Positions 1 through 64,000 of a stretch of DNA of 64,000 nucleotides are shown one piece after another. Source of the DNA: Deltaproteobacteria bacterium (GTDB lineage: Bacteria; Desulfobacterota; Desulfobulbia; Desulfobulbales; JAGXFP01); contig JAGVGT010000094.1 in the NCBI GenBank assembly GCA_020056965.1, positions 1 to 64,000 on the forward strand, given 5' to 3'. Position numbers and translations under genes: made by a program. Under the pieces are notes generated by a model. It searched no databases. It was not told the DNA's origin and saw only the letters and a list, made by a program, of their open reading frames with translations. The number at the start of each line of letters is the position of its first letter. The first letter of the stretch is position 1.

Positions 1-405
1 CGCAAGGTCTTCTCCTTTCTGGAGCTTCCGTACGAAACGCAAGTACTTGATTACTGGCGGCATAGCCGAAATTTCATTGGAGCCCATCACTCCAATCTGA
101 TTTTTCAACCGGTATCAAAGGCCTCCGTGGCCAAATGGAAACAGAATCTTTCGCAGTCGGACCTGGAAATTTTCGAGTTGTTGGCCGGAGGCATGCTTCG
201 GGAATACCGCTACGACATGCACGGCGATGGCGCGAAATCCGCTGTCGTGGCATGGCGGAGTGCATTCCAGCTGCTCACCGGACTGCCGAAGCGGGGGTGG
301 CAGGTTGTGGCCACGAGAGTCATTCTCGGTCTGGCCGCCGCAATGGGTTGGCGGACCGAGGCTGCCGGGGCCGGCGGAGCGTCCTCCGGTGACAAGCTGC
401 GGTGA
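1..405 (+). CDS. Sulfotransferase family protein, C-terminal part (5' end outside window)
   Basis: The frame is open from base 1 to the TGA at 403-405, so only the last 134 residues are present. The visible part resembles the C-terminal end of PAPS-dependent sulfotransferases: an ETQVLDYW segment, an H-S-N-L stretch, then P-V-S-K-A-S-V-A-K-W before a helix carrying L-S-Q-S-D-L-E-I-F. That lysine/tryptophan segment is typical of the end of the family. The PAPS-binding loop and catalytic region would lie upstream. Such enzymes transfer sulfate from PAPS to sugar or lipid hydroxyls. The APS kinase gene at 4250, which makes PAPS, fits a role in sulfating the surface polysaccharide made by this cluster. 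The family call is from residue pattern only. Confidence 0.6.
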   Translation, partial: RKVFSFLELPYETQVLDYWRHSRNFIGAHHSNLIFQPVSKASVAKWKQNLSQSDLEIFELLAGGMLREYRYDMHGDGAKSAVVAWRSAFQLLTGLPKRGWQVVATRVILGLAAAMGWRTEAAGAGGASSGDKLR

Positions 406-411
406 GGCGCC

Positions 412-2574
412 ATGAGCGTGAAATTTTCTCCGACGGTTATGGTCTGCTGCCTGCTTTTCTGCTTAAGCGGAAAGGAACCGGCGGTTTGCCAGGCCACAAC
501 CTCGGTGCGGAATTTCGGCTCCTGGGAAGTGCTGCCGCTGCGCTCCGAGGCTGAGAAGCGGGCGGGGCTAGTCGGCGGTGAAGGTTTGCAGATGGTCAAT
601 GCCTTGAAATACGCACCGAGTGACCCCGAGATCATCTATCTCGGCACGGATACGTCACAGGTCTGGCGCTCCAGCGATGGGGGCCGCACCTGGCGGCCCG
701 CGCGAGGGGGGTTCACGGCTGACGGTGCGCGGTCGCTGGCTGTGGATCCACGGAATTCAGCCATCGTATTCGCGGCCGGCTTCCTTGGCGCCCCGCCCGA
801 AGTTGCCCGAAAATTTCCCGTCAAGGTGCAGGGGATTTTTCGCTCAACTAATGGTGGAAGCACCTGGAGCCTCGTTAAGGTTGCCGAATTTCGCAGGCAA
901 CCTGAACTGGGCGACCTGCTCTGTTTCGATCGTTCCACCTCCGCCGCCGGGAAAACGCCCGGGATTTTTGCCGCCACGCATGACCAGGGGTTGCTCTATT
1001 CGCCGGACGGCGGCGATTCTTGGGTACCGGCGGGATTTGCCTCGTCGCTGATCTACGATCTGCAAGCGATCCCGGCGCGACCCGGCGAGATTCTGGTGGC
1101 CACGGGAGCTGGCTTGTTTGCCTACAGCTTTGGTTCCATACAACAACGCGGTGCAGGTCTGCCCGGTTTTCCGAGAACCATCGCAGTCGGTTCAGAAGAC
1201 CCTACGGTTGTCTATGCTGCCTTGGGCAAGGATGGCATCTACAAATCCCGAGACGGCGGCAAATCATTTGTTCCGGCCATGCCGCGATCGTTATTTGTAA
1301 AACCGGATTTCGTCTCCGTGGCAACGAGCCCGGTCGATGCCCGCATTGTCTATGCAAAGGCCAATCAATCCTCGCTAAGGTCGCCCCTGTACAGTCATGA
1401 TGGCGGAGAAGTTTGGTTCAGCAGCGCTCCCCTTGAGGAGACGACGGCATTCCTCAGCAGCAAGAGAGAATTCTGGTTTTCGGCCCCGTTTTCACCCCAC
1501 CCGGCCGACCCCCTGAGAGTGATAACCGCGGCCAACGGCGGCGGGCGGATTTTGGCAAGTGGTGATGGAGGCCAGAAATGGCAATACTCCGGCGCCGGCT
1601 TCACCGGCGGACGCATGATGGACATGGCCTTTCCGGCCCCGGGGGAAATTGGTCTGTTTCTCACGGATTTTGGCGTGTGGCACTCGGACAATGCGGGGGA
1701 TACCTTCCGTGACCTCAACGTGAAAAGAATTTCCGGTTTGAGTTCCTCCTCAAGGGGAGCAATGCGGAAAAAGACCATAGTTGCGTCGATCGGCGGCTGG
1801 GATCGCCAGGTCCTTACCACCAGCCGGGATGGCGGCGAGAGTTGGAGTGTTTTCGATCATGCCGCCGGTGTATTTCCTCTGGTGGCATTTCACCCGACGA
1901 ATGACGAGGTGGTCTATGCCGGAGATTTTTTAAGCGAGGACGGAGGCCGCACCTGGCGACAGCTCGAACATGCCGTTTGGGCCGTGGATGACGGGGATGG
2001 CGATCGGATTTTTTCGGTGGCGGAAGATCGGCAGGGTCGCTGTCGGGTTCTGACCTCGAAAGACCGGGGGCGGACTTGGACTCACCTAAGCGATTGTCCC
2101 TTTCCCAAAAAATCCGTGCAGCAGGTCGCCTTTTCCTCTCAAGGGGGGCAGCAACTTTTGTTTGCCACGGCTAACGGGTTGTGGCTGTTCTCCGATGGCA
2201 TCTGGACGAAAAAAGGAGCTAAAAATGGCCTGGTTGCCGATCGGTACGGCTTGAACTATGTGAGTAGCTTGGCAATCGACAAAACTCAACCGTCCCGCAT
2301 TTACGTGGGACGCCGTTCGCCTGGGTACGGTCAGTCGAATGGGGTGTTTCGTTCGTGCGACGGAGGTGCGAGTTGGCAAAACGTGACCGCCGAACTGGGG
2401 CCGGAACTTACGGTCTGGGCGGTCAAGATCAGCCCGTATAACGGTGATGTCTATATCGGGACCTCCTTGGGTACTTTCCGCCAGCACCTCACGGCGGGGG
2501 AAGATTGCCTGGAAGAGCGGCCTGCGGGGATCGTGGGGGCGTCTCGGCAGACCGGGCCGGGAGCCAGACGATGA
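412..2574 (+). CDS. Exported BNR/sialidase-type beta-propeller protein
   Basis: 720 residues. An N-terminal signal peptide ends near residue 28 (VCQA). The rest is built of repeated BNR/Asp-box motifs: S-S-D-G-G-R-T-W, S-T-N-G-G-S-T-W, S-P-D-G-G-D-S-W, S-R-D-G-G-K-S-F, S-R-D-G-G-E-S-W, S-E-D-G-G-R-T-W and S-C-D-G-G-A-S-W. This indicates one or two beta-propellers of the VPS10/Ycf48/sialidase-like fold. Asp-boxes are structural, so enzymatic activity cannot be inferred. The protein should be periplasmic or extracellular. It starts 6 nt after the sulfotransferase stop and its stop overlaps the next glycosyltransferase start (ATGA at 2571), so the three genes are probably co-transcribed. A role in polysaccharide binding or processing is a guess from context. 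Confidence 0.75.
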   Translation: MSVKFSPTVMVCCLLFCLSGKEPAVCQATTSVRNFGSWEVLPLRSEAEKRAGLVGGEGLQMVNALKYAPSDPEIIYLGTDTSQVWRSSDGGRTWRPARGGFTADGARSLAVDPRNSAIVFAAGFLGAPPEVARKFPVKVQGIFRSTNGGSTWSLVKVAEFRRQPELGDLLCFDRSTSAAGKTPGIFAATHDQGLLYSPDGGDSWVPAGFASSLIYDLQAIPARPGEILVATGAGLFAYSFGSIQQRGAGLPGFPRTIAVGSEDPTVVYAALGKDGIYKSRDGGKSFVPAMPRSLFVKPDFVSVATSPVDARIVYAKANQSSLRSPLYSHDGGEVWFSSAPLEETTAFLSSKREFWFSAPFSPHPADPLRVITAANGGGRILASGDGGQKWQYSGAGFTGGRMMDMAFPAPGEIGLFLTDFGVWHSDNAGDTFRDLNVKRISGLSSSSRGAMRKKTIVASIGGWDRQVLTTSRDGGESWSVFDHAAGVFPLVAFHPTNDEVVYAGDFLSEDGGRTWRQLEHAVWAVDDGDGDRIFSVAEDRQGRCRVLTSKDRGRTWTHLSDCPFPKKSVQQVAFSSQGGQQLLFATANGLWLFSDGIWTKKGAKNGLVADRYGLNYVSSLAIDKTQPSRIYVGRRSPGYGQSNGVFRSCDGGASWQNVTAELGPELTVWAVKISPYNGDVYIGTSLGTFRQHLTAGEDCLEERPAGIVGASRQTGPGARR

Positions 2575-3770
2575 AAATCCTTTTGGCCAATAAGTTTTTT
2601 CACCTCAACGGTGGCTCGGAGCGCGTCTTTTTCCAAGAGCGGGATTTTCTCAGGAACAGCGGTCTGGAAGTGGTTGACTTTTCCATGCGTGACGAACGGA
2701 ATTTCGCCTCGCCCCAGGACGAATATTTCATCGACAAAATCGATTACAATTCGCTTTCCGGCTTGGCCGGCAAGTTGAAAACCGCTCTCGCCTTCATTCA
2801 TTCCGGAGAAGCGGTAAGGAAAATTGAGAAGCTTGTCGAAAAGGAACGTCCCGACATCGCCCACCTGCACAACATCTACCACCAGCTGACCCCCGCGATC
2901 ATCCCGGTCCTGAAAAGGTACGGAGTAAAGGTGGTCCTGACCCTGCACGACTACAAGCTGATCTGCCCGTCCTACCTGGCCCTGGACAAGGGGAAAATCT
3001 GCACGGCCTGCGATGGTGCATCCTTCGGGAAGGCGGTCAGCCGCCACTGTCAAGGGTCCCGAGCCCAGGAATTGCTGCTGATGTGTGAAGGCCTGTGGCA
3101 CAAGTGGCGCAAGAGCTATGAGCTGGTGGATCTGTTCATTGCCCCCAGCAATTTTCTGGCCGATCTGACTGCCCGCAGGATACCCAGGGAGAAAATCGCG
3201 GTGTTGCCCAACGGTATCGACCTGGATGAATACCGGCCCCACTACAGCGATCAAGGCTACGGCCTCTACTTTGGCCGCCTCTCAGCGGAGAAGGGTATCG
3301 AAACCCTGCTGACTGCGCATGCCAGTCTGGCCCATCCCATTCCGCTCAAAGTCGCGGGCTCGGGTCCACTGGCCGCGCAACTCGCCGCATCTTATCCGGG
3401 TGGCGATTTTCTCGGCTACCGGAGTGGGGTTGAATTGACCAGGCTGATTGGCGAGGCGGCCTTTGTGGTGATGCCGTCCGAGTGGTACGAAAATTGTTCC
3501 ATGGCGGTGCTGGAGGCCATGGCCTTGGGTAAGCCGGTGATCGGCAGCAATATCGGCGGGATTCCCGAGCAGATCATCGACGGTGTAACCGGATGCCTTT
3601 TCCCCATGGGCGATGTCGAGGCGCTGGCGGATAAAATGAGCTGGCTGGCGGGGGACAGGGAGAAACGGCAGGCGATGGGGGTGGCGGCCCGGGGTAAGCT
3701 GGAGAAGGAGTATTCGTTGGCCGGGCACTGCCATGGGCTGTTGGACATTTACCGTCGCCTTCTCTCCTGA
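2571..3770 (+). CDS. Glycosyltransferase family 4 (GT-B fold)
   Basis: 399 residues from the ATG at 2571, which overlaps the stop of the preceding gene. This start gives the usual GT4 opening M-K-I-L-L-A-N-K-F followed by N-G-G-S-E-R-V. The acceptor-side Rossmann domain contains L-H-D-Y-K-L-I-C-P. The donor-side domain begins near F-G-R-L-S-A-E-K-G and carries the E-x7-E signature (E-W-Y-E-N-C-S-M-A-V-L-E-A-M-A) that binds nucleotide-sugar in retaining GT4 enzymes, followed by G-G-I-P-E. A cytosolic or membrane-associated enzyme adding a sugar to a lipid-linked exopolysaccharide repeat unit is expected. Donor and acceptor cannot be told from sequence. An in-frame upstream start at 2505 would give a non-homologous leader and is rejected. 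Confidence 0.85.
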   Translation: MKILLANKFFHLNGGSERVFFQERDFLRNSGLEVVDFSMRDERNFASPQDEYFIDKIDYNSLSGLAGKLKTALAFIHSGEAVRKIEKLVEKERPDIAHLHNIYHQLTPAIIPVLKRYGVKVVLTLHDYKLICPSYLALDKGKICTACDGASFGKAVSRHCQGSRAQELLLMCEGLWHKWRKSYELVDLFIAPSNFLADLTARRIPREKIAVLPNGIDLDEYRPHYSDQGYGLYFGRLSAEKGIETLLTAHASLAHPIPLKVAGSGPLAAQLAASYPGGDFLGYRSGVELTRLIGEAAFVVMPSEWYENCSMAVLEAMALGKPVIGSNIGGIPEQIIDGVTGCLFPMGDVEALADKMSWLAGDREKRQAMGVAARGKLEKEYSLAGHCHGLLDIYRRLLS

Positions 3771-4249
3771 GCTAATCCCAATTCGCTAAGCCCAAGTACA
3801 CATACCTGTTCATGCCGTCGGTATGGCCCCATCTCGCTGAGCGCATATCGGGTGGGCTGGAGCCGTTGCTTAGCGCCTGGTGTCTTGCCGGTCTACTCTT
3901 CCCCGTAATGTCGCAGAACGGTCTGAGCGGTACCAATACGCGGCTGAAAAGCTAGCTCCCTAGTCTCGGGTAGATTTCGTTTTGCACCCTGTAATCCCCC
4001 GCACTTGCCAGCTTGGGCCGACAGCCCGGAAATGCTATTTTTTTATCGACTGCCGGCACGACAAACCAAAAAAAAACAAACTCGTAACGCCAGGTTAATG
4101 CCCAGCGGGCATAGTGGCCAAGAGCAACATCCCCTCGGGACCGCATCACTGAGCCATCCTTTGGGTAGGGGTATTATCTTAAGTTTCTAAACTGCAATTT
4201 TTAGCCTGCCTGGCTGATCACCAGGTATTCCCCCAAAAGATCAAAACCA
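3771..4249. other. 479-nt intergenic region, no gene recognised
   Basis: No credible coding frame. A perfect small inverted repeat (ATGCCC, loop AGC, GGGCAT) lies at 4098-4112, and a candidate -10 (TATTAT) lies at about 4171-4177 after GGGTAGGGG. A CCTGG/CCAGG hairpin with a GTATTCCCCC tail sits just before the APS kinase start. There is no convincing 11-bp heptamer repeat here, unlike the seven promoters described elsewhere in the window. The region probably holds the promoter for the APS kinase/radical SAM/GT block. Confidence 0.4.
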
Positions 4250-4855
4250 ATGCACAATTATCAAAACGTCGTATGGCATCAAGCCACCGTATCCAAGGAA
4301 CGGCGGCACATTATGAACGGTCATGGCAGCGTCAATCTCTGGTTCACCGGGCTTTCCGGTTCCGGTAAATCAACTCTGGCCCACGCCGTCGAGGAGCGAT
4401 TGCACCGTATGGGGTGCCGGACCTTCGTCTTCGATGGTGATAACGTCCGCCATGGCCTCTGCGCCGATCTGGGCTTCTCCCCGGAAGAGCGGACGGAAAA
4501 CATCCGGCGCATTGGCGAGATGGTCAAGCTCTTTCTGGAAGGCGGCGTCATTGCCCTGACCGCCTTCATCTCCCCCCTCCGGTCAGATCGACAGCGGGTC
4601 CGGGAGCTGATCGGTCCGGAAAGTTTTCTGGAGATTTACTGCCGCTGCCCCCTGAGTGTTTGCGAGGAGCGTGACGTCAAAGGGTTGTACCGTCGGGCCA
4701 GGGCAGGAAAGATAACTAACTATACCGGGATATCCGCCCCCTACGAGGAACCGGAGTACCCGGACCTGCAGCTGGATTCGAGTGCCGAATCGCTGGAGGA
4801 GTGTGTATGCCAGGTGATCTTGCTCCTGGAGAAACGCGGTGTGATTCAAAAATAA
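4250..4855 (+). CDS. cysC: Adenylylsulfate kinase (APS kinase)
   Basis: 201 residues, the usual length for CysC. The N-terminus N-V-V-W-H followed by [13 protein letters not shown] is the family hallmark: Walker A at about residues 34-42. It is followed by [10 protein letters not shown], the E-R-T-E-N-I-R-R region, and the F-I-S-P-L-R-S segment holding the conserved ISP serine. The enzyme phosphorylates adenosine-5'-phosphosulfate to PAPS. No ATP sulfurylase is adjacent, so the APS comes from elsewhere. Its place in an exopolysaccharide cluster with a sulfotransferase suggests PAPS is made for sulfation rather than for assimilation. The ATG at 4250 is preferred because it retains the conserved N-V-V-W-H segment. 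Confidence 0.95.
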
Positions 4856-4962
4856 CTAGTTCGTAACCGGATTATAACAGACCTCCGGCAGTATGATTCG
4901 ATCGTAACAATAATCACCAGGTCGGTGGATTTGGCCACAGTTCGGGAGGTTTTCGGGACACC

Positions 4963-5958
4963 ATGGAAGCTTGTCTTATCGTCACCTATCGTTGCAATGC
5001 CAAATGCTACATGTGCAACACCTGGCGGCACCCCTCGCGCCGGGAAGAGGAGTTCAGCCCGGAGCTGGTTGGCAAGCTTCCCGGTGGTCTGCAGTTCATC
5101 AACATTACCGGCGGCGAGCCTTTTCTCCGTCCCGATATTCAGGAGATCATCGCGGCGGCTCTCACCAAGACCAAACGGCTCGTGATCAGCACCAACGGTT
5201 ACTTTACCGAAAGTATCGCCGATGCCGCAGCGCGGTTTGGCAATCGGATCGGGTTGCGCATTTCGCTCGAGGGTTTGCCGGACGCCAATGATGAGTTGCG
5301 CGGCATCAAGCACGGCTTTGATCATGGCCTCCGCACCCTCGGTTCCTTGCACGCGATGGGAATGAAGGATATCGGCTTTGGAATCACCGTGGCCGACCGC
5401 AATGCCGGGGATATGATGGAATTGTACCGGATCGCCAATGCCATGGGACTGGAGTTCGCCACTGCCACTACGCATAACTCTTTCTACTTTCACAAAAATA
5501 ATAACGCTTATCAGGATCCTGATCGCGTCGCCGCCGCCTTCGAGGAGATCGCGGTTGCCCTGCTCAAAACCGGTCGACCAAAAAACTGGTTCCGGGCCTA
5601 TTTCAATATGGGATTGGCTAACAAGGTGCGAGGCAACCCTCGACCGCTACCCTGTGAAGTGGGTACCGACATGTTTTTCGTGGATCCCTCCGGCAATGTT
5701 ATGCCCTGCAACGGTTCGGATCAGCCCCTGATCATGGGCAACCTACACGAACAAGGCTTCGAGGAAATATGGCAAGGTCCCAGGGCCGCTGAGGTCCGCC
5801 GGCAGGTGGCGCATTGCCCAAAGCAGTGCTGGATGATCGGCTCCGCGGCGCCGGCCATGAAGAAAAAAATCTCGGTCCCTCTCCGGTGGGTGCTACGCAA
5901 CAAGCTGCGACTGATAAAAAATCCCCACAACACCCGTCTCGATCCGGTCAGTGGTTAA
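4963..5958 (+). CDS. Radical SAM protein with SPASM-type C-terminal cluster domain
   Basis: 331 residues. The radical SAM motif C-N-A-K-C-Y-M-C is only about 11 residues from the start, so the N-terminal leader is very short. G-G-E-P follows (SAM binding), then the TIM-barrel segment S-T-N-G-Y. The C-terminal part has further cysteines (L-P-C-E-V-G, V-M-P-C-N-G, H-C-P-K-Q-C-W), consistent with auxiliary iron-sulfur clusters of a SPASM/twitch domain. Similar proteins occur in polysaccharide clusters as well as in peptide maturation. No precursor peptide gene is visible beside it, so the substrate is unknown; a sugar or lipid intermediate is possible. It ends 6 nt before the next glycosyltransferase and is probably translationally linked to it. 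Confidence 0.8.
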   Translation: MEACLIVTYRCNAKCYMCNTWRHPSRREEEFSPELVGKLPGGLQFINITGGEPFLRPDIQEIIAAALTKTKRLVISTNGYFTESIADAAARFGNRIGLRISLEGLPDANDELRGIKHGFDHGLRTLGSLHAMGMKDIGFGITVADRNAGDMMELYRIANAMGLEFATATTHNSFYFHKNNNAYQDPDRVAAAFEEIAVALLKTGRPKNWFRAYFNMGLANKVRGNPRPLPCEVGTDMFFVDPSGNVMPCNGSDQPLIMGNLHEQGFEEIWQGPRAAEVRRQVAHCPKQCWMIGSAAPAMKKKISVPLRWVLRNKLRLIKNPHNTRLDPVSG

Positions 5959-5964
5959 TTCGCC

Positions 5965-7074
5965 ATGAAAATATTTGTCATCGGCACTCGTGGCATCCCC
6001 GATATTCCCGGCGGCGTTGAAAAGCATTGCCAGGAGCTTTATCCCAGGATCGCTGCTGCCGGCCATGAGGTTATACTGGCAACCCGCAAACCATACGTGA
6101 AGTCGCAGAGTAAAGGGTGGCGGGGCATCGAACTGCTGCACTGCCATGCCCCGCGCCGGAAGAGCCTGGAGGCCATAGTCCACACCCTGCTGGCCATCCT
6201 TAAAGCCCGCCGAAGAAATCCCGACCTGGTCCATATCCACGCAGTCGGTCCCGGTTTGCTGGTGCCGTTTGCGAGGCTTCTGGGGATGAAGGTGGTGGTC
6301 ACTAACCACGGCCCGGACTACGACCGGCAGAAATGGGGAGTTGTAGCGAAGATCATGCTGCGGCTTGGCGAGTATCTGGGAGGTCGGTTCGCCCATGAAA
6401 GAATTGCCATCTCCTGGGGGATCGCCGACCTCATCCGGCAGCGCTGCGGTCGGGAGAGTAATCTGATTTTCAACGGCGTTGCTTTGCCGCAACCATCGAC
6501 CACCTCAAAATTTCTCGAAAAGAACGGCATCAGACCGGGCGGCTATCTTCTGGCCGTGGCCCGCCTGGTTCCGGAAAAAGGACTGCACGATCTCGTGAAG
6601 GCTTTCTCCAGTCTCCGGATTGACCACCAACTCGTCATTGCCGGTGATGCAGACCACCGGAGCGAGTACTCGGAAAGTCTTAAAGAGCAGGCCAGCGAGG
6701 ATGATCGCATCGTGATGACCGGCTACATAACCGGTGCCGATCTCAACGAAGTATACAGCCACGCCAGGCTTTTTGTTCTCCCTTCCTATCACGAAGGCTT
6801 GCCCATAGCCCTTCTCGAGGCTTTGAGCTATGGCTTGCCCGTCCTGGTTTCCGACATCCCGGCAAACCAGGAGGTCGGTCTGCCAGGGGAGCGTTATTTC
6901 CGGGTCGGGAATGTCCGTGATCTTCAGGGGAAAATGGCGGCTTTGCTGGAACAGGAGATGGATAGTGCCGAAAAGGCCTGGATAGACCGGCAACTTACCG
7001 AAAAATACAACTGGGAAATCATTGCCCGGCAAACCCTGGCAGTTTACGAAAAAACGCTTGCGGGAGAACAATAG
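5965..7074 (+). CDS. Glycosyltransferase family 4
   Basis: 369 residues. It opens with M-K-I-F-V-I-G-T-R-G-I-P and P-G-G-V-E-K-H, a pattern of GT4 enzymes of the RfaB/rhamnosyl- or galactosyltransferase type. Acceptor-side H-I-H-A-V-G-P-G and donor-side V-A-R-L-V-P-E-K-G-L are present, as is the E-x7-E motif within S-Y-H-E-G-L-P-I-A-L-L-E-A-L-S-Y-G. It follows the radical SAM gene by 6 nt and precedes the next small exported protein by 2 nt, so it sits in the same operon. It is expected to extend a lipid-linked oligosaccharide at the inner membrane. The exact sugar cannot be assigned. Confidence 0.85.
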   Translation: MKIFVIGTRGIPDIPGGVEKHCQELYPRIAAAGHEVILATRKPYVKSQSKGWRGIELLHCHAPRRKSLEAIVHTLLAILKARRRNPDLVHIHAVGPGLLVPFARLLGMKVVVTNHGPDYDRQKWGVVAKIMLRLGEYLGGRFAHERIAISWGIADLIRQRCGRESNLIFNGVALPQPSTTSKFLEKNGIRPGGYLLAVARLVPEKGLHDLVKAFSSLRIDHQLVIAGDADHRSEYSESLKEQASEDDRIVMTGYITGADLNEVYSHARLFVLPSYHEGLPIALLEALSYGLPVLVSDIPANQEVGLPGERYFRVGNVRDLQGKMAALLEQEMDSAEKAWIDRQLTEKYNWEIIARQTLAVYEKTLAGEQ

Positions 7075-7076
7075 TC

Positions 7077-7676
7077 ATGTCGATGAAATCTGGAATTGCC
7101 GGGGCACTGCTCCTGGTCAGCGCTATCATTCTGAGTCCCGCGATCTCCTTGGCGAAAGACAGCCCCAAATCGGCGGGCAAAGGTGCCGAAGCCGAAAAAC
7201 CAGCGGCTTCGCTGACGAAAGATGGCAGCAAATCGGCTGGAAAAGGGGCCGAGGCCGAAAAACCGCCAGTTAACCTGGCGAAAGATGGCGGCAAATCAGG
7301 GGTTAAAGCTGCCGAAGCAGAGAAACCCCCGCAAAAACTGGTTCTGGTAAGCACCCTGAATTCGGTGCAGGCCAATCAGGAATTTCAGCGTAACGTCCAG
7401 ATCCTTCAGGGCCAGCGGCAAAGGGCAATAGAACTAAGGAATCAGATCGGTCAAGCCCAATCGGAAGACCTCAAGAAAAGCCTGCAGGTGGAGCTAGACC
7501 AGGTCCTGAAAAAACTTGAGGAGGACAACCAAAAAATGACCAAGGCCTATGGCTTTTCACTAACCCGGGATTATGTGCTGGTGGTCGAAAAGGCCCATAT
7601 CTACATGACCGTTACCGAGAAAGAACTCTCCGAACTCGAGAAGGAGCAGGCCTCGAAAAACTCGAAGCATGATTAA
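7077..7676 (+). CDS. Exported coiled-coil protein with Lys/Ala-rich imperfect repeats
   Basis: 199 residues, not recognised as a named family. It has an N-terminal signal peptide (hydrophobic stretch ending near S-L-A-K). Three imperfect tandem repeats of about 22 residues follow, each built on the pattern K-D-x-x-K-S-A-G-K-G-A-E-A-E-K-P. The C-terminal 110 residues form a predicted coiled coil rich in Q, E, K and L. It begins 2 nt after the GT4 stop, so it is translationally coupled to the glycosyltransferase. The repeats are also visible in DNA, so unit number may vary by slippage or recombination. A periplasmic or envelope structural role is only a guess. Confidence 0.65.
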   Translation: MSMKSGIAGALLLVSAIILSPAISLAKDSPKSAGKGAEAEKPAASLTKDGSKSAGKGAEAEKPPVNLAKDGGKSGVKAAEAEKPPQKLVLVSTLNSVQANQEFQRNVQILQGQRQRAIELRNQIGQAQSEDLKKSLQVELDQVLKKLEEDNQKMTKAYGFSLTRDYVLVVEKAHIYMTVTEKELSELEKEQASKNSKHD

Positions 7677-7710
7677 CCGGGTTGCCGTGGCCTCCACCGC
7701 GTAATCTGGG

Positions 7711-7743
7711 CTGGTCCATGTCGCCGAAGGCGGCGTGGACCAG
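7711..7743 (+). other. Strong hairpin in the 7.7-8.06 kb intergenic region
   Basis: CTGGTCCA at 7711-7718 and TGGACCAG at 7736-7743 are exact reverse complements, with further pairing inside (TCGCC with GGCGG, loop GAA). No T-run follows, so it is not a canonical intrinsic terminator. It lies 35 nt after the stop of the coiled-coil gene and may protect the 3' end of that mRNA or act as a Rho-assisted stop. Confidence 0.4.
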
Positions 7744-7899
7744 CATATTCGCCAGGCAGCTAGTTGGTTCATGCAAACGTGATAGTTCTGTTGTGCCGGC
7801 GACCAGAGCCGAACCTCAGCCCCTCGTGGGCGTCCCTGCCCCCTTTGAACAAGGTGCCGAGTGCTTCATAACAGTCATCCCGGCCTTGTCGAACCCAAT

Positions 7900-7943
7900 T
7901 TTAATCAAGGCCAAACCCAACTTTAACATCCGGCCGGTAAAAG
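7900..7943 (+). promoter_or_regulatory. Putative Pho-box promoter 1, upstream of xrtD
   Basis: Three heptamers with an exact 11-bp period: TTTAATC (7900-7906), CCAAACC (7911-7917, weakest) and TTTAACA (7922-7928). A 9-nt gap and a candidate -10 TAAAAG (7938-7943, 4 of 6) follow. The geometry is the same as at the six other sites. 11-bp direct repeats replacing the -35 box are how PhoB-type response regulators bind DNA. The xrtD start lies about 115 nt downstream. The heptamer match is weaker here than at 21174 or 61898. Confidence 0.45.
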
Positions 7944-8058
7944 TCTCATATCAATCGCGTTATCTCCCAACCGGCGAATTTTATGCCGGTCGGAGTTTTC
8001 TTACGCGGACTTCATTCAAGCAAGCAAGACTTTGCAAGGAATCAGCTCGGCAGCCACG

Positions 8059-9597
8059 ATGAATTCGACCGTGCCACATACAGACCAGGCCCGCACCCAG
8101 TACCTCTTGGTCGGGGCTATTCTTGCGTCTTTTATCATCGGCTTCCGTTCCGCCCTCACCGAATTGACCATTCGCTGGGATTCCGGCGACAACAGCTATT
8201 GTTATCTGATTATTCCGATCTTTCTTTACCTGTGCTGGGAACAACGCAAGACTTTCCATTACGGCGATTTTTCCTTGCAGCCTCTGGGGCTCATCCCGGT
8301 AATTCTTGCCCTCGGCTTGATTTTTCTCGGAGAGTTCGGATCGGTCGAAACCTTAGTCTACGCCGGTGTTCTGGGCTGCATTATCGGCACCTTTATCTAT
8401 CTCTACGGCCGGCGGACCCGCTCGTTGCTCTTCGCCTTTACCATCCTGGTTTTCATCGTTCCTCTGCCTCCCTATCTCAATAATCTGCTGACCTTCAAGC
8501 TGAAAATGTTCGCCAGCGCCATGGCGGCGACCCTGTTGCGTCTCTCGGGAGTTTCCGTATTTGTCGAGGGCAATATCATCGATCTTGGCGGCAACCTGCT
8601 GCAGGTCGTCGATGCCTGCAGCGGTCTGCGCTACGTCGTACCGATGTTGCTTATGGCCCTGTTGATCGGCCAGTTCTTTAGCAATCGGTTCTGGAAAAAA
8701 CTGCTTCTGGTGCTGGCGGTTCTGCCGCTGACCATCCTCATCAACGGTCTGCGGATATACCTGACCGGCATGCTGACGGTCTGGGGCCACCCGGAACTGG
8801 CGGAAAATTTCTTCCACGATTTAGCCGGGGTGGTCTTCTTTCTCTTGGCCGGCGGCGTCCTCCTGAACAGCGCCCGGGCGCTAAATAAATTGGGCGCGCC
8901 GCCCATTTCCTCCCCCTACGGGTCCGGTCGACAAATAATCGGGACCAAGATCATCCCGTTCATGGCTGGCACCATGCTGCTCTGCCTGCTTTTCTGGCTC
9001 GGCAGTTTCGCCCTTAGCAGTCACGCCAAAAATCTTGTTGTTCCGGCCCGTAAGACCTTCGCACTATTCCCCACCGAGATTGGGGGCTGGCAGGGCGCTA
9101 AAATCAAACTGCCGCAAGAAATTCTCGATGAACTCTGGGCCGATGACTATATCGACCTCGATTTTACCAGGGCCGGTCAGGCCAATCATATCTTCATGCT
9201 CATCCCCTATTACGGCTACCAGGAAACCCGCCATACCGCCCACGCTCCGGAATCATGCCTGTTGGGCAGCGGCTGGTCGATTCTCGACTCAAAAAGAACC
9301 GACATCGAAGTCGCTCCGGGCAAAGAGGTCCCGGTCATGAAATCAATCATGCTTAAAGGGGACCAGCGTTTGATCAGCCTGTACTTCTTCCTGCAGCGCG
9401 GCCAGGTCATCACCAGTCCTTGGCACAACAAACTCCAGCTCATGCTGGGGGCCATGCGCGACCGGCGAACCGATGGTGCCCTAGTCAGGATTGAGATGAC
9501 CGTGGACGCCGGACAATCCATGGAACAGAAGGATTTGGAACTACAGGAGTTTTTCAAGCACCTGTGGCCCCTGCTGCCCGAGTACGTTCCCGCCTAG
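8059..9597 (+). CDS. xrtD: VPLPA-CTERM-type exosortase (XrtD-like) with fused EpsI domain
   Basis: About 512 residues. An N-terminal bundle of transmembrane helices carries the exosortase triad: Cys187 in D-A-C-S-G-L-R, Arg232 in N-G-L-R-I-Y and His253 in F-F-H-D-L-A-G (numbering from the ATG at 8059). The C-terminal third (from about F-P-T-E-I-G-G-W) is an EpsI-type periplasmic domain with Y-Y-G-Y-Q and A-P-E-S-C-L. Exosortases are membrane cysteine transpeptidases that cleave C-terminal sorting tails and transfer the protein to an acceptor. The fused EpsI half and the VPVPA-tail protein at 18743 fit the XrtD subtype. The start is uncertain: AAGGA lies 18 nt before the ATG, and a TTG at 8032 is an alternative. 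A putative Pho box is upstream. Confidence 0.88.
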   Translation: MNSTVPHTDQARTQYLLVGAILASFIIGFRSALTELTIRWDSGDNSYCYLIIPIFLYLCWEQRKTFHYGDFSLQPLGLIPVILALGLIFLGEFGSVETLVYAGVLGCIIGTFIYLYGRRTRSLLFAFTILVFIVPLPPYLNNLLTFKLKMFASAMAATLLRLSGVSVFVEGNIIDLGGNLLQVVDACSGLRYVVPMLLMALLIGQFFSNRFWKKLLLVLAVLPLTILINGLRIYLTGMLTVWGHPELAENFFHDLAGVVFFLLAGGVLLNSARALNKLGAPPISSPYGSGRQIIGTKIIPFMAGTMLLCLLFWLGSFALSSHAKNLVVPARKTFALFPTEIGGWQGAKIKLPQEILDELWADDYIDLDFTRAGQANHIFMLIPYYGYQETRHTAHAPESCLLGSGWSILDSKRTDIEVAPGKEVPVMKSIMLKGDQRLISLYFFLQRGQVITSPWHNKLQLMLGAMRDRRTDGALVRIEMTVDAGQSMEQKDLELQEFFKHLWPLLPEYVPA

Positions 9598-9640
9598 ACG
9601 GCAATATGCAACAACTGATCGGAGTATTTTTTCGTAAATC

Positions 9641-11038
9641 ATGATTCAGCAGCAGGTCTACATAATCAACACGGTGCTCATGGTGGCGGATGCCCTGTGC
9701 ATAATCGTTGCGGCCTACGCGGCCCATTTTGTCGGCATTTATTTCCTGGCCGGATTTGAACCCTTTAGATCGTACATCTTTTTGATGCTGATTCTTTCGG
9801 TCATGTTTCTCAACAATTACTTCATGGGCCGCTATAACTTGTACGGCGACAGGCCTCATCCGACAACTTTGACCATGGTCCTGGCCATCACCAAATCGGT
9901 ACTGGTCGTGTTTATTGTTCTGACCGCCACGATCTTCTTCCTCGGGCTGAACGAGATCAATCATTCCTTCATCTGGCTCTTTGCCTTGTATGCCTTGATT
10001 CTCATCCTGGTGGTCAGGCTCCTGGTGCATTTTTATGCCACCAGGGTGTCCGGGAACGGCGTCAATTCCCGAAAAATACTAGTGGTTGGCGACATGGAGC
10101 GGGCCAAGCTGGTCTCCAGAGCCCTAGATAATCAGCTGAGTTGGGGCCACACGGTCGTGGGCCATCTGAATGTCGGGGAAGGGGAGGAGGGTGCCTCGGA
10201 CTTCGAGGTCGCGACGCTGGTAAAACACCTTAAGGCGCAACCCATTGACGAAGTCTTGTTCGTCCTTCGCCGGTCAAGCCGGCTGGACATGAACGCCTGC
10301 CTGGACATCTGCCGTAAAATGGGGGTTTCGGCGAAGATTTTGCCGAGTCTCTGGACCCCTGACGGCAACGTCTTCTCCATTGATGTCTGTCAGACAATCC
10401 CGTTCCTCAGCCTGCGGGTTGATAATTTCGACGCCCAGGGCCTCCTTTTCAAGAGGGTCCTGGACTTGTTTGGCGGCGCCGTCGGCGGGGTCATTTTCCT
10501 GCTCTTCTTTCCCTTCGTGGGGCTGGCCATCAAGCTTGATTCATCCGGTCCGGTCCTCTTCAGCCAACTCCGCAAAGGCCGGCACGGGCGGACCTTCAAA
10601 CTTTACAAGTTCCGGACCATGTACTTGAACGCCGAGGCCATGAAACAGCAACTCATGGAAAGAAACGAGATGCAGGGGCACATGTTCAAACTGGCCGACG
10701 ATCCGCGCGTCACCAAGGTCGGTCGCTTTCTGCGGCGGACCTCGATTGATGAGATTCCCCAGTTCATCAATGTAATCAGAGGCGAAATGAGTCTGGTCGG
10801 CACCCGGCCGCCGACACTTGACGAAGTTGACAAATACCAGCCGGAACACCTGAAAAGGATCGCCGCCAAACCGGGAATCACCGGGATGTGGCAAGTTTCC
10901 GGCCGGAACCGGGTCAATGATTTCGAAACCGTGGTGAAACTGGATTGCCAGTATCTCGACCACTGGAGTCTCTGGGGGGATGTGCGGATTCTGTTCAGAA
11001 CGATCTGGGTGGTGTTGCAGCGCAAGGGCGCGACTTGA
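9641..11038 (+). CDS. Undecaprenyl-phosphate sugar phosphotransferase (WcaJ/PssY type)
   Basis: 465 residues. Four N-terminal transmembrane helices are followed by a CoA-binding-like/Rossmann domain (about residues 140-260) and a fifth hydrophobic segment (G-G-V-I-F-L-L-F-F-P). The catalytic bacterial sugar transferase domain has Q-L-R-K-G-R-H-G-R-T-F, Y-K-F-R-T-M, R-R-T-S-I-D-E-I-P-Q, S-L-V-G-T-R-P-P and K-P-G-I-T-G-M-W-Q-V-S-G-R-N. These are the motifs of polyprenyl-phosphate hexose-1-phosphate transferases, which start repeat-unit synthesis by loading the first sugar phosphate on the lipid carrier. It is the priming enzyme of this exopolysaccharide/exosortase locus. It lies 43 nt after xrtD and is likely in the same operon. 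Confidence 0.92.
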   Translation: MIQQQVYIINTVLMVADALCIIVAAYAAHFVGIYFLAGFEPFRSYIFLMLILSVMFLNNYFMGRYNLYGDRPHPTTLTMVLAITKSVLVVFIVLTATIFFLGLNEINHSFIWLFALYALILILVVRLLVHFYATRVSGNGVNSRKILVVGDMERAKLVSRALDNQLSWGHTVVGHLNVGEGEEGASDFEVATLVKHLKAQPIDEVLFVLRRSSRLDMNACLDICRKMGVSAKILPSLWTPDGNVFSIDVCQTIPFLSLRVDNFDAQGLLFKRVLDLFGGAVGGVIFLLFFPFVGLAIKLDSSGPVLFSQLRKGRHGRTFKLYKFRTMYLNAEAMKQQLMERNEMQGHMFKLADDPRVTKVGRFLRRTSIDEIPQFINVIRGEMSLVGTRPPTLDEVDKYQPEHLKRIAAKPGITGMWQVSGRNRVNDFETVVKLDCQYLDHWSLWGDVRILFRTIWVVLQRKGAT

Positions 11039-11113
11039 CTCCAAAGCAGGTTCAAGCTGGCCCGCCGGCAAGGCCGGGCAACCGGCAATCGCTAACAATA
11101 TGCAGGAGAAACA

Positions 11114-13531
11114 ATGATACCTACAAACAAAAACAAATGGGCCGCCTGCCTGGCGATCGCCGCATTGCTGCTGACTTTGATCTCTTGCACCAGCCCCGAG
11201 AAAAAGAAAACGAAATTCTACGAGCATGGGGTGGAACTCTATAAACAGGAGAATTACGGCAAGGCTAAAGTCGAGTTCCGCAATGCCCTGCAGATCGATC
11301 CCAAGTACGCCGATGCTTACTTCATGCTGGGGAAAATGGCCATGGACGAGCAAGATCCCAGGTCGGCATACGGCAATTTTTCTCGCACCCTGGAGCTCAA
11401 CCCCGCTCACCACGGAGCTAGCCTGCAACTGGCCAAACTCCATCTGGCCGGGCATGACCTGAAGGGCGCCGAGGAGAAAATTGCCGCCGTTCTGGGCGCC
11501 GACCGAGACAATTACGAGGCGCTACTGCTGGAGGCGACGGTTCAGATCATCAAGGAAGACCCGGACCGTGCGGTGGTGATGCTCCAGAAATTGCTCCAGC
11601 ATCGGGAGGCCACCAAGGAGGCCTATGAACTTCTAGCCGTCGCCTATGATAAACAGAAGCAGCCAGGCAAGGCGGAGGAGGTTCTCAACCGCGGGGTGGC
11701 TGCCTTTCCCGACGCCATCTCGACCCGGATAATGCTGTCCAGGCTATATATCGGTTCCGGACAGAAGGCCAAGGCTATAGACACCCTGGAGAAGATGATC
11801 AAGGTCGATGCCCGGTCCATGGACAGCCGGCTTGAGTTGGCCGTCATCCTCCTGAATTCGGGGGACCAGGAGAAGGGGGTGGCGGTCCTGCAGGCGGCTG
11901 CGCTAATCGATCCCGGGAAAGAGGATAACTGGCTGAAGATTGCCGATTTCCTGGCCCAACGAAACCTGCCCAAAGAAGCCCTGAACTATCTGCAGCAGGG
12001 ACTGACCAGTAATCGCTCAAGCTTCCTGCTGCGGTTCCGGCTGTCAGATTTGTACGTCTCGCAGAACCGCTTTGATGACGCCATCAAGATTAACAAGGAA
12101 TGTCTGACTCTGACCAGAGACGAGCAGGACCAGAATTTGGCCCGGGCCCACGACAACCTGGCCAGGATCTACATCATGCTCGGAGAGTTGGAACAGGCGG
12201 AAAAAGCGGTGCAACTGGCCCTGAAGAGCAACCCGAAAAGCGTTGATGCCCATTTTACCCAGGGGAATCTTTACTTGCAGCAGGGCCGTCCGGGAGACGC
12301 TGTTTCCGAATTCCGCTGGGTGCAAAAGGAAAAGCCTGAATTCATCGCCGGTCGGACCCGTCTGGCGGAAGCCTATATGCGCAACAAACAGCCGCAACTG
12401 GCTAAGGACTCCTTGCAGGAGGCCAGACGTGAATTTCCTGACAATTCCGATCTGGCTATGACCCTGGCCAGGATTTATCTGCTCGAAGACGATTCCCGGG
12501 AGGCGGTGGATCTGTACCGCGACATGCTGATCCGCAATCCCGGTGAGCAGCAAATCCGGGCCGAACTGGGCGATCTGTATCTCATCAGCAGGCAAGACGA
12601 CAAGGCCCTGAAAATCTATGAGGAAATTAAGAAGACAACCCCGGAAATCCCTGTCGGCTACCTCAAAATGGCCCAGTGGCAACTGGCTCACAAGAATCCC
12701 GGGCAGGCCATATCCATACTGACCGAAGGGCTCGGCCGGCTGCCGGATTCCCAGCCTTTGATGGAGCAGTTGGTCCAGGTCTATATCCAGGCAGGAAAAT
12801 TTCGGGAGGCTGAAGCCTTCTGCCGGAGTCTGATCCAGAAAAATCCGCAGAGCTCCTATCCATACAACCTTCTCGGCACTGTCCAGATGAAGGAGAAGAA
12901 TCTTTCCGGGGCTGAGGCCTCATTCCGGCGGGCGGCGGGTTTGGACGAAATGTGGGCGGCACCGCTGGAAAATCTGGCGGTGGTCTTGCTCTTACAGGGG
13001 CAAAAGGACAAGGCGGTTGCCACCTTCCGGGAATCACTGCGGATCAACCCGCGCAATCCCGTCCTTTATGGGGCTCTGGCGCAGATTTACGAGCAGGAAG
13101 GGGACGTGGCCAAGGCCAAGGAACTCTATGAAAAAGGGCTCAAGGAACTGCCGAACGATTGGTCGGTGGCCAACAATTATGCCTATCTTCTGGCCCGTAC
13201 CGCCGCTTCCCGCGAGGAATTGACCAGATCCCTCGTCTTGGCCAAAAAGGCACTGCGCCTCGACCCGGAAAATCTCTCGGTACTCGATACCATCGGCTGG
13301 GTCCTTTACCGCCTGGAAGAGTACCCCCAGGCGGCTACTTATCTGGAAAAGGCCTTGGCCAAGGGGAACCCCCCGGCCGAGCTCAGTTATCACCACGCCA
13401 TGGTTATGTACAAAAGCGGTCAGAGCGCCCAGGCCATCCGCTCCCTGAAACAGGCTCTGGCCGGGGACGCGCGGTTCCCCTGGCGAGACGAGGCCGACAA
13501 GCTTCTTAAAACCTTAACCAATAAAAGCTGA
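11114..13531 (+). CDS. prsT: PEP-CTERM/exosortase system TPR-repeat lipoprotein
   Basis: 805 residues. A signal peptide with a lipobox (L-I-S-C, Cys at about residue 22) is followed by about 18-20 tetratricopeptide repeats along the whole protein, for example Y-K-Q-E-N-Y-G-K-A-K-V-E-F-R-N-A-L. The length and architecture match the PrsT family that accompanies EpsH/exosortase exopolysaccharide clusters, though somewhat shorter than the usual ~900 residues. An outer-membrane-anchored periplasmic scaffold for polysaccharide assembly or export is expected. A GGAG ribosome-binding site precedes the ATG at 11114. The gene sits between the priming transferase and the Wza-type export gene. Confidence 0.9.
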   Translation: MIPTNKNKWAACLAIAALLLTLISCTSPEKKKTKFYEHGVELYKQENYGKAKVEFRNALQIDPKYADAYFMLGKMAMDEQDPRSAYGNFSRTLELNPAHHGASLQLAKLHLAGHDLKGAEEKIAAVLGADRDNYEALLLEATVQIIKEDPDRAVVMLQKLLQHREATKEAYELLAVAYDKQKQPGKAEEVLNRGVAAFPDAISTRIMLSRLYIGSGQKAKAIDTLEKMIKVDARSMDSRLELAVILLNSGDQEKGVAVLQAAALIDPGKEDNWLKIADFLAQRNLPKEALNYLQQGLTSNRSSFLLRFRLSDLYVSQNRFDDAIKINKECLTLTRDEQDQNLARAHDNLARIYIMLGELEQAEKAVQLALKSNPKSVDAHFTQGNLYLQQGRPGDAVSEFRWVQKEKPEFIAGRTRLAEAYMRNKQPQLAKDSLQEARREFPDNSDLAMTLARIYLLEDDSREAVDLYRDMLIRNPGEQQIRAELGDLYLISRQDDKALKIYEEIKKTTPEIPVGYLKMAQWQLAHKNPGQAISILTEGLGRLPDSQPLMEQLVQVYIQAGKFREAEAFCRSLIQKNPQSSYPYNLLGTVQMKEKNLSGAEASFRRAAGLDEMWAAPLENLAVVLLLQGQKDKAVATFRESLRINPRNPVLYGALAQIYEQEGDVAKAKELYEKGLKELPNDWSVANNYAYLLARTAASREELTRSLVLAKKALRLDPENLSVLDTIGWVLYRLEEYPQAATYLEKALAKGNPPAELSYHHAMVMYKSGQSAQAIRSLKQALAGDARFPWRDEADKLLKTLTNKS

Positions 13532-13600
13532 TACTCAAGGTCGACGCGACGGGAGCGCCAAGCTCACGGATGCGGGCAGCTTCCCCAGGAGGAAAAACCA

Positions 13601-14191
13601 ATGCGTAACTTGATCCATGTCGTTCTGCTGTGCGTAACACTAGTAGCCGGTGGCACGGCTGCGTGGGCCGACGAGGCAGCCCCGGCAGCCCCCGAGGCAG
13701 TTGGCGTCAATCATTACCTGATCGGAATTGGCGATGTTCTCGATATCTCGATCTGGAAAGACCAGGATTTGAGCCGACAGTTGCCGGTACTCGTGGACGG
13801 CACTATCAGCCTGCCCCTGGTCGGCAGCTTCGTGGCAGTCGGCAAGACCGTGGATGTCCTCGGCCGCGAACTTTCCAGCCGTCTTGGGCCATATATGCAC
13901 GATCCGATTGCCACGATAAGTGTGATGCAACCCAACAGCATGGTCATCTATGTCGTCGGCAAGGTCGCCCATCCCGGCAAGTTCACCATGTCCGGTCCGG
14001 TGGATGTGCTTCAGGCCCTGGCCATGGCCGGCGGTCTGACCCCATTCGCCAAGGCCAAGGAAATCCGGATATTTCGGGGTAGCGGTGACCTCAGGAAGGA
14101 GTTTGTCTTCGATTACAAAGAGGTCTCGAAAGGTGAGCAAATGCAGGACAATATCCGTCTCGAACGAGGAGACACGGTTGTCATCCGCTAA
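13601..14191 (+). CDS. Polysaccharide export protein (Wza/PCP-cognate OPX type)
   Basis: 196 residues. A signal peptide (cleavage near A-W-A-D) is followed by the export domain Y-L-I-G-I-G-D-V-L-D-I-S-I-W, with V-D-G-T-I-S-L-P-L-V-G. A SLBB-like segment V-V-G-K-V-A-H-P-G-K-F-T-M and G-G-L-T-P-F-A follow. The size is that of short OPX proteins with one export domain and one SLBB domain, without a transmembrane alpha-helical barrel. An AGGAGG-like site sits before the ATG at 13601. In the periplasm it should form the channel-associated part of the exopolysaccharide exporter, working with the beta-barrel and the chain-length protein downstream. Confidence 0.9.
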   Translation: MRNLIHVVLLCVTLVAGGTAAWADEAAPAAPEAVGVNHYLIGIGDVLDISIWKDQDLSRQLPVLVDGTISLPLVGSFVAVGKTVDVLGRELSSRLGPYMHDPIATISVMQPNSMVIYVVGKVAHPGKFTMSGPVDVLQALAMAGGLTPFAKAKEIRIFRGSGDLRKEFVFDYKEVSKGEQMQDNIRLERGDTVVIR

Positions 14192-14204
14192 AGATCAGGC
14201 TTCC

Positions 14205-15428
14205 ATGAAAATTTCAACCTCCATAACCGCCGCGACCTTGGCGCTTTGCTGTTGTCTCCAGGCCCCGGCGGTCGATGCCGCCCCGCTGAGTAACATTCAG
14301 GTTAACGGCTCGCTGGCTCTGGAAGAAAAATACAGCGACAATATTACCTATACCGTTGTCGACCCCCTGCCGGATTTTATCACGGTCCTCACTCCCAGAC
14401 TTGAAGTGAAAAATCTGGATGAACTTCTGGACCTCAAGGTGGAAGGGGGAGTGCGATATACCGACTTCGCCAAGCATGACGAATTCGACAACACCGATTA
14501 CGACTTCGGCGGCAGCACGGCCTATAAGTTCAGCGAATTAACCGAATCCAAACTGGCGGTTTCCTACAAAAAAGACAGCCGCATCGATCAGCTTCTCGAT
14601 AGTAGCGGCCTGTTGATCAAAGGCCTCTCCGGACGCCGGCAACTTGAGGGCCGGTTCGCCGGCGGGCATTACTTCAATGAAAAGACCAGACTCGAGGGGA
14701 ATTATTCCCTGAGCAGAGACCGGTATATCGACCAGGGCAGGGTTTTCACCTATCACCAAGGGGGGCTGACTGTCAGGCGCGGCATCAACAACCTCTCGGA
14801 GGAAACAGTCGCGTTGGCAACCCTATCCGGGGGATATTACGATTATGAATATGTCTCGATTTTACAGATCGCGCCCCTGGTCGGTTTTGAGAAACATCTC
14901 AGCGAATCATGGGCCCTGACCGCCAACGGCGGACCCAGGTACACCCGGACTAACTATGAGTCGGAAGCCTCCAACGATGAGACGGACTGGGGCGTCTCGG
15001 GCCAATTGAACCTGCATCGCCGAGGGGAATATGACAAGGCCGAATTATCTTTCAGCCACGAATTAGGACCCCGTTATGATCAGGATGGCGGGACCCTGCA
15101 ACGCACAAATCTCGCCGCCTCCTATGCCTACCGTTGGACCCAGGACCTGACCTGGCGGTTCGAAGTCCGCTATCTCCATCTGCGTTCGGATACCAACCTT
15201 ATCGGCAAACGGACGGTCAACCAGAACAACTACATGGTGCTTCCGTCCATAAGCTATGCGATCAGCGATGAACTTCGCCTCGATTGCACCTACGACTATC
15301 TGTACGTCGACTATAGAACCGACCAGGGCGAGCATCTGACCAGGAATCAAATTGTGCTGCGGCTGACCGGAACGCTTGATTTGACGGACTGGCCTTGGGG
15401 TAGAAAATCGAAGGCAAAAGTATTGTGA
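14205..15428 (+). CDS. Outer-membrane beta-barrel protein of the exopolysaccharide locus
   Basis: 407 residues from the ATG at 14205, 13 nt after the export gene stop. This start places a clean signal peptide (ending V-D-A-A) at the N-terminus. The body is a series of amphipathic strands with many Y, R and D residues, e.g. L-E-G-N-Y-S-L-S-R-D-R-Y and W-R-F-E-V-R-Y-L-H-L-R. This is typical of the large beta-barrels found beside exosortase exopolysaccharide genes (TIGR03016-like or BcsC/PgaA-like). It ends with a strand-like I-V-L-R-L-T-G-T-L-D-L-T. It probably forms the outer-membrane pore that the short OPX protein lacks. The specific family was not verified by search. Confidence 0.78.
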   Translation: MKISTSITAATLALCCCLQAPAVDAAPLSNIQVNGSLALEEKYSDNITYTVVDPLPDFITVLTPRLEVKNLDELLDLKVEGGVRYTDFAKHDEFDNTDYDFGGSTAYKFSELTESKLAVSYKKDSRIDQLLDSSGLLIKGLSGRRQLEGRFAGGHYFNEKTRLEGNYSLSRDRYIDQGRVFTYHQGGLTVRRGINNLSEETVALATLSGGYYDYEYVSILQIAPLVGFEKHLSESWALTANGGPRYTRTNYESEASNDETDWGVSGQLNLHRRGEYDKAELSFSHELGPRYDQDGGTLQRTNLAASYAYRWTQDLTWRFEVRYLHLRSDTNLIGKRTVNQNNYMVLPSISYAISDELRLDCTYDYLYVDYRTDQGEHLTRNQIVLRLTGTLDLTDWPWGRKSKAKVL

Positions 15429-15514
15429 GAAAGCACCGGCTCCGAGAATACCTCGGGTTTTTCGGGTGAACCGGGTGAAACCATAAACAAGCTAGGACTT
15501 TGGGCGGAATAAAA

Positions 15515-17080
15515 ATGGAAGAGAAAAGTTTTTCGGTTAACGACTTGCTTGAGGTATTGAAGAGACGCAAATGGTCATTCGTGGCGCCGTTTCTTCTGGC
15601 CCTGATCATCACCGCAACGGTTACCATAATGTTGCCGCCGATCTACAAGTCCACCGCCACTATTCTGATCGAGGAGCAGGAGATTCCCCAGAACTACGTG
15701 ATGACCACGGTCACCAGTTTTGCCGAACAACGCCTGCAAATGATCAATCAGCGGATCATGAGCGCCACGCGCCTGCAGGAAATCATCGACCGCTTCAATC
15801 TTTACGCCGACCTCAAGGATAAAGAGTCCCGGGAGGAGATCATCGATCGGATGCGGGAGGACATCCATCTGCAGCCCGTGGATGTCGATGTCATCGACCA
15901 GCGCACCGGTCGTCCGACCACTGCCACCATCGCCTTTACCTTGTCCTACGAGGGCAAGAACGACCCGGCCAAAGTCCAGCAGGTGGCCAACATCCTGACC
16001 TCCTTCTATCTCGAAGAAAACCTCAAGGTCCGAAAAAAGCAGGTAACCGAGGCCTCCGAATTTTTCGCCGAGGAGATGAACAAGGTCAAGAATACCCTGG
16101 TAGAACTTGAAGGCGGTATCGCCGATTTCAAGAAGAGGCACATGGAGGCCCTGCCGGAACTCTTGCCGATGATGACTCAGAAACAAATGAACGTCGATCT
16201 CAGCTTGGAACGGCTGGGCGAACAGCTGCACAGCCTCAGGGAACGCGAGAGCACTCTGCTCGCCGATCTGGTGGTAACCCCTTCGCTGCACGATTATCAG
16301 AAAGATGAAATCGAGGACATGAAGATCCGTCTGGCCCAGTTGCAAACGGTTTACACCGATACCTATCCAGAGGTCCAGAAACTCAAGAATACCATCGCCG
16401 ACCTTGAACAGCAAAAGGCCAAGCCAAGTCGGGCCGGTCTTTATGCAGCTGAAACACCGGATAATCCGGCCTTTATCAGCCTTTCTTCCCAGCTGGCCAG
16501 TGTGCAATCGGAGATCAAATCGCTCCAGGCGCAATACGCCCAACTGGAAGCCGCCAAAATCGTTACCGATAAGAATATTGCGGCGGTGCCGGCCAATGAA
16601 CGGGACTACCAGTCCCTGGACAACGAGCGGCGCAATAACCAGCGCAAGTATGACGACCTCATGGGCAAGCTTCAGGAGGCCAAGGTGGCCCAGGGGCTCG
16701 AGAATGATCAGAAGGGTGAGCGCTTCACCCTGATCGATCCCCCGATCACTCCGGAGAAACCCTACAAACCCAACCGGCTGTTGATCCTGCTGGTCGGGCT
16801 GGTTCTCGGGGTTGGGGCCGGAATTGGAATAGTGGCGCTGAACGAAGTCAGTGACGATAGCATTCGCGACACCTTCCGTATTCATCACAACCCCCTGTTG
16901 CCGGTTCTGGCCGTCATCCCCGAGATCGTCTCCCCCAGCGAGGCCCTGCTTCTGAGCCGCAGGAAAAAGGCGGTCCTGGGAGTTTCCGTTGTGGTCTTGA
17001 TTATGGGGGCCACCGCCATTCAGCTGTTTGTCATGGATTACCAGGTTATGTGGATCAAACTGATGCGGCATCTGGGCTGA
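15515..17080 (+). CDS. Wzz/GumC-type polysaccharide chain-length determinant (PCP)
   Basis: 521 residues from the ATG at 15515 (GGCGGA 6 nt upstream), giving the usual N-terminus M-E-E-K-S-F-S-V-N-D-L-L-E-V-L-K-R-R-K-W. A transmembrane helix at about 25-45 and one near 425-445 (L-I-L-L-V-G-L-V-L-G) flank a long periplasmic coiled coil with P-x2-P-x4-P spacing just before the second helix (P-E-K-P-Y-K-P-N). An extra helix lies at the C-terminus (V-L-G-V-S-V-V-V-L-I-M-G). No Walker A motif is present in this chain, so it needs the separate kinase encoded next. It is an inner-membrane co-polymerase that controls polymer length and contacts the OPX protein. Confidence 0.9.
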   Translation: MEEKSFSVNDLLEVLKRRKWSFVAPFLLALIITATVTIMLPPIYKSTATILIEEQEIPQNYVMTTVTSFAEQRLQMINQRIMSATRLQEIIDRFNLYADLKDKESREEIIDRMREDIHLQPVDVDVIDQRTGRPTTATIAFTLSYEGKNDPAKVQQVANILTSFYLEENLKVRKKQVTEASEFFAEEMNKVKNTLVELEGGIADFKKRHMEALPELLPMMTQKQMNVDLSLERLGEQLHSLRERESTLLADLVVTPSLHDYQKDEIEDMKIRLAQLQTVYTDTYPEVQKLKNTIADLEQQKAKPSRAGLYAAETPDNPAFISLSSQLASVQSEIKSLQAQYAQLEAAKIVTDKNIAAVPANERDYQSLDNERRNNQRKYDDLMGKLQEAKVAQGLENDQKGERFTLIDPPITPEKPYKPNRLLILLVGLVLGVGAGIGIVALNEVSDDSIRDTFRIHHNPLLPVLAVIPEIVSPSEALLLSRRKKAVLGVSVVVLIMGATAIQLFVMDYQVMWIKLMRHLG

Positions 17081-17129
17081 TTTTTCCCGGTTGTTAAATA
17101 TTTAAGGAATAACGCAAGGAGGTAAGAGC

Positions 17130-17945
17130 ATGCAACACCAGGATATAGTTCCTGATTCAAATGATTTGGCCCAGCCCCGGCTGTCGGCCGGCGCTGCTGG
17201 TCACCGGGGGAACAACGGTAAATCCGGAACACGGGACAGAATTTCGCCCGCCTATTCCCGCTCTAAGAGGGCGGAAACCTTCATCCCGTCGCTGATCGAA
17301 AACAAGTGCGTATGTATCTCCCCGGAAGCAGCCGAGCTGGACGCCTACAAAAGTTTGCGGACCCAGATTCTGCAGAAAACCCGGGGGCCTGGACACAACA
17401 CCATCATGGTGACCAGCGTCGGTGCCGGCGAGGGCAAAACCCTCACGGCCATCAACCTGGCCCTGACCATGGCCCGTGACTACAGCCATACGGTACTGCT
17501 GGTCGATTGCGATTTGAAAAAGCAGGATGTCCACAAGATGCTGGGCTATCAAAGCAGCTTAGGCCTGGCCGACAACCTGCTGAAGGACACGGCGCTACCC
17601 GATCTCATCGTCTGGCCGGGTATCGAGAAGCTGACCGTCATTTCCGGAGGCCCGGCCATAGCGGAGAGCACCGAGTTGCTCGGCTCGCCGCGGATGAAGG
17701 ACCTGATCGTTGAAATCAAGGGGCGTTACCCCGAACGCTATATCATCTTCGACGTCCCGGCCATTCGCGACAGCCCCGATGCCGTTGCTTTTGCGCCGTT
17801 GGTCGACGGCATCGTGGTGGTGGTGCAGAGTGGTGTGACTTCCGAGTCCGAGATGAAGACCGCCTTGCAGATGCTTCCCAAGGAGAAATTGCTCGGACTG
17901 GTCATCAATCGCAAAAAGGGCAATACGGCTCGTCATACCTCGTGA
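17130..17945 (+). CDS. Tyrosine-protein kinase of the exopolysaccharide system (BY-kinase, CpsD/CapB/EpsG-like)
   Basis: 271 residues. It is a cytoplasmic P-loop ATPase of the MinD/BY-kinase type: V-T-S-V-G-A-G-E-G-K-T (Walker A), L-L-V-D-C-D-L-K (Walker A') and Y-I-I-F-D-V-P (Walker B). There is no C-terminal tyrosine cluster; the chain ends R-K-K-G-N-T-A-R-H-T-S. The upstream AAGGAGGT at 17117-17123 is a strong ribosome-binding site. Together with the preceding PCP it makes a split BY-kinase pair, controlling polymerisation through cycles of phosphorylation. The lack of the tyrosine tail suggests it may act as an ATPase or phosphorylate other partners. Confidence 0.88.
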   Translation: MQHQDIVPDSNDLAQPRLSAGAAGHRGNNGKSGTRDRISPAYSRSKRAETFIPSLIENKCVCISPEAAELDAYKSLRTQILQKTRGPGHNTIMVTSVGAGEGKTLTAINLALTMARDYSHTVLLVDCDLKKQDVHKMLGYQSSLGLADNLLKDTALPDLIVWPGIEKLTVISGGPAIAESTELLGSPRMKDLIVEIKGRYPERYIIFDVPAIRDSPDAVAFAPLVDGIVVVVQSGVTSESEMKTALQMLPKEKLLGLVINRKKGNTARHTS

Positions 17946-18114
17946 GGCCCGGCTGTCTCGGGAGATTTGCGGCTCAAGCTGGCAATCGGCGGATTTCGGG
18001 GGAAGAAAGACCGCTAATGGCAGGGGACAAGTGTTAAACAGCCAACGGTCCCAGTTCGCTGGTCAGTCAAAAAGTAGCCGTCCGAAGGCAGCAGGATGGA
18101 GGGAGGAAAAGGTC

Positions 18115-18336
18115 ATGCCGGGCGAAACTGAAATCGTGGCGAAAGGAAACATCCGGGTGCGGAAAAACCTGAAGTGTGATGAAAACCGTCTCGAAGGCCA
18201 GGTGGAAAAACTGGGCAAGTTGATCGATTATCTGCAGGCCATCAAAGATGATGAGATGACCGGATATATCAAGATCAACTTCAATCAGGGCAATATCTGC
18301 AAGATCGAGAAGTACGAAGAAATTCTCAGACGCTGA
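18115..18336 (+). CDS. Small DUF2292/YezD-like protein
   Basis: 73 residues from the ATG at 18115, chosen because GGAGGGAGG lies directly upstream (about 18096-18104). A longer frame from 18031 adds a non-conserved leader. The C-terminal part (L-G-K-L-I-D-Y-L-Q-A-I-K, then G-Y-I-K-I-N-F-N-Q-G-N-I-C-K-I-E-K-Y-E) has the pattern of the DUF2292/YezD family, small proteins of unknown role often found near sulfur- or polysaccharide-related genes. It is the last gene of the exopolysaccharide block; the following 400 nt contain a promoter and a terminator. Confidence 0.6.
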   Translation: MPGETEIVAKGNIRVRKNLKCDENRLEGQVEKLGKLIDYLQAIKDDEMTGYIKINFNQGNICKIEKYEEILRR

Positions 18337-18372
18337 ACCGTCTTTGGCATCATTTTGTCAACCGGGCAGAGA

Positions 18373-18427
18373 TTAAATCAAACTTTAACCGAACATTGAC
18401 AGACCATTAATAATGGCAGAGTTTAAT
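18373..18427 (+). promoter_or_regulatory. Putative Pho-box promoter 2, before the VPLPA-CTERM / PstS-like operon
   Basis: Four heptamers with exact 11-bp period: TTAAATC (18373-79), TTTAACC (18384-90), ATTGACA (18395-401) and ATTAATA (18406-12). After 9 nt comes TTTAAT (18422-27), matching 5 of 6 bases of the sigma70 -10 box. The arrangement fits a PhoB-type activator bound in place of a -35 box. The operon encodes a PstS-like phosphate-binding protein, which supports the assignment. The RNA would start at about 18434 and meet an intrinsic terminator at 18546-18585 before reaching the first gene. Confidence 0.6.
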
Positions 18428-18545
18428 GATCTTCAATTGCACAGGGGTGAACCCGGATGCCGGGGCGATATTGGGATTTGAATTGACATAAGAGTTGTAC
18501 GCTTCTTCTAGGGTACTTTGCTGATCCGCACAAGGCGGAGATCGG

Positions 18546-18585
18546 AAAGCCTAAAACAGACGGGATCTGTTTTGGGCTTTTTTTA
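18546..18585 (+). terminator. Intrinsic terminator between Pho-box promoter 2 and the VPLPA-CTERM gene
   Basis: A 13-bp stem (AGCCTAAAACAGA at 18548-18560 with TCTGTTTTGGGCT at 18566-18578, one G-T wobble), a 5-nt loop and a run of seven T. Two extra A-T pairs extend the base. This is a canonical Rho-independent terminator. It is 116 nt downstream of the candidate -10 and about 160 nt before the VPLPA-CTERM start, so it could be a leader attenuator or the end of a small RNA of about 150 nt. Confidence 0.8.
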
Positions 18586-18742
18586 TGCCCGGTCGCGTCG
18601 CAGGACGAAAAGGAGGTGGAGAGGTCAGCAGGGAATCCGAGAAGAAAGTTCGGACGTTGTCAGCAAGTTGAAAATTTAAGATTGGGCCGGTTCTCGAACC
18701 GGCTCGCGAATAGCAAAAACAATACACAGAAAGAGGATTTCA

Positions 18743-19537
18743 ATGAAAAAGTTAGCACTATTTTTGGCGATGGGCGCCATGATCGTTGGCGGGGCCAGCC
18801 AGGCCTTCGCTTTGACCTCGGCGGATTTCCAGGGTTCGCTGACCCGGGTTGTGACCGACCCGACCCAGCTGGAACTCTATACCGATCTGGGCAAGAGCAG
18901 CACCGTCGCCCTGGACACCCAGATCAGCAACGGGGGTTTCGCCCTGAGCGACTTCAACGTCGGCACCGCCTGGTCCCAGGTCAACCTGTCCTACTTCTCC
19001 AACTACATGGTAAAAACCGGTGCTCTCCCCACATCACCCTATCAGTATGATATCTACTTTGCTTCCACCAATGCCAACCTGACCATGACCGGCGTCAACA
19101 CCTCGCAGACCAGTGCCTTCAACTCCGCTGCAGGCAGTGTTTACGGTCAGATGGCCCTGGGCGGCGTCATGGGTTCCACCAGTGCGATCCTGCCTTCCAA
19201 CCCGAACAGCTTTACTTCCAAGTTCGGCACCACCGGTTCCTTCACCAACCTGTTGAACGACGGCACCTCCGGCAAGGTAAATCTGGCCGCCTTTGACGCC
19301 GCCGGCATCCAGACCGTCGACATGTACCTGTACCACATCACCAAATTGGGCACCAGCGCCTGGAGTATGGTTGGCGCCAACGGTGAAAACTATGCCTACG
19401 TCATCACCACCTCGGAAGCCGGCTATACCACCGTCAAGACTGCCGGCTCCACCTCTCCGGTTCCGGTTCCGGCCGCCGCCTGGCTGCTGATTTCCGGCCT
19501 CCTGGGCATTATAGGCGCCAGAAGGAAGAACAGTTAA
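18743..19537 (+). CDS. VPLPA-CTERM sorting domain protein (exosortase substrate)
   Basis: 264 residues. A signal peptide (ending Q-A-F-A-L) is followed by a secreted domain rich in S, T, N, G and A, with no cysteine. The C-terminus carries the sorting tail: V-P-V-P-A-A-A-W, a hydrophobic helix (L-L-I-S-G-L-L-G-I-I-G) and basic A-R-R-K-N-S. This is a VPLPA-CTERM signal and matches the XrtD-type exosortase at 8059. The mature protein should be cleaved in or near the VPVPA motif and released or attached to a surface acceptor. It is the only such tail seen in the window. It lies 71 nt before the PstS-like gene, which argues for co-transcription. Confidence 0.88.
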   Translation: MKKLALFLAMGAMIVGGASQAFALTSADFQGSLTRVVTDPTQLELYTDLGKSSTVALDTQISNGGFALSDFNVGTAWSQVNLSYFSNYMVKTGALPTSPYQYDIYFASTNANLTMTGVNTSQTSAFNSAAGSVYGQMALGGVMGSTSAILPSNPNSFTSKFGTTGSFTNLLNDGTSGKVNLAAFDAAGIQTVDMYLYHITKLGTSAWSMVGANGENYAYVITTSEAGYTTVKTAGSTSPVPVPAAAWLLISGLLGIIGARRKNS

Positions 19538-19608
19538 GCAGAAGCACTATTACCTAAGAAGATGTCTGTTAAGAAGTTCAAAAACCAAAAAAAGTTAGGA
19601 GAAAGAGT

Positions 19609-21078
19609 ATGAAAAAGATTTATAAAGTGTCCGCCTTGGCGGCAACCGTTCTCAGCCTGGCGGTATCCGCCCAGGCCGCAACCGACTATTCGGTCAACCT
19701 GGTGGGCGCCTCGGCCCAGGGAACTTTCTGGAACTCGACCCGTGAAGTATGGCTTAAGGATGTCAACGGCATGAACTGCGCCAGCGTGGTCAAATACGGC
19801 AGTAAGGACAACGGCGCCGCCGTCGGCACCAGCTGCACCCCGCACGCCAGCACCGGCGTCACCCTGGCCGCCGGCGACCGGCTTATCATGCGCTACCGGG
19901 CTCAGGCTTCGATCTTCGGACCCAAGGCCGTTAATGGTGAAACCATCGCCAGTGCCTCCAACAAGGACGATTCAACCAGTGCCGCCTGCGGCGCCGGCCA
20001 GTACGCCCTGATTGATGTTAACACCGCCCCGGCCAGCAGCGCCGCCGCCACCGGCTACAACAAATGCTACGACATCACCTTCGGCGCCTCCGACGTTTCC
20101 GGCGAGGCCTTTGTTCAGTCTTCGGTCGGCTATAAGTACGGTCCGACCAGCAACCTGGTCGATTATATCGGCGGCGGCGACCCCCTGGACTCCTACTATG
20201 ACGATGGCGAGAACGCCTACGCTGGTTACGACACCAGCAACCTGGGCAATGTCCGGCCGGTGGTCGTACCCTTCTCCTTCTTCGTCAGCGATGACGTGAT
20301 GAACATGGACGGCGACACCGATGTCACCAACGACTCCCTGACCCAGCTGCAGGCCGTTCTTGCTTTATCCGGCCAGGCCACCACCTGGGAGGATATGGGC
20401 ATCGACGCCGATAACAATCCCGCCACCGATACCAAGTTGACCCTCTGCATGCGCCACGCCGGTTCCGGCACCCATGCCACAATGGATCATACCGTTCTGC
20501 ATGGCGATAAACCCTCGGTGAAAAACGAAGACATAGATGGGGCCAACGGCGCCATTGTCTGGTTCAACGAAGGCTCCTCCGACGTGACCGCCTGCATGAC
20601 CTACGGCGGACCGGCTTACAGCAAAGGCACCACCGTCGATGGTCAATGGCCGACCGCCTCTTCCTACGCCCTCGGCTATGCCGACAGCGACAAGTGCGGC
20701 TTCGAGAAGACCAAGGCCCTGGCTCTGGCCGCCGGTCACACCTGGTCCTCCAGCTGCAACGCCAACGGAGGCACCGGCCTTCAGGTCCGCAGAATCAATT
20801 ACCAGGGCGTGGAAGGCAACCGGGACAACATCAAGAACTGCCGCTACCCCTTCTTTGCCGAGCAGTACCTCTACTACAACCCGAACACCCTCAATCCGGT
20901 TAACGGCAGCGGCAACCGTGACAAGATCCACGCCAACCTGAACACCTGGATGAGCACCCCCGCTAATCTCTCCAACGCCGTAATGGGGGCCTCCGCCACC
21001 CAGCCCACCTTCTGGGCCACCCAGCAGGAGATGAAGTGCACCAAGACCACCGACTTCGAGTTGGCGCATAAGAAGTAA
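19609..21078 (+). CDS. PstS-like periplasmic phosphate-binding family protein
   Basis: 489 residues with a signal peptide (ending A-Q-A-A) and a strong AGGAGAAAG ribosome-binding site. Several segments follow the order of PstS/PBP type II proteins: N-L-V-G-A-S-A near the mature N-terminus, V-V-V-P-F-S-F-F-V-S, L-T-Q-L-Q-A-V-L-A-L-S-G with T-T-W-E-D-M-G (like the L-x-x-x-x-x-x-x-x-S-G-K-x-x-x-W segment of PstS), and C-M-R-H-A-G-S-G-T-H-A-T (the S-G-T phosphate loop). Near the end it has R-Y-P-F-F-A-E-Q-Y-L-Y-Y and L-N-T-W-M. It is longer than PstS (about 340) and Cys-rich. No PstABC permease is next to it, so it may act at the surface or with the TPS/TonB apparatus. The putative Pho box upstream agrees with a phosphate role. 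Confidence 0.68.
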   Translation: MKKIYKVSALAATVLSLAVSAQAATDYSVNLVGASAQGTFWNSTREVWLKDVNGMNCASVVKYGSKDNGAAVGTSCTPHASTGVTLAAGDRLIMRYRAQASIFGPKAVNGETIASASNKDDSTSAACGAGQYALIDVNTAPASSAAATGYNKCYDITFGASDVSGEAFVQSSVGYKYGPTSNLVDYIGGGDPLDSYYDDGENAYAGYDTSNLGNVRPVVVPFSFFVSDDVMNMDGDTDVTNDSLTQLQAVLALSGQATTWEDMGIDADNNPATDTKLTLCMRHAGSGTHATMDHTVLHGDKPSVKNEDIDGANGAIVWFNEGSSDVTACMTYGGPAYSKGTTVDGQWPTASSYALGYADSDKCGFEKTKALALAAGHTWSSSCNANGGTGLQVRRINYQGVEGNRDNIKNCRYPFFAEQYLYYNPNTLNPVNGSGNRDKIHANLNTWMSTPANLSNAVMGASATQPTFWATQQEMKCTKTTDFELAHKK

Positions 21079-21104
21079 TTCTTCCTCTGTATTTTTCCCA
21101 CTGA

Positions 21105-21130
21105 GGGGCCGCTTCGTTTGAAGCGGCCCC
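21105..21130 (+). terminator. Strong hairpin after the PstS-like gene
   Basis: GGGGCCGCTTC at 21105-21115 pairs perfectly with GAAGCGGCCCC at 21120-21130 (11 bp, loop GTTT). The following tract TTGCCGTTT is only partly T-rich. It probably ends or attenuates the VPLPA/PstS-like transcript before the next promoter at 21174. Confidence 0.65.
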
Positions 21131-21173
21131 TTGCCGTTTCCCTCCCTGAATATGCGCTGGCGGCAGGTAAAAC

Positions 21174-21217
21174 CTTAACCGAAGATTAACCCAAACCTAA
21201 TCAGGCTGGGGTATTAA
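21174..21217 (+). promoter_or_regulatory. Putative Pho-box promoter 3, before the SlyD-like lipoprotein and TPS genes
   Basis: The clearest of the seven sites: CTTAACC (21174-80), ATTAACC (21185-91) and CCTAATC (21196-202), each separated by 4 nt. A 9-nt gap and the -10 candidate TATTAA (21212-17) follow. CTTAACC-type heptamers at 11-bp period are what is known for Pho boxes bound by SphR/PhoB-family regulators in some bacteria. The gene starts about 60 nt downstream of the expected transcription start. Confidence 0.6.
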
Positions 21218-21286
21218 TCAGTTCCTTGGCAGCAGCCATTGCCTTCCCGACCGGCACCAAACCCAGACATTCGGAGTCACAAACTC

Positions 21287-22180
21287 ATGAAAAAAAACCG
21301 AAATTTCCCCAACCGAACTCTGCTTTTTCTTGCCGGCATCGCCCTGCTGGGCGGGTGCGCCGCCACCCGGCCCCCCATTGTCTCCCGGTCGCTTGCACCC
21401 CTGACCACCGGGGAGAATGTGCGAGTGGACTATACCTGCCGTTTGGCCGGCGGCGCCCTGGTGGCCACCACCCGGAGAGAGGTAGGCGAGGATGCGGCCC
21501 AATCCAGGTCAACCATCTTTGCCCCGCCGAGCGCCTACGGTCCCGTGGCCATGGAAGCCGGGAAAGAGACGGACTGCAAGCCCTGCGACCGGGACAAACG
21601 ATTTTTCCAAGTGGTCCTTGATGAATCGATCCAGAAGCAATTGCCCGGCCTCATCCCCGGCACCCCGGCTGCCCTGCGGTTGGTGAGCGATGAGGTGTTG
21701 ATGGATGAGAAGAACGGAACCTTGCTGATGCGCCGCCGCCAGAGCCGACCCCTTCGCCGCCCGGTGCAAATGGACAGGTTGATCGAGCTGCTCGGCCACA
21801 CTCCGGAGGTTGGGGAAAGGGTCGCTTTCGACCGCGCCGACGCCATCCCTTTTAAGGTGGCGGAGATCGCATCTTACGGGGCGACCCTGGAATATGAGGT
21901 GCAAGTCGGGCAACCTTTTCATACACCCTTCGGCCCGGCCCGGATCGAGAGCATGTCCGACCAGGATTTCCGGATTTACATCACGCCGGAAAAGGGTCGT
22001 CTGATTCGTTCCGGTGGCCTGATCGGCCGGGTCGTCGATCTCGATGAGACCAACATGAGCCTGGATTATCGCAACCCCTTTGGCTATGAGCAGCTCGAAT
22101 GCGAGGTAAATGCCTTAGTGGGTGCCGACCTGGGTAATGATCCTAAGGTCTCGGGCCAAGGCAAGAGCGATGGCCGATAG
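21287..22180 (+). CDS. FKBP/SlyD-like lipoprotein
   Basis: 297 residues from the ATG at 21287 (GGAG at about 21272). A lipobox L-L-G-G-C gives lipidation near residue 22. The first half has V-R-V-D-Y-T-C-R-L-A-G-G-A-L, like the opening strand of FKBP-type prolyl isomerases, and G-L-I-P-G-T-P. The second half has G-x-x-V-A-F-D, an I-P-F-K-V insert, I-G-R-V-V-D-L-D-E-T-N and a terminal Y-E-Q-L-E-C-E-V strand, which correspond to the D-x-N-H-P-L-A-G-x-x-L-x-F-E-V end of SlyD. It is a periplasmic lipoprotein, possibly a chaperone for the very large secreted adhesin. Catalytic residues were not verified. Confidence 0.6.
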   Translation: MKKNRNFPNRTLLFLAGIALLGGCAATRPPIVSRSLAPLTTGENVRVDYTCRLAGGALVATTRREVGEDAAQSRSTIFAPPSAYGPVAMEAGKETDCKPCDRDKRFFQVVLDESIQKQLPGLIPGTPAALRLVSDEVLMDEKNGTLLMRRRQSRPLRRPVQMDRLIELLGHTPEVGERVAFDRADAIPFKVAEIASYGATLEYEVQVGQPFHTPFGPARIESMSDQDFRIYITPEKGRLIRSGGLIGRVVDLDETNMSLDYRNPFGYEQLECEVNALVGADLGNDPKVSGQGKSDGR

Positions 22181-22287
22181 GGACCGGATGAGCTGTTTCC
22201 GAGGCCATTGTCGCAACCGCCCCGTTTGATTCCTGTGATTAGAGCTTCAAGTTTATTTTTGAAATTTCAGAGAGGTAATTGCTGGCC

Positions 22288-23903
22288 ATGCTGACGACCC
22301 CACGATTTCTCCGTTCGGGCAGTTTCACCTCTTTCGTGGTCCTGCTCCTGGCCCTACTGCTGACCCGGACCTTATGTCTTGGTGCCCAAGAGGTTCCAGA
22401 GCCGGGTGTGCAACGTATTGAATCCTACCAGGTTACCGGTAATACCATCATGGGCGAGGCCGAGATTGGGCAGGTTCTTCAGCCTTTCATCGGCCTGGAG
22501 TTGAACCAGGATAATCTTGAAAAGGCCCGAAAAACGCTTGAGCAAACCTACCGCACCAAGGGATATCCTGGGATCCAGGTGAATTCCCCGGAGCAGACCG
22601 GCGAAGGCGGGTTGATCCGGTTGGAGGCTGTGGAAAGCACCATCCGCCGCGTTCGGGTTACCGGCAATCAGTACTTCACCATGGAAAGTATTAAAAACGA
22701 TCTCCCTTCGCTCGCCCTGGGCAATCAGCTCTTTGTCCCCCAGTTGCAGATAGAACTCAATCGTATTAACCGTAACCGCAACCTGAAGGTCGCCCCGGTC
22801 CTGCTACCCGGCAAGGAGCCCGGCACCATCGACGTGGAACTGAAGGTCAAGGATCGTCTGCCACTTCACGGGTCGCTCGAACTAAACAACCGATCCAGTC
22901 ACGATACCAGCAATCTCAGATTCAACGGCAGCGCCCGCTACGAAAATCTTTGGCAGATGAACCATTCTTTTCCCTGCAGTATCAGACTTCTCCTGAGGAA
23001 CTTCAAGAGACCCAAGTTGTGGCTGCTTCCTATATCTTCCCATCTCTCTGGCGTGCCGATGATCTGAGCGTTTTGTACGCGGTGTTCTCGGACAGCCAGA
23101 ATTCCTTCGGTGAAGGCTTCCAGGTCTTGGGCAAAGGTAACATTTACGGCTTCCGCCAGGTTCTGCAATTGCCGGCGCAGGAGAAATACAGTCATACCCT
23201 CACCGTCGGTATGGACTACAAGGATTTCGATGAGACCGTCGGTTTTGCCAATGGCAACGCCGCCGTAAAAACCCCGATCAGCTATATGCCGTTTTCCGTC
23301 TCCTATGCCGCCTCATTGCCGGACGCCACCGGCTTTACCCAGTTTTCCGGAGGTGTGAGCATGATTTTTCGGGGAATGGTCACGGAGAGGCGGGAATTCG
23401 AGGACAAGCGCTATCGCGCCCGGGGCAATTATCTCATTGGTACCCTGGGGCTGGAGCGGCGCCAGAAGCTGCCCGCCGACTTCGGTTTCTACTGTAAAAT
23501 CGACGGTCAGCTGGCCGATCAACCCCTTATCGCCAATGAACAATACAGCGCCGGCGGCATGACCAGTGTCCGCGGCTACAAGGAAAGCGAGGAAGTCGGG
23601 GACAACGCGGTCCATACCATGATGGAATTGCTCTTTCCAGAACTCGCCAGCCACTTCAATTTCACCGGAGTGATCAAACGCATGGCGCCGTTTATTTTTT
23701 ACGATCAGGCCTATCTGGCCATCCGTAATCCCCTGCCTGGCACCCCGTCATTCTTCAAACTGAACGGCGCCGGGGTCGGGTTGCGTTGCCGTTTTGCCGG
23801 GGATTTTGCCCTCGAAGCCGATTGGGGGGTGGCCTTGTCGGCCACCGAAAAAACTGACAGCGGTACCCAGAGGGGTCAGTTTCTCCTCAAGTATGAATTT
23901 TGA
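22288..23903 (+). pseudogene. TpsB/FhaC/HecB-type outer-membrane transporter, reading frame broken at a T4 run
   Basis: Two overlapping frames together make one Omp85-family two-partner secretion pore. The first part (about 22288-22970) has a signal peptide, a POTRA domain (Y-Q-V-T-G-N-T-I-M-G-E-A-E-I, then V-R-V-T-G-N-Q-Y-F) and E-L-N-N-R-S-S. The second part (about 22970-23903) has the barrel strands with S-L-Q-Y-Q-T-S-P-E-E and the C-terminal G-Q-F-L-L-K-Y-E-F. One extra base at the TTTT run 22968-22971 would restore N-H-S-F-S-L-Q-Y-Q and one frame of about 538 residues. The cause may be an assembly error, a true mutation or frameshifting. AGAGAGG at 22269-22275 could serve a TTG at 22279 or the ATG at 22288. 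TpsB would export the TpsA protein encoded next. Confidence 0.85.
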
Positions 23904-23909
23904 TGACTT

Positions 23910-23993
23910 CGCAAAAAGTCGTAATAGGCCAAATTGCCAACGATAAATCAACTAGTTATTTGGCACTGTCCGTCGTTCTCGCGGCTTTTTGCG
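23910..23993. repeat. Imperfect inverted repeat between tpsB and tpsA
   Basis: CGCAAAAAG at 23910-23918 and CTTTTTGCG at 23985-23993 are exact reverse complements separated by 66 nt. The flanks GATGACTTCGC are reminiscent of short extragenic palindromes common in some Desulfobacterota, from memory only. It could slow transcription or RNA decay between the two TPS genes. Confidence 0.35.
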
Positions 23994-24030
23994 AGGGCGA
24001 CAATTTTAGCCGGCCAGCGTCATCCCTAGC

Positions 24031-27000
24031 ATGAGAATAGCCATGATTAATAAAATCTTCAAACGCACGCTGGCCCTTGGCCTGATCGTGAATCTCGTGG
24101 TCTCGCCGGCATACGCCGCCGATGGCGCCGCGATCTTCTTCGGTTCCGCCCTCAATAACATTCTGCCCAGACCGGCAGCGACAGCCCTGCCCACCGGTTT
24201 TAACCCCGTGCAGGGGTTCCTGGACGAACTGACCGTCAAAAGCGGCGATACTGTCGCCGAGATGACCGTGCACCAGACGGAAGACAAGGCCATTGGCGAA
24301 TGGCAAACCTTCGACATCGGCGAAAAGGCCTGGGTGCACTTCGACCAGCAGGGCCATACCGACTGGCAGGCGCTGAACCGTATTTACGATCAGAACCCCA
24401 GCCAGATTTTCGGACGGCTCACAGCCGATGGCGGGGTCTACCTGATCAATCAGAACGGCATCCTTTTCGGCAGTACTTCCTCGGTCAATGTCCACAAACT
24501 GGCCGCCTCGGCCTTGAATCTAACCGACGAGAACTTCCGGTCCGGCAATATGGTTTTTGACGGCACGATAAATTACGATGCCCTTAATCAGCCGGATTGG
24601 CAGGCCGGTCAAGGTTTTGTCGTCAATCAGGGAACCATCAATGTCGAGTTGACCAAGGACATAAACGGTCAGCAAACCGCCGTCAGGGACGGCTCGGTGA
24701 TCATGCTCGCCCCGTACGTGGAGAACAGCGGCGCCATCAATGCCCCTTTCGGGCAGATCGTCATGGCCGCCGGCAACGGGGTGGTAATGGCTGCCGACAA
24801 CAGTGCCGAATACCGAAACGAAAGTATGGTTGAGACCATCGTCGCTCCCGGACTCAGTTCGAACGCCGTGGGCGGTCTTCTCGAAGCCCATAACGGTCGG
24901 GTCAGCCTTTACGGTGGCCAAGTGGAACAAGACGGCGCCATCGTTGCCGCTACCTCGGTTTATCATCGCGGCCGCATCGAATTGCTGGCCACCGATTCGG
25001 TCAGGACCGGAGTCGAGAGCGTAACCGCCACTCCCGTCTCGGAAAATAGCGAAAAAACCGGGGCGGATTTTGTCCACCGGCCGGGGGAAATTTACATTGG
25101 CGGCTTTGGCTCCGGAACCATCCCACCGGCCACGGTGGAGCTCAATGGCCTAATCCTGGCTAATTCCGGGGATGTGCAAGTCTTTGCCCGGGAGCGGATT
25201 TTTATGGGCGAGGGCGCCCTTATCGACGTCAGCGGCATCTGGGCCGACCAGGACCCGGCCGACCAGTGGCACACCATCCAACTTAACTCCGCCCAGTTGA
25301 AAAACGACCCCTTGCTGAAGGGCGACAACAGCCTGCTGTATCGCTCGGAAATCACCGTCAACGAATATGACGGCAGTAACATTGGCGACTTGGGCGAAGC
25401 CTATCAAGCGTCCATGCTGACCAGCCTGGAGAAAGCGGTCAAGGGGGGCAGCATCAGCCTGCAAGCTGCGGATGGCGATATCCTGGTTAGCCAGAACGTT
25501 GTTTTCGATATCTCCGGCGGGGGGCTGAAAAATGCGGATAGTGTAGGTATCGGCACCAGGCTGGTATTCAACGACCAGGTTTACAGCCTGGCCGATGCTC
25601 CCGCTTACCTGCCTTACGAAGCCTTTGCCGATTATTATCAGAAGGATTATGCCCGCTTTGGTCTCAGCGAGACTTACCGGGGCCTCTATACCGGTGGGGC
25701 CAACCCCCTCTATGATCACATCCCCAGCCATATCGAAGGGGCCGACGCCGGGAGTCTGAAACTGATCAGTAGTAACTTTGTTTTCGATGGCAGCATCATC
25801 GCTAACCTGGTCATCGGTCCATACCAGTATTACGACGCCAGCCTCTTCGACGAAAACGGCCTCATCGAGATCGACGGCAAGCAGTTCTCCGACCGCTATC
25901 GCCGACCGCAAGGAGGCACCCTTCAGCTCGGCGGCCCGGCATCAAGCAGCGATGTTTCGATCAGTGAAAAAGGCAACGTACTCGGGGAGGTGATCATCGC
26001 CGGCAAGGAAGAAATTCTGGCGACGGACCAAGCCACTCTGCCGGAGGGCTTCAACCCCAGCCAGGAGCGGTCACTTGCACTGCCCAGCTATCTTGCGGCC
26101 GAGACCATCAACGCTTCGGGGATCGACCGGCTGATCATTAATTCGAATACCCTGGTCATTACTAAGCCGGGCACGGAATTGCGATTGCCCACCGGTGGAG
26201 AAGTGGCGATAGCCGCCCGCCGGATCGAGCATTACGGCGAGATTGTTGCCCCGGCCGGGACCGTGGCGATGACCATCGAGTCCAATTGGACCGAAGTGCC
26301 GTCGCATGAATCGTATCAAGAGCTGGAACAAAGGATCTATCTGGCCGACGGCAGCAGGATAGACACCTCGGGAGAGCGTCAGGACAATGCGGCGGTCGTC
26401 GAGAATGGCCAGAGTCCCGTTCCGGGTGTCCAGAAGGCGGGCGGGTCGGTCCTGCTGCACGACAACACTACGGATAATTTTGAAAATATTTACGACCTGC
26501 CCCAGGGGGACGGCGTAATTGTTGCGACCGGGGCGGAGCTTGACGTCGGCGGTGGGTATGAAATTACCGAGAAGGGTGCCATGCGGGCCGGGAACGCCGG
26601 CGAGATCGTCATCTCCGGCAGCAATGTGGTCCTGGATGGCATTCTTAAAGGGTATGCGGTCGAAGGCGGTAACGGCGGCAGCATCAAGATCTTCGCTAAC
26701 AATATTAATATTGTCGAACCGGGTCCGGCCCCGGTCGGCATTGGGGCCGACGACCCTCTGCCCGTGCTTGATTTTGGCCACGACCCCGCCAGTGATCCCG
26801 AAAACCAGTTCGGCAAAGGCCTGATCGTCGCCGGCGACCGTTTTGTTGACACCGGCTTCAGCCGGATCGGCCTGAACAGCGTCTTCGGCCTGCAGGTCAT
26901 GCCCGGGGTGAAAATTGACGTTTCGACGGTCAAGGAAAGCGCTTCGGCGCTGCTGGTTCCGAATCATACCGACCGTCAATACCTCGAAAAGCCGGAATAC

Positions 27001-30000
27001 CTGGCCGGCGCCAGTTCGCTTGCCCTTGCCGCTGGCAAAAAGCTCGATCAGCAGACAAATCTCGTTTATGGCAACGTCTATGGCGGCGACTATAACATTG
27101 CCAGGTTGACGATGGGCGAGGGCAGCGGGATCAAGGTGTTGCCGGGCGGTAGTGTCAGTCTGAAGGGCAAGGATGTATATCTGGCCGGCGAGGTCAACGC
27201 ACCCGGCGGCCAGATCACGGTTCAGGCGGATAGCGGCAATCTGCTCATCGCCGGAACCGCCAAGCTGCTGGCGCCTGGTTACGTCTCGCCTTTGGCCATC
27301 GACGCAAAGGCTGGTCTGCCGATGGTCGAGAAGGTCATGGACGGCGGGACCATCTCCCTGCGCAACGAAAGTGCCAACGGGAACCTGGAGATTGCGGCGG
27401 GCGCGGAACTGAACGTTGACGGAACCAGGGAAGTTTTGATCGGTTACCTCAATAACCAGGGGAGTTATCAGGGGGTCTCCGGAGCCGGGCGGGCCGGCTC
27501 GATCACTTTGGTCACCAGTGGCGAGTTGACCCAGAATGGCAGCCTCTCCGCCCGGGCCAATTTCCCCGGCGTGGTGAACGGCAGCCTGCGGGTGGAGATC
27601 AACAACCCCACCGAGGGTTTTGCCCTCAGTACCCCAGGTCTTTTGGCAATTTTCCGCGATAACGATTTCTACCAGTGGGAGTTTGCCAGCAGCCGGCAGA
27701 TCGTTTTTGATGAGAACCTGGAGTTGGCGCATGCCGGGAAAATCGTTTTCGATACCCCGCTGTTGCTTGACCGCAACGGCGCCCAGGTCACCATCGCCGC
27801 CGACTGGCTCCGCCTGCAAAACACCTACTTTCCCACGGCCCGGGTCTTGGAGACGGGCACGGGCAGTATCCAGCTTACCGGCGGTTATCTGGAAGTAGCC
27901 GGATCCGTGGGAGTAAGCGGGGCCGAGAGCATCGGCCTGAACTCCAGGAAGGATCTGAGTTTCGCCGATTATTTTTATCAATCCTCCGGGAACAGCGGCA
28001 GTAGTTTTTACCAGGGCGATTTCATTACCGCCGGTGATCTGACCCTGCAGGCAGACCGGATATTCCCAACTGCATTCAGCGAGGTCAACATCCAGGCGGC
28101 CGACCGGTTGACCATCCTGCCCGGTAACCCGGCCGCCGACGGGATTATTTATTCAGCTGCCGGCCGCCTGACACTTCAGGCCAATCGCATAGACCATCAG
28201 GGATACCTGGCTGCCCCGCTCGGCACGATCAACCTGATCGGCACGGGCAGCCAGAGCCGGATCATGCTTAGTCCCGGCAGTGTAACCTCGGTCGCCGGGC
28301 TGGATGGCATCGTCGAATTCGGCGCTCTCAACGACACCGGCGAATTCTGGACTTATCTGCCCAAGGAATACGCCGGAACCGAAAAGTACGCCAATGTTGA
28401 AGGTGCCCCGGAAAAGAACCTGGTTCTGGAGGGTGACGAGGTCATCGTCAGGGAAGGCGCCAAAGTTGATCTGTCCGGTGGTGGAGCAATTTTTGCCTAT
28501 CGCTACCTGTCCGGGCTCGAAGGAACCGTTAATCCCCTGGTCAAGACCGGTCAGTATGTCCTGGTGCCGAAGCTCGAACTGCCGGGAACTGTGGTTCATT
28601 TGGCCGGCAACAGTCTGGTGGCAGCTGGAACCTATTCTGTCCTGCCCCTGGATAGCGGCAATGCCGATAATGCCAAATATGCCTTCTTGCCAGGCGCTTT
28701 GATCATCTCGGACCAGGGGGCGCTGAGCGGGGCGTTGCCGGGCACGACCTCCGAAGGCTACGCGATGGTGCAAGGTTCTTTGGGGGTCCGCGGCTTGGCG
28801 ACCGACCCTGGGATGCCCCGTGGCTTCTCGGTGCGGACGGCGGACGAGGTGATGAAGGATGGCTTTTTCCAGACCAAGAAATTCGTGGGCGGCGACGGCG
28901 GCTCCTTTGAACTGGTCGGCAAGCAGAGCACGGTTACCTCCATCCTGGAAGGGGCGGTTGACGCCCACGCCCTCGAAGGTTTTCGGGGTGGAACCTTCAC
29001 GGCGGCGGCCAAGCTGGTGGAAATCGGCGCCGAAGCCTCCGGGTTGCCGGCTGACTTCACCATCGATTATGAACTGCCGCTTGATCTGCAGGGCAAACTC
29101 AACATCAAGGATACCACCCTCACCGGCAATGGCTTCTCCAAGGTTGTCGTCGGCGACACCGACATAACCCGCAGCATTATCGTCAAGGAAGGCAGTCAGG
29201 TCATTTCCGAAAATGTCTATCTAAACGTCGGCAGCGGCGACCTGAACGGGGTCACGGTGGCTGGAACCATCACGGTCGAGGTGGGGGCCGAAATTCATGC
29301 CGTCCAACCTGATGCCGGGGGTAGCGGCAACTCGGAGATCGTCTTTACGGCCGATGCCCACAACCTGGATGCCACCACCATCACCCTTAAGGATGGCAGT
29401 CTGGCACATGCCGCCGATCACCTTACCTTTGACACTGACAACCTGGTGCTGGAAGGTGCCGACCGGTTGCACATCGACCATGGTGGGCTAACCCTGAAAA
29501 GCCGCCGGATCGTCTTCGGTGACGCGGGGGCGCTCCCCGCCGACAACCTCGGGGGGCTTTTTCTCGATAGCGCCCAATGGGACCAGTTCGCCACCATCGA
29601 AGAGATCAGCCTGGACAGCGCCACCGACATCCTCTTTGCCGGGGATTTCAACCTGACCAGTCCGGCTCGATTGTTGTTCGATGCCCAGAGAATTGGCGGC
29701 TATCAGGAAGGCGGGGGCGCCGAAGTGAGCGTTTCCGCGCCCTGGATTACCCTGATAAACAGCAAACCAACGTATGTCGAGAGTGAGAATCGTCCCTGGT
29801 TGGCCAGTGTTGTTGACTTGGGAGCGCCGGCCGGCAGTGTTCTGGTTGGCAGGGCCGATAACGGCATAACTTTAGGTTCTGGTGATCTGCTCCTGCAAGG
29901 GTTTGCCGATGTCCGCCTCGCGACCGGAGGGGATATCGCCTTGACCGGTCAGGCCTTCCAGGGCAAAGACCTCAGAGAGGCCGCCATCTACAGTTCCTCG

Positions 30001-33000
30001 GCCTTGCGAACCGCCGGCAACCTCGATCTGAGCGCGGCCCGGCTCATCCTTGACCCATTGCAGGATGGAAATTACAAAGCGACCGACTATCTACTGGCGG
30101 TCGGCGAGGTGCTGAATATCAGTTCGGGCCCCGGGGCAACGACCGGAGGAGCAGTGGCTCGGGGGGGCAGGCTTCGGATCGAGGCCGATACCATCAATCA
30201 GAACGGGATCATCGATACCGTCTCCGGCACCATCGATATGAACGGAGTAAACGTCAACATCGATGGGTCGATCCGCGCCGTGGGCTCCGACTTCTCTCCG
30301 GCCGGCAGCATTACCATTACCGCCGCTGAGCGTTTAACCATCGGGACGATCGGCAGCCTTGACGTCTCGGCCGGGAGCCAGGGTGATGCCGGCAGCCTCG
30401 TCTTGCTGGCTCCGGCCGCCGACCTGGTCCTGGCCGGGCGATTATTGGCTTCAGCCCCAGAGGGCGGGCGGGGCGGATCCCTTCAACTGGATGCCAAGAA
30501 CCTTTCCGGCCTTGGCGGGGGCCTGAATTTCGACACCCTCAACACCCTTCTCGCGGCCGGCGGCTTTACGGACACCATCGATGTCCGCAGTCGAACCGGT
30601 AACCTCACCATCGGCGCTGACCAAACGGTGACGGCTCGGACGATAAAGCTGGCTGCTGACGATCAGGCGAATGGCAACATCGAGGTCTACGGGGTCATCG
30701 AGTCCAGCGGCGCCGATGGCGGGAGCGTGGAGCTGGATGGTTACAACAACGTTACCCTGCATGACAGCTCGCGGATCAGGGCGAGCGCGCTGTCAACCCA
30801 GGGCGATGGCGGCCAGGTCTATCTTTCCTCCCGGCAGGGTTTTGTCAATCTGAACAGCGGGGCGGGAATCGATGTCTCGGCCGGTTCTGCGGCCTCCGCC
30901 GACAAGAGTGGCACCGTCAAATTCCGGGCCAAGCGCAACGCCACCAATAACGGCGCCAACCTGGATCTGCGGGGTACAATTACCGGCGCCGGCCAGGTTG
31001 AGGCCGAGGCCTTCAAGGCGTACACCTTCACCAGCATCGGCGCCACTCAGCTCACCCAGATGAAGAACGAAGCCACCAGCTACCTCAATGCCCCGGCCAC
31101 CATTTTCAACAATCTCCAGCTTGCCGATCCCGCCACGACGAGGCTCGAAAACCGGGCGGGAGTGGAAGTTGTCAGCAGCACCAATCTCTCTCTTGATACC
31201 GCCTGGACCCTGGCCAACTGGCTTGGTACAGGCTATACCCCGGCGAATGTGACCTTGCGGGCCGCCGGCAATCTCGACATCAAGAATAATCTCATCGACA
31301 AACGGACTACCTCGGGTACTCCCGTATCCCTTAATTACCTGGATCCCGTCAACAAGCCTTCCGCCGATCTTACCCTGGTGGCCGGGGCGGATCTTACTGC
31401 CGCCGACCTCCTGGCCGTGAACCGGAATCTAGCCCAATCCACCACCGGGAAACTGACCATTTCAGACAACAAGAAGGTCTATACGGAAAGCGGTGATATC
31501 CGTTTCGCCTCGGCTGCCGATACCACCATCGGTCTTGCTCCCGGCGCTCAACTGGCCAACGATCCCACCCCTTGGCTGGAAGCAAAACTCAGCTCCACTC
31601 TGTCAAGCTATCGGGGCAATATTCTGGGTCGAGTCGGCGGCAGTTTGACCACCAAGGGGGTCGTGCAAACTGCCTCGGGAGATATCGACATCGCGGTCGG
31701 CAATAATCTTTATCTGTACAACCCGATCGGCGCTTCACAAGCGCTGATCGGCGCCATCCGGACCACCGGCCTGCCGCAACCGCTTACCGCCGTGCAGGGC
31801 AAGGAAGATGTCCGGAGATTTTTTGATTACGCCCAGGGCGGGGACATCCGGATCAGCAGCGCCAACGACATCCTAGGTGGCGAGACCTCCATCGGCGTCA
31901 ACTGGGACAAATGGTGGGCAACCGAGAATAGATGGAGCGCAGCCTACCCCTCCGGATCCGGCGACCCTGCCACTCTGGGCATCGCCACCATGGGCGGCGG
32001 CGACCTTAACGTGGCGGCCCGGGGAGATATCAACCTCCAGATCGGCGCCTTTGGTCGCGGCGACCTGCGGGTGACCGGCGGTTCCGACCTCAACGGCCGT
32101 TACCTGGTAAGCGATGGCGTTGCTGATATCTATGCCCAGGGCAGTTTCGGTACGCTTAACGATGCCCAGCATCTTGAACTTATGAAGGGCTCCATAAACC
32201 TCACCGTCGAAGGCAACCTGACCCTCGGCACGATTTTAAATCCCTCCTATGTTCTGGGGGAGAAAAACAAGTCTGCCTCCAGACTCATGGGCTATACCAG
32301 CGAGAGCACTGTGAATCTGGCGGCTTTGGTCGGTGACGTGTCGATTTCCGGTAAGGCCTTTCCCATGGAAAGTTCAACCGCCCTCAACGACATTCGCAAT
32401 GCCCTGACCGCTCTGCCGCCTTCCCTGGACATTCAGTCGGGACGCGATCTTGTTTTCACCACCAAGGCTGGCACCAATCTGCAATTGGCGCCCTCGCCAA
32501 CGGGCAATCTCGCCCTGACTGCCGGTCGAGACATTTACGGAACTACTCTGGACAGCAACGGCAACCCGATTACCACCAGGATCAAAATGCGCCAGGATGA
32601 CCCGGCTGGGTATTACGGTCTCCAGTCGGGCGGTCTCCAGGATCTCATGCCCCTGGAGCCGCTGCACCAGGACGATACCGCGCCGGTTTTGGTCCAGGCC
32701 GGCGGCGAAATCCGCAACCTCAGGCTGGAGTTGCCGAAAAAATCAGAGATCGTTGTGGCCGGGGATATCCTGGACCTTGAACTGCAAGTGCAGAACATCA
32801 ACAGCTCCGACATCAGCAAGGTGACGGCGGGCGGCGATATAGTCATGGGCTCTTATGAGCGAACGGATAATTCCGGCACCGGTTTTCGCTTTGCCGGCCC
32901 CGGAGCGGCAGTGGTCATGGCCGCCGGCAATATCAATCTCGGCACTACCGCCGGTATCCGCACCATTGCCAATGGCATGGAGGGCGTGACCGGTAGTATC

Positions 33001-34032
33001 TGGGCCACCGGGGTCCATCCCTATCTTTCCTCCGAAGGAGCCGATTTATATGTCCTTGCCGGTTTTGCCGACGCAACTACCCCCGCAAGGATTGATGGCT
33101 TTTTCGACTCATTGCGCGGCCAAGGGGTTGAATTCTCGCAGTTGATGGCCATGGGTAAGGTGACCGAGGCCAGGGCTTTGGAGGCGACGGCCAGGGCAGA
33201 GCTCATCGCGGCCCTCCTTGGCGATGCCAATCCCCAAGTCATCCCGGGCGTCGGTAACATCAGCATGACCCAGTCTTCGATTGCCACGGCATACGGCGGC
33301 AACGTCAACATCCTCGCCCGCGGACGCATGGATGTCGGAGGTACGTCCTTCTCTCAGCGGAACAGCAGCAGCGGCATCCGGACGGAAGCCGGCGGGGGGA
33401 TCAATATCTACGGGGTCGGCGACGTCAATGTCAACGAGTCCCGGGTGATGACCTGGATGGGTGGTGATGTCACGGTCTGGTGCGATGGAGACATCAATGC
33501 CGGCCGCGGCTCGAAAACCGCGGTGAATGCCAGCGGGGCTGCGGTTGCCCGGGTAAACGAGAGCGGGGTTTTCGAACTGCAGAAAAAGCCTGCGGTCGGC
33601 GGCTCCGGGGTCAGGGCGGTGACCTATGACCCCGACGGACCAAGTGGCCAGCGGCAACAACCGGAGCCGGGCAATATCTACCTTTTCGCGCCGAACGGCA
33701 CCATTGATGCCGGCGAAGCAGGCATTGCCGGCAACCAGATTTTCCTGGCCGCCAATAAGGTGCTTAATGCCCAGAACATCACTTTTTCCCAGTCTAGTAT
33801 CGGGGTTCCGGTTGCCACCGACGTCTCCGTGAACCTGGGCGCGATCAGCGGGGCCGGGACGATGGCCGCGGCGACCAATGAAGTGAGCAGGACATCCTCG
33901 GGTCTCGATTCAGTTCGAGAGCAGGAACCGGTCTTGGCGACGCAAGACTTGGCCGAGACCCTGGTCGCCAAGTTGCTTAAGGTTGAAGTAATTGATTTGC
34001 TAGATGATTTTACAAACAGAAACAAGGAGTAG
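24031..34032 (+). CDS. Giant filamentous haemagglutinin-type TpsA exoprotein (3333 residues)
   Basis: 3333 residues without interruption, the longest gene in the window. A signal peptide (about residues 1-32, ending A-Y-A-A-D-G) is followed by the TPS secretion domain with W-V-H-F-D-Q-Q-G, the N-Q-N-G-I-L-F-G motif (usual N-P-N-G-I) and A-A-S-A-L-N-L. The remainder is a long array of short beta-helical turns rich in G, A, D, N and I, with recurrent G-G-x-I-x-L and A-G-x-x patterns. No cysteine-rich or toxin-like C-terminus is evident; it ends K-E-V-I-D-L-L-D-D-F-T-N-R-N-K-E or close to it. It should be secreted by the TpsB encoded just upstream and form a surface fibre. The start may be 24031 or 24043; neither has a clear ribosome-binding site. 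It is co-directional with the ExbB/ExbD/TonB genes. Confidence 0.9.
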   Translation: MRIAMINKIFKRTLALGLIVNLVVSPAYAADGAAIFFGSALNNILPRPAATALPTGFNPVQGFLDELTVKSGDTVAEMTVHQTEDKAIGEWQTFDIGEKAWVHFDQQGHTDWQALNRIYDQNPSQIFGRLTADGGVYLINQNGILFGSTSSVNVHKLAASALNLTDENFRSGNMVFDGTINYDALNQPDWQAGQGFVVNQGTINVELTKDINGQQTAVRDGSVIMLAPYVENSGAINAPFGQIVMAAGNGVVMAADNSAEYRNESMVETIVAPGLSSNAVGGLLEAHNGRVSLYGGQVEQDGAIVAATSVYHRGRIELLATDSVRTGVESVTATPVSENSEKTGADFVHRPGEIYIGGFGSGTIPPATVELNGLILANSGDVQVFARERIFMGEGALIDVSGIWADQDPADQWHTIQLNSAQLKNDPLLKGDNSLLYRSEITVNEYDGSNIGDLGEAYQASMLTSLEKAVKGGSISLQAADGDILVSQNVVFDISGGGLKNADSVGIGTRLVFNDQVYSLADAPAYLPYEAFADYYQKDYARFGLSETYRGLYTGGANPLYDHIPSHIEGADAGSLKLISSNFVFDGSIIANLVIGPYQYYDASLFDENGLIEIDGKQFSDRYRRPQGGTLQLGGPASSSDVSISEKGNVLGEVIIAGKEEILATDQATLPEGFNPSQERSLALPSYLAAETINASGIDRLIINSNTLVITKPGTELRLPTGGEVAIAARRIEHYGEIVAPAGTVAMTIESNWTEVPSHESYQELEQRIYLADGSRIDTSGERQDNAAVVENGQSPVPGVQKAGGSVLLHDNTTDNFENIYDLPQGDGVIVATGAELDVGGGYEITEKGAMRAGNAGEIVISGSNVVLDGILKGYAVEGGNGGSIKIFANNINIVEPGPAPVGIGADDPLPVLDFGHDPASDPENQFGKGLIVAGDRFVDTGFSRIGLNSVFGLQVMPGVKIDVSTVKESASALLVPNHTDRQYLEKPEYLAGASSLALAAGKKLDQQTNLVYGNVYGGDYNIARLTMGEGSGIKVLPGGSVSLKGKDVYLAGEVNAPGGQITVQADSGNLLIAGTAKLLAPGYVSPLAIDAKAGLPMVEKVMDGGTISLRNESANGNLEIAAGAELNVDGTREVLIGYLNNQGSYQGVSGAGRAGSITLVTSGELTQNGSLSARANFPGVVNGSLRVEINNPTEGFALSTPGLLAIFRDNDFYQWEFASSRQIVFDENLELAHAGKIVFDTPLLLDRNGAQVTIAADWLRLQNTYFPTARVLETGTGSIQLTGGYLEVAGSVGVSGAESIGLNSRKDLSFADYFYQSSGNSGSSFYQGDFITAGDLTLQADRIFPTAFSEVNIQAADRLTILPGNPAADGIIYSAAGRLTLQANRIDHQGYLAAPLGTINLIGTGSQSRIMLSPGSVTSVAGLDGIVEFGALNDTGEFWTYLPKEYAGTEKYANVEGAPEKNLVLEGDEVIVREGAKVDLSGGGAIFAYRYLSGLEGTVNPLVKTGQYVLVPKLELPGTVVHLAGNSLVAAGTYSVLPLDSGNADNAKYAFLPGALIISDQGALSGALPGTTSEGYAMVQGSLGVRGLATDPGMPRGFSVRTADEVMKDGFFQTKKFVGGDGGSFELVGKQSTVTSILEGAVDAHALEGFRGGTFTAAAKLVEIGAEASGLPADFTIDYELPLDLQGKLNIKDTTLTGNGFSKVVVGDTDITRSIIVKEGSQVISENVYLNVGSGDLNGVTVAGTITVEVGAEIHAVQPDAGGSGNSEIVFTADAHNLDATTITLKDGSLAHAADHLTFDTDNLVLEGADRLHIDHGGLTLKSRRIVFGDAGALPADNLGGLFLDSAQWDQFATIEEISLDSATDILFAGDFNLTSPARLLFDAQRIGGYQEGGGAEVSVSAPWITLINSKPTYVESENRPWLASVVDLGAPAGSVLVGRADNGITLGSGDLLLQGFADVRLATGGDIALTGQAFQGKDLREAAIYSSSALRTAGNLDLSAARLILDPLQDGNYKATDYLLAVGEVLNISSGPGATTGGAVARGGRLRIEADTINQNGIIDTVSGTIDMNGVNVNIDGSIRAVGSDFSPAGSITITAAERLTIGTIGSLDVSAGSQGDAGSLVLLAPAADLVLAGRLLASAPEGGRGGSLQLDAKNLSGLGGGLNFDTLNTLLAAGGFTDTIDVRSRTGNLTIGADQTVTARTIKLAADDQANGNIEVYGVIESSGADGGSVELDGYNNVTLHDSSRIRASALSTQGDGGQVYLSSRQGFVNLNSGAGIDVSAGSAASADKSGTVKFRAKRNATNNGANLDLRGTITGAGQVEAEAFKAYTFTSIGATQLTQMKNEATSYLNAPATIFNNLQLADPATTRLENRAGVEVVSSTNLSLDTAWTLANWLGTGYTPANVTLRAAGNLDIKNNLIDKRTTSGTPVSLNYLDPVNKPSADLTLVAGADLTAADLLAVNRNLAQSTTGKLTISDNKKVYTESGDIRFASAADTTIGLAPGAQLANDPTPWLEAKLSSTLSSYRGNILGRVGGSLTTKGVVQTASGDIDIAVGNNLYLYNPIGASQALIGAIRTTGLPQPLTAVQGKEDVRRFFDYAQGGDIRISSANDILGGETSIGVNWDKWWATENRWSAAYPSGSGDPATLGIATMGGGDLNVAARGDINLQIGAFGRGDLRVTGGSDLNGRYLVSDGVADIYAQGSFGTLNDAQHLELMKGSINLTVEGNLTLGTILNPSYVLGEKNKSASRLMGYTSESTVNLAALVGDVSISGKAFPMESSTALNDIRNALTALPPSLDIQSGRDLVFTTKAGTNLQLAPSPTGNLALTAGRDIYGTTLDSNGNPITTRIKMRQDDPAGYYGLQSGGLQDLMPLEPLHQDDTAPVLVQAGGEIRNLRLELPKKSEIVVAGDILDLELQVQNINSSDISKVTAGGDIVMGSYERTDNSGTGFRFAGPGAAVVMAAGNINLGTTAGIRTIANGMEGVTGSIWATGVHPYLSSEGADLYVLAGFADATTPARIDGFFDSLRGQGVEFSQLMAMGKVTEARALEATARAELIAALLGDANPQVIPGVGNISMTQSSIATAYGGNVNILARGRMDVGGTSFSQRNSSSGIRTEAGGGINIYGVGDVNVNESRVMTWMGGDVTVWCDGDINAGRGSKTAVNASGAAVARVNESGVFELQKKPAVGGSGVRAVTYDPDGPSGQRQQPEPGNIYLFAPNGTIDAGEAGIAGNQIFLAANKVLNAQNITFSQSSIGVPVATDVSVNLGAISGAGTMAAATNEVSRTSSGLDSVREQEPVLATQDLAETLVAKLLKVEVIDLLDDFTNRNKE

Positions 34033-34039
34033 TGGTGCC

Positions 34040-35815
34040 ATGAAATCAATCGGTAAATACGCGTTTGCAACCCTTTGCTTGTTAATGACCCTGGCCTCCG
34101 CCGGTCAGGCTTTTGCCTGGTGGAATCCGGACTGGCAGCACCGGGTTAAAATCAATTTTGACACCTCACCAGCCGGGGCCAATCTTGCGGGCCTGCTGCA
34201 GGAAGTACCGATGCTCATCCGGCTGCATACCGGCAACTTCGATTTTACCAAGGCCAAGGAGGATGGTGCTGACCTCCGTTTTGTCGGCGCCGACGACAAA
34301 GAGCAGTTGAAGCATCACTTCGAGAGCTACGACCCCTCTGCGGAAATGGCCCTGGTCTGGGTGAAGGTTCCCGGGCTTGACGCCAAGGGTCCGAGCAGCA
34401 TTTTTCTTTATTACGGCAACGATAAGGCCGTGCAGTCTGAAAATATCGGCGGCACCTATGACGTTGGCCAGACCGCTGTCTTTCACTTCAATGAAACCAA
34501 AGGAATGCCCGTCGATAGTACGGCTTACCAAAACAACGCCTTGCAGTTCCAAGGCGGACAGGGACTGCCGGCCCAGATCGGTCGCGGCCTCAATCTGGCC
34601 GGGGCTCAGGACCGGCTGGTTTTGCCGGGGAAAGCCTTTAAGCTCGACAACGGTTTTACCTTTTCTACCTGGCTCCGGCTCGCGCGCTCCCAAGCGAACG
34701 CGCCGCTCCTGACCTGTATCAAAGAGGGCAAGGGACTGCGAGTCACTTTGGCGGGAGCTACGGTTCAGGCCAGCCTTACCAGCGGCGGGAAAAACTACCA
34801 AACCGCCTTTGCCGGCAACCTGACCATGGATACGTGGCATCACCTGGCGGTTGCCGGGGCCAGCGGCGGTGACCTCACGGTTTATGTGGACGGTAATGCG
34901 GTGGCCAGCGTCAAATTGCCGCAGGGGCTACCGGACCTGGGCGCTGAGCCGGTCATCGGCGGGGGGGAAACGGGCGGCGCCTTTGTCGGTGACCTCGACG
35001 AGGTGGAGCTCTCCAACCTCACCCGCACCCCGGACTGGATCATGGCCACGGCCAGAAGCCAGGCGCCGGGCGCCGCCGTGGTCACCGCCGCACCGGTGGA
35101 GGAGAATACCGAGGGAGGCGGAGAGGGCAGCGCCTATTTTTCGACCATTGCCAAGAACATTACCGTCGACGGCTGGGTCGTCATGGCATTTATGGCCGTC
35201 CTTTCGGCCGCGACCTGGATTATCATGATCGGAAAAAGTTACTTCTATTACCATCTCAACCGGGAAAACCGGCATTTTCAGCAGGTATTCAACCGATTAA
35301 CTGAACATCAATCTCTGGAGGGCCGGGACCAGGAATTCGTGAACTCCCCTCTGTATGTCATCTATCAGGACGGATATCGGATGATGCATGAAGACCACCC
35401 CAAGAACCCGTCAGTGGAGCTGTCAAGGGCATCAGCAACCGGCCAGGAGAAGACCTTCCTGTTCATCATTGATAAGTGCTACCTGAATGAGGTCAAGAAA
35501 CTCAACAGCTGGTTGTTCATCCTCACCCTGGCTGTTTCCGGCGGCCCCTTCCTGGGATTGCTCGGCACCGTCTGGGGGGTAATGAACACCTTTGCCGCCA
35601 TGGCCCAGGCGGGCGAGGCGAGTCTGCTGGCCATCGCGCCCGGCATCGCCTCGGCCCTAGCATGCACGATTATGGGGCTGCTGGTGGCCCTTCCTGCCCT
35701 GTTTGGTCACAACTATCTGACCGGCGTAGTCCGGGGGTTGACCCAGGACATGAATGTCTTTTTGGAAGAGTATGCCCTCAAGGTTGATAAATTCTACTGG
35801 AGTGACGTGAAATGA
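34040..35815 (+). CDS. DUF2341-LamG-MotA/TolQ/ExbB fusion protein
   Basis: 591 residues from the ATG at 34040 (AAGGAG at 34023-34028 inside the end of tpsA). A signal peptide is followed by a DUF2341 domain (W-W-N-P-D-W-Q-H-R-V, L-Y-Y-G-N near residue 135), then a LamG/concanavalin-like lectin domain (about 160-340, F-T-F-S-T-W-L-R and W-H-H-L-A-V). A transmembrane helix follows, then a MotA/TolQ/ExbB channel core: G-P-F-L-G-L-L-G-T-V-W-G-V with A-P-G-I-A-S-A-L and T-I-M-G-L-L-V-A-L-P-A. The channel half is the proton-conducting part of Ton/Tol energisers, and the N-terminal part should be periplasmic. It overlaps exbD by 4 nt. This combination puts a sugar- or protein-binding module directly on the motor. 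Confidence 0.9.
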   Translation: MKSIGKYAFATLCLLMTLASAGQAFAWWNPDWQHRVKINFDTSPAGANLAGLLQEVPMLIRLHTGNFDFTKAKEDGADLRFVGADDKEQLKHHFESYDPSAEMALVWVKVPGLDAKGPSSIFLYYGNDKAVQSENIGGTYDVGQTAVFHFNETKGMPVDSTAYQNNALQFQGGQGLPAQIGRGLNLAGAQDRLVLPGKAFKLDNGFTFSTWLRLARSQANAPLLTCIKEGKGLRVTLAGATVQASLTSGGKNYQTAFAGNLTMDTWHHLAVAGASGGDLTVYVDGNAVASVKLPQGLPDLGAEPVIGGGETGGAFVGDLDEVELSNLTRTPDWIMATARSQAPGAAVVTAAPVEENTEGGGEGSAYFSTIAKNITVDGWVVMAFMAVLSAATWIIMIGKSYFYYHLNRENRHFQQVFNRLTEHQSLEGRDQEFVNSPLYVIYQDGYRMMHEDHPKNPSVELSRASATGQEKTFLFIIDKCYLNEVKKLNSWLFILTLAVSGGPFLGLLGTVWGVMNTFAAMAQAGEASLLAIAPGIASALACTIMGLLVALPALFGHNYLTGVVRGLTQDMNVFLEEYALKVDKFYWSDVK

Positions 35816-36222
35816 AAAAGGATCTCTATCATCACGAAACCTTCGACGATATCAATGTCACTCCCCTGCTGGATCTGGCCTGGTGTCTGCTGGTTGTATT
35901 TATTCTCGCCATTACCGCCGCAGTGCAGGGGATCAAGGTCAACCTGCCCAAGGCCAGCGCCAGTCCTGTCGTCCTGCAAAAGCCGAAGACCAAATCGATC
36001 ACGCTGCATTCCAACGGGCAGATTTATCTGGATGCCTATCCCGTCAGCATGACCGAACTGGAGTCGATGCTCCGCAGTTACCGGGCCGCCGACCCCGATC
36101 TGCCGGTAATCATCAAGGGAGATGACCAGATTTACTATCGCAAGGTCATTGAAATTCTCGATCTGTTGCAAAGACTCGAGATCACCCAGCTCGGCCTAGT
36201 CACTCAGAAGGTCGTCAAGTAA
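35812..36222 (+). CDS. exbD: ExbD/TolR biopolymer transport protein
   Basis: 136 residues, start overlapping the preceding stop (ATGA at 35812). One N-terminal transmembrane helix contains the essential aspartate in T-P-L-L-D-L-A-W-C-L-L-V-V-F. The periplasmic domain carries G-I-K-V-N-L-P-K-A and D-x-x-I-Y-Y-x-x-V-I-E-I-L-D, as in ExbD/TolR. It forms the energy-transducing complex with the channel protein before it and the TonB-like protein after it. Confidence 0.92.
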   Translation: MKKDLYHHETFDDINVTPLLDLAWCLLVVFILAITAAVQGIKVNLPKASASPVVLQKPKTKSITLHSNGQIYLDAYPVSMTELESMLRSYRAADPDLPVIIKGDDQIYYRKVIEILDLLQRLEITQLGLVTQKVVK

Positions 36223-36312
36223 CGTTATTAACGAATTGCACATCAAGGGCCGGAAGTTATTCCAAAGCTGGGCAGTGCCCCGCTTCACTATTCAACAGCG
36301 ATAACAAAATAA

Positions 36313-37010
36313 ATGTCAAAGCGGAAAAATTCCATTTACGTGATCTTCGGCGGAGTGGTTCTGGTGTTGTTACTCGGGGTCGGTCTGGTTATCAGTCTGC
36401 TGATGAGTGACGATACCGGTTCCAAAACGAGACGCATCAATGCGATCACCATGTTGAAGTCCACTCCGCCGCCCCCCCCCCTCCGCCCAAGATCGAGGAT
36501 AAACCGCTTCCGCAGCCGGAAAAGACGACGGAAATCGTTGCTGACCAGAATCCCACGGAGGCCCGTGAGGATCAGCCAAACAATGACGATGCTCAGCCGC
36601 AGGGCGACACGCTTGGCCTTGACGCTGACGGCACGGCGGGTGGTGATTCCTTCGGCCTGGCGGCCCGTAAGGGTGGGCAGTCTATCCTTCTCGGCGGAGG
36701 TGGGGGTGGCAAGGCTTCGGCGATGAGCAAATACGCCTGGTATACACGGCGGGTCAAAGACGAAATGGAAAAAATCGTCAGAAAATACCTGGAGAAAAAG
36801 GGTGGTATCCCCAAGGGGCAATTTGAGGCAATTATCGCCGTGCAACTTGATGATCGTGGAGTGGTTACTAAATATTCGATCATCGAGCCCTCCGGAAATC
36901 CTGATTTTGACGCAGCGCTGAAAGAAACCCTGAGTGCAGCCGTCATGCAAGATCCGCCGCCGCCGGAGATGCCTCGGGTCATCAAATTGAAAATCCTTTC
37001 CCAGGGTTAA
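36313..37010 (+). pseudogene. tonB: TonB-family protein with frame change in a 10-C homopolymer
   Basis: The first frame (36313 to about 36480) gives an N-terminal transmembrane anchor (V-I-F-G-G-V-V-L-V-L-L-L-G-V) and the start of a proline segment. At a run of ten C (36472-36481) the frame is lost. Adding one C, or removing two, restores K-I-E-D-K-P-L-P-Q-P-E-K and runs on to the TonB/TolA-like C-terminal domain ending at 37010. That domain contains G-Q-F-E-A-I-I-A-V-Q-L-D-D and G-N-P-D-F-D-A-A-L. The restored protein is about 232 residues. The tract could be a sequencing error or a slippage-prone on/off switch. The protein should link the ExbB/ExbD motor to an outer-membrane partner. Confidence 0.82.
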
Positions 37011-37038
37011 GTTAAACCAATAAGTGAGAATAACGACC

Positions 37039-38505
37039 ATGATGAAACTAAGCAGGAGATGGGCCGGTTGCGCCCTGTTAGCGACAATGATTGCCCACGG
37101 GCCTGGCCTGGCCAGCGCAGCGGAGGTGGGCAGCGTCGAGAGGCTTGTGGAGATGCTGTCGGCCAAGGGAATTATCACAGCCGCCGAAGCCGATGATTTC
37201 AAAAAACAATACGGTACTCCGACCGTAAATGAAGCGGCTGGCGGCCTGAAGGATGCCCAAGTGGACGGCCTGGTCATTGACGGTATTCTTGACAAACTGA
37301 AGGAAATCGATCGAACCAAGACCAAGCACTGGACCAATCGCCTCATTTTCAGCGGCGACATGCGTCTCCGCTACCAGGCTGATTATTTTGATAAAGGCAA
37401 TCACCAGGGATTCGTCGACCCGAACGACCTTTCCGCCACCATTCCGCAGGAAACCAGGCATCGAGGCCGGTTCCGGGTAAGGCTGGCGGCCGAGGGCAAG
37501 GTGAACGACCAGTTTACCTCGATGGTAAAAATTTCGACCGGCAATGAAACCGACCCGGTTTCGACCAACGACACCCTTGGTGATTATCAGAATAAGGACA
37601 GCGTGGTCTTCGACCAAGCTTACATCCGCTGGATGCCGGATTACTTTCCGCTTTCCGTCTGGGGTGGCCGGATTCAGAACCCCTGGTTAAGCACTGACCT
37701 GGTCTGGGACACCGACTTGAACTTCGAGGGAGTCGCGGGCACATACTCTCCGCAAATCACTCAGAATCTGGACGGCTTCCTGACCCTGGGAGCTTTCCAG
37801 ATCGATGAATTTGCTCGGACCCAGAAGGATAAATATCTTCTGGGGGCGCAACTGGGATTGGCGTCCAAGCTTGGCAACGGTCTCCTCGGCAAGATCGCCG
37901 CGGCCTATTACGACTACAAGAACGTCACGGGCGAGGGGGTTGCCGCCAACTGCCAGTCCCAGACCTGCGAGTCGGAACCGCAGTTCATGCAGAAAGGCAA
38001 TACCCTGTTCTATCTCGACCCCGCCAATACCACCGTCGGGCTGGCGGCCAATTTCAAAGAGCTTAATATCACTGGAGAATTGGATGTTTCGGTTTTCAAT
38101 CCGGTCCACGTCATACTCACCGGCGATTATGTGAAGAATATCGGCTACGACTCGGAAGATGTGGCTCGGCGGGTTTATGGGAGTACGGTAAACAGTGCGG
38201 CCAGCGACAAGCAGGACCAGGGGTATCAGTTCGGTCTGAGCGTGGGATATCCGCAGGTCCGCGACTCCGGGCAGTGGAAAACCTACCTGTTTTATAAACA
38301 TCTCGAAGCGGACGCGGTACTCGATGCCTTCACTGATTCCGACTTTCATCTAGGAGGCACACACTGCAAGGGCTGGATCCTGGGCGGCGAATTGGGCCTG
38401 GGCAAAAACACCTGGCTGACCGGGCGCTGGCTGACTTCCGATGCGATAAGCGGTCCCCAGTTCAGTGTCGATACGCTCCAGATCGATTTGAATGTGAAAT
38501 ATTGA
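37039..38505 (+). CDS. Putative outer-membrane porin
   Basis: About 488 residues from the ATG at 37039 (a GTG at 37024 is in frame). A signal peptide (ending A-S-A-A) is followed by a short coiled-coil-like segment (L-V-E-M-L-S-A-K-G-I-I-T-A-A-E-A-D-D), the usual N-terminus of 'putative porin' family proteins. Amphipathic strands follow: F-S-G-D-M-R-L-R-Y-Q, R-G-R-F-R-V-R-L, V-F-D-Q-A-Y-I-R-W and the terminal L-Q-I-D-L-N-V-K-Y with aromatic end. It is the outer-membrane barrel of this operon; with TonB and ExbBD nearby it could be a gated uptake channel. The substrate is not determined by sequence; phosphate is a possibility given the PstS-like gene and putative Pho boxes. Confidence 0.82.
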   Translation: MMKLSRRWAGCALLATMIAHGPGLASAAEVGSVERLVEMLSAKGIITAAEADDFKKQYGTPTVNEAAGGLKDAQVDGLVIDGILDKLKEIDRTKTKHWTNRLIFSGDMRLRYQADYFDKGNHQGFVDPNDLSATIPQETRHRGRFRVRLAAEGKVNDQFTSMVKISTGNETDPVSTNDTLGDYQNKDSVVFDQAYIRWMPDYFPLSVWGGRIQNPWLSTDLVWDTDLNFEGVAGTYSPQITQNLDGFLTLGAFQIDEFARTQKDKYLLGAQLGLASKLGNGLLGKIAAAYYDYKNVTGEGVAANCQSQTCESEPQFMQKGNTLFYLDPANTTVGLAANFKELNITGELDVSVFNPVHVILTGDYVKNIGYDSEDVARRVYGSTVNSAASDKQDQGYQFGLSVGYPQVRDSGQWKTYLFYKHLEADAVLDAFTDSDFHLGGTHCKGWILGGELGLGKNTWLTGRWLTSDAISGPQFSVDTLQIDLNVKY

Positions 38506-38515
38506 GGAGGAAAAA

Positions 38516-39214
38516 ATGAAAGGGGCGATGCCAAAAATATTAATTCTGCTTCTGCTGCTGACTCTTGGGGCCGCGGGGTGGGCTGGATACCGAATTCGCG
38601 TACTCAAGGTGGAAAATGCTGGCCTGCGAGAACAGAGCGTATCTTTGGAACGAAAGATGCGCCAGTCGGTGAGCAAACTGGATGAGCAGAGAGCCGTGGC
38701 TGATCGGAACGGTAGCGCCAAGGCCAACCTGGATGGCGAGTTGCGGGTTGCCGAAGCCAGAATCCATGAGTTGACCAATAAATTGGCGGCGGATAAGGCC
38801 CGTTTGCAGGCAGAGGCCGATAAGCTCAGGTCCTCGGGAGAAACTGCCGCGACCAGCCATCGCCAGGAAATGGAAAAGTCCAAGGATGCTGTGGCCCAAT
38901 GGTCTGCCAAATATGAAGAACTGCGCGCTGACAGCAGTACCAAGCTCCGGGAGCGCGATGAGAGGATTGCCTCCCTGACCGGTGAGAAACAGAAGCTTAA
39001 TGCCAAACTGGAAACCGAAAAACACGAACATGAGTACTGCCGGCAGGCCAATGGTCGTTTTGCTGATCTGAGCAAGGAACTGCTGGAAAAGTTCGAAAAA
39101 AAGGGCGTCTTTGATACCCTCAAAAGGAAGGAACTATTTACCCAACTGAGCAAGGTCGAATTGGAGAAGCTGATCCAGGACTTCAAAGACAAAATCGATA
39201 ATGGCACCCTTTAA
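38516..39214 (+). CDS. Membrane-anchored coiled-coil protein
   Basis: 232 residues, unrecognised family. A short N-terminal transmembrane helix (I-L-I-L-L-L-L-L-T-L-G-A-A-G-W) is followed by a continuous predicted coiled coil of about 150 residues rich in E, K, R, L and A. A C-terminal helical region follows (L-L-E-K-F-E-K-K-G-V-F-D-T-L). A GAGGAGG ribosome-binding site lies 10 nt after the porin stop. It probably spans the periplasm as a spacer or scaffold for the TonB/porin apparatus. The next gene starts 14 nt before its stop. Confidence 0.7.
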   Translation: MKGAMPKILILLLLLTLGAAGWAGYRIRVLKVENAGLREQSVSLERKMRQSVSKLDEQRAVADRNGSAKANLDGELRVAEARIHELTNKLAADKARLQAEADKLRSSGETAATSHRQEMEKSKDAVAQWSAKYEELRADSSTKLRERDERIASLTGEKQKLNAKLETEKHEHEYCRQANGRFADLSKELLEKFEKKGVFDTLKRKELFTQLSKVELEKLIQDFKDKIDNGTL

Positions 39215-40040
39215 ACCAGTTCACAAGGGAAGAGCAGGCACTGTCTACCTGAATAAAATTCTGGAGTTGATACCAGGCCCGCCCCTATATCTTTGTGCAA
39301 TAGTGCTGGTCACTGTGAACTTGGGGATCGTAGCCCAGCAAGAGCTGCAATATTCCCAACTCCAAGGACCGCTGGAGATGGCGCAGGCTGTGGATTGCCT
39401 GGAGGCCCCGGTATATTCGCAAAAGCAAACTCGGGTGACCGGCGAAATCACTGCCCAGGCAACACCTGGGGAAATAGTAAAATCCGAACGGCCGGTCGGC
39501 GCTCTGGATCCGGCGCCAAGTCTTTACGACGATATGACAGCAGAGTCGTCTTATCAATCATCCCGTCCGGTCGCTACCGGAGCAATAGCCGACCGGCCGG
39601 GACGAGACGAAAATTACCCGGCACGTGCAGAAGGTGCTTCCTCTTGGGTCGAGACAAGTCCGTCGAGCGCCAAGGCAATCCACCGAGTCGGCAACACCGC
39701 ATACGCCAGCAACAGGCAGGTGTCCTCCACTTACCGACAGGTTGGCCCAGCCGGACAGGCTTCGTTCCCAGCCATATCCAGGTTTACAGGCTCCGGCGTC
39801 TTGCCGGAATCACATGAGCAGGCCATGATTATCCTGCTTGATAATAAGGTGAAGTTAGAGCGGGAGATTGAGCGATTGCGGATCAGGGTGGCTAACGGCG
39901 AAGCGGACCATTATTACAATATGTGGATAAAAGTTAAAAATCCACTGTATGTCGTTCATGACAGTAAGCGGATCGAGATGTATCAACAAGAACTGAATGA
40001 AATTTTAGACAAAATAGCTGATATCGCTTCATACGGCTGA
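39201..40040 (+). CDS. Membrane protein of unknown function, overlapping the coiled-coil gene
   Basis: 279 residues, no family recognised. A single transmembrane segment lies near residues 28-46 (L-Y-L-C-A-I-V-L-V-T-V-N-L-G). A low-complexity region rich in S, A, P, T and R follows. The C-terminal 75 residues are predicted helical (I-L-L-D-N-K-V-K-L-E-R-E-I-E-R-L) with an N-M-W-I-K-V-K-N motif. Its start overlaps the previous stop by 14 nt in another frame. It is the last gene of the TPS/Ton block. It could be a periplasmic adaptor, but nothing in the sequence proves this. Confidence 0.6.
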   Translation: MAPFKPVHKGRAGTVYLNKILELIPGPPLYLCAIVLVTVNLGIVAQQELQYSQLQGPLEMAQAVDCLEAPVYSQKQTRVTGEITAQATPGEIVKSERPVGALDPAPSLYDDMTAESSYQSSRPVATGAIADRPGRDENYPARAEGASSWVETSPSSAKAIHRVGNTAYASNRQVSSTYRQVGPAGQASFPAISRFTGSGVLPESHEQAMIILLDNKVKLEREIERLRIRVANGEADHYYNMWIKVKNPLYVVHDSKRIEMYQQELNEILDKIADIASYG

Positions 40041-40165
40041 GGCTGGCAGCTTTCGCCCATCGATCAAGTGTTGTCCGTCCCGGCTGGATGTTGAACAAAA
40101 CATTATTTCCCCATGCCGGGCAATATTTTTTCCAATTGTTTCGTGTAGCGAATGGGCGACCCTAT

Positions 40166-40423
40166 TTACAGGCGATATTTTTCTCTGCCCTTCCCGTCTA
40201 AATAATCCTGGCAATCCCTGCATAAAGTGGCAAAAGGCATGGTTCGCAAGGGATCAGGCTGAATTGTAATATGACATTCAGAACAAAAGCCATATCCCCC
40301 CCCGGCGATTTTTTCAAGAGCATCGCCGACCTGCTTGATCGTCCTGCCGGGTAGCGATTCCATCTCAATTACATTCAGGTGATTGTGGTAATTATAGGTT
40401 TCTCGGCGGTTGTCGGTTTTCAT
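40166..40423 (-). CDS. DksA/TraR-type C4 zinc-finger protein
   Basis: 85 residues from the ATG at 40423 (minus strand), chosen because AGGAG lies 6 nt upstream; a longer frame to 40480 has no such site. The C-terminus has a four-cysteine zinc finger (F-C-S-E-C, then L-C-R-D-C-Q) with G-x-Y-G-F before the first pair, as in TraR/DksA proteins. Helices before it are short, so it lacks the long coiled coil of DksA. Such proteins bind the RNA polymerase secondary channel. It stands alone between the surface operon and the GAK cluster, on the opposite strand. Control of the stringent response or of nearby genes is possible but untested. Confidence 0.85.
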   Translation of the reverse strand: MKTDNRRETYNYHNHLNVIEMESLPGRTIKQVGDALEKIAGGGYGFCSECHITIQPDPLRTMPFATLCRDCQDYLDGKGREKYRL

Positions 40424-40699
40424 ACTGACTCCTATCTGTTTTAAGTTCTTGTTGCCCCTTGCGAAGCTAGTTCTGTTCATCTTATCCGGCCATGGTTATG
40501 GGTAAATTAGAAAATAATGAATAATTGATTAGAGCAGTAGGGCTGGGTTTGATAGACGCCGTTGCTCTAGAGCTTCTCAATCAAGTCGCTGGCGGAGTCG
40601 AGCCATTTCATAGGCACTATCCTGCGCCACGCGAGAGCCACGGTTTTAATCCGGATTATCTTGACCAGGGAATCGGGGCCGATCGTCGCCTTGGTGGCA

Positions 40700-41205
40700 T
40701 CAATCGGATCGAGCAGATATTAGCCGATCGTCCAAATCTACCGCTTCACGCAATTTCTGCTGTTGATCGGGTAGGTTTCCAGCGCCTTGGCCAGCTGGAT
40801 ACCTCGCGCAGATAATGATTACGCTGATTTTCCGGCACCAGGGGCATGACCACCATCGAGACCGGCTTGCCGTCCGGCGCCCCGTAGTCGATGTCTATTA
40901 GACTCCCGCCTATCACACACATGAGATTTTCATCGTAGGACCCTCGGGCATGCGGCGTGGCCAGCCGTTGCCGATGGCGGAGCATGTCCGCCCGGAAACC
41001 CAGGCGCTTTAGTTGCGACAACTTTGTTTGGCCCATCCTCGTCCAGTCGCCGGGCCGCCGCTTCGCTCTTGAGCTCCAGCAGGTTGTTTCGAGTCTTGCC
41101 AAGGCCTTCTGGGCTGGGTTCATGCAAAGCTCCACACTGCCGTTCATGGTTGTCCAAGACCAAGGGAGGCTGAACCTCGGAGTTCTCTATAAATCTCGCC
41201 AATAG
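40700..41205 (-). pseudogene. Decayed PTS EIIA-like gene
   Basis: On the minus strand two or more frames hold fragments of a PTS EIIA (fructose/Ntr) domain. The segment L-A-T-P-H-A-R carries the phosphorylatable-histidine motif. It is followed by I-G-G-S-L-I-D-I-D-Y and A-P-D-G-K-P-V-S-M-V-V, then H-Y-L-R-E-V-S. After about 40800 the frame changes and reads L-A-K-A-L-E, resembling the end of EIIA, before further shifts. The N-terminal part is also split (about 41030-41200). No complete protein can be made, so the gene looks degenerate. Its closeness to an HprK-related kinase is notable, as HprK acts on PTS proteins elsewhere. Confidence 0.5.
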
Positions 41206-41371
41206 GCTTTTCCCATATCGTATACGCCCTGTCGCCTGATGAAGGTGATGGCTCCGGTCAAGATGGTGGCGATTTAGGTTAGCTGATTACTATGATACTA
41301 CAGTTTTCCTATATAGAAACTGCTTGGTAGTGTCCATTACTTAAATAATCATAATGAGCATATAATTGTTT

Positions 41372-41405
41372 CTTAATCTAATCCTAATGTATCAGGTGTT
41401 ATATC
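41372..41405 (+). promoter_or_regulatory. Putative Pho-box promoter 4, before the GAK cluster
   Basis: Two heptamers, CTTAATC (41372-78) and CCTAATG (41383-89), at 11-bp period. A 10-nt gap and the candidate -10 TATATC (41400-05, 4 of 6) follow. It is about 100 nt upstream of the first GAK gene in an otherwise AT-rich stretch, so chance occurrence is somewhat more likely here than at the GC-richer sites. PhoU and PhoH domains encoded in the cluster make phosphate control plausible. Confidence 0.5.
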
Positions 41406-41503
41406 AATAAAAATTGACAGACAAGTGCAAAGCGGCCTAGGATTGCTGCTTGTTTTGCACACTTTACCTAATGCAGACTCAATATCAATGAAGGAGAAGT
41501 CAG

Positions 41504-42052
41504 ATGTCTTCACAAGAAAGAAAGACTGATTTGTACCTTTCCACCACCGATACCGCCAGCTTATTTAGAAACTTAGCGACCGCGATAGAAGGGGGTGACG
41601 AAAAACTTCTCAATGATCTCGGGATCAGCATCAAGGACAGCAAAAAGATCAAGCTGGAGATCAAGTGCGGGGAAGAGAAGCTTTCAGTAAAGGTCAAGGT
41701 CAAGAATAAAGCGGTCGAGGCTGAGGGCGGTGAAATGACGGAAGCTGGCGAAAATGTGCCCAAAAAACCCGGCTATAAACCACTGAAAAAGAGAATGTCG
41801 GGTACCTTCAAAAGCATCAAAAAAAGCTTGTTGGCCGCGACCCCTCCCAGCTCCGAAGACCTGAACCTCTTCCTGGAAGATGCGGCGGAAATGGTCACCT
41901 ATCCGGGATTCGGCAACAAATATTATCCGGCCTTTACCGAGGCCTGCCAATACTTTGAAAAGGCTGCCGCTGCAGGCAATCTGGAAGAGATGCTGATCGC
42001 CTTCAGTAAAATCGATGTCTGCCGATTGGCCTGTCACGACCGCTACAAATGA
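41504..42052 (+). CDS. GAK system XXXCH-domain protein
   Basis: 182 residues, AAGGAGAAG upstream. The C-terminal C-R-L-A-C-H-D-R-Y-K (Cys-x3-Cys-His) is the signature of XXXCH-domain proteins encoded in GAK loci. The motif recalls heme-binding CxxCH but with an extra residue, and there is no signal peptide, so covalent heme is unlikely. The N-terminal half has alternating charged and hydrophobic residues (K-L-E-I-K-C-G-E-E-K-L-S-V-K-V-K-V-K), as in amphi-Trp relatives. A helical domain with F-L-E-D-A-A-E-M-V follows. Function is unknown. It is the first gene of the cluster after the putative Pho box. Confidence 0.8.
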   Translation: MSSQERKTDLYLSTTDTASLFRNLATAIEGGDEKLLNDLGISIKDSKKIKLEIKCGEEKLSVKVKVKNKAVEAEGGEMTEAGENVPKKPGYKPLKKRMSGTFKSIKKSLLAATPPSSEDLNLFLEDAAEMVTYPGFGNKYYPAFTEACQYFEKAAAAGNLEEMLIAFSKIDVCRLACHDRYK

Positions 42053-42120
42053 ATGGCTCGTTGCGCAAACTAATCTATTAAAATCACCGGTCGGAGTTCT
42101 CGCCCAGCCTTGGAATTTAA

Positions 42121-43284
42121 ATGAAATTGGTAATAAGTAAGCAAGTCGTCAAGTCTCTTCGGCATCGGGTTGAAGGACAGGTCGCGGACGTCAGTCAAGA
42201 GGACGAGGAGAGATTTTTTAGAGTTATCTCGACCGACCTTGACGAAGAACAGCGCCGGCGGATTATCGCTCCCATCCGAACCTATCCCCGGGAGGAGAGT
42301 GTTCTGGCCGTGCACTGGCACCCAGAATTCGTGCCGCAGGAACTGATTGACCAACGACTGGACCTGCTCTATCCGAACCGCAAAGAGGAACTGATCATTC
42401 CCACTCAGCACAATCAGTTGCTCACCCGCGGTTCCTTCTGCGGCGCCGAGGTGGATTGTTATTCCAAAGGCTTCAAACGCAAGGTTCAGTTGCTGGTCCA
42501 TTTCGACAAGAAGAACCTGAATCGAGCCGGCACCTTCGCCTCGGCCCTCGAACACACCTTTCAGTACAGGTCCTCACAGCTTTTTGACCTCATTAATACT
42601 CTAACCAAGCCGGTCGAAGAACGGTTGGAGCGGGCCGCCCGGGAAACCGGTGCGGCGGCTGGGGTTATTGATCTGGTCCGGGGGGAGACCGGCAAGGTTG
42701 CTAGGCTTATTGATCTGCATTTCAGCAAAATTCCGAAGGAATCCATAAAAAACAAACTGCTCCGCGATTATCTTGATACCCTCCGCGGGCACTTGGGAGA
42801 TGACCTGGTAATCCGCGCCCAGCTTTTCCTGCGGGCCGTTAAACAGGAGGTCAAGGCCGGCTTCCCGCTTACCTATTTTTACCGCACTTCGGAAATCATT
42901 GAGGAAGCCCGCGCCATCGGGGCCGGCATTGTCATACCTCATCCCGAGCAGTTCTGGCCGATCTTGCTGGCCGAATACGACGTTGATGGCTACGAGGTGT
43001 GGAACCCGCAATCCCTGGAATACACAGACTTTCTGATCTCGGTGGTGATCAATAAAAACAAACAGCCGGGAATTGCAAAACGTAAGCTGCTTATTTTCAT
43101 GGGTGACGACACCCACATGGGGGAAAAGGCAAGGGGGCCTCTGTTGCAGGATGAGTTGAAGTCTTGCCGGGAAATAGGTCTGCAGCCACCCTGGGATGAT
43201 CTATTGATCCGGAAGAAACTCGCCATCGCCGACATGGACCGGCACAAGGTTATTGCTGAATACCGGGACCGATTACGAGGATGA
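42121..43284 (+). CDS. PHP-like metal-dependent protein of the GAK cluster
   Basis: 387 residues; not firmly assigned. An H-W-H-P-E-F motif near residue 65, then H-N-Q-L-L, V-I-P-H-P-E-Q-F-W-P and G-D-D-T-H-M-G-E-K resemble the scattered histidine/aspartate ligands of PHP-type phosphoesterases (H-x-H, later H, and D-x-H). The middle is helical and may be an insertion. It lies between the XXXCH and amphi-Trp genes with short gaps. A hydrolytic activity on a phosphate ester would suit the phosphate theme, but the metal-site reading is from pattern only. No clear ribosome-binding site precedes the ATG at 42121. Confidence 0.55.
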   Translation: MKLVISKQVVKSLRHRVEGQVADVSQEDEERFFRVISTDLDEEQRRRIIAPIRTYPREESVLAVHWHPEFVPQELIDQRLDLLYPNRKEELIIPTQHNQLLTRGSFCGAEVDCYSKGFKRKVQLLVHFDKKNLNRAGTFASALEHTFQYRSSQLFDLINTLTKPVEERLERAARETGAAAGVIDLVRGETGKVARLIDLHFSKIPKESIKNKLLRDYLDTLRGHLGDDLVIRAQLFLRAVKQEVKAGFPLTYFYRTSEIIEEARAIGAGIVIPHPEQFWPILLAEYDVDGYEVWNPQSLEYTDFLISVVINKNKQPGIAKRKLLIFMGDDTHMGEKARGPLLQDELKSCREIGLQPPWDDLLIRKKLAIADMDRHKVIAEYRDRLRG

Positions 43285-43341
43285 AGATGATTGCGGCAGA
43301 AGAATTTAGAGAACAATAGACATCTATAAAGGAGACCTGTC

Positions 43342-43611
43342 ATGGCTGAACAGAAATTCATTTTTGAATCCATCCAGGATTCGGAAACCATTAAGTCCTA
43401 TCTGGAATCAATCATCACCGGCATTGCCAAGAAGAAAATCGTTCTGAGTACCGACGGCGAGGATATCACCCTGCATCCAAACGGTCTCCTGAAGCTGACC
43501 GTCAAGGCCCGTAAGAAGGCCGACAAGAACCGGATCAGCATCAAAATGGCCTGGACCGACGAACGCGCCAGATTGGGCGACCACAACAAGACCATCGAAA
43601 TTAACTCCTGA
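43342..43611 (+). CDS. Amphi-Trp domain protein (GAK system), first copy
   Basis: 89 residues with an AAGGAG ribosome-binding site. The C-terminal R-I-S-I-K-M-A-W-T-D-E is the amphi-Trp motif: an amphipathic strand ending in tryptophan, the small domain for which the GAK system is partly named. The N-terminal part is helical with Y-L-E-S-I-I-T-G-I, then V-L-S-T-D-G-E-D-I-T-L-H-P. A second, longer copy is at 48877. The domain has no known activity and may be a substrate or carrier acted on by the ATP-grasp and kinase encoded nearby. Confidence 0.85.
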   Translation: MAEQKFIFESIQDSETIKSYLESIITGIAKKKIVLSTDGEDITLHPNGLLKLTVKARKKADKNRISIKMAWTDERARLGDHNKTIEINS

Positions 43612-43624
43612 TCGCCATTTCCTC

Positions 43625-45271
43625 ATGCCGATTTTAAGCAGTCTCGACGAAAACTTCCGTTTCATTATTCTGGAGGTCGCCGAGCAGGTTGATACTACCT
43701 GCAGCTTCATGCAGAGTAACGACGATAAATTATTTGAAAGAATCGTCTCGCGCGATGACTACATCGATAATCTGAAATCAGTTATTGAAAACATCATCTT
43801 CTCGAAGATTCATCTCGAGCACTCTCTGGACCAAAAAGCGGTCAACAACATCCGCGCTCAGAACACCATCTGTTCCAACCTGGAGAAAATCGCCGACTTC
43901 TGTGTCAACATCGTCAGACAGGTGGGGCACATTAAAGATCATTCATGCCTTGATGAATTCGAATGCCAGCAGTTTTTTGAGGAGATTCGCAAGTGCTTCC
44001 CGCTCATCCTGCCGGTTCTTCAGAAAGGTGATTTGACCAAGGCTCTCATTATTTGCGAGGCCGAGTTGAATCTGGACCGACTGTACAAGCACAATTTCGA
44101 TCTGGTTATGGCCAAGTTGCGGGTCGAGAATGAACCGGAAGACTTGATCACTTTGCTCTTTATCTTTCGCTATCTGGAGCGGATCGGCGACTCACTGCTC
44201 AACATCGGCGAGGCCCTGCTTTATGCGATCCTGGGTGAAAAAATCAAAATCACTCAGTTTGAAGCCTTGCAAAAAACCCTGACCAAATCAGGCTTGACGG
44301 AATCGCTGCACAAACTCCGCTACGAAACCTATTGGGGTACTAGGAGCGGCTGTAATATCAGCCGCATTATCTCCGGCGACCCAATAAACGAACTGCGGGC
44401 CCAGGACGGCATCTTCAAGGGGGGAATCACCAAAAAAATTCGGGCCGAGAAGGAAAATCTGGAGAGATGGCACAAGATCCTGCCAAGCCTGACTCCCCGG
44501 ATTATCAGTTACCATGAGGAGGCCGGCAAGGCCGCCATGCTCATGCAATTCATGTCTGGCCTGACCATGGAAGAGGTGGCGCTGACCTGCGACGAGGATG
44601 TGGTGGCCGGAGCCCTCAATCGTCTTGAAATAACCTTCTTGGACATCTGGACAGGGACTTTGGTCGCGACCCCGAGCAAGAGCGATTATACCGGCCAGCT
44701 GCTGGCCAGACTGAACAACGTCAAGACCGTCCATCCCCTCCTATTCAAAAACACCATGCAGCTGAGCGGCAAGGCGATCTGCTCCACCTTCGAACTGATT
44801 CGTCGGGCCGCCCTGGTGGAAAATCAGCTGGCCGCTCCCTTTACCGTCTTCATCCATGGCGATTGTAATGCCAACAACATCATCTTCAACCAGGAGACTA
44901 GAACAATCCATTTTATCGACCTGTATCGTTCCAGGCAGGCCGATTATCTTCAGGACATCTCGGTATTGCTGGTTTCCTTCTTCCGGATGCCACTTTTGGC
45001 TGGTCCGATTCGTGAACGGATCAACTGGATCATTGAGCACATCCTCTACAGTTCAAAGACTTTCGCCGCGGATAATAATGACCAGACCTTCGATACCCGG
45101 CTGGCCCTTGGGCTGGCCCGGTCATTCATCACCTCGACCCGGTTTGAACTGAACAGCGAATTCGCCAAGGAAATGTTTTTGCGTGGTCTTTACCTGCTGG
45201 AAAAAATCAGCCTGCTCAAAGAAGGGGAAATCAAGGAGTTCACCTTGCCCCATGACGTTTTGTATTACTGA
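43625..45271 (+). CDS. PhoU-like domain fused to an aminoglycoside-phosphotransferase-type kinase
   Basis: 548 residues. The N-terminal ~215 residues have a PhoU-like helical pattern (N-L-E-K-I-A-D-F-C-V-N-I, then R-Y-L-E-R-I-G-D-S-L-L-N-I-G-E, with the E-R-x-x-D-x-x-x-N signature of PhoU). The remaining ~330 residues form a protein-kinase-like fold of the APH/choline kinase type, with the Brenner motif H-G-D-C-N-A-N-N-I-I and H-F-I-D-L-Y-R-S as the metal-binding aspartate segment. Starts at 43625, 13 nt after the amphi-Trp gene. PhoU domains regulate phosphate signalling, and APH-type kinases phosphorylate small molecules. This fusion directly links a phosphate-sensor fold to a kinase. Confidence 0.82.
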   Translation: MPILSSLDENFRFIILEVAEQVDTTCSFMQSNDDKLFERIVSRDDYIDNLKSVIENIIFSKIHLEHSLDQKAVNNIRAQNTICSNLEKIADFCVNIVRQVGHIKDHSCLDEFECQQFFEEIRKCFPLILPVLQKGDLTKALIICEAELNLDRLYKHNFDLVMAKLRVENEPEDLITLLFIFRYLERIGDSLLNIGEALLYAILGEKIKITQFEALQKTLTKSGLTESLHKLRYETYWGTRSGCNISRIISGDPINELRAQDGIFKGGITKKIRAEKENLERWHKILPSLTPRIISYHEEAGKAAMLMQFMSGLTMEEVALTCDEDVVAGALNRLEITFLDIWTGTLVATPSKSDYTGQLLARLNNVKTVHPLLFKNTMQLSGKAICSTFELIRRAALVENQLAAPFTVFIHGDCNANNIIFNQETRTIHFIDLYRSRQADYLQDISVLLVSFFRMPLLAGPIRERINWIIEHILYSSKTFAADNNDQTFDTRLALGLARSFITSTRFELNSEFAKEMFLRGLYLLEKISLLKEGEIKEFTLPHDVLYY

Positions 45272-45283
45272 CGGGGAGTTATT

Positions 45284-46153
45284 ATGAAAATTGGCGTCAT
45301 AGGCACAACTGGTGGCTGGTCGTCCGAGTTGCTTGCCGACACGGTGGCGGAGCGCACCGGATTCAGACTGCTTGTTGATATGGATCATGTGGTACTCGAT
45401 CTTGAGCATGGCACTCTGCGCCATGGGGATATGGATTTAGCTGGATTCGATGGATTGATCGTTAAGAAGATCGGTCACCGTTATTCCCCGGATTTGCTTG
45501 ATCGCTTGGAGATGCTCCGTTTTCTTGAGGCCAAGGGGGTAAGGATTTTCTCCTCGCCCATGGCGATCATGCGGGTGCTGGACCGCTTGAGCTGCACGGT
45601 AACTCTGCGCGCACAGAACATTCCCATGCCGCCCACGGTGATCACTGAGAGCGTTAAACTCGCCATGGAGACGGTCGAGCGATATGGGGAAGCGGTGTTC
45701 AAACCACTTTATTCCTCGAAAGCCCGGGGGATGAAAGTAGTAGTCGCCGGTCCCGGGGCCAAGGAGGAGATCGAAGATTATAAAGCGGTAAACGTGGTGA
45801 TGTACATTCAGAAAAAAATAGATCTGGGCAGCCAAGACTTGGGGGTAGTCTTCCTGGGTGGCGAATACCTCACTACCTACGCCCGCTGCAAAAACGGGGA
45901 TTCCTGGAACACCACCATCGCCTCTGGTGGCAGATATGCACCGCATATCCCATCGAGGCAAGTCTTTGATCTGGCGAAGCGGGCTCAGGCCCCTTTCGGG
46001 CTGGATTTTACCTGTGTTGATGTGGTGGAGACCGCAAGCGGGTCGGTGGTTTTCGAGGTTTCCGCCTTCGGTGGGTTTCGAGGGATTAAGGCAACCGGTG
46101 ATATTGACCCGGCGGCTCGTTACGTCGACTACGTTCTTGCGAGGCTTAAATGA
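45284..46153 (+). CDS. GAK system ATP-grasp enzyme
   Basis: 289 residues. The fold is RimK-like: an N-terminal domain opening M-K-I-G-V-I-G-T-T-G-G-W, and a central ATP-grasp with G-E-A-V-F-K-P-L-Y-S-S-K-A-R-G (Lys and glycine-rich loop), Y-I-Q-K-K-I-D (adenine-side strand), R-C-K-N-G-D-S-W-N-T and the metal-binding F-E-V-S-A-F near the end. The usual N of the E-x-N motif is replaced by S in E-V-S. ATP-grasp enzymes join a carboxylate to an amine or thiol with acylphosphate intermediates. In GAK loci its partner is unknown; the amphi-Trp or XXXCH proteins are candidate substrates. It overlaps the next kinase gene by 4 nt. Confidence 0.88.
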   Translation: MKIGVIGTTGGWSSELLADTVAERTGFRLLVDMDHVVLDLEHGTLRHGDMDLAGFDGLIVKKIGHRYSPDLLDRLEMLRFLEAKGVRIFSSPMAIMRVLDRLSCTVTLRAQNIPMPPTVITESVKLAMETVERYGEAVFKPLYSSKARGMKVVVAGPGAKEEIEDYKAVNVVMYIQKKIDLGSQDLGVVFLGGEYLTTYARCKNGDSWNTTIASGGRYAPHIPSRQVFDLAKRAQAPFGLDFTCVDVVETASGSVVFEVSAFGGFRGIKATGDIDPAARYVDYVLARLK

Positions 46154-47232
46154 TAAATATACCTGTCGATACCTGCGCCAATCTTACGGCATCCCTGCGG
46201 AAGCGTTTCCCCACCAGGCACCGGCTTTTTCTGGCCTTTGACGGTTGCTCTTTCGAGATCCGGATCAGCAACCGCATCTTGCTTGAGAAACTCTACCGTT
46301 ATTACAGGCCCTTTGTAGCCGGGTCTGGCCCGGTGGATGTTCTGATCACCATCCACCAGGCCGATGTTGATATTTCCGCCGCCTATACGACCAAGATGCC
46401 TGAGTCCGGCAAAACGAAGATCAAAGAGGAGTTCGTCGACCTACCCGACGGCCGCATCGTTCGCAAACGCCTTACCCGCATGCTCTTTGTCTTTGGCGGC
46501 ATGAACAATCTGGCCATCGGTCCCTGCACCGCCAATGATAACCAGGTGGTCAATTTCATCAACAACCGCTTTATCGAGTGGAAGTTGAAACGAGGTTGTT
46601 TGCTCGGGCATGCGGCCGGAGTGATGCACAATGATCGTGGTCTAGCCCTGGCCGGCTTTTCCGGCATGGGCAAATCCACCCTGGCCCTGCACCTGATGAC
46701 CAGGGGGACCAATTTTGTCAGCAACGATCGCCTGATGGTCAAAAATACCACCAATGATTGTGTGACGATGTGCGGGGTGGCCAAATTGCCGCGGGTTAAC
46801 CCGGGGACGGTGCTGAATAACGAAAACCTCACCAGCGTAATACCGGCCCATGAGCGCCAGCGTTTCTCCCGGCTCTTCGGAGAAGATCTCTGGTCCCTGG
46901 AGCACAAATATGACGTCGATATTGAAAGATGCTATGGCCCCGAGCGTTTTATCCTAAGCGCCCCGCTCGACATCCTGGTGATCCTGAACTGGCGCCGAAA
47001 CAACAGTCCGGTTCAGGCCAACCGGGTCACCATGGATGAGCGGCCGGACCTGTTGCCTGCCTTCATGAAGGAAACCGGTCTGTTCTATTCACCGGCTGAT
47101 CACGAACCCCACACTTTTCCAGCCGAGAGTTATCTTGAGCTGCTTCGCGAGGTAACGGTAATTGAACTCAGCGGTGGCGTCGATTTTGGACGCGGCGCCG
47201 ATATTTGTATGGATTTCCTCGATAAAGGTTAG
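46150..47232 (+). CDS. HprK-related kinase B (GAK system)
   Basis: 360 residues. A P-loop G-L-A-L-A-G-F-S-G-M-G-K-S-T is preceded by the H-A-A-G-V segment typical of HprK-like kinases, and F-V-S-N-D-R-L-M-V-K carries the aspartate after the P-loop. The N-terminal 150 residues are family-specific. Classical HPr kinase phosphorylates Ser46 of HPr; this family lacks that established target. It starts within the ATP-grasp stop (4-nt overlap) and lies just before the CofD-like gene, so the three core enzymes are coupled. A serine in one of the small GAK proteins is a possible target. Confidence 0.88.
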   Translation: MINIPVDTCANLTASLRKRFPTRHRLFLAFDGCSFEIRISNRILLEKLYRYYRPFVAGSGPVDVLITIHQADVDISAAYTTKMPESGKTKIKEEFVDLPDGRIVRKRLTRMLFVFGGMNNLAIGPCTANDNQVVNFINNRFIEWKLKRGCLLGHAAGVMHNDRGLALAGFSGMGKSTLALHLMTRGTNFVSNDRLMVKNTTNDCVTMCGVAKLPRVNPGTVLNNENLTSVIPAHERQRFSRLFGEDLWSLEHKYDVDIERCYGPERFILSAPLDILVILNWRRNNSPVQANRVTMDERPDLLPAFMKETGLFYSPADHEPHTFPAESYLELLREVTVIELSGGVDFGRGADICMDFLDKG

Positions 47233-47241
47233 GCGTAAGTT

Positions 47242-48429
47242 ATGCGGTTGATTCTTAATAGAGAAATTGAGGTTCCGGATCCCGTCAAGCTGAGCCGGTA
47301 TGCCCGGATGCCGGAACTCGGCCCGAAAATCCTCTTCTTCAGCGGGGGTTCAGCCCTGCGGTCCTTGAGCCGCAAGTTGATCGGCTATACCCATAATTCA
47401 ATTCATCTCATCACCCCTTTTGATTCCGGCGGTTCCTCGGCCGTGCTTCGCGAGGCCTTCCAGATGCTCGGCATCGGCGACCTGCGCGCCCGACTCATCG
47501 ACTTGGCGGATCAGAGCCTCCAGGGCAACCCCGAGGTTTACACCCTGTTCAGTCATCGCCTGGCGCCAGATGGAGAGCCTGGAGAACTAGCGGTGGAACT
47601 GGAGTCCATGGTCAGCGGCAACCACAGGCTCCTCCAGAATATTCCCGATCCGATGCGCAAGATTATTCGCAATCACCTCTATCGCTTCCGGCAGGAAATG
47701 CCTGATGGTTTTGACCTCAGACGGGCGAGCATCGGCAACCTCATCCTGGCCGCCGGCTTTATTGAAAACCGGCGTCATCCGGACCCGGCGATTTATATCT
47801 TATCCAAGCTGTTGCAGGCGCGGGGGATTGTCCGCCCGATTTACAACTCCTTTCTGCATCTTGCCGCCCTCCTTGATGACGGCAGCACGGTGGTCGGGCA
47901 GCATCGCCTCACCGGCAAAGAGGTTGCCCCGTTGCGCCACAAGATCAGGGATTTGTTTCTGGTTGCCGATGAGCAAGATCTTCGGCCGGAATACATCGCT
48001 ATTCGACCGAAGGTCATGGAACTGATCGCCGCCGCCGAGTTGATCTGCTACCCCATGGGCAGTTTTTATACCAGCGTGATCGCTAATTTGCTGCCCTCCG
48101 GGGTTGGCCGCGCCATTGCCGCCAACCGCAGCCCCAAGATTTATATCCCCAACACCACGATGGACCCGGAATGTATCGGCATGGAATTAACGGAACAGGT
48201 GCAGAGACTGGTCGAATTCGGTTGTCGCGACGGCGTGGATATCACACCTGCGGATATCGTCAACTTTGTCGTCATTGACAGTCGAGGCGGTTCCTACCAG
48301 GGCTACATTGACCATGAGAAGTTAAGAAAACAGGGAATCGAAGTGATTGATTGCCGACTCATCAGTGAAAGGTCAGCCCCTCTTATAGATGAAGATCTTT
48401 TGCTCCCGATTCTGCTGTCACTGGCGTGA
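47242..48429 (+). CDS. CofD-related protein (GAK system)
   Basis: 395 residues starting 9 nt after the kinase. It opens like CofD/YvcK proteins: I-L-F-F-S-G-G-S-A-L-R, the glycine-rich phosphate/nucleotide loop, then T-P-F-D-S-G-G-S-S, as in the CofD substrate loop. A-S-I-G-N-L-I-L-A-A-G (usual G-N-L) and the C-terminal Y-P-M-G-S-F-Y-T-S also match the fold. CofD itself transfers a phospholactyl group in F420 synthesis; no other F420 genes are here, so that role is unlikely. YvcK relatives bind UDP-GlcNAc in cell-wall regulation. The GAK form is named as a separate subfamily of unknown reaction. Confidence 0.88.
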   Translation: MRLILNREIEVPDPVKLSRYARMPELGPKILFFSGGSALRSLSRKLIGYTHNSIHLITPFDSGGSSAVLREAFQMLGIGDLRARLIDLADQSLQGNPEVYTLFSHRLAPDGEPGELAVELESMVSGNHRLLQNIPDPMRKIIRNHLYRFRQEMPDGFDLRRASIGNLILAAGFIENRRHPDPAIYILSKLLQARGIVRPIYNSFLHLAALLDDGSTVVGQHRLTGKEVAPLRHKIRDLFLVADEQDLRPEYIAIRPKVMELIAAAELICYPMGSFYTSVIANLLPSGVGRAIAANRSPKIYIPNTTMDPECIGMELTEQVQRLVEFGCRDGVDITPADIVNFVVIDSRGGSYQGYIDHEKLRKQGIEVIDCRLISERSAPLIDEDLLLPILLSLA

Positions 48430-48552
48430 ATTTGCGCAGGCCCGTGCTGATCTTCGCAATAACGAGGAAACAATATGTTTTAATTCGGTTGGCCGATCGG
48501 GCCGATTGATTGACGGATTGATCAGCATTGCATGCGTTAGGGATATGCACCC

Positions 48553-48792
48553 ATGGTTGTTGAAAACCTCCAAACATACTCATCCGATCATGAAAAGAAA
48601 CGGCACCTTTCCGCCATAAAAATGCTTTGTGAAAAGTTTTGTAAACATGAGGATTATATCCGGCCCATTTATGAGGAAATTTTCATAGAGATGAATCGAC
48701 GGGCAAGAATAAAGGATTATCTGAGTATTTTGGTTTACCGGACGGTATACGACCTGGCCAAAAAAAATTGGCGCCTCAGCAATCACAAGTAA
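48553..48792 (+). CDS. Small helical protein, DUF3562-like
   Basis: 79 residues. The pattern F-C-K-H-E-D-Y-I-R-P-I-Y-E-E-I-F, then A-R-I-K-D-Y-L-S-I-L-V-Y-R-T-V, resembles DUF3562 proteins, small helical proteins of unknown function that often end with such a L-x-x-L-x-x-x-x-V segment. There is no strong ribosome-binding site before the ATG at 48553. It sits in the GAK cluster between the CofD-like gene and the second amphi-Trp gene, same strand. Probably real given codon pattern and context, but function is unknown. Confidence 0.6.
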   Translation: MVVENLQTYSSDHEKKRHLSAIKMLCEKFCKHEDYIRPIYEEIFIEMNRRARIKDYLSILVYRTVYDLAKKNWRLSNHK

Positions 48793-48876
48793 TTGCGTTG
48801 TCTGTTGAATTATTTAGCGACTGCGCTCCCGCAAGTCTCAAGGGGCGATAGATTAATAATCAATAAGGAGGAGCAA

Positions 48877-49290
48877 ATGGAAACGGACAAGATTGAACTG
48901 AAGCAGATTCAAAAGATTGCCGAAGTGGTGATTTATCTGGAAGGGTTGATCAAAGGTTTCAAGGAAGGCAAGATCGTTGTCCAGAAGGGCGAGGGTTTTG
49001 TCAGCTTGGTCCCGGCTGAACAAGTCACCGTGATGGTCGAAGCCAAAAAGAAAAAAGACAAGGAAAAATTTTCTTTGGAACTCTCTTGGCATGCCGCCAA
49101 CGCCAATCTTGAGTCTGTCAGCATAAAAACTGTGGAGCCGGTTTGCAAAAAGGAGTCGGTATGCACAAAAAAGTCTGAGGTTAAGGAAGAGAAAAAACCG
49201 GAGGCCAAACCAGTTGAAAATAAGGCTGAAAAGCTGATAAAGGAAGACGCCAAGATCAGTGACAAAAACAAGCCTGCACAAAAAGGTTAA
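48877..49290 (+). CDS. Amphi-Trp domain protein (GAK system), second copy with Lys/Glu-rich tail
   Basis: 137 residues from the ATG at 48877, which follows AAGGAGGAG by 4 nt. The amphi-Trp motif F-S-L-E-L-S-W-H-A is at about residues 64-72. The last 50 residues are a charged tail rich in K, E and A with two Cys (P-V-C-K-K, S-V-C-T-K-K), ending P-A-Q-K-G. The first copy at 43342 lacks this tail. The tail might be modified or bind polyanions such as polyphosphate or nucleic acid; this is speculation from charge only. Confidence 0.83.
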   Translation: METDKIELKQIQKIAEVVIYLEGLIKGFKEGKIVVQKGEGFVSLVPAEQVTVMVEAKKKKDKEKFSLELSWHAANANLESVSIKTVEPVCKKESVCTKKSEVKEEKKPEAKPVENKAEKLIKEDAKISDKNKPAQKG

Positions 49291-49312
49291 TCGGTCTTCG
49301 GACTGGCTTCAG

Positions 49313-49345
49313 GCCGGGGTTGATGTCACAGACATAAACCCCGGC
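49313..49345 (+). other. Hairpin between amphi-Trp copy 2 and the HAD gene
   Basis: GCCGGGGTT (49313-49321) and AACCCCGGC (49337-49345) are perfect reverse complements (9 bp, 15-nt loop). The following sequence TAATAACAAC has no T-run, so this is not a typical intrinsic terminator. It may stabilise the upstream mRNA or lower HAD expression. Confidence 0.5.
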
Positions 49346-49365
49346 TAATAACAACTGGGAGCGGT

Positions 49366-50151
49366 ATGAAAATCCAGTGCATCCATTTCGATCTTGATTC
49401 GGTCCTCTACCTGCCCTCCGATTTTCTGCAGTCTGCCCTACGGTTGAGCGTCCAGGCCATGATCCAGTACGGCCTTAAGGCCGATCCTCAGGAGGCCTTG
49501 GATGTACTGCTGGCGATTCGCAGCGAGGACTCCAACGCAGCCGACCACTTCAATCGGTTAGTCGAACATTTCAACGGCGAATATGATCCGGTGATCATTG
49601 CAGCCGGGGTGGAAAAGTACTGGGACAGCAAGCAGAGCAACATGCTTTGTACCGCCAATGCCTTCTCCGTCCTTCGCATCCTGTCCAGGAAATATCCTCT
49701 GACCATTGTCACCAACGGCATACCGGTCAAACAGGCTGGAAAACTTATTCGTCTGGGTTTATGCCAGTTTTTTATCGACTTTGATCCCCTTTCTGGACTT
49801 GGCAGGAAGCGGATTTATGCCACGGCCCGGGCAAACGAAATGAAACCATTCCCCTTTCTCTGGGAAAGAGCGCAAGGGGAACTGAAATTCGATTACCATC
49901 GTTGCCTGATGATCGGTGACCGCTACTGGGCCGATATTTTTGGCGCCAAAAGGCTCGGGATGACCACCATCAAGATAACCCAAGGTGAACACCGTCATGA
50001 GAGCAAGGAAAAGGCTCTGCAACGCGGGATGAGCAAGCCACAACATCTGTCTGGAAATCCCGAGACTATTCTGCTGCAGATGGAGCCGGATTATATCATC
50101 GCTGATCTCATTGAATTACTAGCGATTGTTGAGCAGATCGAAGCAGCATAA
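49366..50151 (+). CDS. HAD-family hydrolase of the GAK cluster
   Basis: 261 residues. HAD motif I is F-D-L-D-S-V-L-Y (nucleophile and acid/base aspartates), motif II T-I-V-T-N-G, motif III lysine probably in M-K-P-F-P-F, and motif IV I-G-D-R-Y-W-A-D-I-F-G-A-K. This is the complete catalytic set of phosphatase-type HADs with a C1 helical cap. It begins 75 nt after the amphi-Trp gene. It should hydrolyse a phosphate ester, perhaps reversing or following a reaction of the GAK kinase; the substrate is unknown. Confidence 0.85.
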   Translation: MKIQCIHFDLDSVLYLPSDFLQSALRLSVQAMIQYGLKADPQEALDVLLAIRSEDSNAADHFNRLVEHFNGEYDPVIIAAGVEKYWDSKQSNMLCTANAFSVLRILSRKYPLTIVTNGIPVKQAGKLIRLGLCQFFIDFDPLSGLGRKRIYATARANEMKPFPFLWERAQGELKFDYHRCLMIGDRYWADIFGAKRLGMTTIKITQGEHRHESKEKALQRGMSKPQHLSGNPETILLQMEPDYIIADLIELLAIVEQIEAA

Positions 50152-50186
50152 AAACCTCCGGAGTCCTTAGTTTTCTGAAACGAAAC

Positions 50187-50400
50187 ATGGGTGAAGTATC
50201 TTGGTTCGCTTTGCAGTATGCAAACCTGATAGGCGGGGTGAAGAAAACTACCACTAACGTGAATCTGGCCGCGCTCTCCGCCGCCGAGGGTTACCTAACC
50301 CTGCTCTGGAATCTGGACCCCAGGGTTCCGTCGCCTTTCTACTCGGTGTCGACAGCAGCGAAGAGATCGGGGGAATTCTGCACCTTTGTCCCCGCTGATA
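50187..50400 (+). pseudogene. Decayed ParA/MinD-type ATPase fragment
   Basis: The frame reads A-N-L-I-G-G-V-K-K-T-T-T-N-V-N-L-A-A-L followed by T-L-L-W-N-L-D-P. This is recognisably the ParA opening (normally A-N-Q-K-G-G-V-G-K-T-T-T-x-V-N-L, then D-L-D-P). The first Walker lysine is lost (K to I) and the glycine of G-K-T is lysine; the D of the A' aspartate is N. Similarity stops near 50390; the frame carries on to 50561 without ParA features and crosses a terminator. The gene is therefore a remnant. Its position suggests that an ancestor of this GAK locus included a ParA-family ATPase. Confidence 0.6.
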
Positions 50401-50423
50401 CATTCATGAATATTTGGCAGATT

Positions 50424-50456
50424 ACTAACCGGATATTAATCGTAACCGGGTATTTT
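50424..50456 (+). promoter_or_regulatory. Putative Pho-box promoter 5, before the histidine phosphatase
   Basis: ACTAACC (50424-30) and ATTAATC (50435-41) at 11-bp period, a 9-nt gap, then TATTTT (50451-56, 4 of 6 to the -10 box). A transcript starting near 50463 would run into the perfect terminator at 50491-50541, so it may be a short RNA or an attenuated leader for the gene at 50580. Confidence 0.45.
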
Positions 50457-50490
50457 GTAGAGCAAGAGTTGATTGCTTCTCATCTCATCG

Positions 50491-50541
50491 GGAAGGTCGA
50501 AAAGCCCCGCTCCGGCTTTTCGACCTTCCCCCTCTTTTTTT
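50491..50541 (+). terminator. Perfect 16-bp intrinsic terminator before the histidine phosphatase
   Basis: GGAAGGTCGAAAAGCC (50491-50506) is the exact reverse complement of GGCTTTTCGACCTTCC (50514-50529), with a 7-nt loop and a T-rich tail (CCCTC followed by TTTTTTT). It is the strongest terminator in the window. It ends readthrough from the ParA remnant and any RNA begun at the putative Pho box 5. Confidence 0.9.
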
Positions 50542-50579
50542 CTCCTCACGCAACTATCTGAGCTTAGAAAGGAATCTGC

Positions 50580-51218
50580 ATGAGCCATGAAAGCCGGTCC
50601 GAAATATGGTTGGTTAGACACGGTCAGAGCGAATCCAATGCCAATTTCCCAACCGTGGCCCCGCAATCCTCCGGCCTGACCGAGGAAGGCTTGCGGGAGG
50701 CCAGCCGTCTAGCGGCGACCGTCAATAAGCGACCTGACCTCATCATCGTCTCCCCTTATGACCGCAGTATCCAGACGGCCCGGCCCTTGATCGAAAAATA
50801 TCCGAACTCACCGGTGACCGAATGGCCGGTTCAGGAGTTCACCTATCTTCCCCCGCTCGCCTATCAAGGCACCACGGCCGCAGAGCGTCGCCCCGAGGTA
50901 AACCGCTACTGGCTTGGTAACGATCCGCACCTCCGCCAGCCAGGCGCGGAAAGTTTCGTGAATTTCACCGCTCGGATTACAGAGAGCCTTACCCGCTTGC
51001 GCCGGCTGGAAGGTTTCACGGTTTTGATTAGTCATGGTCATGCCATCAGATTGCTTTGGCAGTTGCTGGCCAGCGGACCGGCATCGACCCCCGAGCAACA
51101 GATGCGTACCTACAACTTGCTGCGGCTGGCGGTCATAGTCCCCAACTGTGCCACTCTTAAACTCCGCTTCGGCTGCACCGGCGAGACCTGGATGAGCGGC
51201 TTCATCGAACTGCCCTGA
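50580..51218 (+). CDS. Histidine phosphatase family protein (phosphoglycerate-mutase-like)
   Basis: 212 residues; AAAGGA ribosome-binding site. The catalytic L-V-R-H-G-Q-S-E-S-N is at residues 10-19 (phosphohistidine). The second arginine/glutamate set (S-P-Y-D-R-S-I-Q-T-A) and the late I-S-H-G-H-A-I-R follow. This is the dPGM/PhoE/SixA superfamily. PhoE and SixA relatives act on phosphate esters and phosphohistidine proteins respectively. It lies after the strong terminator, so it may be expressed separately from the upstream GAK genes. Confidence 0.9.
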   Translation: MSHESRSEIWLVRHGQSESNANFPTVAPQSSGLTEEGLREASRLAATVNKRPDLIIVSPYDRSIQTARPLIEKYPNSPVTEWPVQEFTYLPPLAYQGTTAAERRPEVNRYWLGNDPHLRQPGAESFVNFTARITESLTRLRRLEGFTVLISHGHAIRLLWQLLASGPASTPEQQMRTYNLLRLAVIVPNCATLKLRFGCTGETWMSGFIELP

Positions 51219-51261
51219 CCACCCAATATGTGGCGCCTTGCTCCAGCATTATAGTTATTTT

Positions 51262-51395
51262 CCATCCGGAAACGGTCTTTTCGCCCGATCCCGGCGTTGC
51301 TCAATTGCCGAAAAATGCTCATGTGCCCAAGTACGCTCCACTTTTTCGCCGCACTCGCGCCTTGGTCTCGAGCTAAAATCCGCATTTCCGGATGG
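51262..51395. repeat. Composite inverted-repeat element in the 51.2-51.6 kb gap
   Basis: CCATCCGGAAA (51262-51272) and TTTCCGGATGG (51385-51395) are exact reverse complements 112 nt apart. Between them lies a second, imperfect hairpin (CGAAAAAT with CTTTTTCG). The rest of the 348-nt gap holds no credible gene, only the putative Pho box at 51456. The structure resembles small mobile or REP-like elements or a structured RNA; the family is not known. Confidence 0.45.
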
Positions 51396-51455
51396 GAACT
51401 CGTTACGGGAACAGACGGGGTAATCCGGTCAGGGCAGTGCAGATCTGAACATCCT

Positions 51456-51488
51456 CCTAACCGACGCCTAATATTCCTTGCTTACTTT
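51456..51488 (+). promoter_or_regulatory. Putative Pho-box promoter 6, before phoH2
   Basis: CCTAACC (51456-62) and CCTAATA (51467-73) at 11-bp period, 9-nt gap, then TACTTT (51483-88, only 3 of 6 to the -10 box). The heptamers match well although the -10 is weak. PhoH is a classical Pho-regulon gene in E. coli, which supports the reading. Confidence 0.45.
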
Positions 51489-51566
51489 GCTAATAAGGGC
51501 CGAGCCGGCTGGCTGTGGCCGGTCATCAACGACACTGCAACTCTGAGCAATTAGACTGGAGGAAGG

Positions 51567-52895
51567 ATGGCGGCGCGCAAGCGGAAGAAACTCTATGTCT
51601 TAGATACCAATGTTGTTCTGCATGACAGTACCTGTGTCTACCGTTTCGAAGAGCACGATATTGCCATTCCCATCACTGTCTTGGAAGAGCTTGACCAATT
51701 CAAGAAGGGCAACGAATCCCTTAATTTCCATGCCCGCCAGTTCACCCGCCTGCTCGATGAACTGAGTCACAGCAAGCTGTTCAACGGCGGGGTGGAGATT
51801 GCCGCCGACCTGGGGCGGCTCAGCGTCAAACTGGAACAGGATTTTCACCCCGATGTTATTCGCAACTTCCCGGAGAATAAACCGGACCACCGGATTCTCA
51901 ATATCGCTTTTTGCCTGGCCGAGGAAGATCGCAAGCGTCAGGTGATCCTGGTTTCCAAGGACGTCAATCTGCGCATGAAGGCAATCTCCATTGGCCTTGT
52001 TGCCGAGGACTATAAAAACGATCAGGTGGAAAATCCCGGCACCCTTTACAAGGGCCACCGGCAATTCGAGGGACTTTCCGACGACTTGCTCTGCAGACTG
52101 TTCAGCGAAGGTGGCAGCCTGGAGCTGTCTGAACTTGACAGCAAGAGCGACGTCCTGCCTAACGAATTTCTGGTCCTGCGCAACGGCAAGCGTTCCGCCC
52201 TGGCCTTTCATGACGCCGCCGGTGGCGTTATTCGCCGCATCGATAAGGAAATCTGCTACGGTATCACCCCCCGCAACGCCGAACAGACCTTTGCCCTGGC
52301 GGCTTTGCTCAACCCCTCGATTGACCTGATCACCATCACCGGCAAGGCCGGCTCCGGCAAGACTCTGCTGGCCCTGGCCGCCGCCCTGCACAATCGCAGT
52401 AACTACCGGCAGATATTCATGGCCCGGCCGGTGGTGCCGCTCAGCAACAAGGATTTGGGCTTCCTGCCCGGTGATGTACACTCCAAGCTCGATCCCTACA
52501 TGCAGCCGCTCTATGACAACCTTGCCGTTCTGCAGATGCATGAGAACAACGGCCGGGCCAAGTGCATCAAGGACATGCTCGCCGAGGAAAAACTGGTCGT
52601 TACTCCCCTGGCCTATATCCGGGGCCGGTCACTGGTGAAGATCTTCTTTATCGTCGATGAGGCCCAGAACCTTACCCCCCACGAGATCAAAACCATCATC
52701 ACCCGAGCCGGCGAGGGTACCAAGATTATCTTTACCGGCGATATCTTTCAGATCGATCACCCCTACCTCAACAGCCATTCCAACGGTCTCAGCTATCTCA
52801 TCGCCAAGATGCAGGGCCAACCCCTTTACGCCCACATTAACCTGGAAAAGGGCGAGCGCTCTCGTCTGGCGGATCTGGCCAGTTCGCTGCTCTAA
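51567..52895 (+). CDS. PhoH2-type PIN-PhoH protein
   Basis: 442 residues with GGAGGAAGG before the ATG. An N-terminal PIN nuclease domain (V-L-D-T-N-V-V-L-H-D with catalytic aspartates, F-A-F-like C-L-A-E-E-D-R) is followed by a linker and a PhoH ATPase domain with Walker A T-G-K-A-G-S-G-K-T, Walker B F-I-V-D-E-A-Q-N and T-G-D-I-F-Q-I-D. This is the PIN-PhoH (PhoH2) arrangement, known as an RNA helicase/RNase in actinobacteria. It ends the GAK-side gene block and is convergent with the TRAP operon. Confidence 0.92.
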   Translation: MAARKRKKLYVLDTNVVLHDSTCVYRFEEHDIAIPITVLEELDQFKKGNESLNFHARQFTRLLDELSHSKLFNGGVEIAADLGRLSVKLEQDFHPDVIRNFPENKPDHRILNIAFCLAEEDRKRQVILVSKDVNLRMKAISIGLVAEDYKNDQVENPGTLYKGHRQFEGLSDDLLCRLFSEGGSLELSELDSKSDVLPNEFLVLRNGKRSALAFHDAAGGVIRRIDKEICYGITPRNAEQTFALAALLNPSIDLITITGKAGSGKTLLALAAALHNRSNYRQIFMARPVVPLSNKDLGFLPGDVHSKLDPYMQPLYDNLAVLQMHENNGRAKCIKDMLAEEKLVVTPLAYIRGRSLVKIFFIVDEAQNLTPHEIKTIITRAGEGTKIIFTGDIFQIDHPYLNSHSNGLSYLIAKMQGQPLYAHINLEKGERSRLADLASSLL

Positions 52896-52900
52896 GCTCC

Positions 52901-52936
52901 AAAAAAATAAAGCGCCGCCTTAACTAGGGGCGCCTT
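52901..52936 (-). terminator. Terminator for the minus-strand TRAP operon (possibly bidirectional)
   Basis: Read on the minus strand, AAGGCGCC pairs with GGCGGCGCTT with a small bulge, and a T-rich run (complement of AAAAAAATAA at 52901-52910) follows. It lies between the converging phoH2 and TRAP permease genes. The stem is imperfect, so confidence is moderate. Confidence 0.5.
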
Positions 52937-53031
52937 GCCTGTCTCTGATAACTGATGAGATCGGGAAGATATTTTCATGCCCGGCAGTCATGACGCATAG
53001 AGCTCCCTGTCTAATCGAGTTTTGGTTAACT

Positions 53032-54915
53032 CTACATAGAATCACCGAGGAGCTCTGGCAGAAAGGTGCTCAGCCAAGGTACGTATGAGACGAGGAGAAC
53101 ACCAACGAGGAGGATGGCGATCAGAGGCAGGACAGAGCGGATCACCTCGGGCATGGGCTTGTTGAACCGATAGGATGAGAGGAAAAGATTGATGCCTACT
53201 GGCGGGGTGAGGAAACCCAGTTCCAGGTTGGTCAGGAAGATGATGCCCAGGTGAATCGGATCCATGCCGAACTCTACCCCGATGGGGATAATCAAGGGGG
53301 CGACCACCACGATGGCCGAGTAGATATCCATGATGCAGCCCACCACCAGCAGGAGCAGGTTGAGGCAGAGAATCATCGCCCACTGGGAATGGATGAATTG
53401 CCGAGCCCACTCCACCATCAGTTCCGGCACGTTGGCCGTCAGAAGGTAGTCCGAAAAGCCCATGGCCACCCCGAGGATCAGCAAAACCCCGCCGACCAGC
53501 AGCGAGCACTCCACCATGACCTTCGGCACTTCCCGGAAGATGCCCAGATCCCTGTGCACCACGACCTGTATGACCAAGGTGTAAAGCACGGTTATGGCCG
53601 CCGCCTCGACCTGGGTCGCCAACCCGCTGAACAGGGCGATTAGCGCCACCACCGGCACCAGCAGCTCCCATTTGGCCGCCCAGAAGGCGGATCGGAGTGG
53701 GATTGCCGGGGTGCGTGCCGTGCCGTCTTCTGGACGAACGAGCCTTGCCGCCTTGGTGGCGCCCCGTTCGTCTGAGATGATACCCCAGCCGACGACCATC
53801 GCCAGAAGCAAGAGCCCCGGCAGCAAGCCCCCGAGAAACATTTGCCGCACCGAGATCTCGGTGCCCACCTGAGTGGCCATTACCGCATAGAGAATCACCG
53901 GCAGGCTGGGCGGGAAAAGCAGCCCCAGAGAACCGGCGCCGGTGATGAAGCCCAAGGCGCGGCTTTCGGAATAACGCGCCTCAAGCAGGACGGGCATCAG
54001 CAGGCCACCGAGGGCCAGGATGGTAACGCCGGAGGCCCCGGTGAAGGCGGTGAACAGGGCACAAACCACCGCCGCGGCGATGGCGGGGCCGCCGCGCACT
54101 GCGCCGAAAAGGGCATCGAAGAGGGTCACCAGTCGCCGGGAGGCGTTACCCTCGGCCAGCAGATAGCCGACCAGGGTGAAGAGCGGAATCATCGGCAGGG
54201 TGGGCTCCACCGTCAGCCGGTACTGGTTGATGGCAATCATGGCGATGGGCTGGCCGCTGGACCAGAAGAGGATCAGAGCGGCGCCGCCGATGGCGGTGAA
54301 GATGGGGGCGCCCAAGACAATGGCCAGCAGCAGGGCGAACAGGGCCGGTATGGCCAAGGTCTCGGGCGGCACCACGTTCTGTACCCCGACTCCGAGCAGC
54401 AACAAGACCAGGGCAGCGGCCAGGGTCCGGCCACCCCAGGTCGATGATGCGGCCAGCCAGAGCCGATAGGCCACCAGGGTGAAACCTACCGGCAGGACCA
54501 GCAGGACCGGCCAGAGGGGCAGAGCGCCGATCAGCAAATCCTCAGAGGCCCTTTTGGCCAGGATAAAATGGAGGCTGCCGATCAGGAGAAAGATTGTCAC
54601 CATGGTGGCGAAGGCGTTGGCGTAGATCTGGGCCGTCGCCCGCCACACCCCTTTCAGGTAGCGGGTTAGTGAGGAGAGGGTCAAGAGCTTGGACTGCCGA
54701 GCCGCCACCGCGCTGCCCAGCATGGCCACGTACAGCACCAGATGCTGGACAAACATGATGGAGCCCGGGATGCCAAGGTCAAACGCCTTGCGGAACAGGC
54801 TCTCGCCCAGGGGTAGAATGATGATGAGGGCAATGGCCAGGCAGACCAGAAAATCCTCGCTGCGGGCCAGGAGCGAGGCCGGGCGGCTAAGGGTCTCAGT
54901 TTTTCTTGCTTCCAC
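53032..54915 (-). CDS. TRAP transporter fused permease (DctQ-DctM type)
   Basis: 627 residues. The N-terminal ~170 residues form the four-helix small DctQ-like subunit (A-I-A-L-I-I-I-L-P-L-G-E-S-L-F). The rest is the 12-helix DctM-like permease, with G-G-A-A-L-I-L-F-W, P-L-F-T-L-V-G-Y-L-L-A-E-G, F-T-A-F-T-G-A-S-G-V-T and the terminal F-L-T-P-P-V-G-I-N-L-F-L-S-S. TRAP permeases import organic acids or similar solutes with sodium. The start at 54915 overlaps the solute-binding gene by 20 nt. Substrate cannot be assigned. Confidence 0.9.
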   Translation of the reverse strand: MEARKTETLSRPASLLARSEDFLVCLAIALIIILPLGESLFRKAFDLGIPGSIMFVQHLVLYVAMLGSAVAARQSKLLTLSSLTRYLKGVWRATAQIYANAFATMVTIFLLIGSLHFILAKRASEDLLIGALPLWPVLLVLPVGFTLVAYRLWLAASSTWGGRTLAAALVLLLLGVGVQNVVPPETLAIPALFALLLAIVLGAPIFTAIGGAALILFWSSGQPIAMIAINQYRLTVEPTLPMIPLFTLVGYLLAEGNASRRLVTLFDALFGAVRGGPAIAAAVVCALFTAFTGASGVTILALGGLLMPVLLEARYSESRALGFITGAGSLGLLFPPSLPVILYAVMATQVGTEISVRQMFLGGLLPGLLLLAMVVGWGIISDERGATKAARLVRPEDGTARTPAIPLRSAFWAAKWELLVPVVALIALFSGLATQVEAAAITVLYTLVIQVVVHRDLGIFREVPKVMVECSLLVGGVLLILGVAMGFSDYLLTANVPELMVEWARQFIHSQWAMILCLNLLLLVVGCIMDIYSAIVVVAPLIIPIGVEFGMDPIHLGIIFLTNLELGFLTPPVGINLFLSSYRFNKPMPEVIRSVLPLIAILLVGVLLVSYVPWLSTFLPELLGDSM

Positions 54916-55933
54916 GATACTCCTTAAGCAGGGACTCTACCCTGTCGAAGGTTTCGGCCGGCACCAGATTACCCCGGATCTTCGGGAAGATCCGGGCCAT
55001 TGCCTGCTGCCATTCCTCCTGCTCCTTAGGCGTTGGGGTGTGGATCTGCAACCCCTGTTTTTTCTGCATTACCGCCACGGCCTCATCGTTTTCACGGCGG
55101 CCGTCCCGCCTGATTTCCCGACCGGTTTCGGCAGCGGCGGCCAGTAGCGCATCGCGTAACTGGGGCGGCACCTTTTCCCAACTCTTGGATCGGATCACCA
55201 CTCCCCCGACGAACGGCCCCCAGTTGATCGTCAGCATATGTTTGGCCACGCTGCTGAACTGGGCGGCATTGGCGGCGAAGGGCGGCGAAGGGATGGCGTC
55301 GATGATGCCGGTGGTCAGACCGGAGAGGATGTCATTGGGCTCCAGCGGCACCGGGGTGGTTCCCCACTCCTTCATCAGCTCCAACTGGTCGAAAAAACCG
55401 GACCAGACGAAAACCTTCATCCGTTTCAGGTCGGCCGGGTGGACCATGGGGGCCACGGAAAAAAACCGGGTCCAGCCGACGTCGGTCCAACAAAGGATCT
55501 TATAGCCCTTCTGTTCCATGCCCTGCGCCAGTTCCGGCCCCAGCCGCTCCATGACATAATCGACTTCCTCCAGGTTGCGATAGACCAGGGGAATACTGTT
55601 GAGGCCGGCGGCCGCCCGGTTGATGTGGATGAGGCCGCTGGCGGTGATCAGGGAGGCGTCGATGCCGCCCACCCCCATCTTGTCGATGATGGCCGCCTCG
55701 CCGCCGGCCCGGTAACTGCCGATGACCGTGAGCTTCACTTGGCCGCTGCTGATTTTTTCCCACTTCTCGGCCAGCCTGAGCAGGGCCAGATAGGGGGTGC
55801 TGCCGGTGGGCGCCAGGGTCACCAGTTTGATCTTGACCACCGAGCCGGTAACACTGTCCGCGGCCCGGCATACTCCGGTTGCCACGGCCAGGCCGAGCAA
55901 GGCGAATAGTCCCAGAGCTCGTAATATTTGCAT
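54896..55933 (-). CDS. TRAP transporter solute-binding protein (DctP family)
   Basis: 345 residues with a signal peptide (ending C-R-A-A) and AAGGAG before the ATG at 55933. The segments L-A-P-T-G-S-T-P-Y, G-S-Y-R-A-G-G-E-A-A-I-I-D-K and W-T-D-V-G-W-T-R-F-F are of DctP proteins. The conserved arginine that normally contacts the carboxylate should be within K-R-M-K-V-F-V-W. It is periplasmic and pairs with the permease downstream. The variant is the type found with a TatT component (see next gene). Confidence 0.9.
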   Translation of the reverse strand: MQILRALGLFALLGLAVATGVCRAADSVTGSVVKIKLVTLAPTGSTPYLALLRLAEKWEKISSGQVKLTVIGSYRAGGEAAIIDKMGVGGIDASLITASGLIHINRAAAGLNSIPLVYRNLEEVDYVMERLGPELAQGMEQKGYKILCWTDVGWTRFFSVAPMVHPADLKRMKVFVWSGFFDQLELMKEWGTTPVPLEPNDILSGLTTGIIDAIPSPPFAANAAQFSSVAKHMLTINWGPFVGGVVIRSKSWEKVPPQLRDALLAAAAETGREIRRDGRRENDEAVAVMQKKQGLQIHTPTPKEQEEWQQAMARIFPKIRGNLVPAETFDRVESLLKEYRGSKKN

Positions 55934-55948
55934 GTGACACCCTCTCCT

Positions 55949-56929
55949 TCAGTCAATAAACAGTTTATCCAGACGTCCCAGCAACCACCGGGCGCGACGC
56001 TGGGCAAGGACGTTGGCCAACCTGGTCTCCGGGGCAAGCTCGGGATCGACCCAGAGGGCCTGCCACACCAGCTGGAGGAATTCCGGCTTATCCTGGTTGG
56101 CCAGGGCCACGGACTCGGCCAAGGCCAGGTAGGGAGCCGCCTGCCTGCCGCCGGTTAACTCCACGGCCCGGGCGAAATGGCGGCGCGCCCTCTCTTCTGG
56201 CCGACCGCTCCTACCCACCCGGTTCATTTCATAGGTGATGAGAAAGGTGTGGAGGCCGCCGCGGTCGTGGTCCGGTTCCAGTGCCTCGGCCCGGTCGATC
56301 AGGGCGTCAACGCAGGGCAGGTCGGCGACCAGGTCGTTATCCTTGCCGGCGGCAATGGCACCGGCCCAGGAAATGGCGGTCCAATAGAGGGCCGGCACCT
56401 CTTCCCGGTCGGCCAGGTTGCGGACGGCCAGGGACGGGTCGAGTCGTAAAAGATTGGTGATGCCGGGATGACGCACCTCAAGGGCGCGCAGCCCGTAATC
56501 CCGCGCCCGCAGAAAGAGGCGTTTGCCGCGACCGCGCAATTCGCCGACCCGGCTAATCTCGCCGTCCTCCGCCGCCTCCGCATCCTGCATGACAAAGGCA
56601 TAGGCATACTGGGTAAAACCCCGGGAACAGGCAAGAAGCAGCGCTTCCTGCCGGGGATTTTCCGTCAGCAGGCCTTCCATTAACTTGAGGCCGAAGGGCA
56701 CCGCCGCTCGGACCAGTTCAGGATCGTTGTCTGCCGCAAAGGTCGAGCCGCTGGCCGCAATTGCTTCACCAAAGCGGTCTGCGGCGGCGCTCTGCAAAGA
56801 ACAGCCGGTGTTCAGGAGAGCCAGGGGCAACAGCGGCAGAAGGAGGCAAACCAGAGTGGTTCGGGTCCTGGCAAAGTTATCTATGCTGATGGTGCCACCC
56901 CATGTTTGGCTACTTGATAATTCCGGCAA
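55949..56929 (-). CDS. TRAP transporter-associated TatT-type lipoprotein
   Basis: About 326 residues. The called start at 56929 is TTG and no ATG fits, so the true start is uncertain. The hydrophobic leader ends L-N-T-G-C, a lipobox. The mature part is helical with TPR-like pairs (L-L-T-E-N-P-R-Q-E-A-L-L-L-A-C-S-R-G, later A-L-Y-W-T-A-I-S-W-A), as in the TatT (T-component) family of TRAP transporters. It is a periplasmic trimeric lipoprotein in known cases. First gene of the three-gene TRAP operon, 15 nt before the solute-binding gene. Confidence 0.85.
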   Translation of the reverse strand: MPELSSSQTWGGTISIDNFARTRTTLVCLLLPLLPLALLNTGCSLQSAAADRFGEAIAASGSTFAADNDPELVRAAVPFGLKLMEGLLTENPRQEALLLACSRGFTQYAYAFVMQDAEAAEDGEISRVGELRGRGKRLFLRARDYGLRALEVRHPGITNLLRLDPSLAVRNLADREEVPALYWTAISWAGAIAAGKDNDLVADLPCVDALIDRAEALEPDHDRGGLHTFLITYEMNRVGRSGRPEERARRHFARAVELTGGRQAAPYLALAESVALANQDKPEFLQLVWQALWVDPELAPETRLANVLAQRRARWLLGRLDKLFID

Positions 56930-57013
56930 TTTTCAGAACGAATTTAAGGCTGGCTGCGGTCGTGCTGACAGAAAATTCGGGCGAATGTTGCCCTGAGCGC
57001 ACCTCCATGCCGC

Positions 57014-58069
57014 TCAAATGCGGTCGCGATGGACGTGGAAGGTCATCACGGCCCCGGTAACGGTGCTGCGGCCGGTGTAAAGAAATATCCCCAACCACAG
57101 GGCTTGGAGCATGAGAAGTACCAGAGGCTGCCAAAGAACAGCGAGACCGGTTTGCACTACGGGGGCCGCCAGCTCGGCGAGAGGCGGCAAGGTGACTATG
57201 GCCAGGGGGCCAACCGCCAAGGCGGCAAGGGCCATGAGTTGATATGCGCTGAGTTTGCCGCCGCCACGATAATCAGCCCGCATGGTTTCGGAGAAAGCCC
57301 GCCAGGCTTGAGATACCGTTAGTGTTAACAGCAATGCCGCGCCAAAATACCCTGCCAGGAAAAGCCAGAGGCCAATCACTCCGGTGGCGATGTATATGGT
57401 TGCGGTCACCGCCTGAATCGGCACCACCGGCACACCTTCCAGACCTGCGGCATAGGCGATTTTTTTGGTTGAGCCCCTGAAGATGAAATGCCATTGGCGG
57501 CAGAGGCGCTGAACCCAGAGGGAAGTGGCGCTGAGCGGTTTTCCGTAACAACAGCCGAAGCTGATACAGGCAAGTCGGCCGATGCCTTCACCGAAGATGT
57601 AGGCCGTGGTTAGAGCCGCCAGGGCCGGCACCAAGGGCACCGTTTCGGCAGGTGATGTCGCCAGCAAGCGGTTAACCGCCAGAACTGCCACCGGCATGAG
57701 CAGCAAACCTACAAAGGAAGCGCCACCGACGGTAAAGGTGTGGCGCTTGCCCTCTACCAGCCGGGCAACTATCCGAGCGGCAGGAACCGCGCCGGCCAAG
57801 ACGATGGAGATCAGGCCGATAATCATGTGCAGAGGCAGCCCAAGGGCGGTAAGCATCACCAAAAAGAGGGCGACTGCAAAAGTGGTTCCGGAGGCAAAAA
57901 GGAAACCATAAGTGGTCAGGTTGGTCCCATGCCATTGGCCATGCTTGTCACGACTGAGCGGGACCGCAGCCAGGATTTGCCAGCGCTCACGGGGCAAAAC
58001 CTTAAAGCAAACAGCGAGGAGTATTACCAGGCCAATTCCCAGGGTCAGAACAAAGGTCATATTGCTCAT
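57014..58069 (-). CDS. Lgt-like membrane protein (prolipoprotein diacylglyceryl transferase superfamily)
   Basis: 351 residues with about seven or eight transmembrane helices. The segment E-G-I-G-R-L-A-C-I-S-F-G-C-C-Y-G-K-P resembles the G-R-x-G-x-F-x-x-G-C-C-Y-G signature of Lgt-related proteins. True Lgt has the H-G-G-L and R-x-G-N-F motifs with key Arg and His; the first is not seen here. It overlaps the Psd gene by 4 nt and so is likely co-transcribed with it. It may move diacylglycerol from phospholipid to an unknown acceptor. Confidence 0.7.
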   Translation of the reverse strand: MSNMTFVLTLGIGLVILLAVCFKVLPRERWQILAAVPLSRDKHGQWHGTNLTTYGFLFASGTTFAVALFLVMLTALGLPLHMIIGLISIVLAGAVPAARIVARLVEGKRHTFTVGGASFVGLLLMPVAVLAVNRLLATSPAETVPLVPALAALTTAYIFGEGIGRLACISFGCCYGKPLSATSLWVQRLCRQWHFIFRGSTKKIAYAAGLEGVPVVPIQAVTATIYIATGVIGLWLFLAGYFGAALLLTLTVSQAWRAFSETMRADYRGGGKLSAYQLMALAALAVGPLAIVTLPPLAELAAPVVQTGLAVLWQPLVLLMLQALWLGIFLYTGRSTVTGAVMTFHVHRDRI

Positions 58070-59073
58070 ATGTGGTTCTCCCTGGTGGCCAACAGTGAAC
58101 GGACTGCCACCTCAGTTTCCGCCAGGGGCTTGCCGAATCCGGCCGTGAAGCGGCTTTGTACATTCCGGTTATGCATGTTGGCAATGATGTCGGCGGCAAA
58201 GCAAATCCGGCCGGGCTGGAAGAGCAGGACATCGGTGCTGCTCCCCGGCCGGTAGAGGCTCTTGGGTTGACCCTTGCTAAGAAACATCCCGACCGTCACC
58301 GGTTTCGGACAGCTGTAGCGGTCGGAGCTATAGCACTGCACCACCTCGCCGATCATCAGGGCGACCACCTCGACCATCGCCACCAGGCCGACGCCGGTGC
58401 CGCCTGATACATCGGTGTCGATGATTGTCACCACCCGACTGTTCTTGGAGTAGGGGGTGACCATCCCGACTACCGCCCCGGGGTTGCAGGCATGGCAGGT
58501 GCCGTCGATGGTGTAGATATCGAGAACCTCGCCAGACACCGGAACATGGTTGTAGTGGTATTTATCGGGGGTCAAGCGGCAGACGGTGAAGTCGCCGTCG
58601 TCGAAATAGGGCTGCCAGGACTTACCCTCGCCACCGAGGAGTTCCTGCCAGGAAAAAAACTTTTCCTTGAGATAGAGGAGGGAGCCCTGAGCCAGGGACC
58701 CCACCATCAGCCGACAATCAGCTGGGGCGACGATGGTCGCTGCATCCTCCGGCATCGGACGGCATTCCCAGTAGCGAATCCGCCGTTCAAAGATCTTTCT
58801 TGAAGTATTGAGGCGTTCCAGGGGGTCGAGACACTCGGCCAGGTTGACCCCGCATGATTCCAGAAAACGGCGGTTCCCGAGGAGTCTGGCGGTGAGCGGC
58901 AGATCGAAGTTGAGGTAGCCGAGTACGGCCGAGCTATGGCTGCCGGTCAGAGCTCGAAACAGCCACGGCGCGTTCTCACGCACCCGGGAGTAGAGAAAAT
59001 TGACTATATGGTCAGCAAAGAGTTGCTCGGTCATTACCGCGCCACTGAGCCGTTCGACGTACTGGTGGGTCAT
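58066..59073 (-). CDS. psd: Phosphatidylserine decarboxylase family protein
   Basis: 335 residues from the ATG at 59073, chosen because it lies 4-5 nt beyond an AAGGA-like site and because upstream residues are not conserved. The motifs V-T-P-Y-S-K-N-S-R, I-D-T-D-V-S-G-G-T-G and V-E-V-V-A-L-M-I-G are of Psd enzymes. The C-terminal Y-R-P-G-S-S-T-D-V-L-L-F-Q-P-G holds the G-S site where the proenzyme self-cleaves to form the pyruvoyl cofactor. The usual product is phosphatidylethanolamine. The family also includes plant- and archaeal-type members. It sits in an operon with an unknown large protein and an Lgt-like protein. Confidence 0.87.
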   Translation of the reverse strand: MTHQYVERLSGAVMTEQLFADHIVNFLYSRVRENAPWLFRALTGSHSSAVLGYLNFDLPLTARLLGNRRFLESCGVNLAECLDPLERLNTSRKIFERRIRYWECRPMPEDAATIVAPADCRLMVGSLAQGSLLYLKEKFFSWQELLGGEGKSWQPYFDDGDFTVCRLTPDKYHYNHVPVSGEVLDIYTIDGTCHACNPGAVVGMVTPYSKNSRVVTIIDTDVSGGTGVGLVAMVEVVALMIGEVVQCYSSDRYSCPKPVTVGMFLSKGQPKSLYRPGSSTDVLLFQPGRICFAADIIANMHNRNVQSRFTAGFGKPLAETEVAVRSLLATRENHI

Positions 59074-59093
59074 GGTTGAGGTCCTTTTTTTTT

Positions 59094-59121
59094 CGACCAG
59101 TCGGAGTTGTCTAACTGGTCG
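59094..59121 (-). other. Intercistronic hairpin before psd
   Basis: CGACCAGT and ACTGGTCG (59094-59101 and 59114-59121 on the plus strand) are exact reverse complements. On the minus strand, which carries the operon, a run of A follows, so it is not a terminator there. It may affect translation or processing between the 803-residue gene and psd. Confidence 0.4.
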
Positions 59122-59134
59122 GAGGGTGCGATTT

Positions 59135-61546
59135 TCAAGCGGCGGCCGCCACGTCCAAGACAGCAACGCCGGCAGCGAAATGCTCTGCAAGCAGGAGCAG
59201 ATGAATGAGATCCAGTGTGATGGTGGGAGATGGATTGTCCCCCACCTGTTGGCTTCGGCATTCCGCCAGGAAGGCGCCGACTTCTCGGCCTCTGAGGATT
59301 TCACCCAGAGCCTGGCGGGTATCTGCATCTCCCGATTTTGACAGTTCATCAAGGTCGACACCCAGGATGTCGATGGCTTCGCAAAAATGTTTTCGGCTCA
59401 GGTCTTCACGGTAATATTTTTCGGCGGCTCGGTTGAAGTCGTGACCCCTGGCCTTGAGCGGTGAGGACAAGCGCCCAGGGAGGCTGTTGAGTATTTCCTC
59501 TGTCAGCCTCCCGGAAACCTGGAGCCGGGGATTGCGGATCCGGGCTTCGAGATCACTCAGCGTTTCCCCAAGGTCAAGCATTTCGACCAGGTCGGCGCCG
59601 TCCTGGCGCAGCATGGCCAGCAGGCCCAGCTGGAAGGCGGTGGACTTTACCCGGAGGTAACCGGGATAGCGGTGGCTGGCGCGGCTGGACTTGACATGGG
59701 AGAGAATGCGACGCATAAAGCGGTTCGCCGTATCCTGGCGTACGTAAAAAGTGGGAATGCCGATGGCTGTACCGAAGAAGAATTGGCGACGCTCGCTTTC
59801 CACCACCGGCTGATCCGGGATGTCATCGTGGCTGCAAATCCCGTCGGCCATGTATTTGTAGGCCAGGGCCTGCAACAGCATCTGCAGGTTGGTCGCTCCG
59901 CCCAGGTCGCCGGTCAGGTCGGCGAAGAGAGAATAAAAGCGCCCCTCGAAGCCGGAAAAGCCCATGGTCTGGTATTCGCGCGGTTTAATGGGCAGGTAGA
60001 GCGACATCCGACTGTCGAAGACCCCGAGATGTTCGAGATCTGCCTGGAGCTTCTGGTAACTCCCAATTTCCCCGTTTAAAGCCGGGCTCCGTTCGGTGCT
60101 CATCAAGGCGACCAGATAGTCGATCAGGCGAAAATCCGGAACATAATCACCCCGCAATAGGAATATCCGCCGAATCGCCCCGTCAAGCAAGGGCGGGCCA
60201 AAGGGGGTCTGAGGACGGCCGAAGATGCTGTTGTCGGCCTTCTTTTGCCAGCGCCGCCAGAGCATGCGCAGATGGGTGTAATCGAGTTGGTGGGGCAAAA
60301 AGCCCAGCACCCGTTCTGGGTGGAAGTCGGCAAAATCCAGGCGATATGGGGCGGCACTGTAAGTTCCGACAAAGAGCGGCAGGAAATGTTCCATGATTTT
60401 GACGGCCAGATCGGCCAGGTATTTCTCCTGGGGCCGACCGAAACCGGAGCCTGAATCGGCCAGATGCGCAGTCAGGCGGCGACTGCCGAGACTGATGTGG
60501 ACCCCGTTATTGGCAAGGCTGATATTCGAGGTGGTGGGGAGCACCATCAGGTTGCTGGTGATAATTCCGGCTTCCCTCATCTTGGCGACGGCATTCAGGT
60601 GACTGCGGCTCAACACCTCGTGGCAGAGCTTCATGTACTGGTGTTTGCTCTCCCCATGGTTCCAGCCCGACAGGCAGGGACTCATGAACAACTTGCGGTA
60701 GTAGGAATCGGAAATGGCCTCGTTGAGCCGTTTCTGGCGGATCGGCGGATGGGGCGAGAAGAAAATCATCGCCTCCTGGCCATTTTCCTTAAGCCGGTAA
60801 CGCTGATTTGCATGCATGACCAGGAGCTGGGTGAGCAGGTGACGTTTGGCGGTTTCCGCGGCCAGCAAGCGGCCGTTGCCGGTGCTTGGGTGGAGACTTG
60901 AAACGTGGAAGGAATAGGTCTCAGGCGAGGTGTTGTCATTCAGGAAGTGGGCCATCAATCTCTGCCCTGTCCTGAGGATAATCGGGCTGAGCTGATCAGC
61001 TTGACCTATTGCATCGGCCAAGGATAATTTAATCAGGTAGCTGATCGGGATCCGTAGATAGTCCGCCCCGGCCTGATGGGTGAAATAGCGCTCGCGATCA
61101 CTACGCGCCCCGGCCTCTGGCTTGGCCTTGTCGGCCAGCAGATCATGGTCGAGTACGGTCAGTGCGTAGGAGCCGAGTAAGGCGGTGGGAAAACGCACCC
61201 AGGAATTTTCCCAGACTTGATCAGGATTATCGTCAAGATAGCGTTCGAGATCACTCACCACCTTCCGGGAATTATCGCCGGACATGGTGCGACGGAGGGC
61301 ATTGGCAAAGTAATTGGAGGCGAGAATGGTCCTGGGCAGATCTACATCCTCCTTGGTGCCGTGAACCGCCACTTGGAGCTCGCATTCCGATCCGGCCGTG
61401 GTGTCGCCGACCGCGAACGGGAGCGTCTCGATTCGACCGTTCTTGACACCAAGCAGAGCGAGGGACTCGCGCAGGTCAGGCCGGGAAGGTGCGGCCTTGG
61501 GCCATTCTCGCAAGGAGGAGAATACCGGGGGAAAGCTCTTGCTCAT
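59135..61546 (-). CDS. Large protein of unknown function in the psd operon
   Basis: 803 residues, no family recognised. GGAGG precedes the ATG at 61546. No signal peptide or transmembrane helix is evident, so it is probably cytosolic. Notable conserved-looking segments: V-A-V-H-G-T-K-E-D-V-D-L near residue 60, S-N-Y-F-A-N-A-L-R-R, Y-L-R-I-P-I-S-Y-L-I-K-L-S-L, H-V-S-S-L-H-P-S-T-G, H-A-N-Q-R-Y-R-L, S-G-W-N-H-G-E-S-K-H-Q-Y and N-L-M-V-L-P-T-T-S-N-I-S-L-A-N-N-G. Many H, R, N and S residues suggest an enzyme, possibly with phosphate-ester or nucleotide chemistry, but no P-loop was seen. It is the dominant gene of the putative Pho-box-driven minus-strand operon. Confidence 0.6.
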   Translation of the reverse strand: MSKSFPPVFSSLREWPKAAPSRPDLRESLALLGVKNGRIETLPFAVGDTTAGSECELQVAVHGTKEDVDLPRTILASNYFANALRRTMSGDNSRKVVSDLERYLDDNPDQVWENSWVRFPTALLGSYALTVLDHDLLADKAKPEAGARSDRERYFTHQAGADYLRIPISYLIKLSLADAIGQADQLSPIILRTGQRLMAHFLNDNTSPETYSFHVSSLHPSTGNGRLLAAETAKRHLLTQLLVMHANQRYRLKENGQEAMIFFSPHPPIRQKRLNEAISDSYYRKLFMSPCLSGWNHGESKHQYMKLCHEVLSRSHLNAVAKMREAGIITSNLMVLPTTSNISLANNGVHISLGSRRLTAHLADSGSGFGRPQEKYLADLAVKIMEHFLPLFVGTYSAAPYRLDFADFHPERVLGFLPHQLDYTHLRMLWRRWQKKADNSIFGRPQTPFGPPLLDGAIRRIFLLRGDYVPDFRLIDYLVALMSTERSPALNGEIGSYQKLQADLEHLGVFDSRMSLYLPIKPREYQTMGFSGFEGRFYSLFADLTGDLGGATNLQMLLQALAYKYMADGICSHDDIPDQPVVESERRQFFFGTAIGIPTFYVRQDTANRFMRRILSHVKSSRASHRYPGYLRVKSTAFQLGLLAMLRQDGADLVEMLDLGETLSDLEARIRNPRLQVSGRLTEEILNSLPGRLSSPLKARGHDFNRAAEKYYREDLSRKHFCEAIDILGVDLDELSKSGDADTRQALGEILRGREVGAFLAECRSQQVGDNPSPTITLDLIHLLLLAEHFAAGVAVLDVAAAA

Positions 61547-61585
61547 GGGCAGTTACCTCCGATAATGTTTACGGCAGAACCAACC

Positions 61586-61816
61586 TCACCATGCTAAGGC
61601 TGCCGGTGTTTCGCTGAAAACTTTCTGGAAGGTGTGGGATGGACGGTAATCTCTGCTACGGCTCAGAAAATAGGGGCATCTTTCGTGGCTGACCGTGCCG
61701 CAGAGTTGAGCGAGATCACCGACACTGGGAACATAGAGATGGTTGCGGGCGGCGCAGGAGGCAACCGACCAGGTGCTCCCGGTTGTTGAGTAGTTGCGAA
61801 GGTGGAGACATGTCAT
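61586..61816 (-). CDS. Small Cys-rich protein
   Basis: 76 residues from the ATG at 61816 (80 from the ATG at 61828). Cysteine spacing T-C-L-H-L, S-C-A-A-R, L-C-G-T-V and E-R-C-P-Y-F suggests a small metal-binding (probably zinc) fold. The pattern H-x-x-C-P-Y near the end is common in small deltaproteobacterial Cys proteins, from memory. It is the first gene after the putative Pho box 7, 39 nt ahead of the 803-residue gene. No strong ribosome-binding site is visible, so the start is uncertain. Confidence 0.5.
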   Translation of the reverse strand: MTCLHLRNYSTTGSTWSVASCAARNHLYVPSVGDLAQLCGTVSHERCPYFLSRSRDYRPSHTFQKVFSETPAALAW

Positions 61817-61865
61817 GGCGGAACTCATATCGAGATGTTTGCAGTGCTGTTAGTCGCTTAAACTG

Positions 61866-61898
61866 ATGATATCCGTCTGATGTTAGATTGCGGTTAAG
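61866..61898 (-). promoter_or_regulatory. Putative Pho-box promoter 7, minus strand, before the psd operon
   Basis: On the minus strand: CTTAACC (61898 to 61892), 4 nt, TCTAACA (61887 to 61881), 9 nt, then TATCAT (61871 to 61866), matching 5 of 6 -10 bases. CTTAACC is identical to the first repeat of site 3. It is the only site on this strand and sits about 50 nt before the first gene of the minus-strand operon, a position unlikely by chance. A 100-nt stretch between here and the mobile element holds nothing else recognisable. Confidence 0.55.
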
Positions 61899-61985
61899 TT
61901 CTGATGAAATTTTCGTATAGCTAAAAAATATCCCTCAGTAATTTTGATAACTATTTGACTTTACACTGGTTTAGTGGGCGCCTGG

Positions 61986-62645
61986 CTAGGCTGCAAGTTT
62001 TAAAATAGGTCGCTTCGAAATCGGCCTGGCTTTGATATCCCAAAGCCTAGAGTACCCATACTCGTTGATATAAGCGGGTGAATCCCCCTTGGAGTAACAC
62101 TTCGCTAGGTAGCTTGCCCACTGAAAGCAGTGTTCAAGCATCTGCTGAAACACCGGGGAATTCCTAATCAGTTGGACTCCACCATATCCGTTATCATATA
62201 CGTTTGATCTACACAGCTGGACATAACCGTTACCATCCCTACCTAAGCGTCGCCCCCATAGCTCGATAGCCTTTGCATGGAGACCATGAACGTTCTGGGT
62301 TTTGTTTCCATCTAGTAGCACCATAATATGGTAGTGAAATTGGCCGGTAGAAGATCGCTCTCTTACCCAGAGATATTTTGGATCATGACCAGCACGCTCA
62401 TAATGAGTCATCAATGCCTCTGTAAACATCGACATTAGCGCGTTATTATCAGGATACATTCCCGAAGAGTTGGCTGGATAATTCAATTCGAACATGGTGA
62501 AGAAAACCTTGCTGTGATGCTTGGTCATATGGTCGAGTAAACCGAAAATCTTATCGAGAATCACTGTGCGAAAGCCCTGATCGTTTTTGAATGTGGTGCT
62601 AAGAGGATGACCGTTGTAATTGTTCTCTTTTGTGATGTTTCCCAT
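61986..62645 (-). CDS. Inovirus Gp2 / YagK-YfjJ-type protein
   Basis: 219 residues, AAGGAG 7 nt before the ATG. The segments N-P-K-Y-L-W-like (D-P-K-Y-L-W-V-R-E), H-Y-H-I-M-V-L-L-D-G-N-K and A-x-x-W-x-x-x-L-G match the Gp2/YagK family of satellite phages and integrated plasmids. The double-His motif H-Y-H is typical of HUH-like replication nucleases. Base composition is lower in GC than in the preceding operon. It is the last clear gene before the integrase at the edge, so an integrated element probably begins near 61.9 kb. Confidence 0.78.
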   Translation of the reverse strand: MGNITKENNYNGHPLSTTFKNDQGFRTVILDKIFGLLDHMTKHHSKVFFTMFELNYPANSSGMYPDNNALMSMFTEALMTHYERAGHDPKYLWVRERSSTGQFHYHIMVLLDGNKTQNVHGLHAKAIELWGRRLGRDGNGYVQLCRSNVYDNGYGGVQLIRNSPVFQQMLEHCFQWASYLAKCYSKGDSPAYINEYGYSRLWDIKARPISKRPILKLAA

Positions 62646-63494
62646 CTTGATACTCCTTTTTTGTCTAGGTTTATGATGTTGAGCATGGCAGTACGTCGTT
62701 ATGCTTTATGCCATGTTTATAGCTACATGTGATTGCTTGGTGATGGTTGGTGCTAAGTGATGGATGGTGTTTGCGGAATGCTCTATGCTATGAAGCTTAT
62801 ATATAAATAATAATACTACTAACTACCTGAAATCACGTCTCTGTAGACCCTGGGGTATCCGTGGGCATCGAGTTGTAGTCTCCAGCATTTCCGTCATAAT
62901 ATAGTTGTCGGAAATGTTTCATGCGGTGCGTTTTTATTTCAATACCCCATCGTATAGAGAGCATGAGTGTTCCGCTGGGACTGGTCAAAACCGGGGATGG
63001 TGCGATTGGGGAGAGGTGCTTGGGAGAATAATCTAGGGGCTGTGCAATGCTGAAGGCGATAAAATGTCAAGTATGTGGCCGAGTATGAGGGGATAGACCA
63101 GGAAGCTCTGCTGTGATTGAATGTCTGGATAAAAGCGTGTCGAAAATGGCCTGGATTTCGGCCCAAATGGCGACATTCTGGCCGAGTTCACGGTTCAGCA
63201 GGCCGAATATATTGCCATGTTTGGCGTTGGTAACTTGGTGTCAGAGAATACCAGTCAATCCAATCTTTTCACCAGGCCCAGAATGAGCAGGAGTGGTCTG
63301 TTGGAAGTTCTTGACCGGATCAACCATCGCTGGGCTAATGATACGCTCCAATACGCTTCCGCCGGGCTTGCAAAGCCATGGCAGCACTAGCGGACAATGA
63401 AGTCGCCATCTTATACGACTAACTGGGGGCAACTTCCGGTTGTTAATGCGTCCGGCTTTGACAAAAGAATGATGCCAGTTCGTTGCCTGGTTTT
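62646..63494. other. 849-nt low-GC interval inside the mobile element, no gene recognised
   Basis: AT-rich. Several short open frames exist on both strands but none has a ribosome-binding site plus a recognisable domain. A degenerate TGATGG/TTGGTG tandem repeat lies at about 62735-62775. Probably a regulatory/accessory region between the replication-type gene and the integrase. Confidence 0.5.
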
Positions 63495-64000
63495 TTATAG
63501 TGACGTCCCAGCTGCTGTCGAGCCAAATGGGATGATCTTTGCTCCTGTAGCTAGTCCTTCCAAATAATCGCCCCAGGACTGCATGAGCTTTTTCCGCTCC
63601 GATAAATATTCTGCGTGGCAATAAGCAGCCTTCACTGAGTTACGTTCACCGTGGGCCAGTTGCCTTTCAATCACATCGGATGACCAACCCATTTCATGCA
63701 GGCGGGTTGAGGCCATAGACCGGAAACCATGCCCGGTCATTTCCTCTTTTGGGTAGCCCAGTCGCCTTAATGCCGCGTTGACGGTGTTGTTGCTCATCGG
63801 CTCAGTCCCGGTCCTTTCGCTGGGGAAAACGTATTTATCGCCGCCGGTTAGTGGTTGTAACTCTCGCAGGATTTCGACGGCCTGCCGGGATAGGGGGACA
63901 AGGTGCATGGTCTTCATCTTCATCTTTTCCGCCGGAATGCGCCACTCTGTCGCCGCAAAGTCGATCTCCGACCATTCGGCATGGCGTAGCTCTCCCGGGC
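63495..64000 (-). CDS. Tyrosine-type site-specific integrase (P4-like), C-terminal part
   Basis: Partial: the frame continues past 64000 (upstream codons read E-L-R-H-A-E-W-S-E-I-D-F), so the N-terminal half is outside the window. Visible motifs: H-L-V-P-L-S-R-Q, G-H-G-F-R-S-M-A-S-T (the conserved box II H-x-x-R), L-A-H-G-E-R-N and the catalytic Tyr in A-Y-C-H-A-E-Y. The start at 63923 is internal. P4-family integrases recombine into tRNA genes, often at the end of the element beyond their 5' end, so the attachment site may be past 64000. Confidence 0.9.
   Translation of the reverse strand, partial: PGELRHAEWSEIDFAATEWRIPAEKMKMKTMHLVPLSRQAVEILRELQPLTGGDKYVFPSERTGTEPMSNNTVNAALRRLGYPKEEMTGHGFRSMASTRLHEMGWSSDVIERQLAHGERNSVKAAYCHAEYLSERKKLMQSWGDYLEGLATGAKIIPFGSTAAGTSL

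Follow-up and report, generated by a model that had tools for sequence, protein, structure and literature searches.

In Pseudomonas aeruginosa, pdtA, pdtB, exbB2, exbD2, tonB4 and a porin gene are co-regulated (PMC2729926, PMC7035377). The PUMA3/VreI cluster to which they belong is induced by phosphate starvation, and its exbB2-exbD2-tonB4 genes have been described as a putative TonB system that still awaits characterisation (PMC7035377). A 2009 study already noted that, in other Proteobacteria, two-partner secretion (TPS) genes cluster with ExbBD and PA0696 genes (PMC2729926). Two further precedents concern ExbB-like proteins provided with extra parts. Specifically, the long ExbB of Serratia marcescens possesses a periplasmic extension that binds HasB, a paralog of TonB, and plays a part in function (PMC9008036), and a study of generic ion transporters (mBio 2025) described DUF2341 appendages, of unknown function, on ExbB-like A subunits (PMC12505986). 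Our literature searches found no paper joining a DUF2341-ExbB protein with DUF3739-type TPS; the combination of DUF3739 with TPS gave nothing, and that of DUF2341 with TonB gave only the stator paper PMC12505986.

Here, we describe a locus in which these elements meet. In our reading, to which we assign a probability of about 55%, it encodes a proton motor of the Ton type reserved for one class of TPS, namely that of the DUF3739 TpsA exoproteins, with a proposed contact to the TpsA tail.

Gene Content of the Locus

The window, that is, the whole stretch of 64,000 nucleotides that was analysed, carries the cluster on its + strand. The first gene (22279..23903; POTRA_2 7.5e-12, ShlB 1.6e-10) encodes TpsB, an outer-membrane transporter of the ShlB/FhaC type, whose POTRA and ShlB/FhaC partner domains are found in the two halves of a gene split by a frameshift into two frames. 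It is followed by the gene for TpsA (24031..34032), a 3333-aa exoprotein of the filamentous-haemagglutinin type with an N-terminal TPS domain (24262-24975; PF05860, 2.3e-20) and a C-terminal DUF3739 (33460-33813; 5.7e-29). A TPS domain in a large exoprotein is as expected of two-partner secretion (type Vb). Downstream of TpsA lie the fusion gene discussed below (34040..35815) and the genes for an ExbD/TolR-like protein (35812..36222; Pfam ExbD, 5e-26), a TonB-like protein (36313..37010), a Porin_5 outer-membrane barrel (37024..38505; 4.4e-121) and a membrane-anchored coiled-coil-like protein (38516..39214). The last has no Pfam match; it occupies the position of PA0697, which in most loci is taken by a homologue. 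Hence the order proposed in the earlier note, with a giant adhesin before the fusion and ExbD, TonB and a porin after it, is borne out by Pfam, with the correction that tonB is frameshifted. By Pfam, the barrel encoded after tonB matches Porin_5 only, and no plug or TonB-dependent receptor domain was found in the locus.

The TonB-like proteins also share a glycine-rich motif peculiar to the family, LGLDAxGxxGxDxFGLxxRKGGRSLIGGG, which comes after the proline-rich part and before the C-terminal domain (about 36620-36720 in the window) and is kept in most relatives of this phylum. Upstream of the TPS genes, an exopolysaccharide and exosortase (EpsH) locus at 4963-17942 includes genes for a sugar transferase, a TPR protein, a Wzz-like protein and a ParA/AAA-type ATPase. 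Directly downstream of the cluster, an apparent GAK-system set (XXXCH protein, PhoU/phosphotransferase, ATP-grasp, HPr-kinase-like and CofD proteins) lies at 41504-48429. The genome contains dsrA, scoring above its cut-off; together with the single order to which the genomes listed in the class search belong, this points tentatively to a sulfur-metabolising, Desulfobulbales-like bacterium.

Architecture and Topology of the Fusion Protein

ORF and Pfam analysis divides the product of the fusion gene, one intact chain, into a signal peptide, a DUF2341 domain, a LamG domain and a three-helix channel of the ExbB/TolQ type, as the earlier note had supposed for the domains preceding the channel. The ORF runs without interruption from 34004 to 35815 (603 aa from its first position). 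The ATG at 34040, 8 bases past the TpsA stop, is the more likely start and gives a protein of 591 aa; at its other end, the gene overlaps exbD. The signal peptide, judged by eye, is MKSIGKYAFATLCLLMTLASAGQAFA. DUF2341 covers residues 87-174 (34262..34525; PF10102, 1.4e-17) and the LamG/concanavalin A-like domain residues 200-346 (34601..35041; Laminin_G_3, PF13385, 1.1e-18), the latter with profile matches to solved LamG-like folds. The channel, with its three membrane helices (35165..35812), belongs to the MotA_TolQ_ExbB family on the basis of the Pfam match (MotA_ExbB, residues 488-583, 6.7e-25) and of alignments to solved TolQ and ExbB structures; its match to the TolQ model (4e-37) is below that model's equivalog cut-off.

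The DUF2341-LamG part forms a folded, two-domain module of about 350 residues. Because it follows the signal peptide and precedes the first of the membrane helices, the module is predicted to be periplasmic and to surround the motor, with the outside of the cell out of its reach. A single-sequence AlphaFold model of the module was unusable (mean pLDDT 35).

Residues of the Motor

Glu176 is an important residue of E. coli ExbB. At the equivalent position, all 24 fusions carry Ser or Ala (Ser550 in the window, codon 35651..35653, located by alignments), whereas the 26 ordinary ExbB/TolQ proteins of related genomes all carry Glu. In addition, the histidine of the TonB membrane helix (H20) is absent from 21 of 22 TonB-like proteins, including that of the window. 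The third residue expected of a canonical Ton motor, the membrane aspartate of ExbD, is retained in the window (Asp21) and in every relative with a readable ExbD, within the motif LLDLAW/MLDLAY/LVDV. In E. coli, both the TonB H20A and the ExbD D25N variants are inactive (PMC11658791). By these residues, the fusion motors form a distinct subclass of Ton-type motor.

Distribution and Gene Order

A search of 258 genomes of the class with a profile built from 11 fusions retrieved full-length fusions from 11 of them; all genomes listed in that search belong to one order. The fusion is also present in 6 of 395 genomes of a sample of the phylum, five of them additional to the class set. Including the window, 24 homologous loci were collected from this phylum and from alpha-, beta- and gammaproteobacteria. 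Some are on named plasmids of Methylosinus, Methylomagnum, Burkholderia, Cupriavidus, Aquabacterium, Variovorax and Klebsiella, and the Burkholderia fusions are full-length. A search for related loci with a single fusion protein gave two DUF2341-type matches and no fusion. The earlier note had asked for this comparison, on the ground that a fusion missing from relatives or created by an assembly error would undo its proposal; with 24 homologous loci, an assembly artefact is ruled out as the origin of the fusion. The cluster is carried by Klebsiella plasmids (L046, L043), one of them typed as conjugative, and the Klebsiella fusion gene has no DNA match in the E. coli genomes searched.

In this phylum, the order TpsA-fusion-ExbD-TonB-Porin_5-coiled coil is constant save for contig ends and matches under threshold. 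Most of the named proteobacterial plasmids show TpsB-fusion-ExbD-TonB-porin-coiled coil, together with YbjN and a PpiC-type isomerase and often with genes for an STN receptor, an ECF sigma factor and a FecR regulator, the last three being present in the Methylosinus, Klebsiella, Burkholderia and Variovorax loci. Two exceptions are the Methylomagnum plasmid, where porin and TpsA are located elsewhere on the replicon, and Aquabacterium, where TpsB and TpsA lie upstream and two ExbD genes are present (in Aquabacterium olei, in tandem behind the fusion at L045:19724-20540). In the window, Pfam detects no STN, ECF sigma or FecR match in the ORFs of 18743-22177, and no VreA-VreI-VreR, YbjN or PpiC genes among the neighbouring genes scanned.

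Association of the Motor with One Type of TpsA

The genomes of the class that contain DUF3739 are the same 11 of 258 that contain the fusion (Fisher p 1.5e-19, uncorrected for kinship), and in the phylum sample DUF3739 and the fusion occur in the identical 6 of 395 genomes (p 2e-13, likewise uncorrected). TPS domains as such are more widespread, being found in 45 of the 258 genomes. Since 34 of these 45 have neither the fusion nor DUF3739, the motor goes with the DUF3739 type of TpsA and not with TPS generally. The identical genome sets and the near-invariant gene order thus sustain the idea, already advanced in the earlier note, of a dedicated Ton-type motor tied to the giant adhesin.

The DUF3739 TpsA proteins have, moreover, a conserved C-terminal end. 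In the window, this is the beta-strand-like motif VEVIDL (33982..33999), and the pattern [VIF]x[VILF]x[GSD][FYLIVW] matches 22 of 23 TpsA tails, whereas after shuffling it matches 1.7 tails on average and never more than 7; as the pattern was picked after inspecting the sequences, and the sequences are related, these counts are only a guide. The 23rd tail, from M. trichosporium, has VEVIGY, which was missed by the anchor used.

Among 15 plasmid records with this TpsA tail, 10 carry the fusion. Four of the five others were examined: neither TpsB nor motor is annotated beside TpsA, and no Porin_5 is found on the record. The partners of these orphan TpsA proteins may be located elsewhere in the respective genomes. 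The conserved C-terminal strand is present in the orphans as well. They were seen on Methylosinus, Cupriavidus and Variovorax plasmids (L093, L094, L095, L096), and most adjoin STN, ECF sigma and FecR genes. Possibly, they represent additional cargo for one motor and one transporter used in common.

The porin is linked to the motor almost as tightly as TpsA, and this linkage gives rise to the most serious alternative. That is, the motor might serve to open the Porin_5 barrel so that a substrate, probably a phosphorus source or polymer, is actively taken up, with TpsA as the surface capture protein, in the manner in which HxuA serves HxuC in Haemophilus, and with the porin in place of a TonB-dependent transporter. 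In most loci, tonB is followed by a full-length Porin_5 (which lies elsewhere on the Methylomagnum plasmid), and such a porin is found on all eight tested plasmids with the fusion and on none of four without it. The strong type of Porin_5 (full-length and high-scoring) occurs in the same 11 genomes plus one, G009, which has the strong porin, at the start of a contig, and the coiled coil, with no fusion match. The induction of the P. aeruginosa cluster by phosphate starvation (PMC7035377) also suits uptake. Nonetheless, the barrel shows no plug or TonB-receptor domain, and the orphan TpsA loci, which are without porin and motor alike, leave the two candidate clients unseparated; by the same token, the data do not single out Porin_5 as the sole linked client. 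The uptake through the porin envisaged in the earlier note consequently keeps the constant company of porin and motor in its favour and has the domain content of the barrel against it, and we consider it doubtful. We favour the TpsA/TpsB side as the probable target of the motor, given that the motor associates specifically with a single TpsA type and that the TpsA tail is conserved, while regarding the porin as a live rival.

Proposed Mechanism

By homology to ExbB/TolQ and ExbD, the inner-membrane channel of the proposed TpsA-dedicated motor would consist of five copies of the fusion around two ExbD helices (5:2). Proton flow through this channel, for which the kept ExbD aspartate and the homology argue, would drive a TonB-like rod spanning the periplasm. 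The five DUF2341-LamG modules would form a five-fold periplasmic collar around the rod and would most likely act as a docking or specificity module, tying the motor to its own TonB and to its secretion partners. The client would be the DUF3739 TpsA apparatus. The likeliest point of contact is the C-terminal end of TpsA, which would be exported last and whose conserved strand suits a strand pairing of the TonB type. This contact would be made while TpsA is held in TpsB, although TpsB or the porin might be contacted instead, and the resulting pull would serve to complete the giant surface filament, to retain it or to release it. In its full form, that is, as a powered TPS in which a motor of a distinct subclass grips the periplasmic C-terminal TpsA strand in the TpsB pore so as to pull it, hold it or release it, the collar providing partner specificity, the model is put forward tentatively.

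Among the points that count against TpsA as the client, TPS export is known to work without an energy source. Furthermore, insertions in the P. aeruginosa tpsA, tpsB, tonB homologue or PA0696 leave VreI-induced zebrafish killing unchanged (PMC2729926).

As for the collar, a docking or specificity role seems likelier than sensing of the outside, because the module is predicted to be periplasmic and, by analogy, because the Serratia ExbB extension binds HasB. The earlier note had proposed that the lectin-like module senses surface contact or external polysaccharide, which its position between signal peptide and first membrane helix makes unlikely. A variant compatible with a periplasmic location would have the module act as a lectin sensor of a periplasmic or wall glycan, be it peptidoglycan or nascent exopolysaccharide from the upstream exosortase/EPS locus, and gate the channel. 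The LamG-like fold detected by profile and the EPS/exosortase gene set at about 5-18 kb of the window speak for it; however, other loci are not consistently beside EPS genes, no ligand-binding residues were identified in the module and the cell surface is beyond its reach, so that we judge such a sensor improbable.

A further question is raised by the frameshifts, since, barring sequencing errors, those in tonB and tpsB would mean that the system may be off or decayed in this organism. The tonB gene is split at a tract of ten C (36472-36481) in its proline-rich part, the downstream frame requiring 8 or 11 C, and the TonB_2 match (2e-9) is confined to the downstream half (36723-37010). In tpsB, three-frame translation resolves the frames 22279-23067 and 22950-23903, a short T run near 22970 being the site of the 1-base shift; a relative, G013, has an intact TpsB/FhaC-like frame of 589 codons. 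Every tonB gene of a relative that is readable in full is intact, its longest C run being 4-8, and the fusion gene itself is free of such a defect. The tonB lesion could be a sequencing error, a phase-variable switch or a real loss. That the whole system is a decaying or switched-off remnant, as the two lesions and the intact tonB frames of relatives might suggest, is very improbable, given that TpsA, fusion, ExbD and porin are unbroken across 14 kb and that each lesion alters one base of a homopolymer, as sequencing errors typically do; the C10 run could instead be a phase-variable switch.

In the sampled genomes, this class of TPS, which occurs in at least two large groups of bacteria and apparently takes in P. 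aeruginosa PdtA, was never found without its own proton motor. TPS is commonly presented as having no need of an energy source, and the constant association with a motor suggests a powered system. Moreover, the long-uncharacterised exbB2-exbD2-tonB4 becomes testable with a named client, and the motors provide a subclass that naturally does without two residues to which importance for Ton function is usually ascribed.

Comparison with Known Systems

The locus shares with ExbB-ExbD-TonB and TolQ-TolR-TolA the common ExbB/TolQ fold, the ExbD membrane aspartate and the TonB_2 C-terminal domain. It differs from them in the Ser/Ala replacing Glu176, in the lost TonB histidine, in the periplasmic module of about 350 residues and in the lack of a TonB-dependent receptor in the locus. 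The long ExbB of Serratia likewise combines a signal peptide with a periplasmic N-terminal extension on ExbB; its extension, however, has about 50 residues, is rich in Ala and Pro and is likely unstructured, whereas the fusion carries a two-domain module. The ion transporters of PMC12505986 share the DUF2341 appendage, and the accessible part of that article draws no link to two-partner secretion or to DUF3739. HxuCBA of Haemophilus influenzae resembles the present system in coupling a TPS pair to a TonB-energised step. HxuC is, however, a TonB-dependent receptor, and by Pfam no such receptor stands beside the TPS pair of this locus, where a Porin_5 barrel and a dedicated motor are found instead.

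The closest likeness is to the PUMA3/VreI locus of P. aeruginosa (pdtA, pdtB, exbB2, exbD2, tonB4, PA0696 porin, PA0697, YbjN, PpiC), which has PUMA3-like relatives in Pseudomonas, Burkholderia, Rhodopseudomonas and Janthinobacterium. Around the motor, the window agrees with it in gene set and gene order, with adjacent genes for TpsA, TpsB, ExbB, ExbD, TonB, porin and a PA0697-like protein, as in loci of the PUMA3/Vre type, and it belongs to a different bacterial group, probably the Desulfobulbales. A DUF2341-LamG part of PA0693 goes unmentioned in the accessible text of PMC2729926 and PMC7035377; by analogy, the Burkholderia fusions suggest that PA0693 also carries this module.
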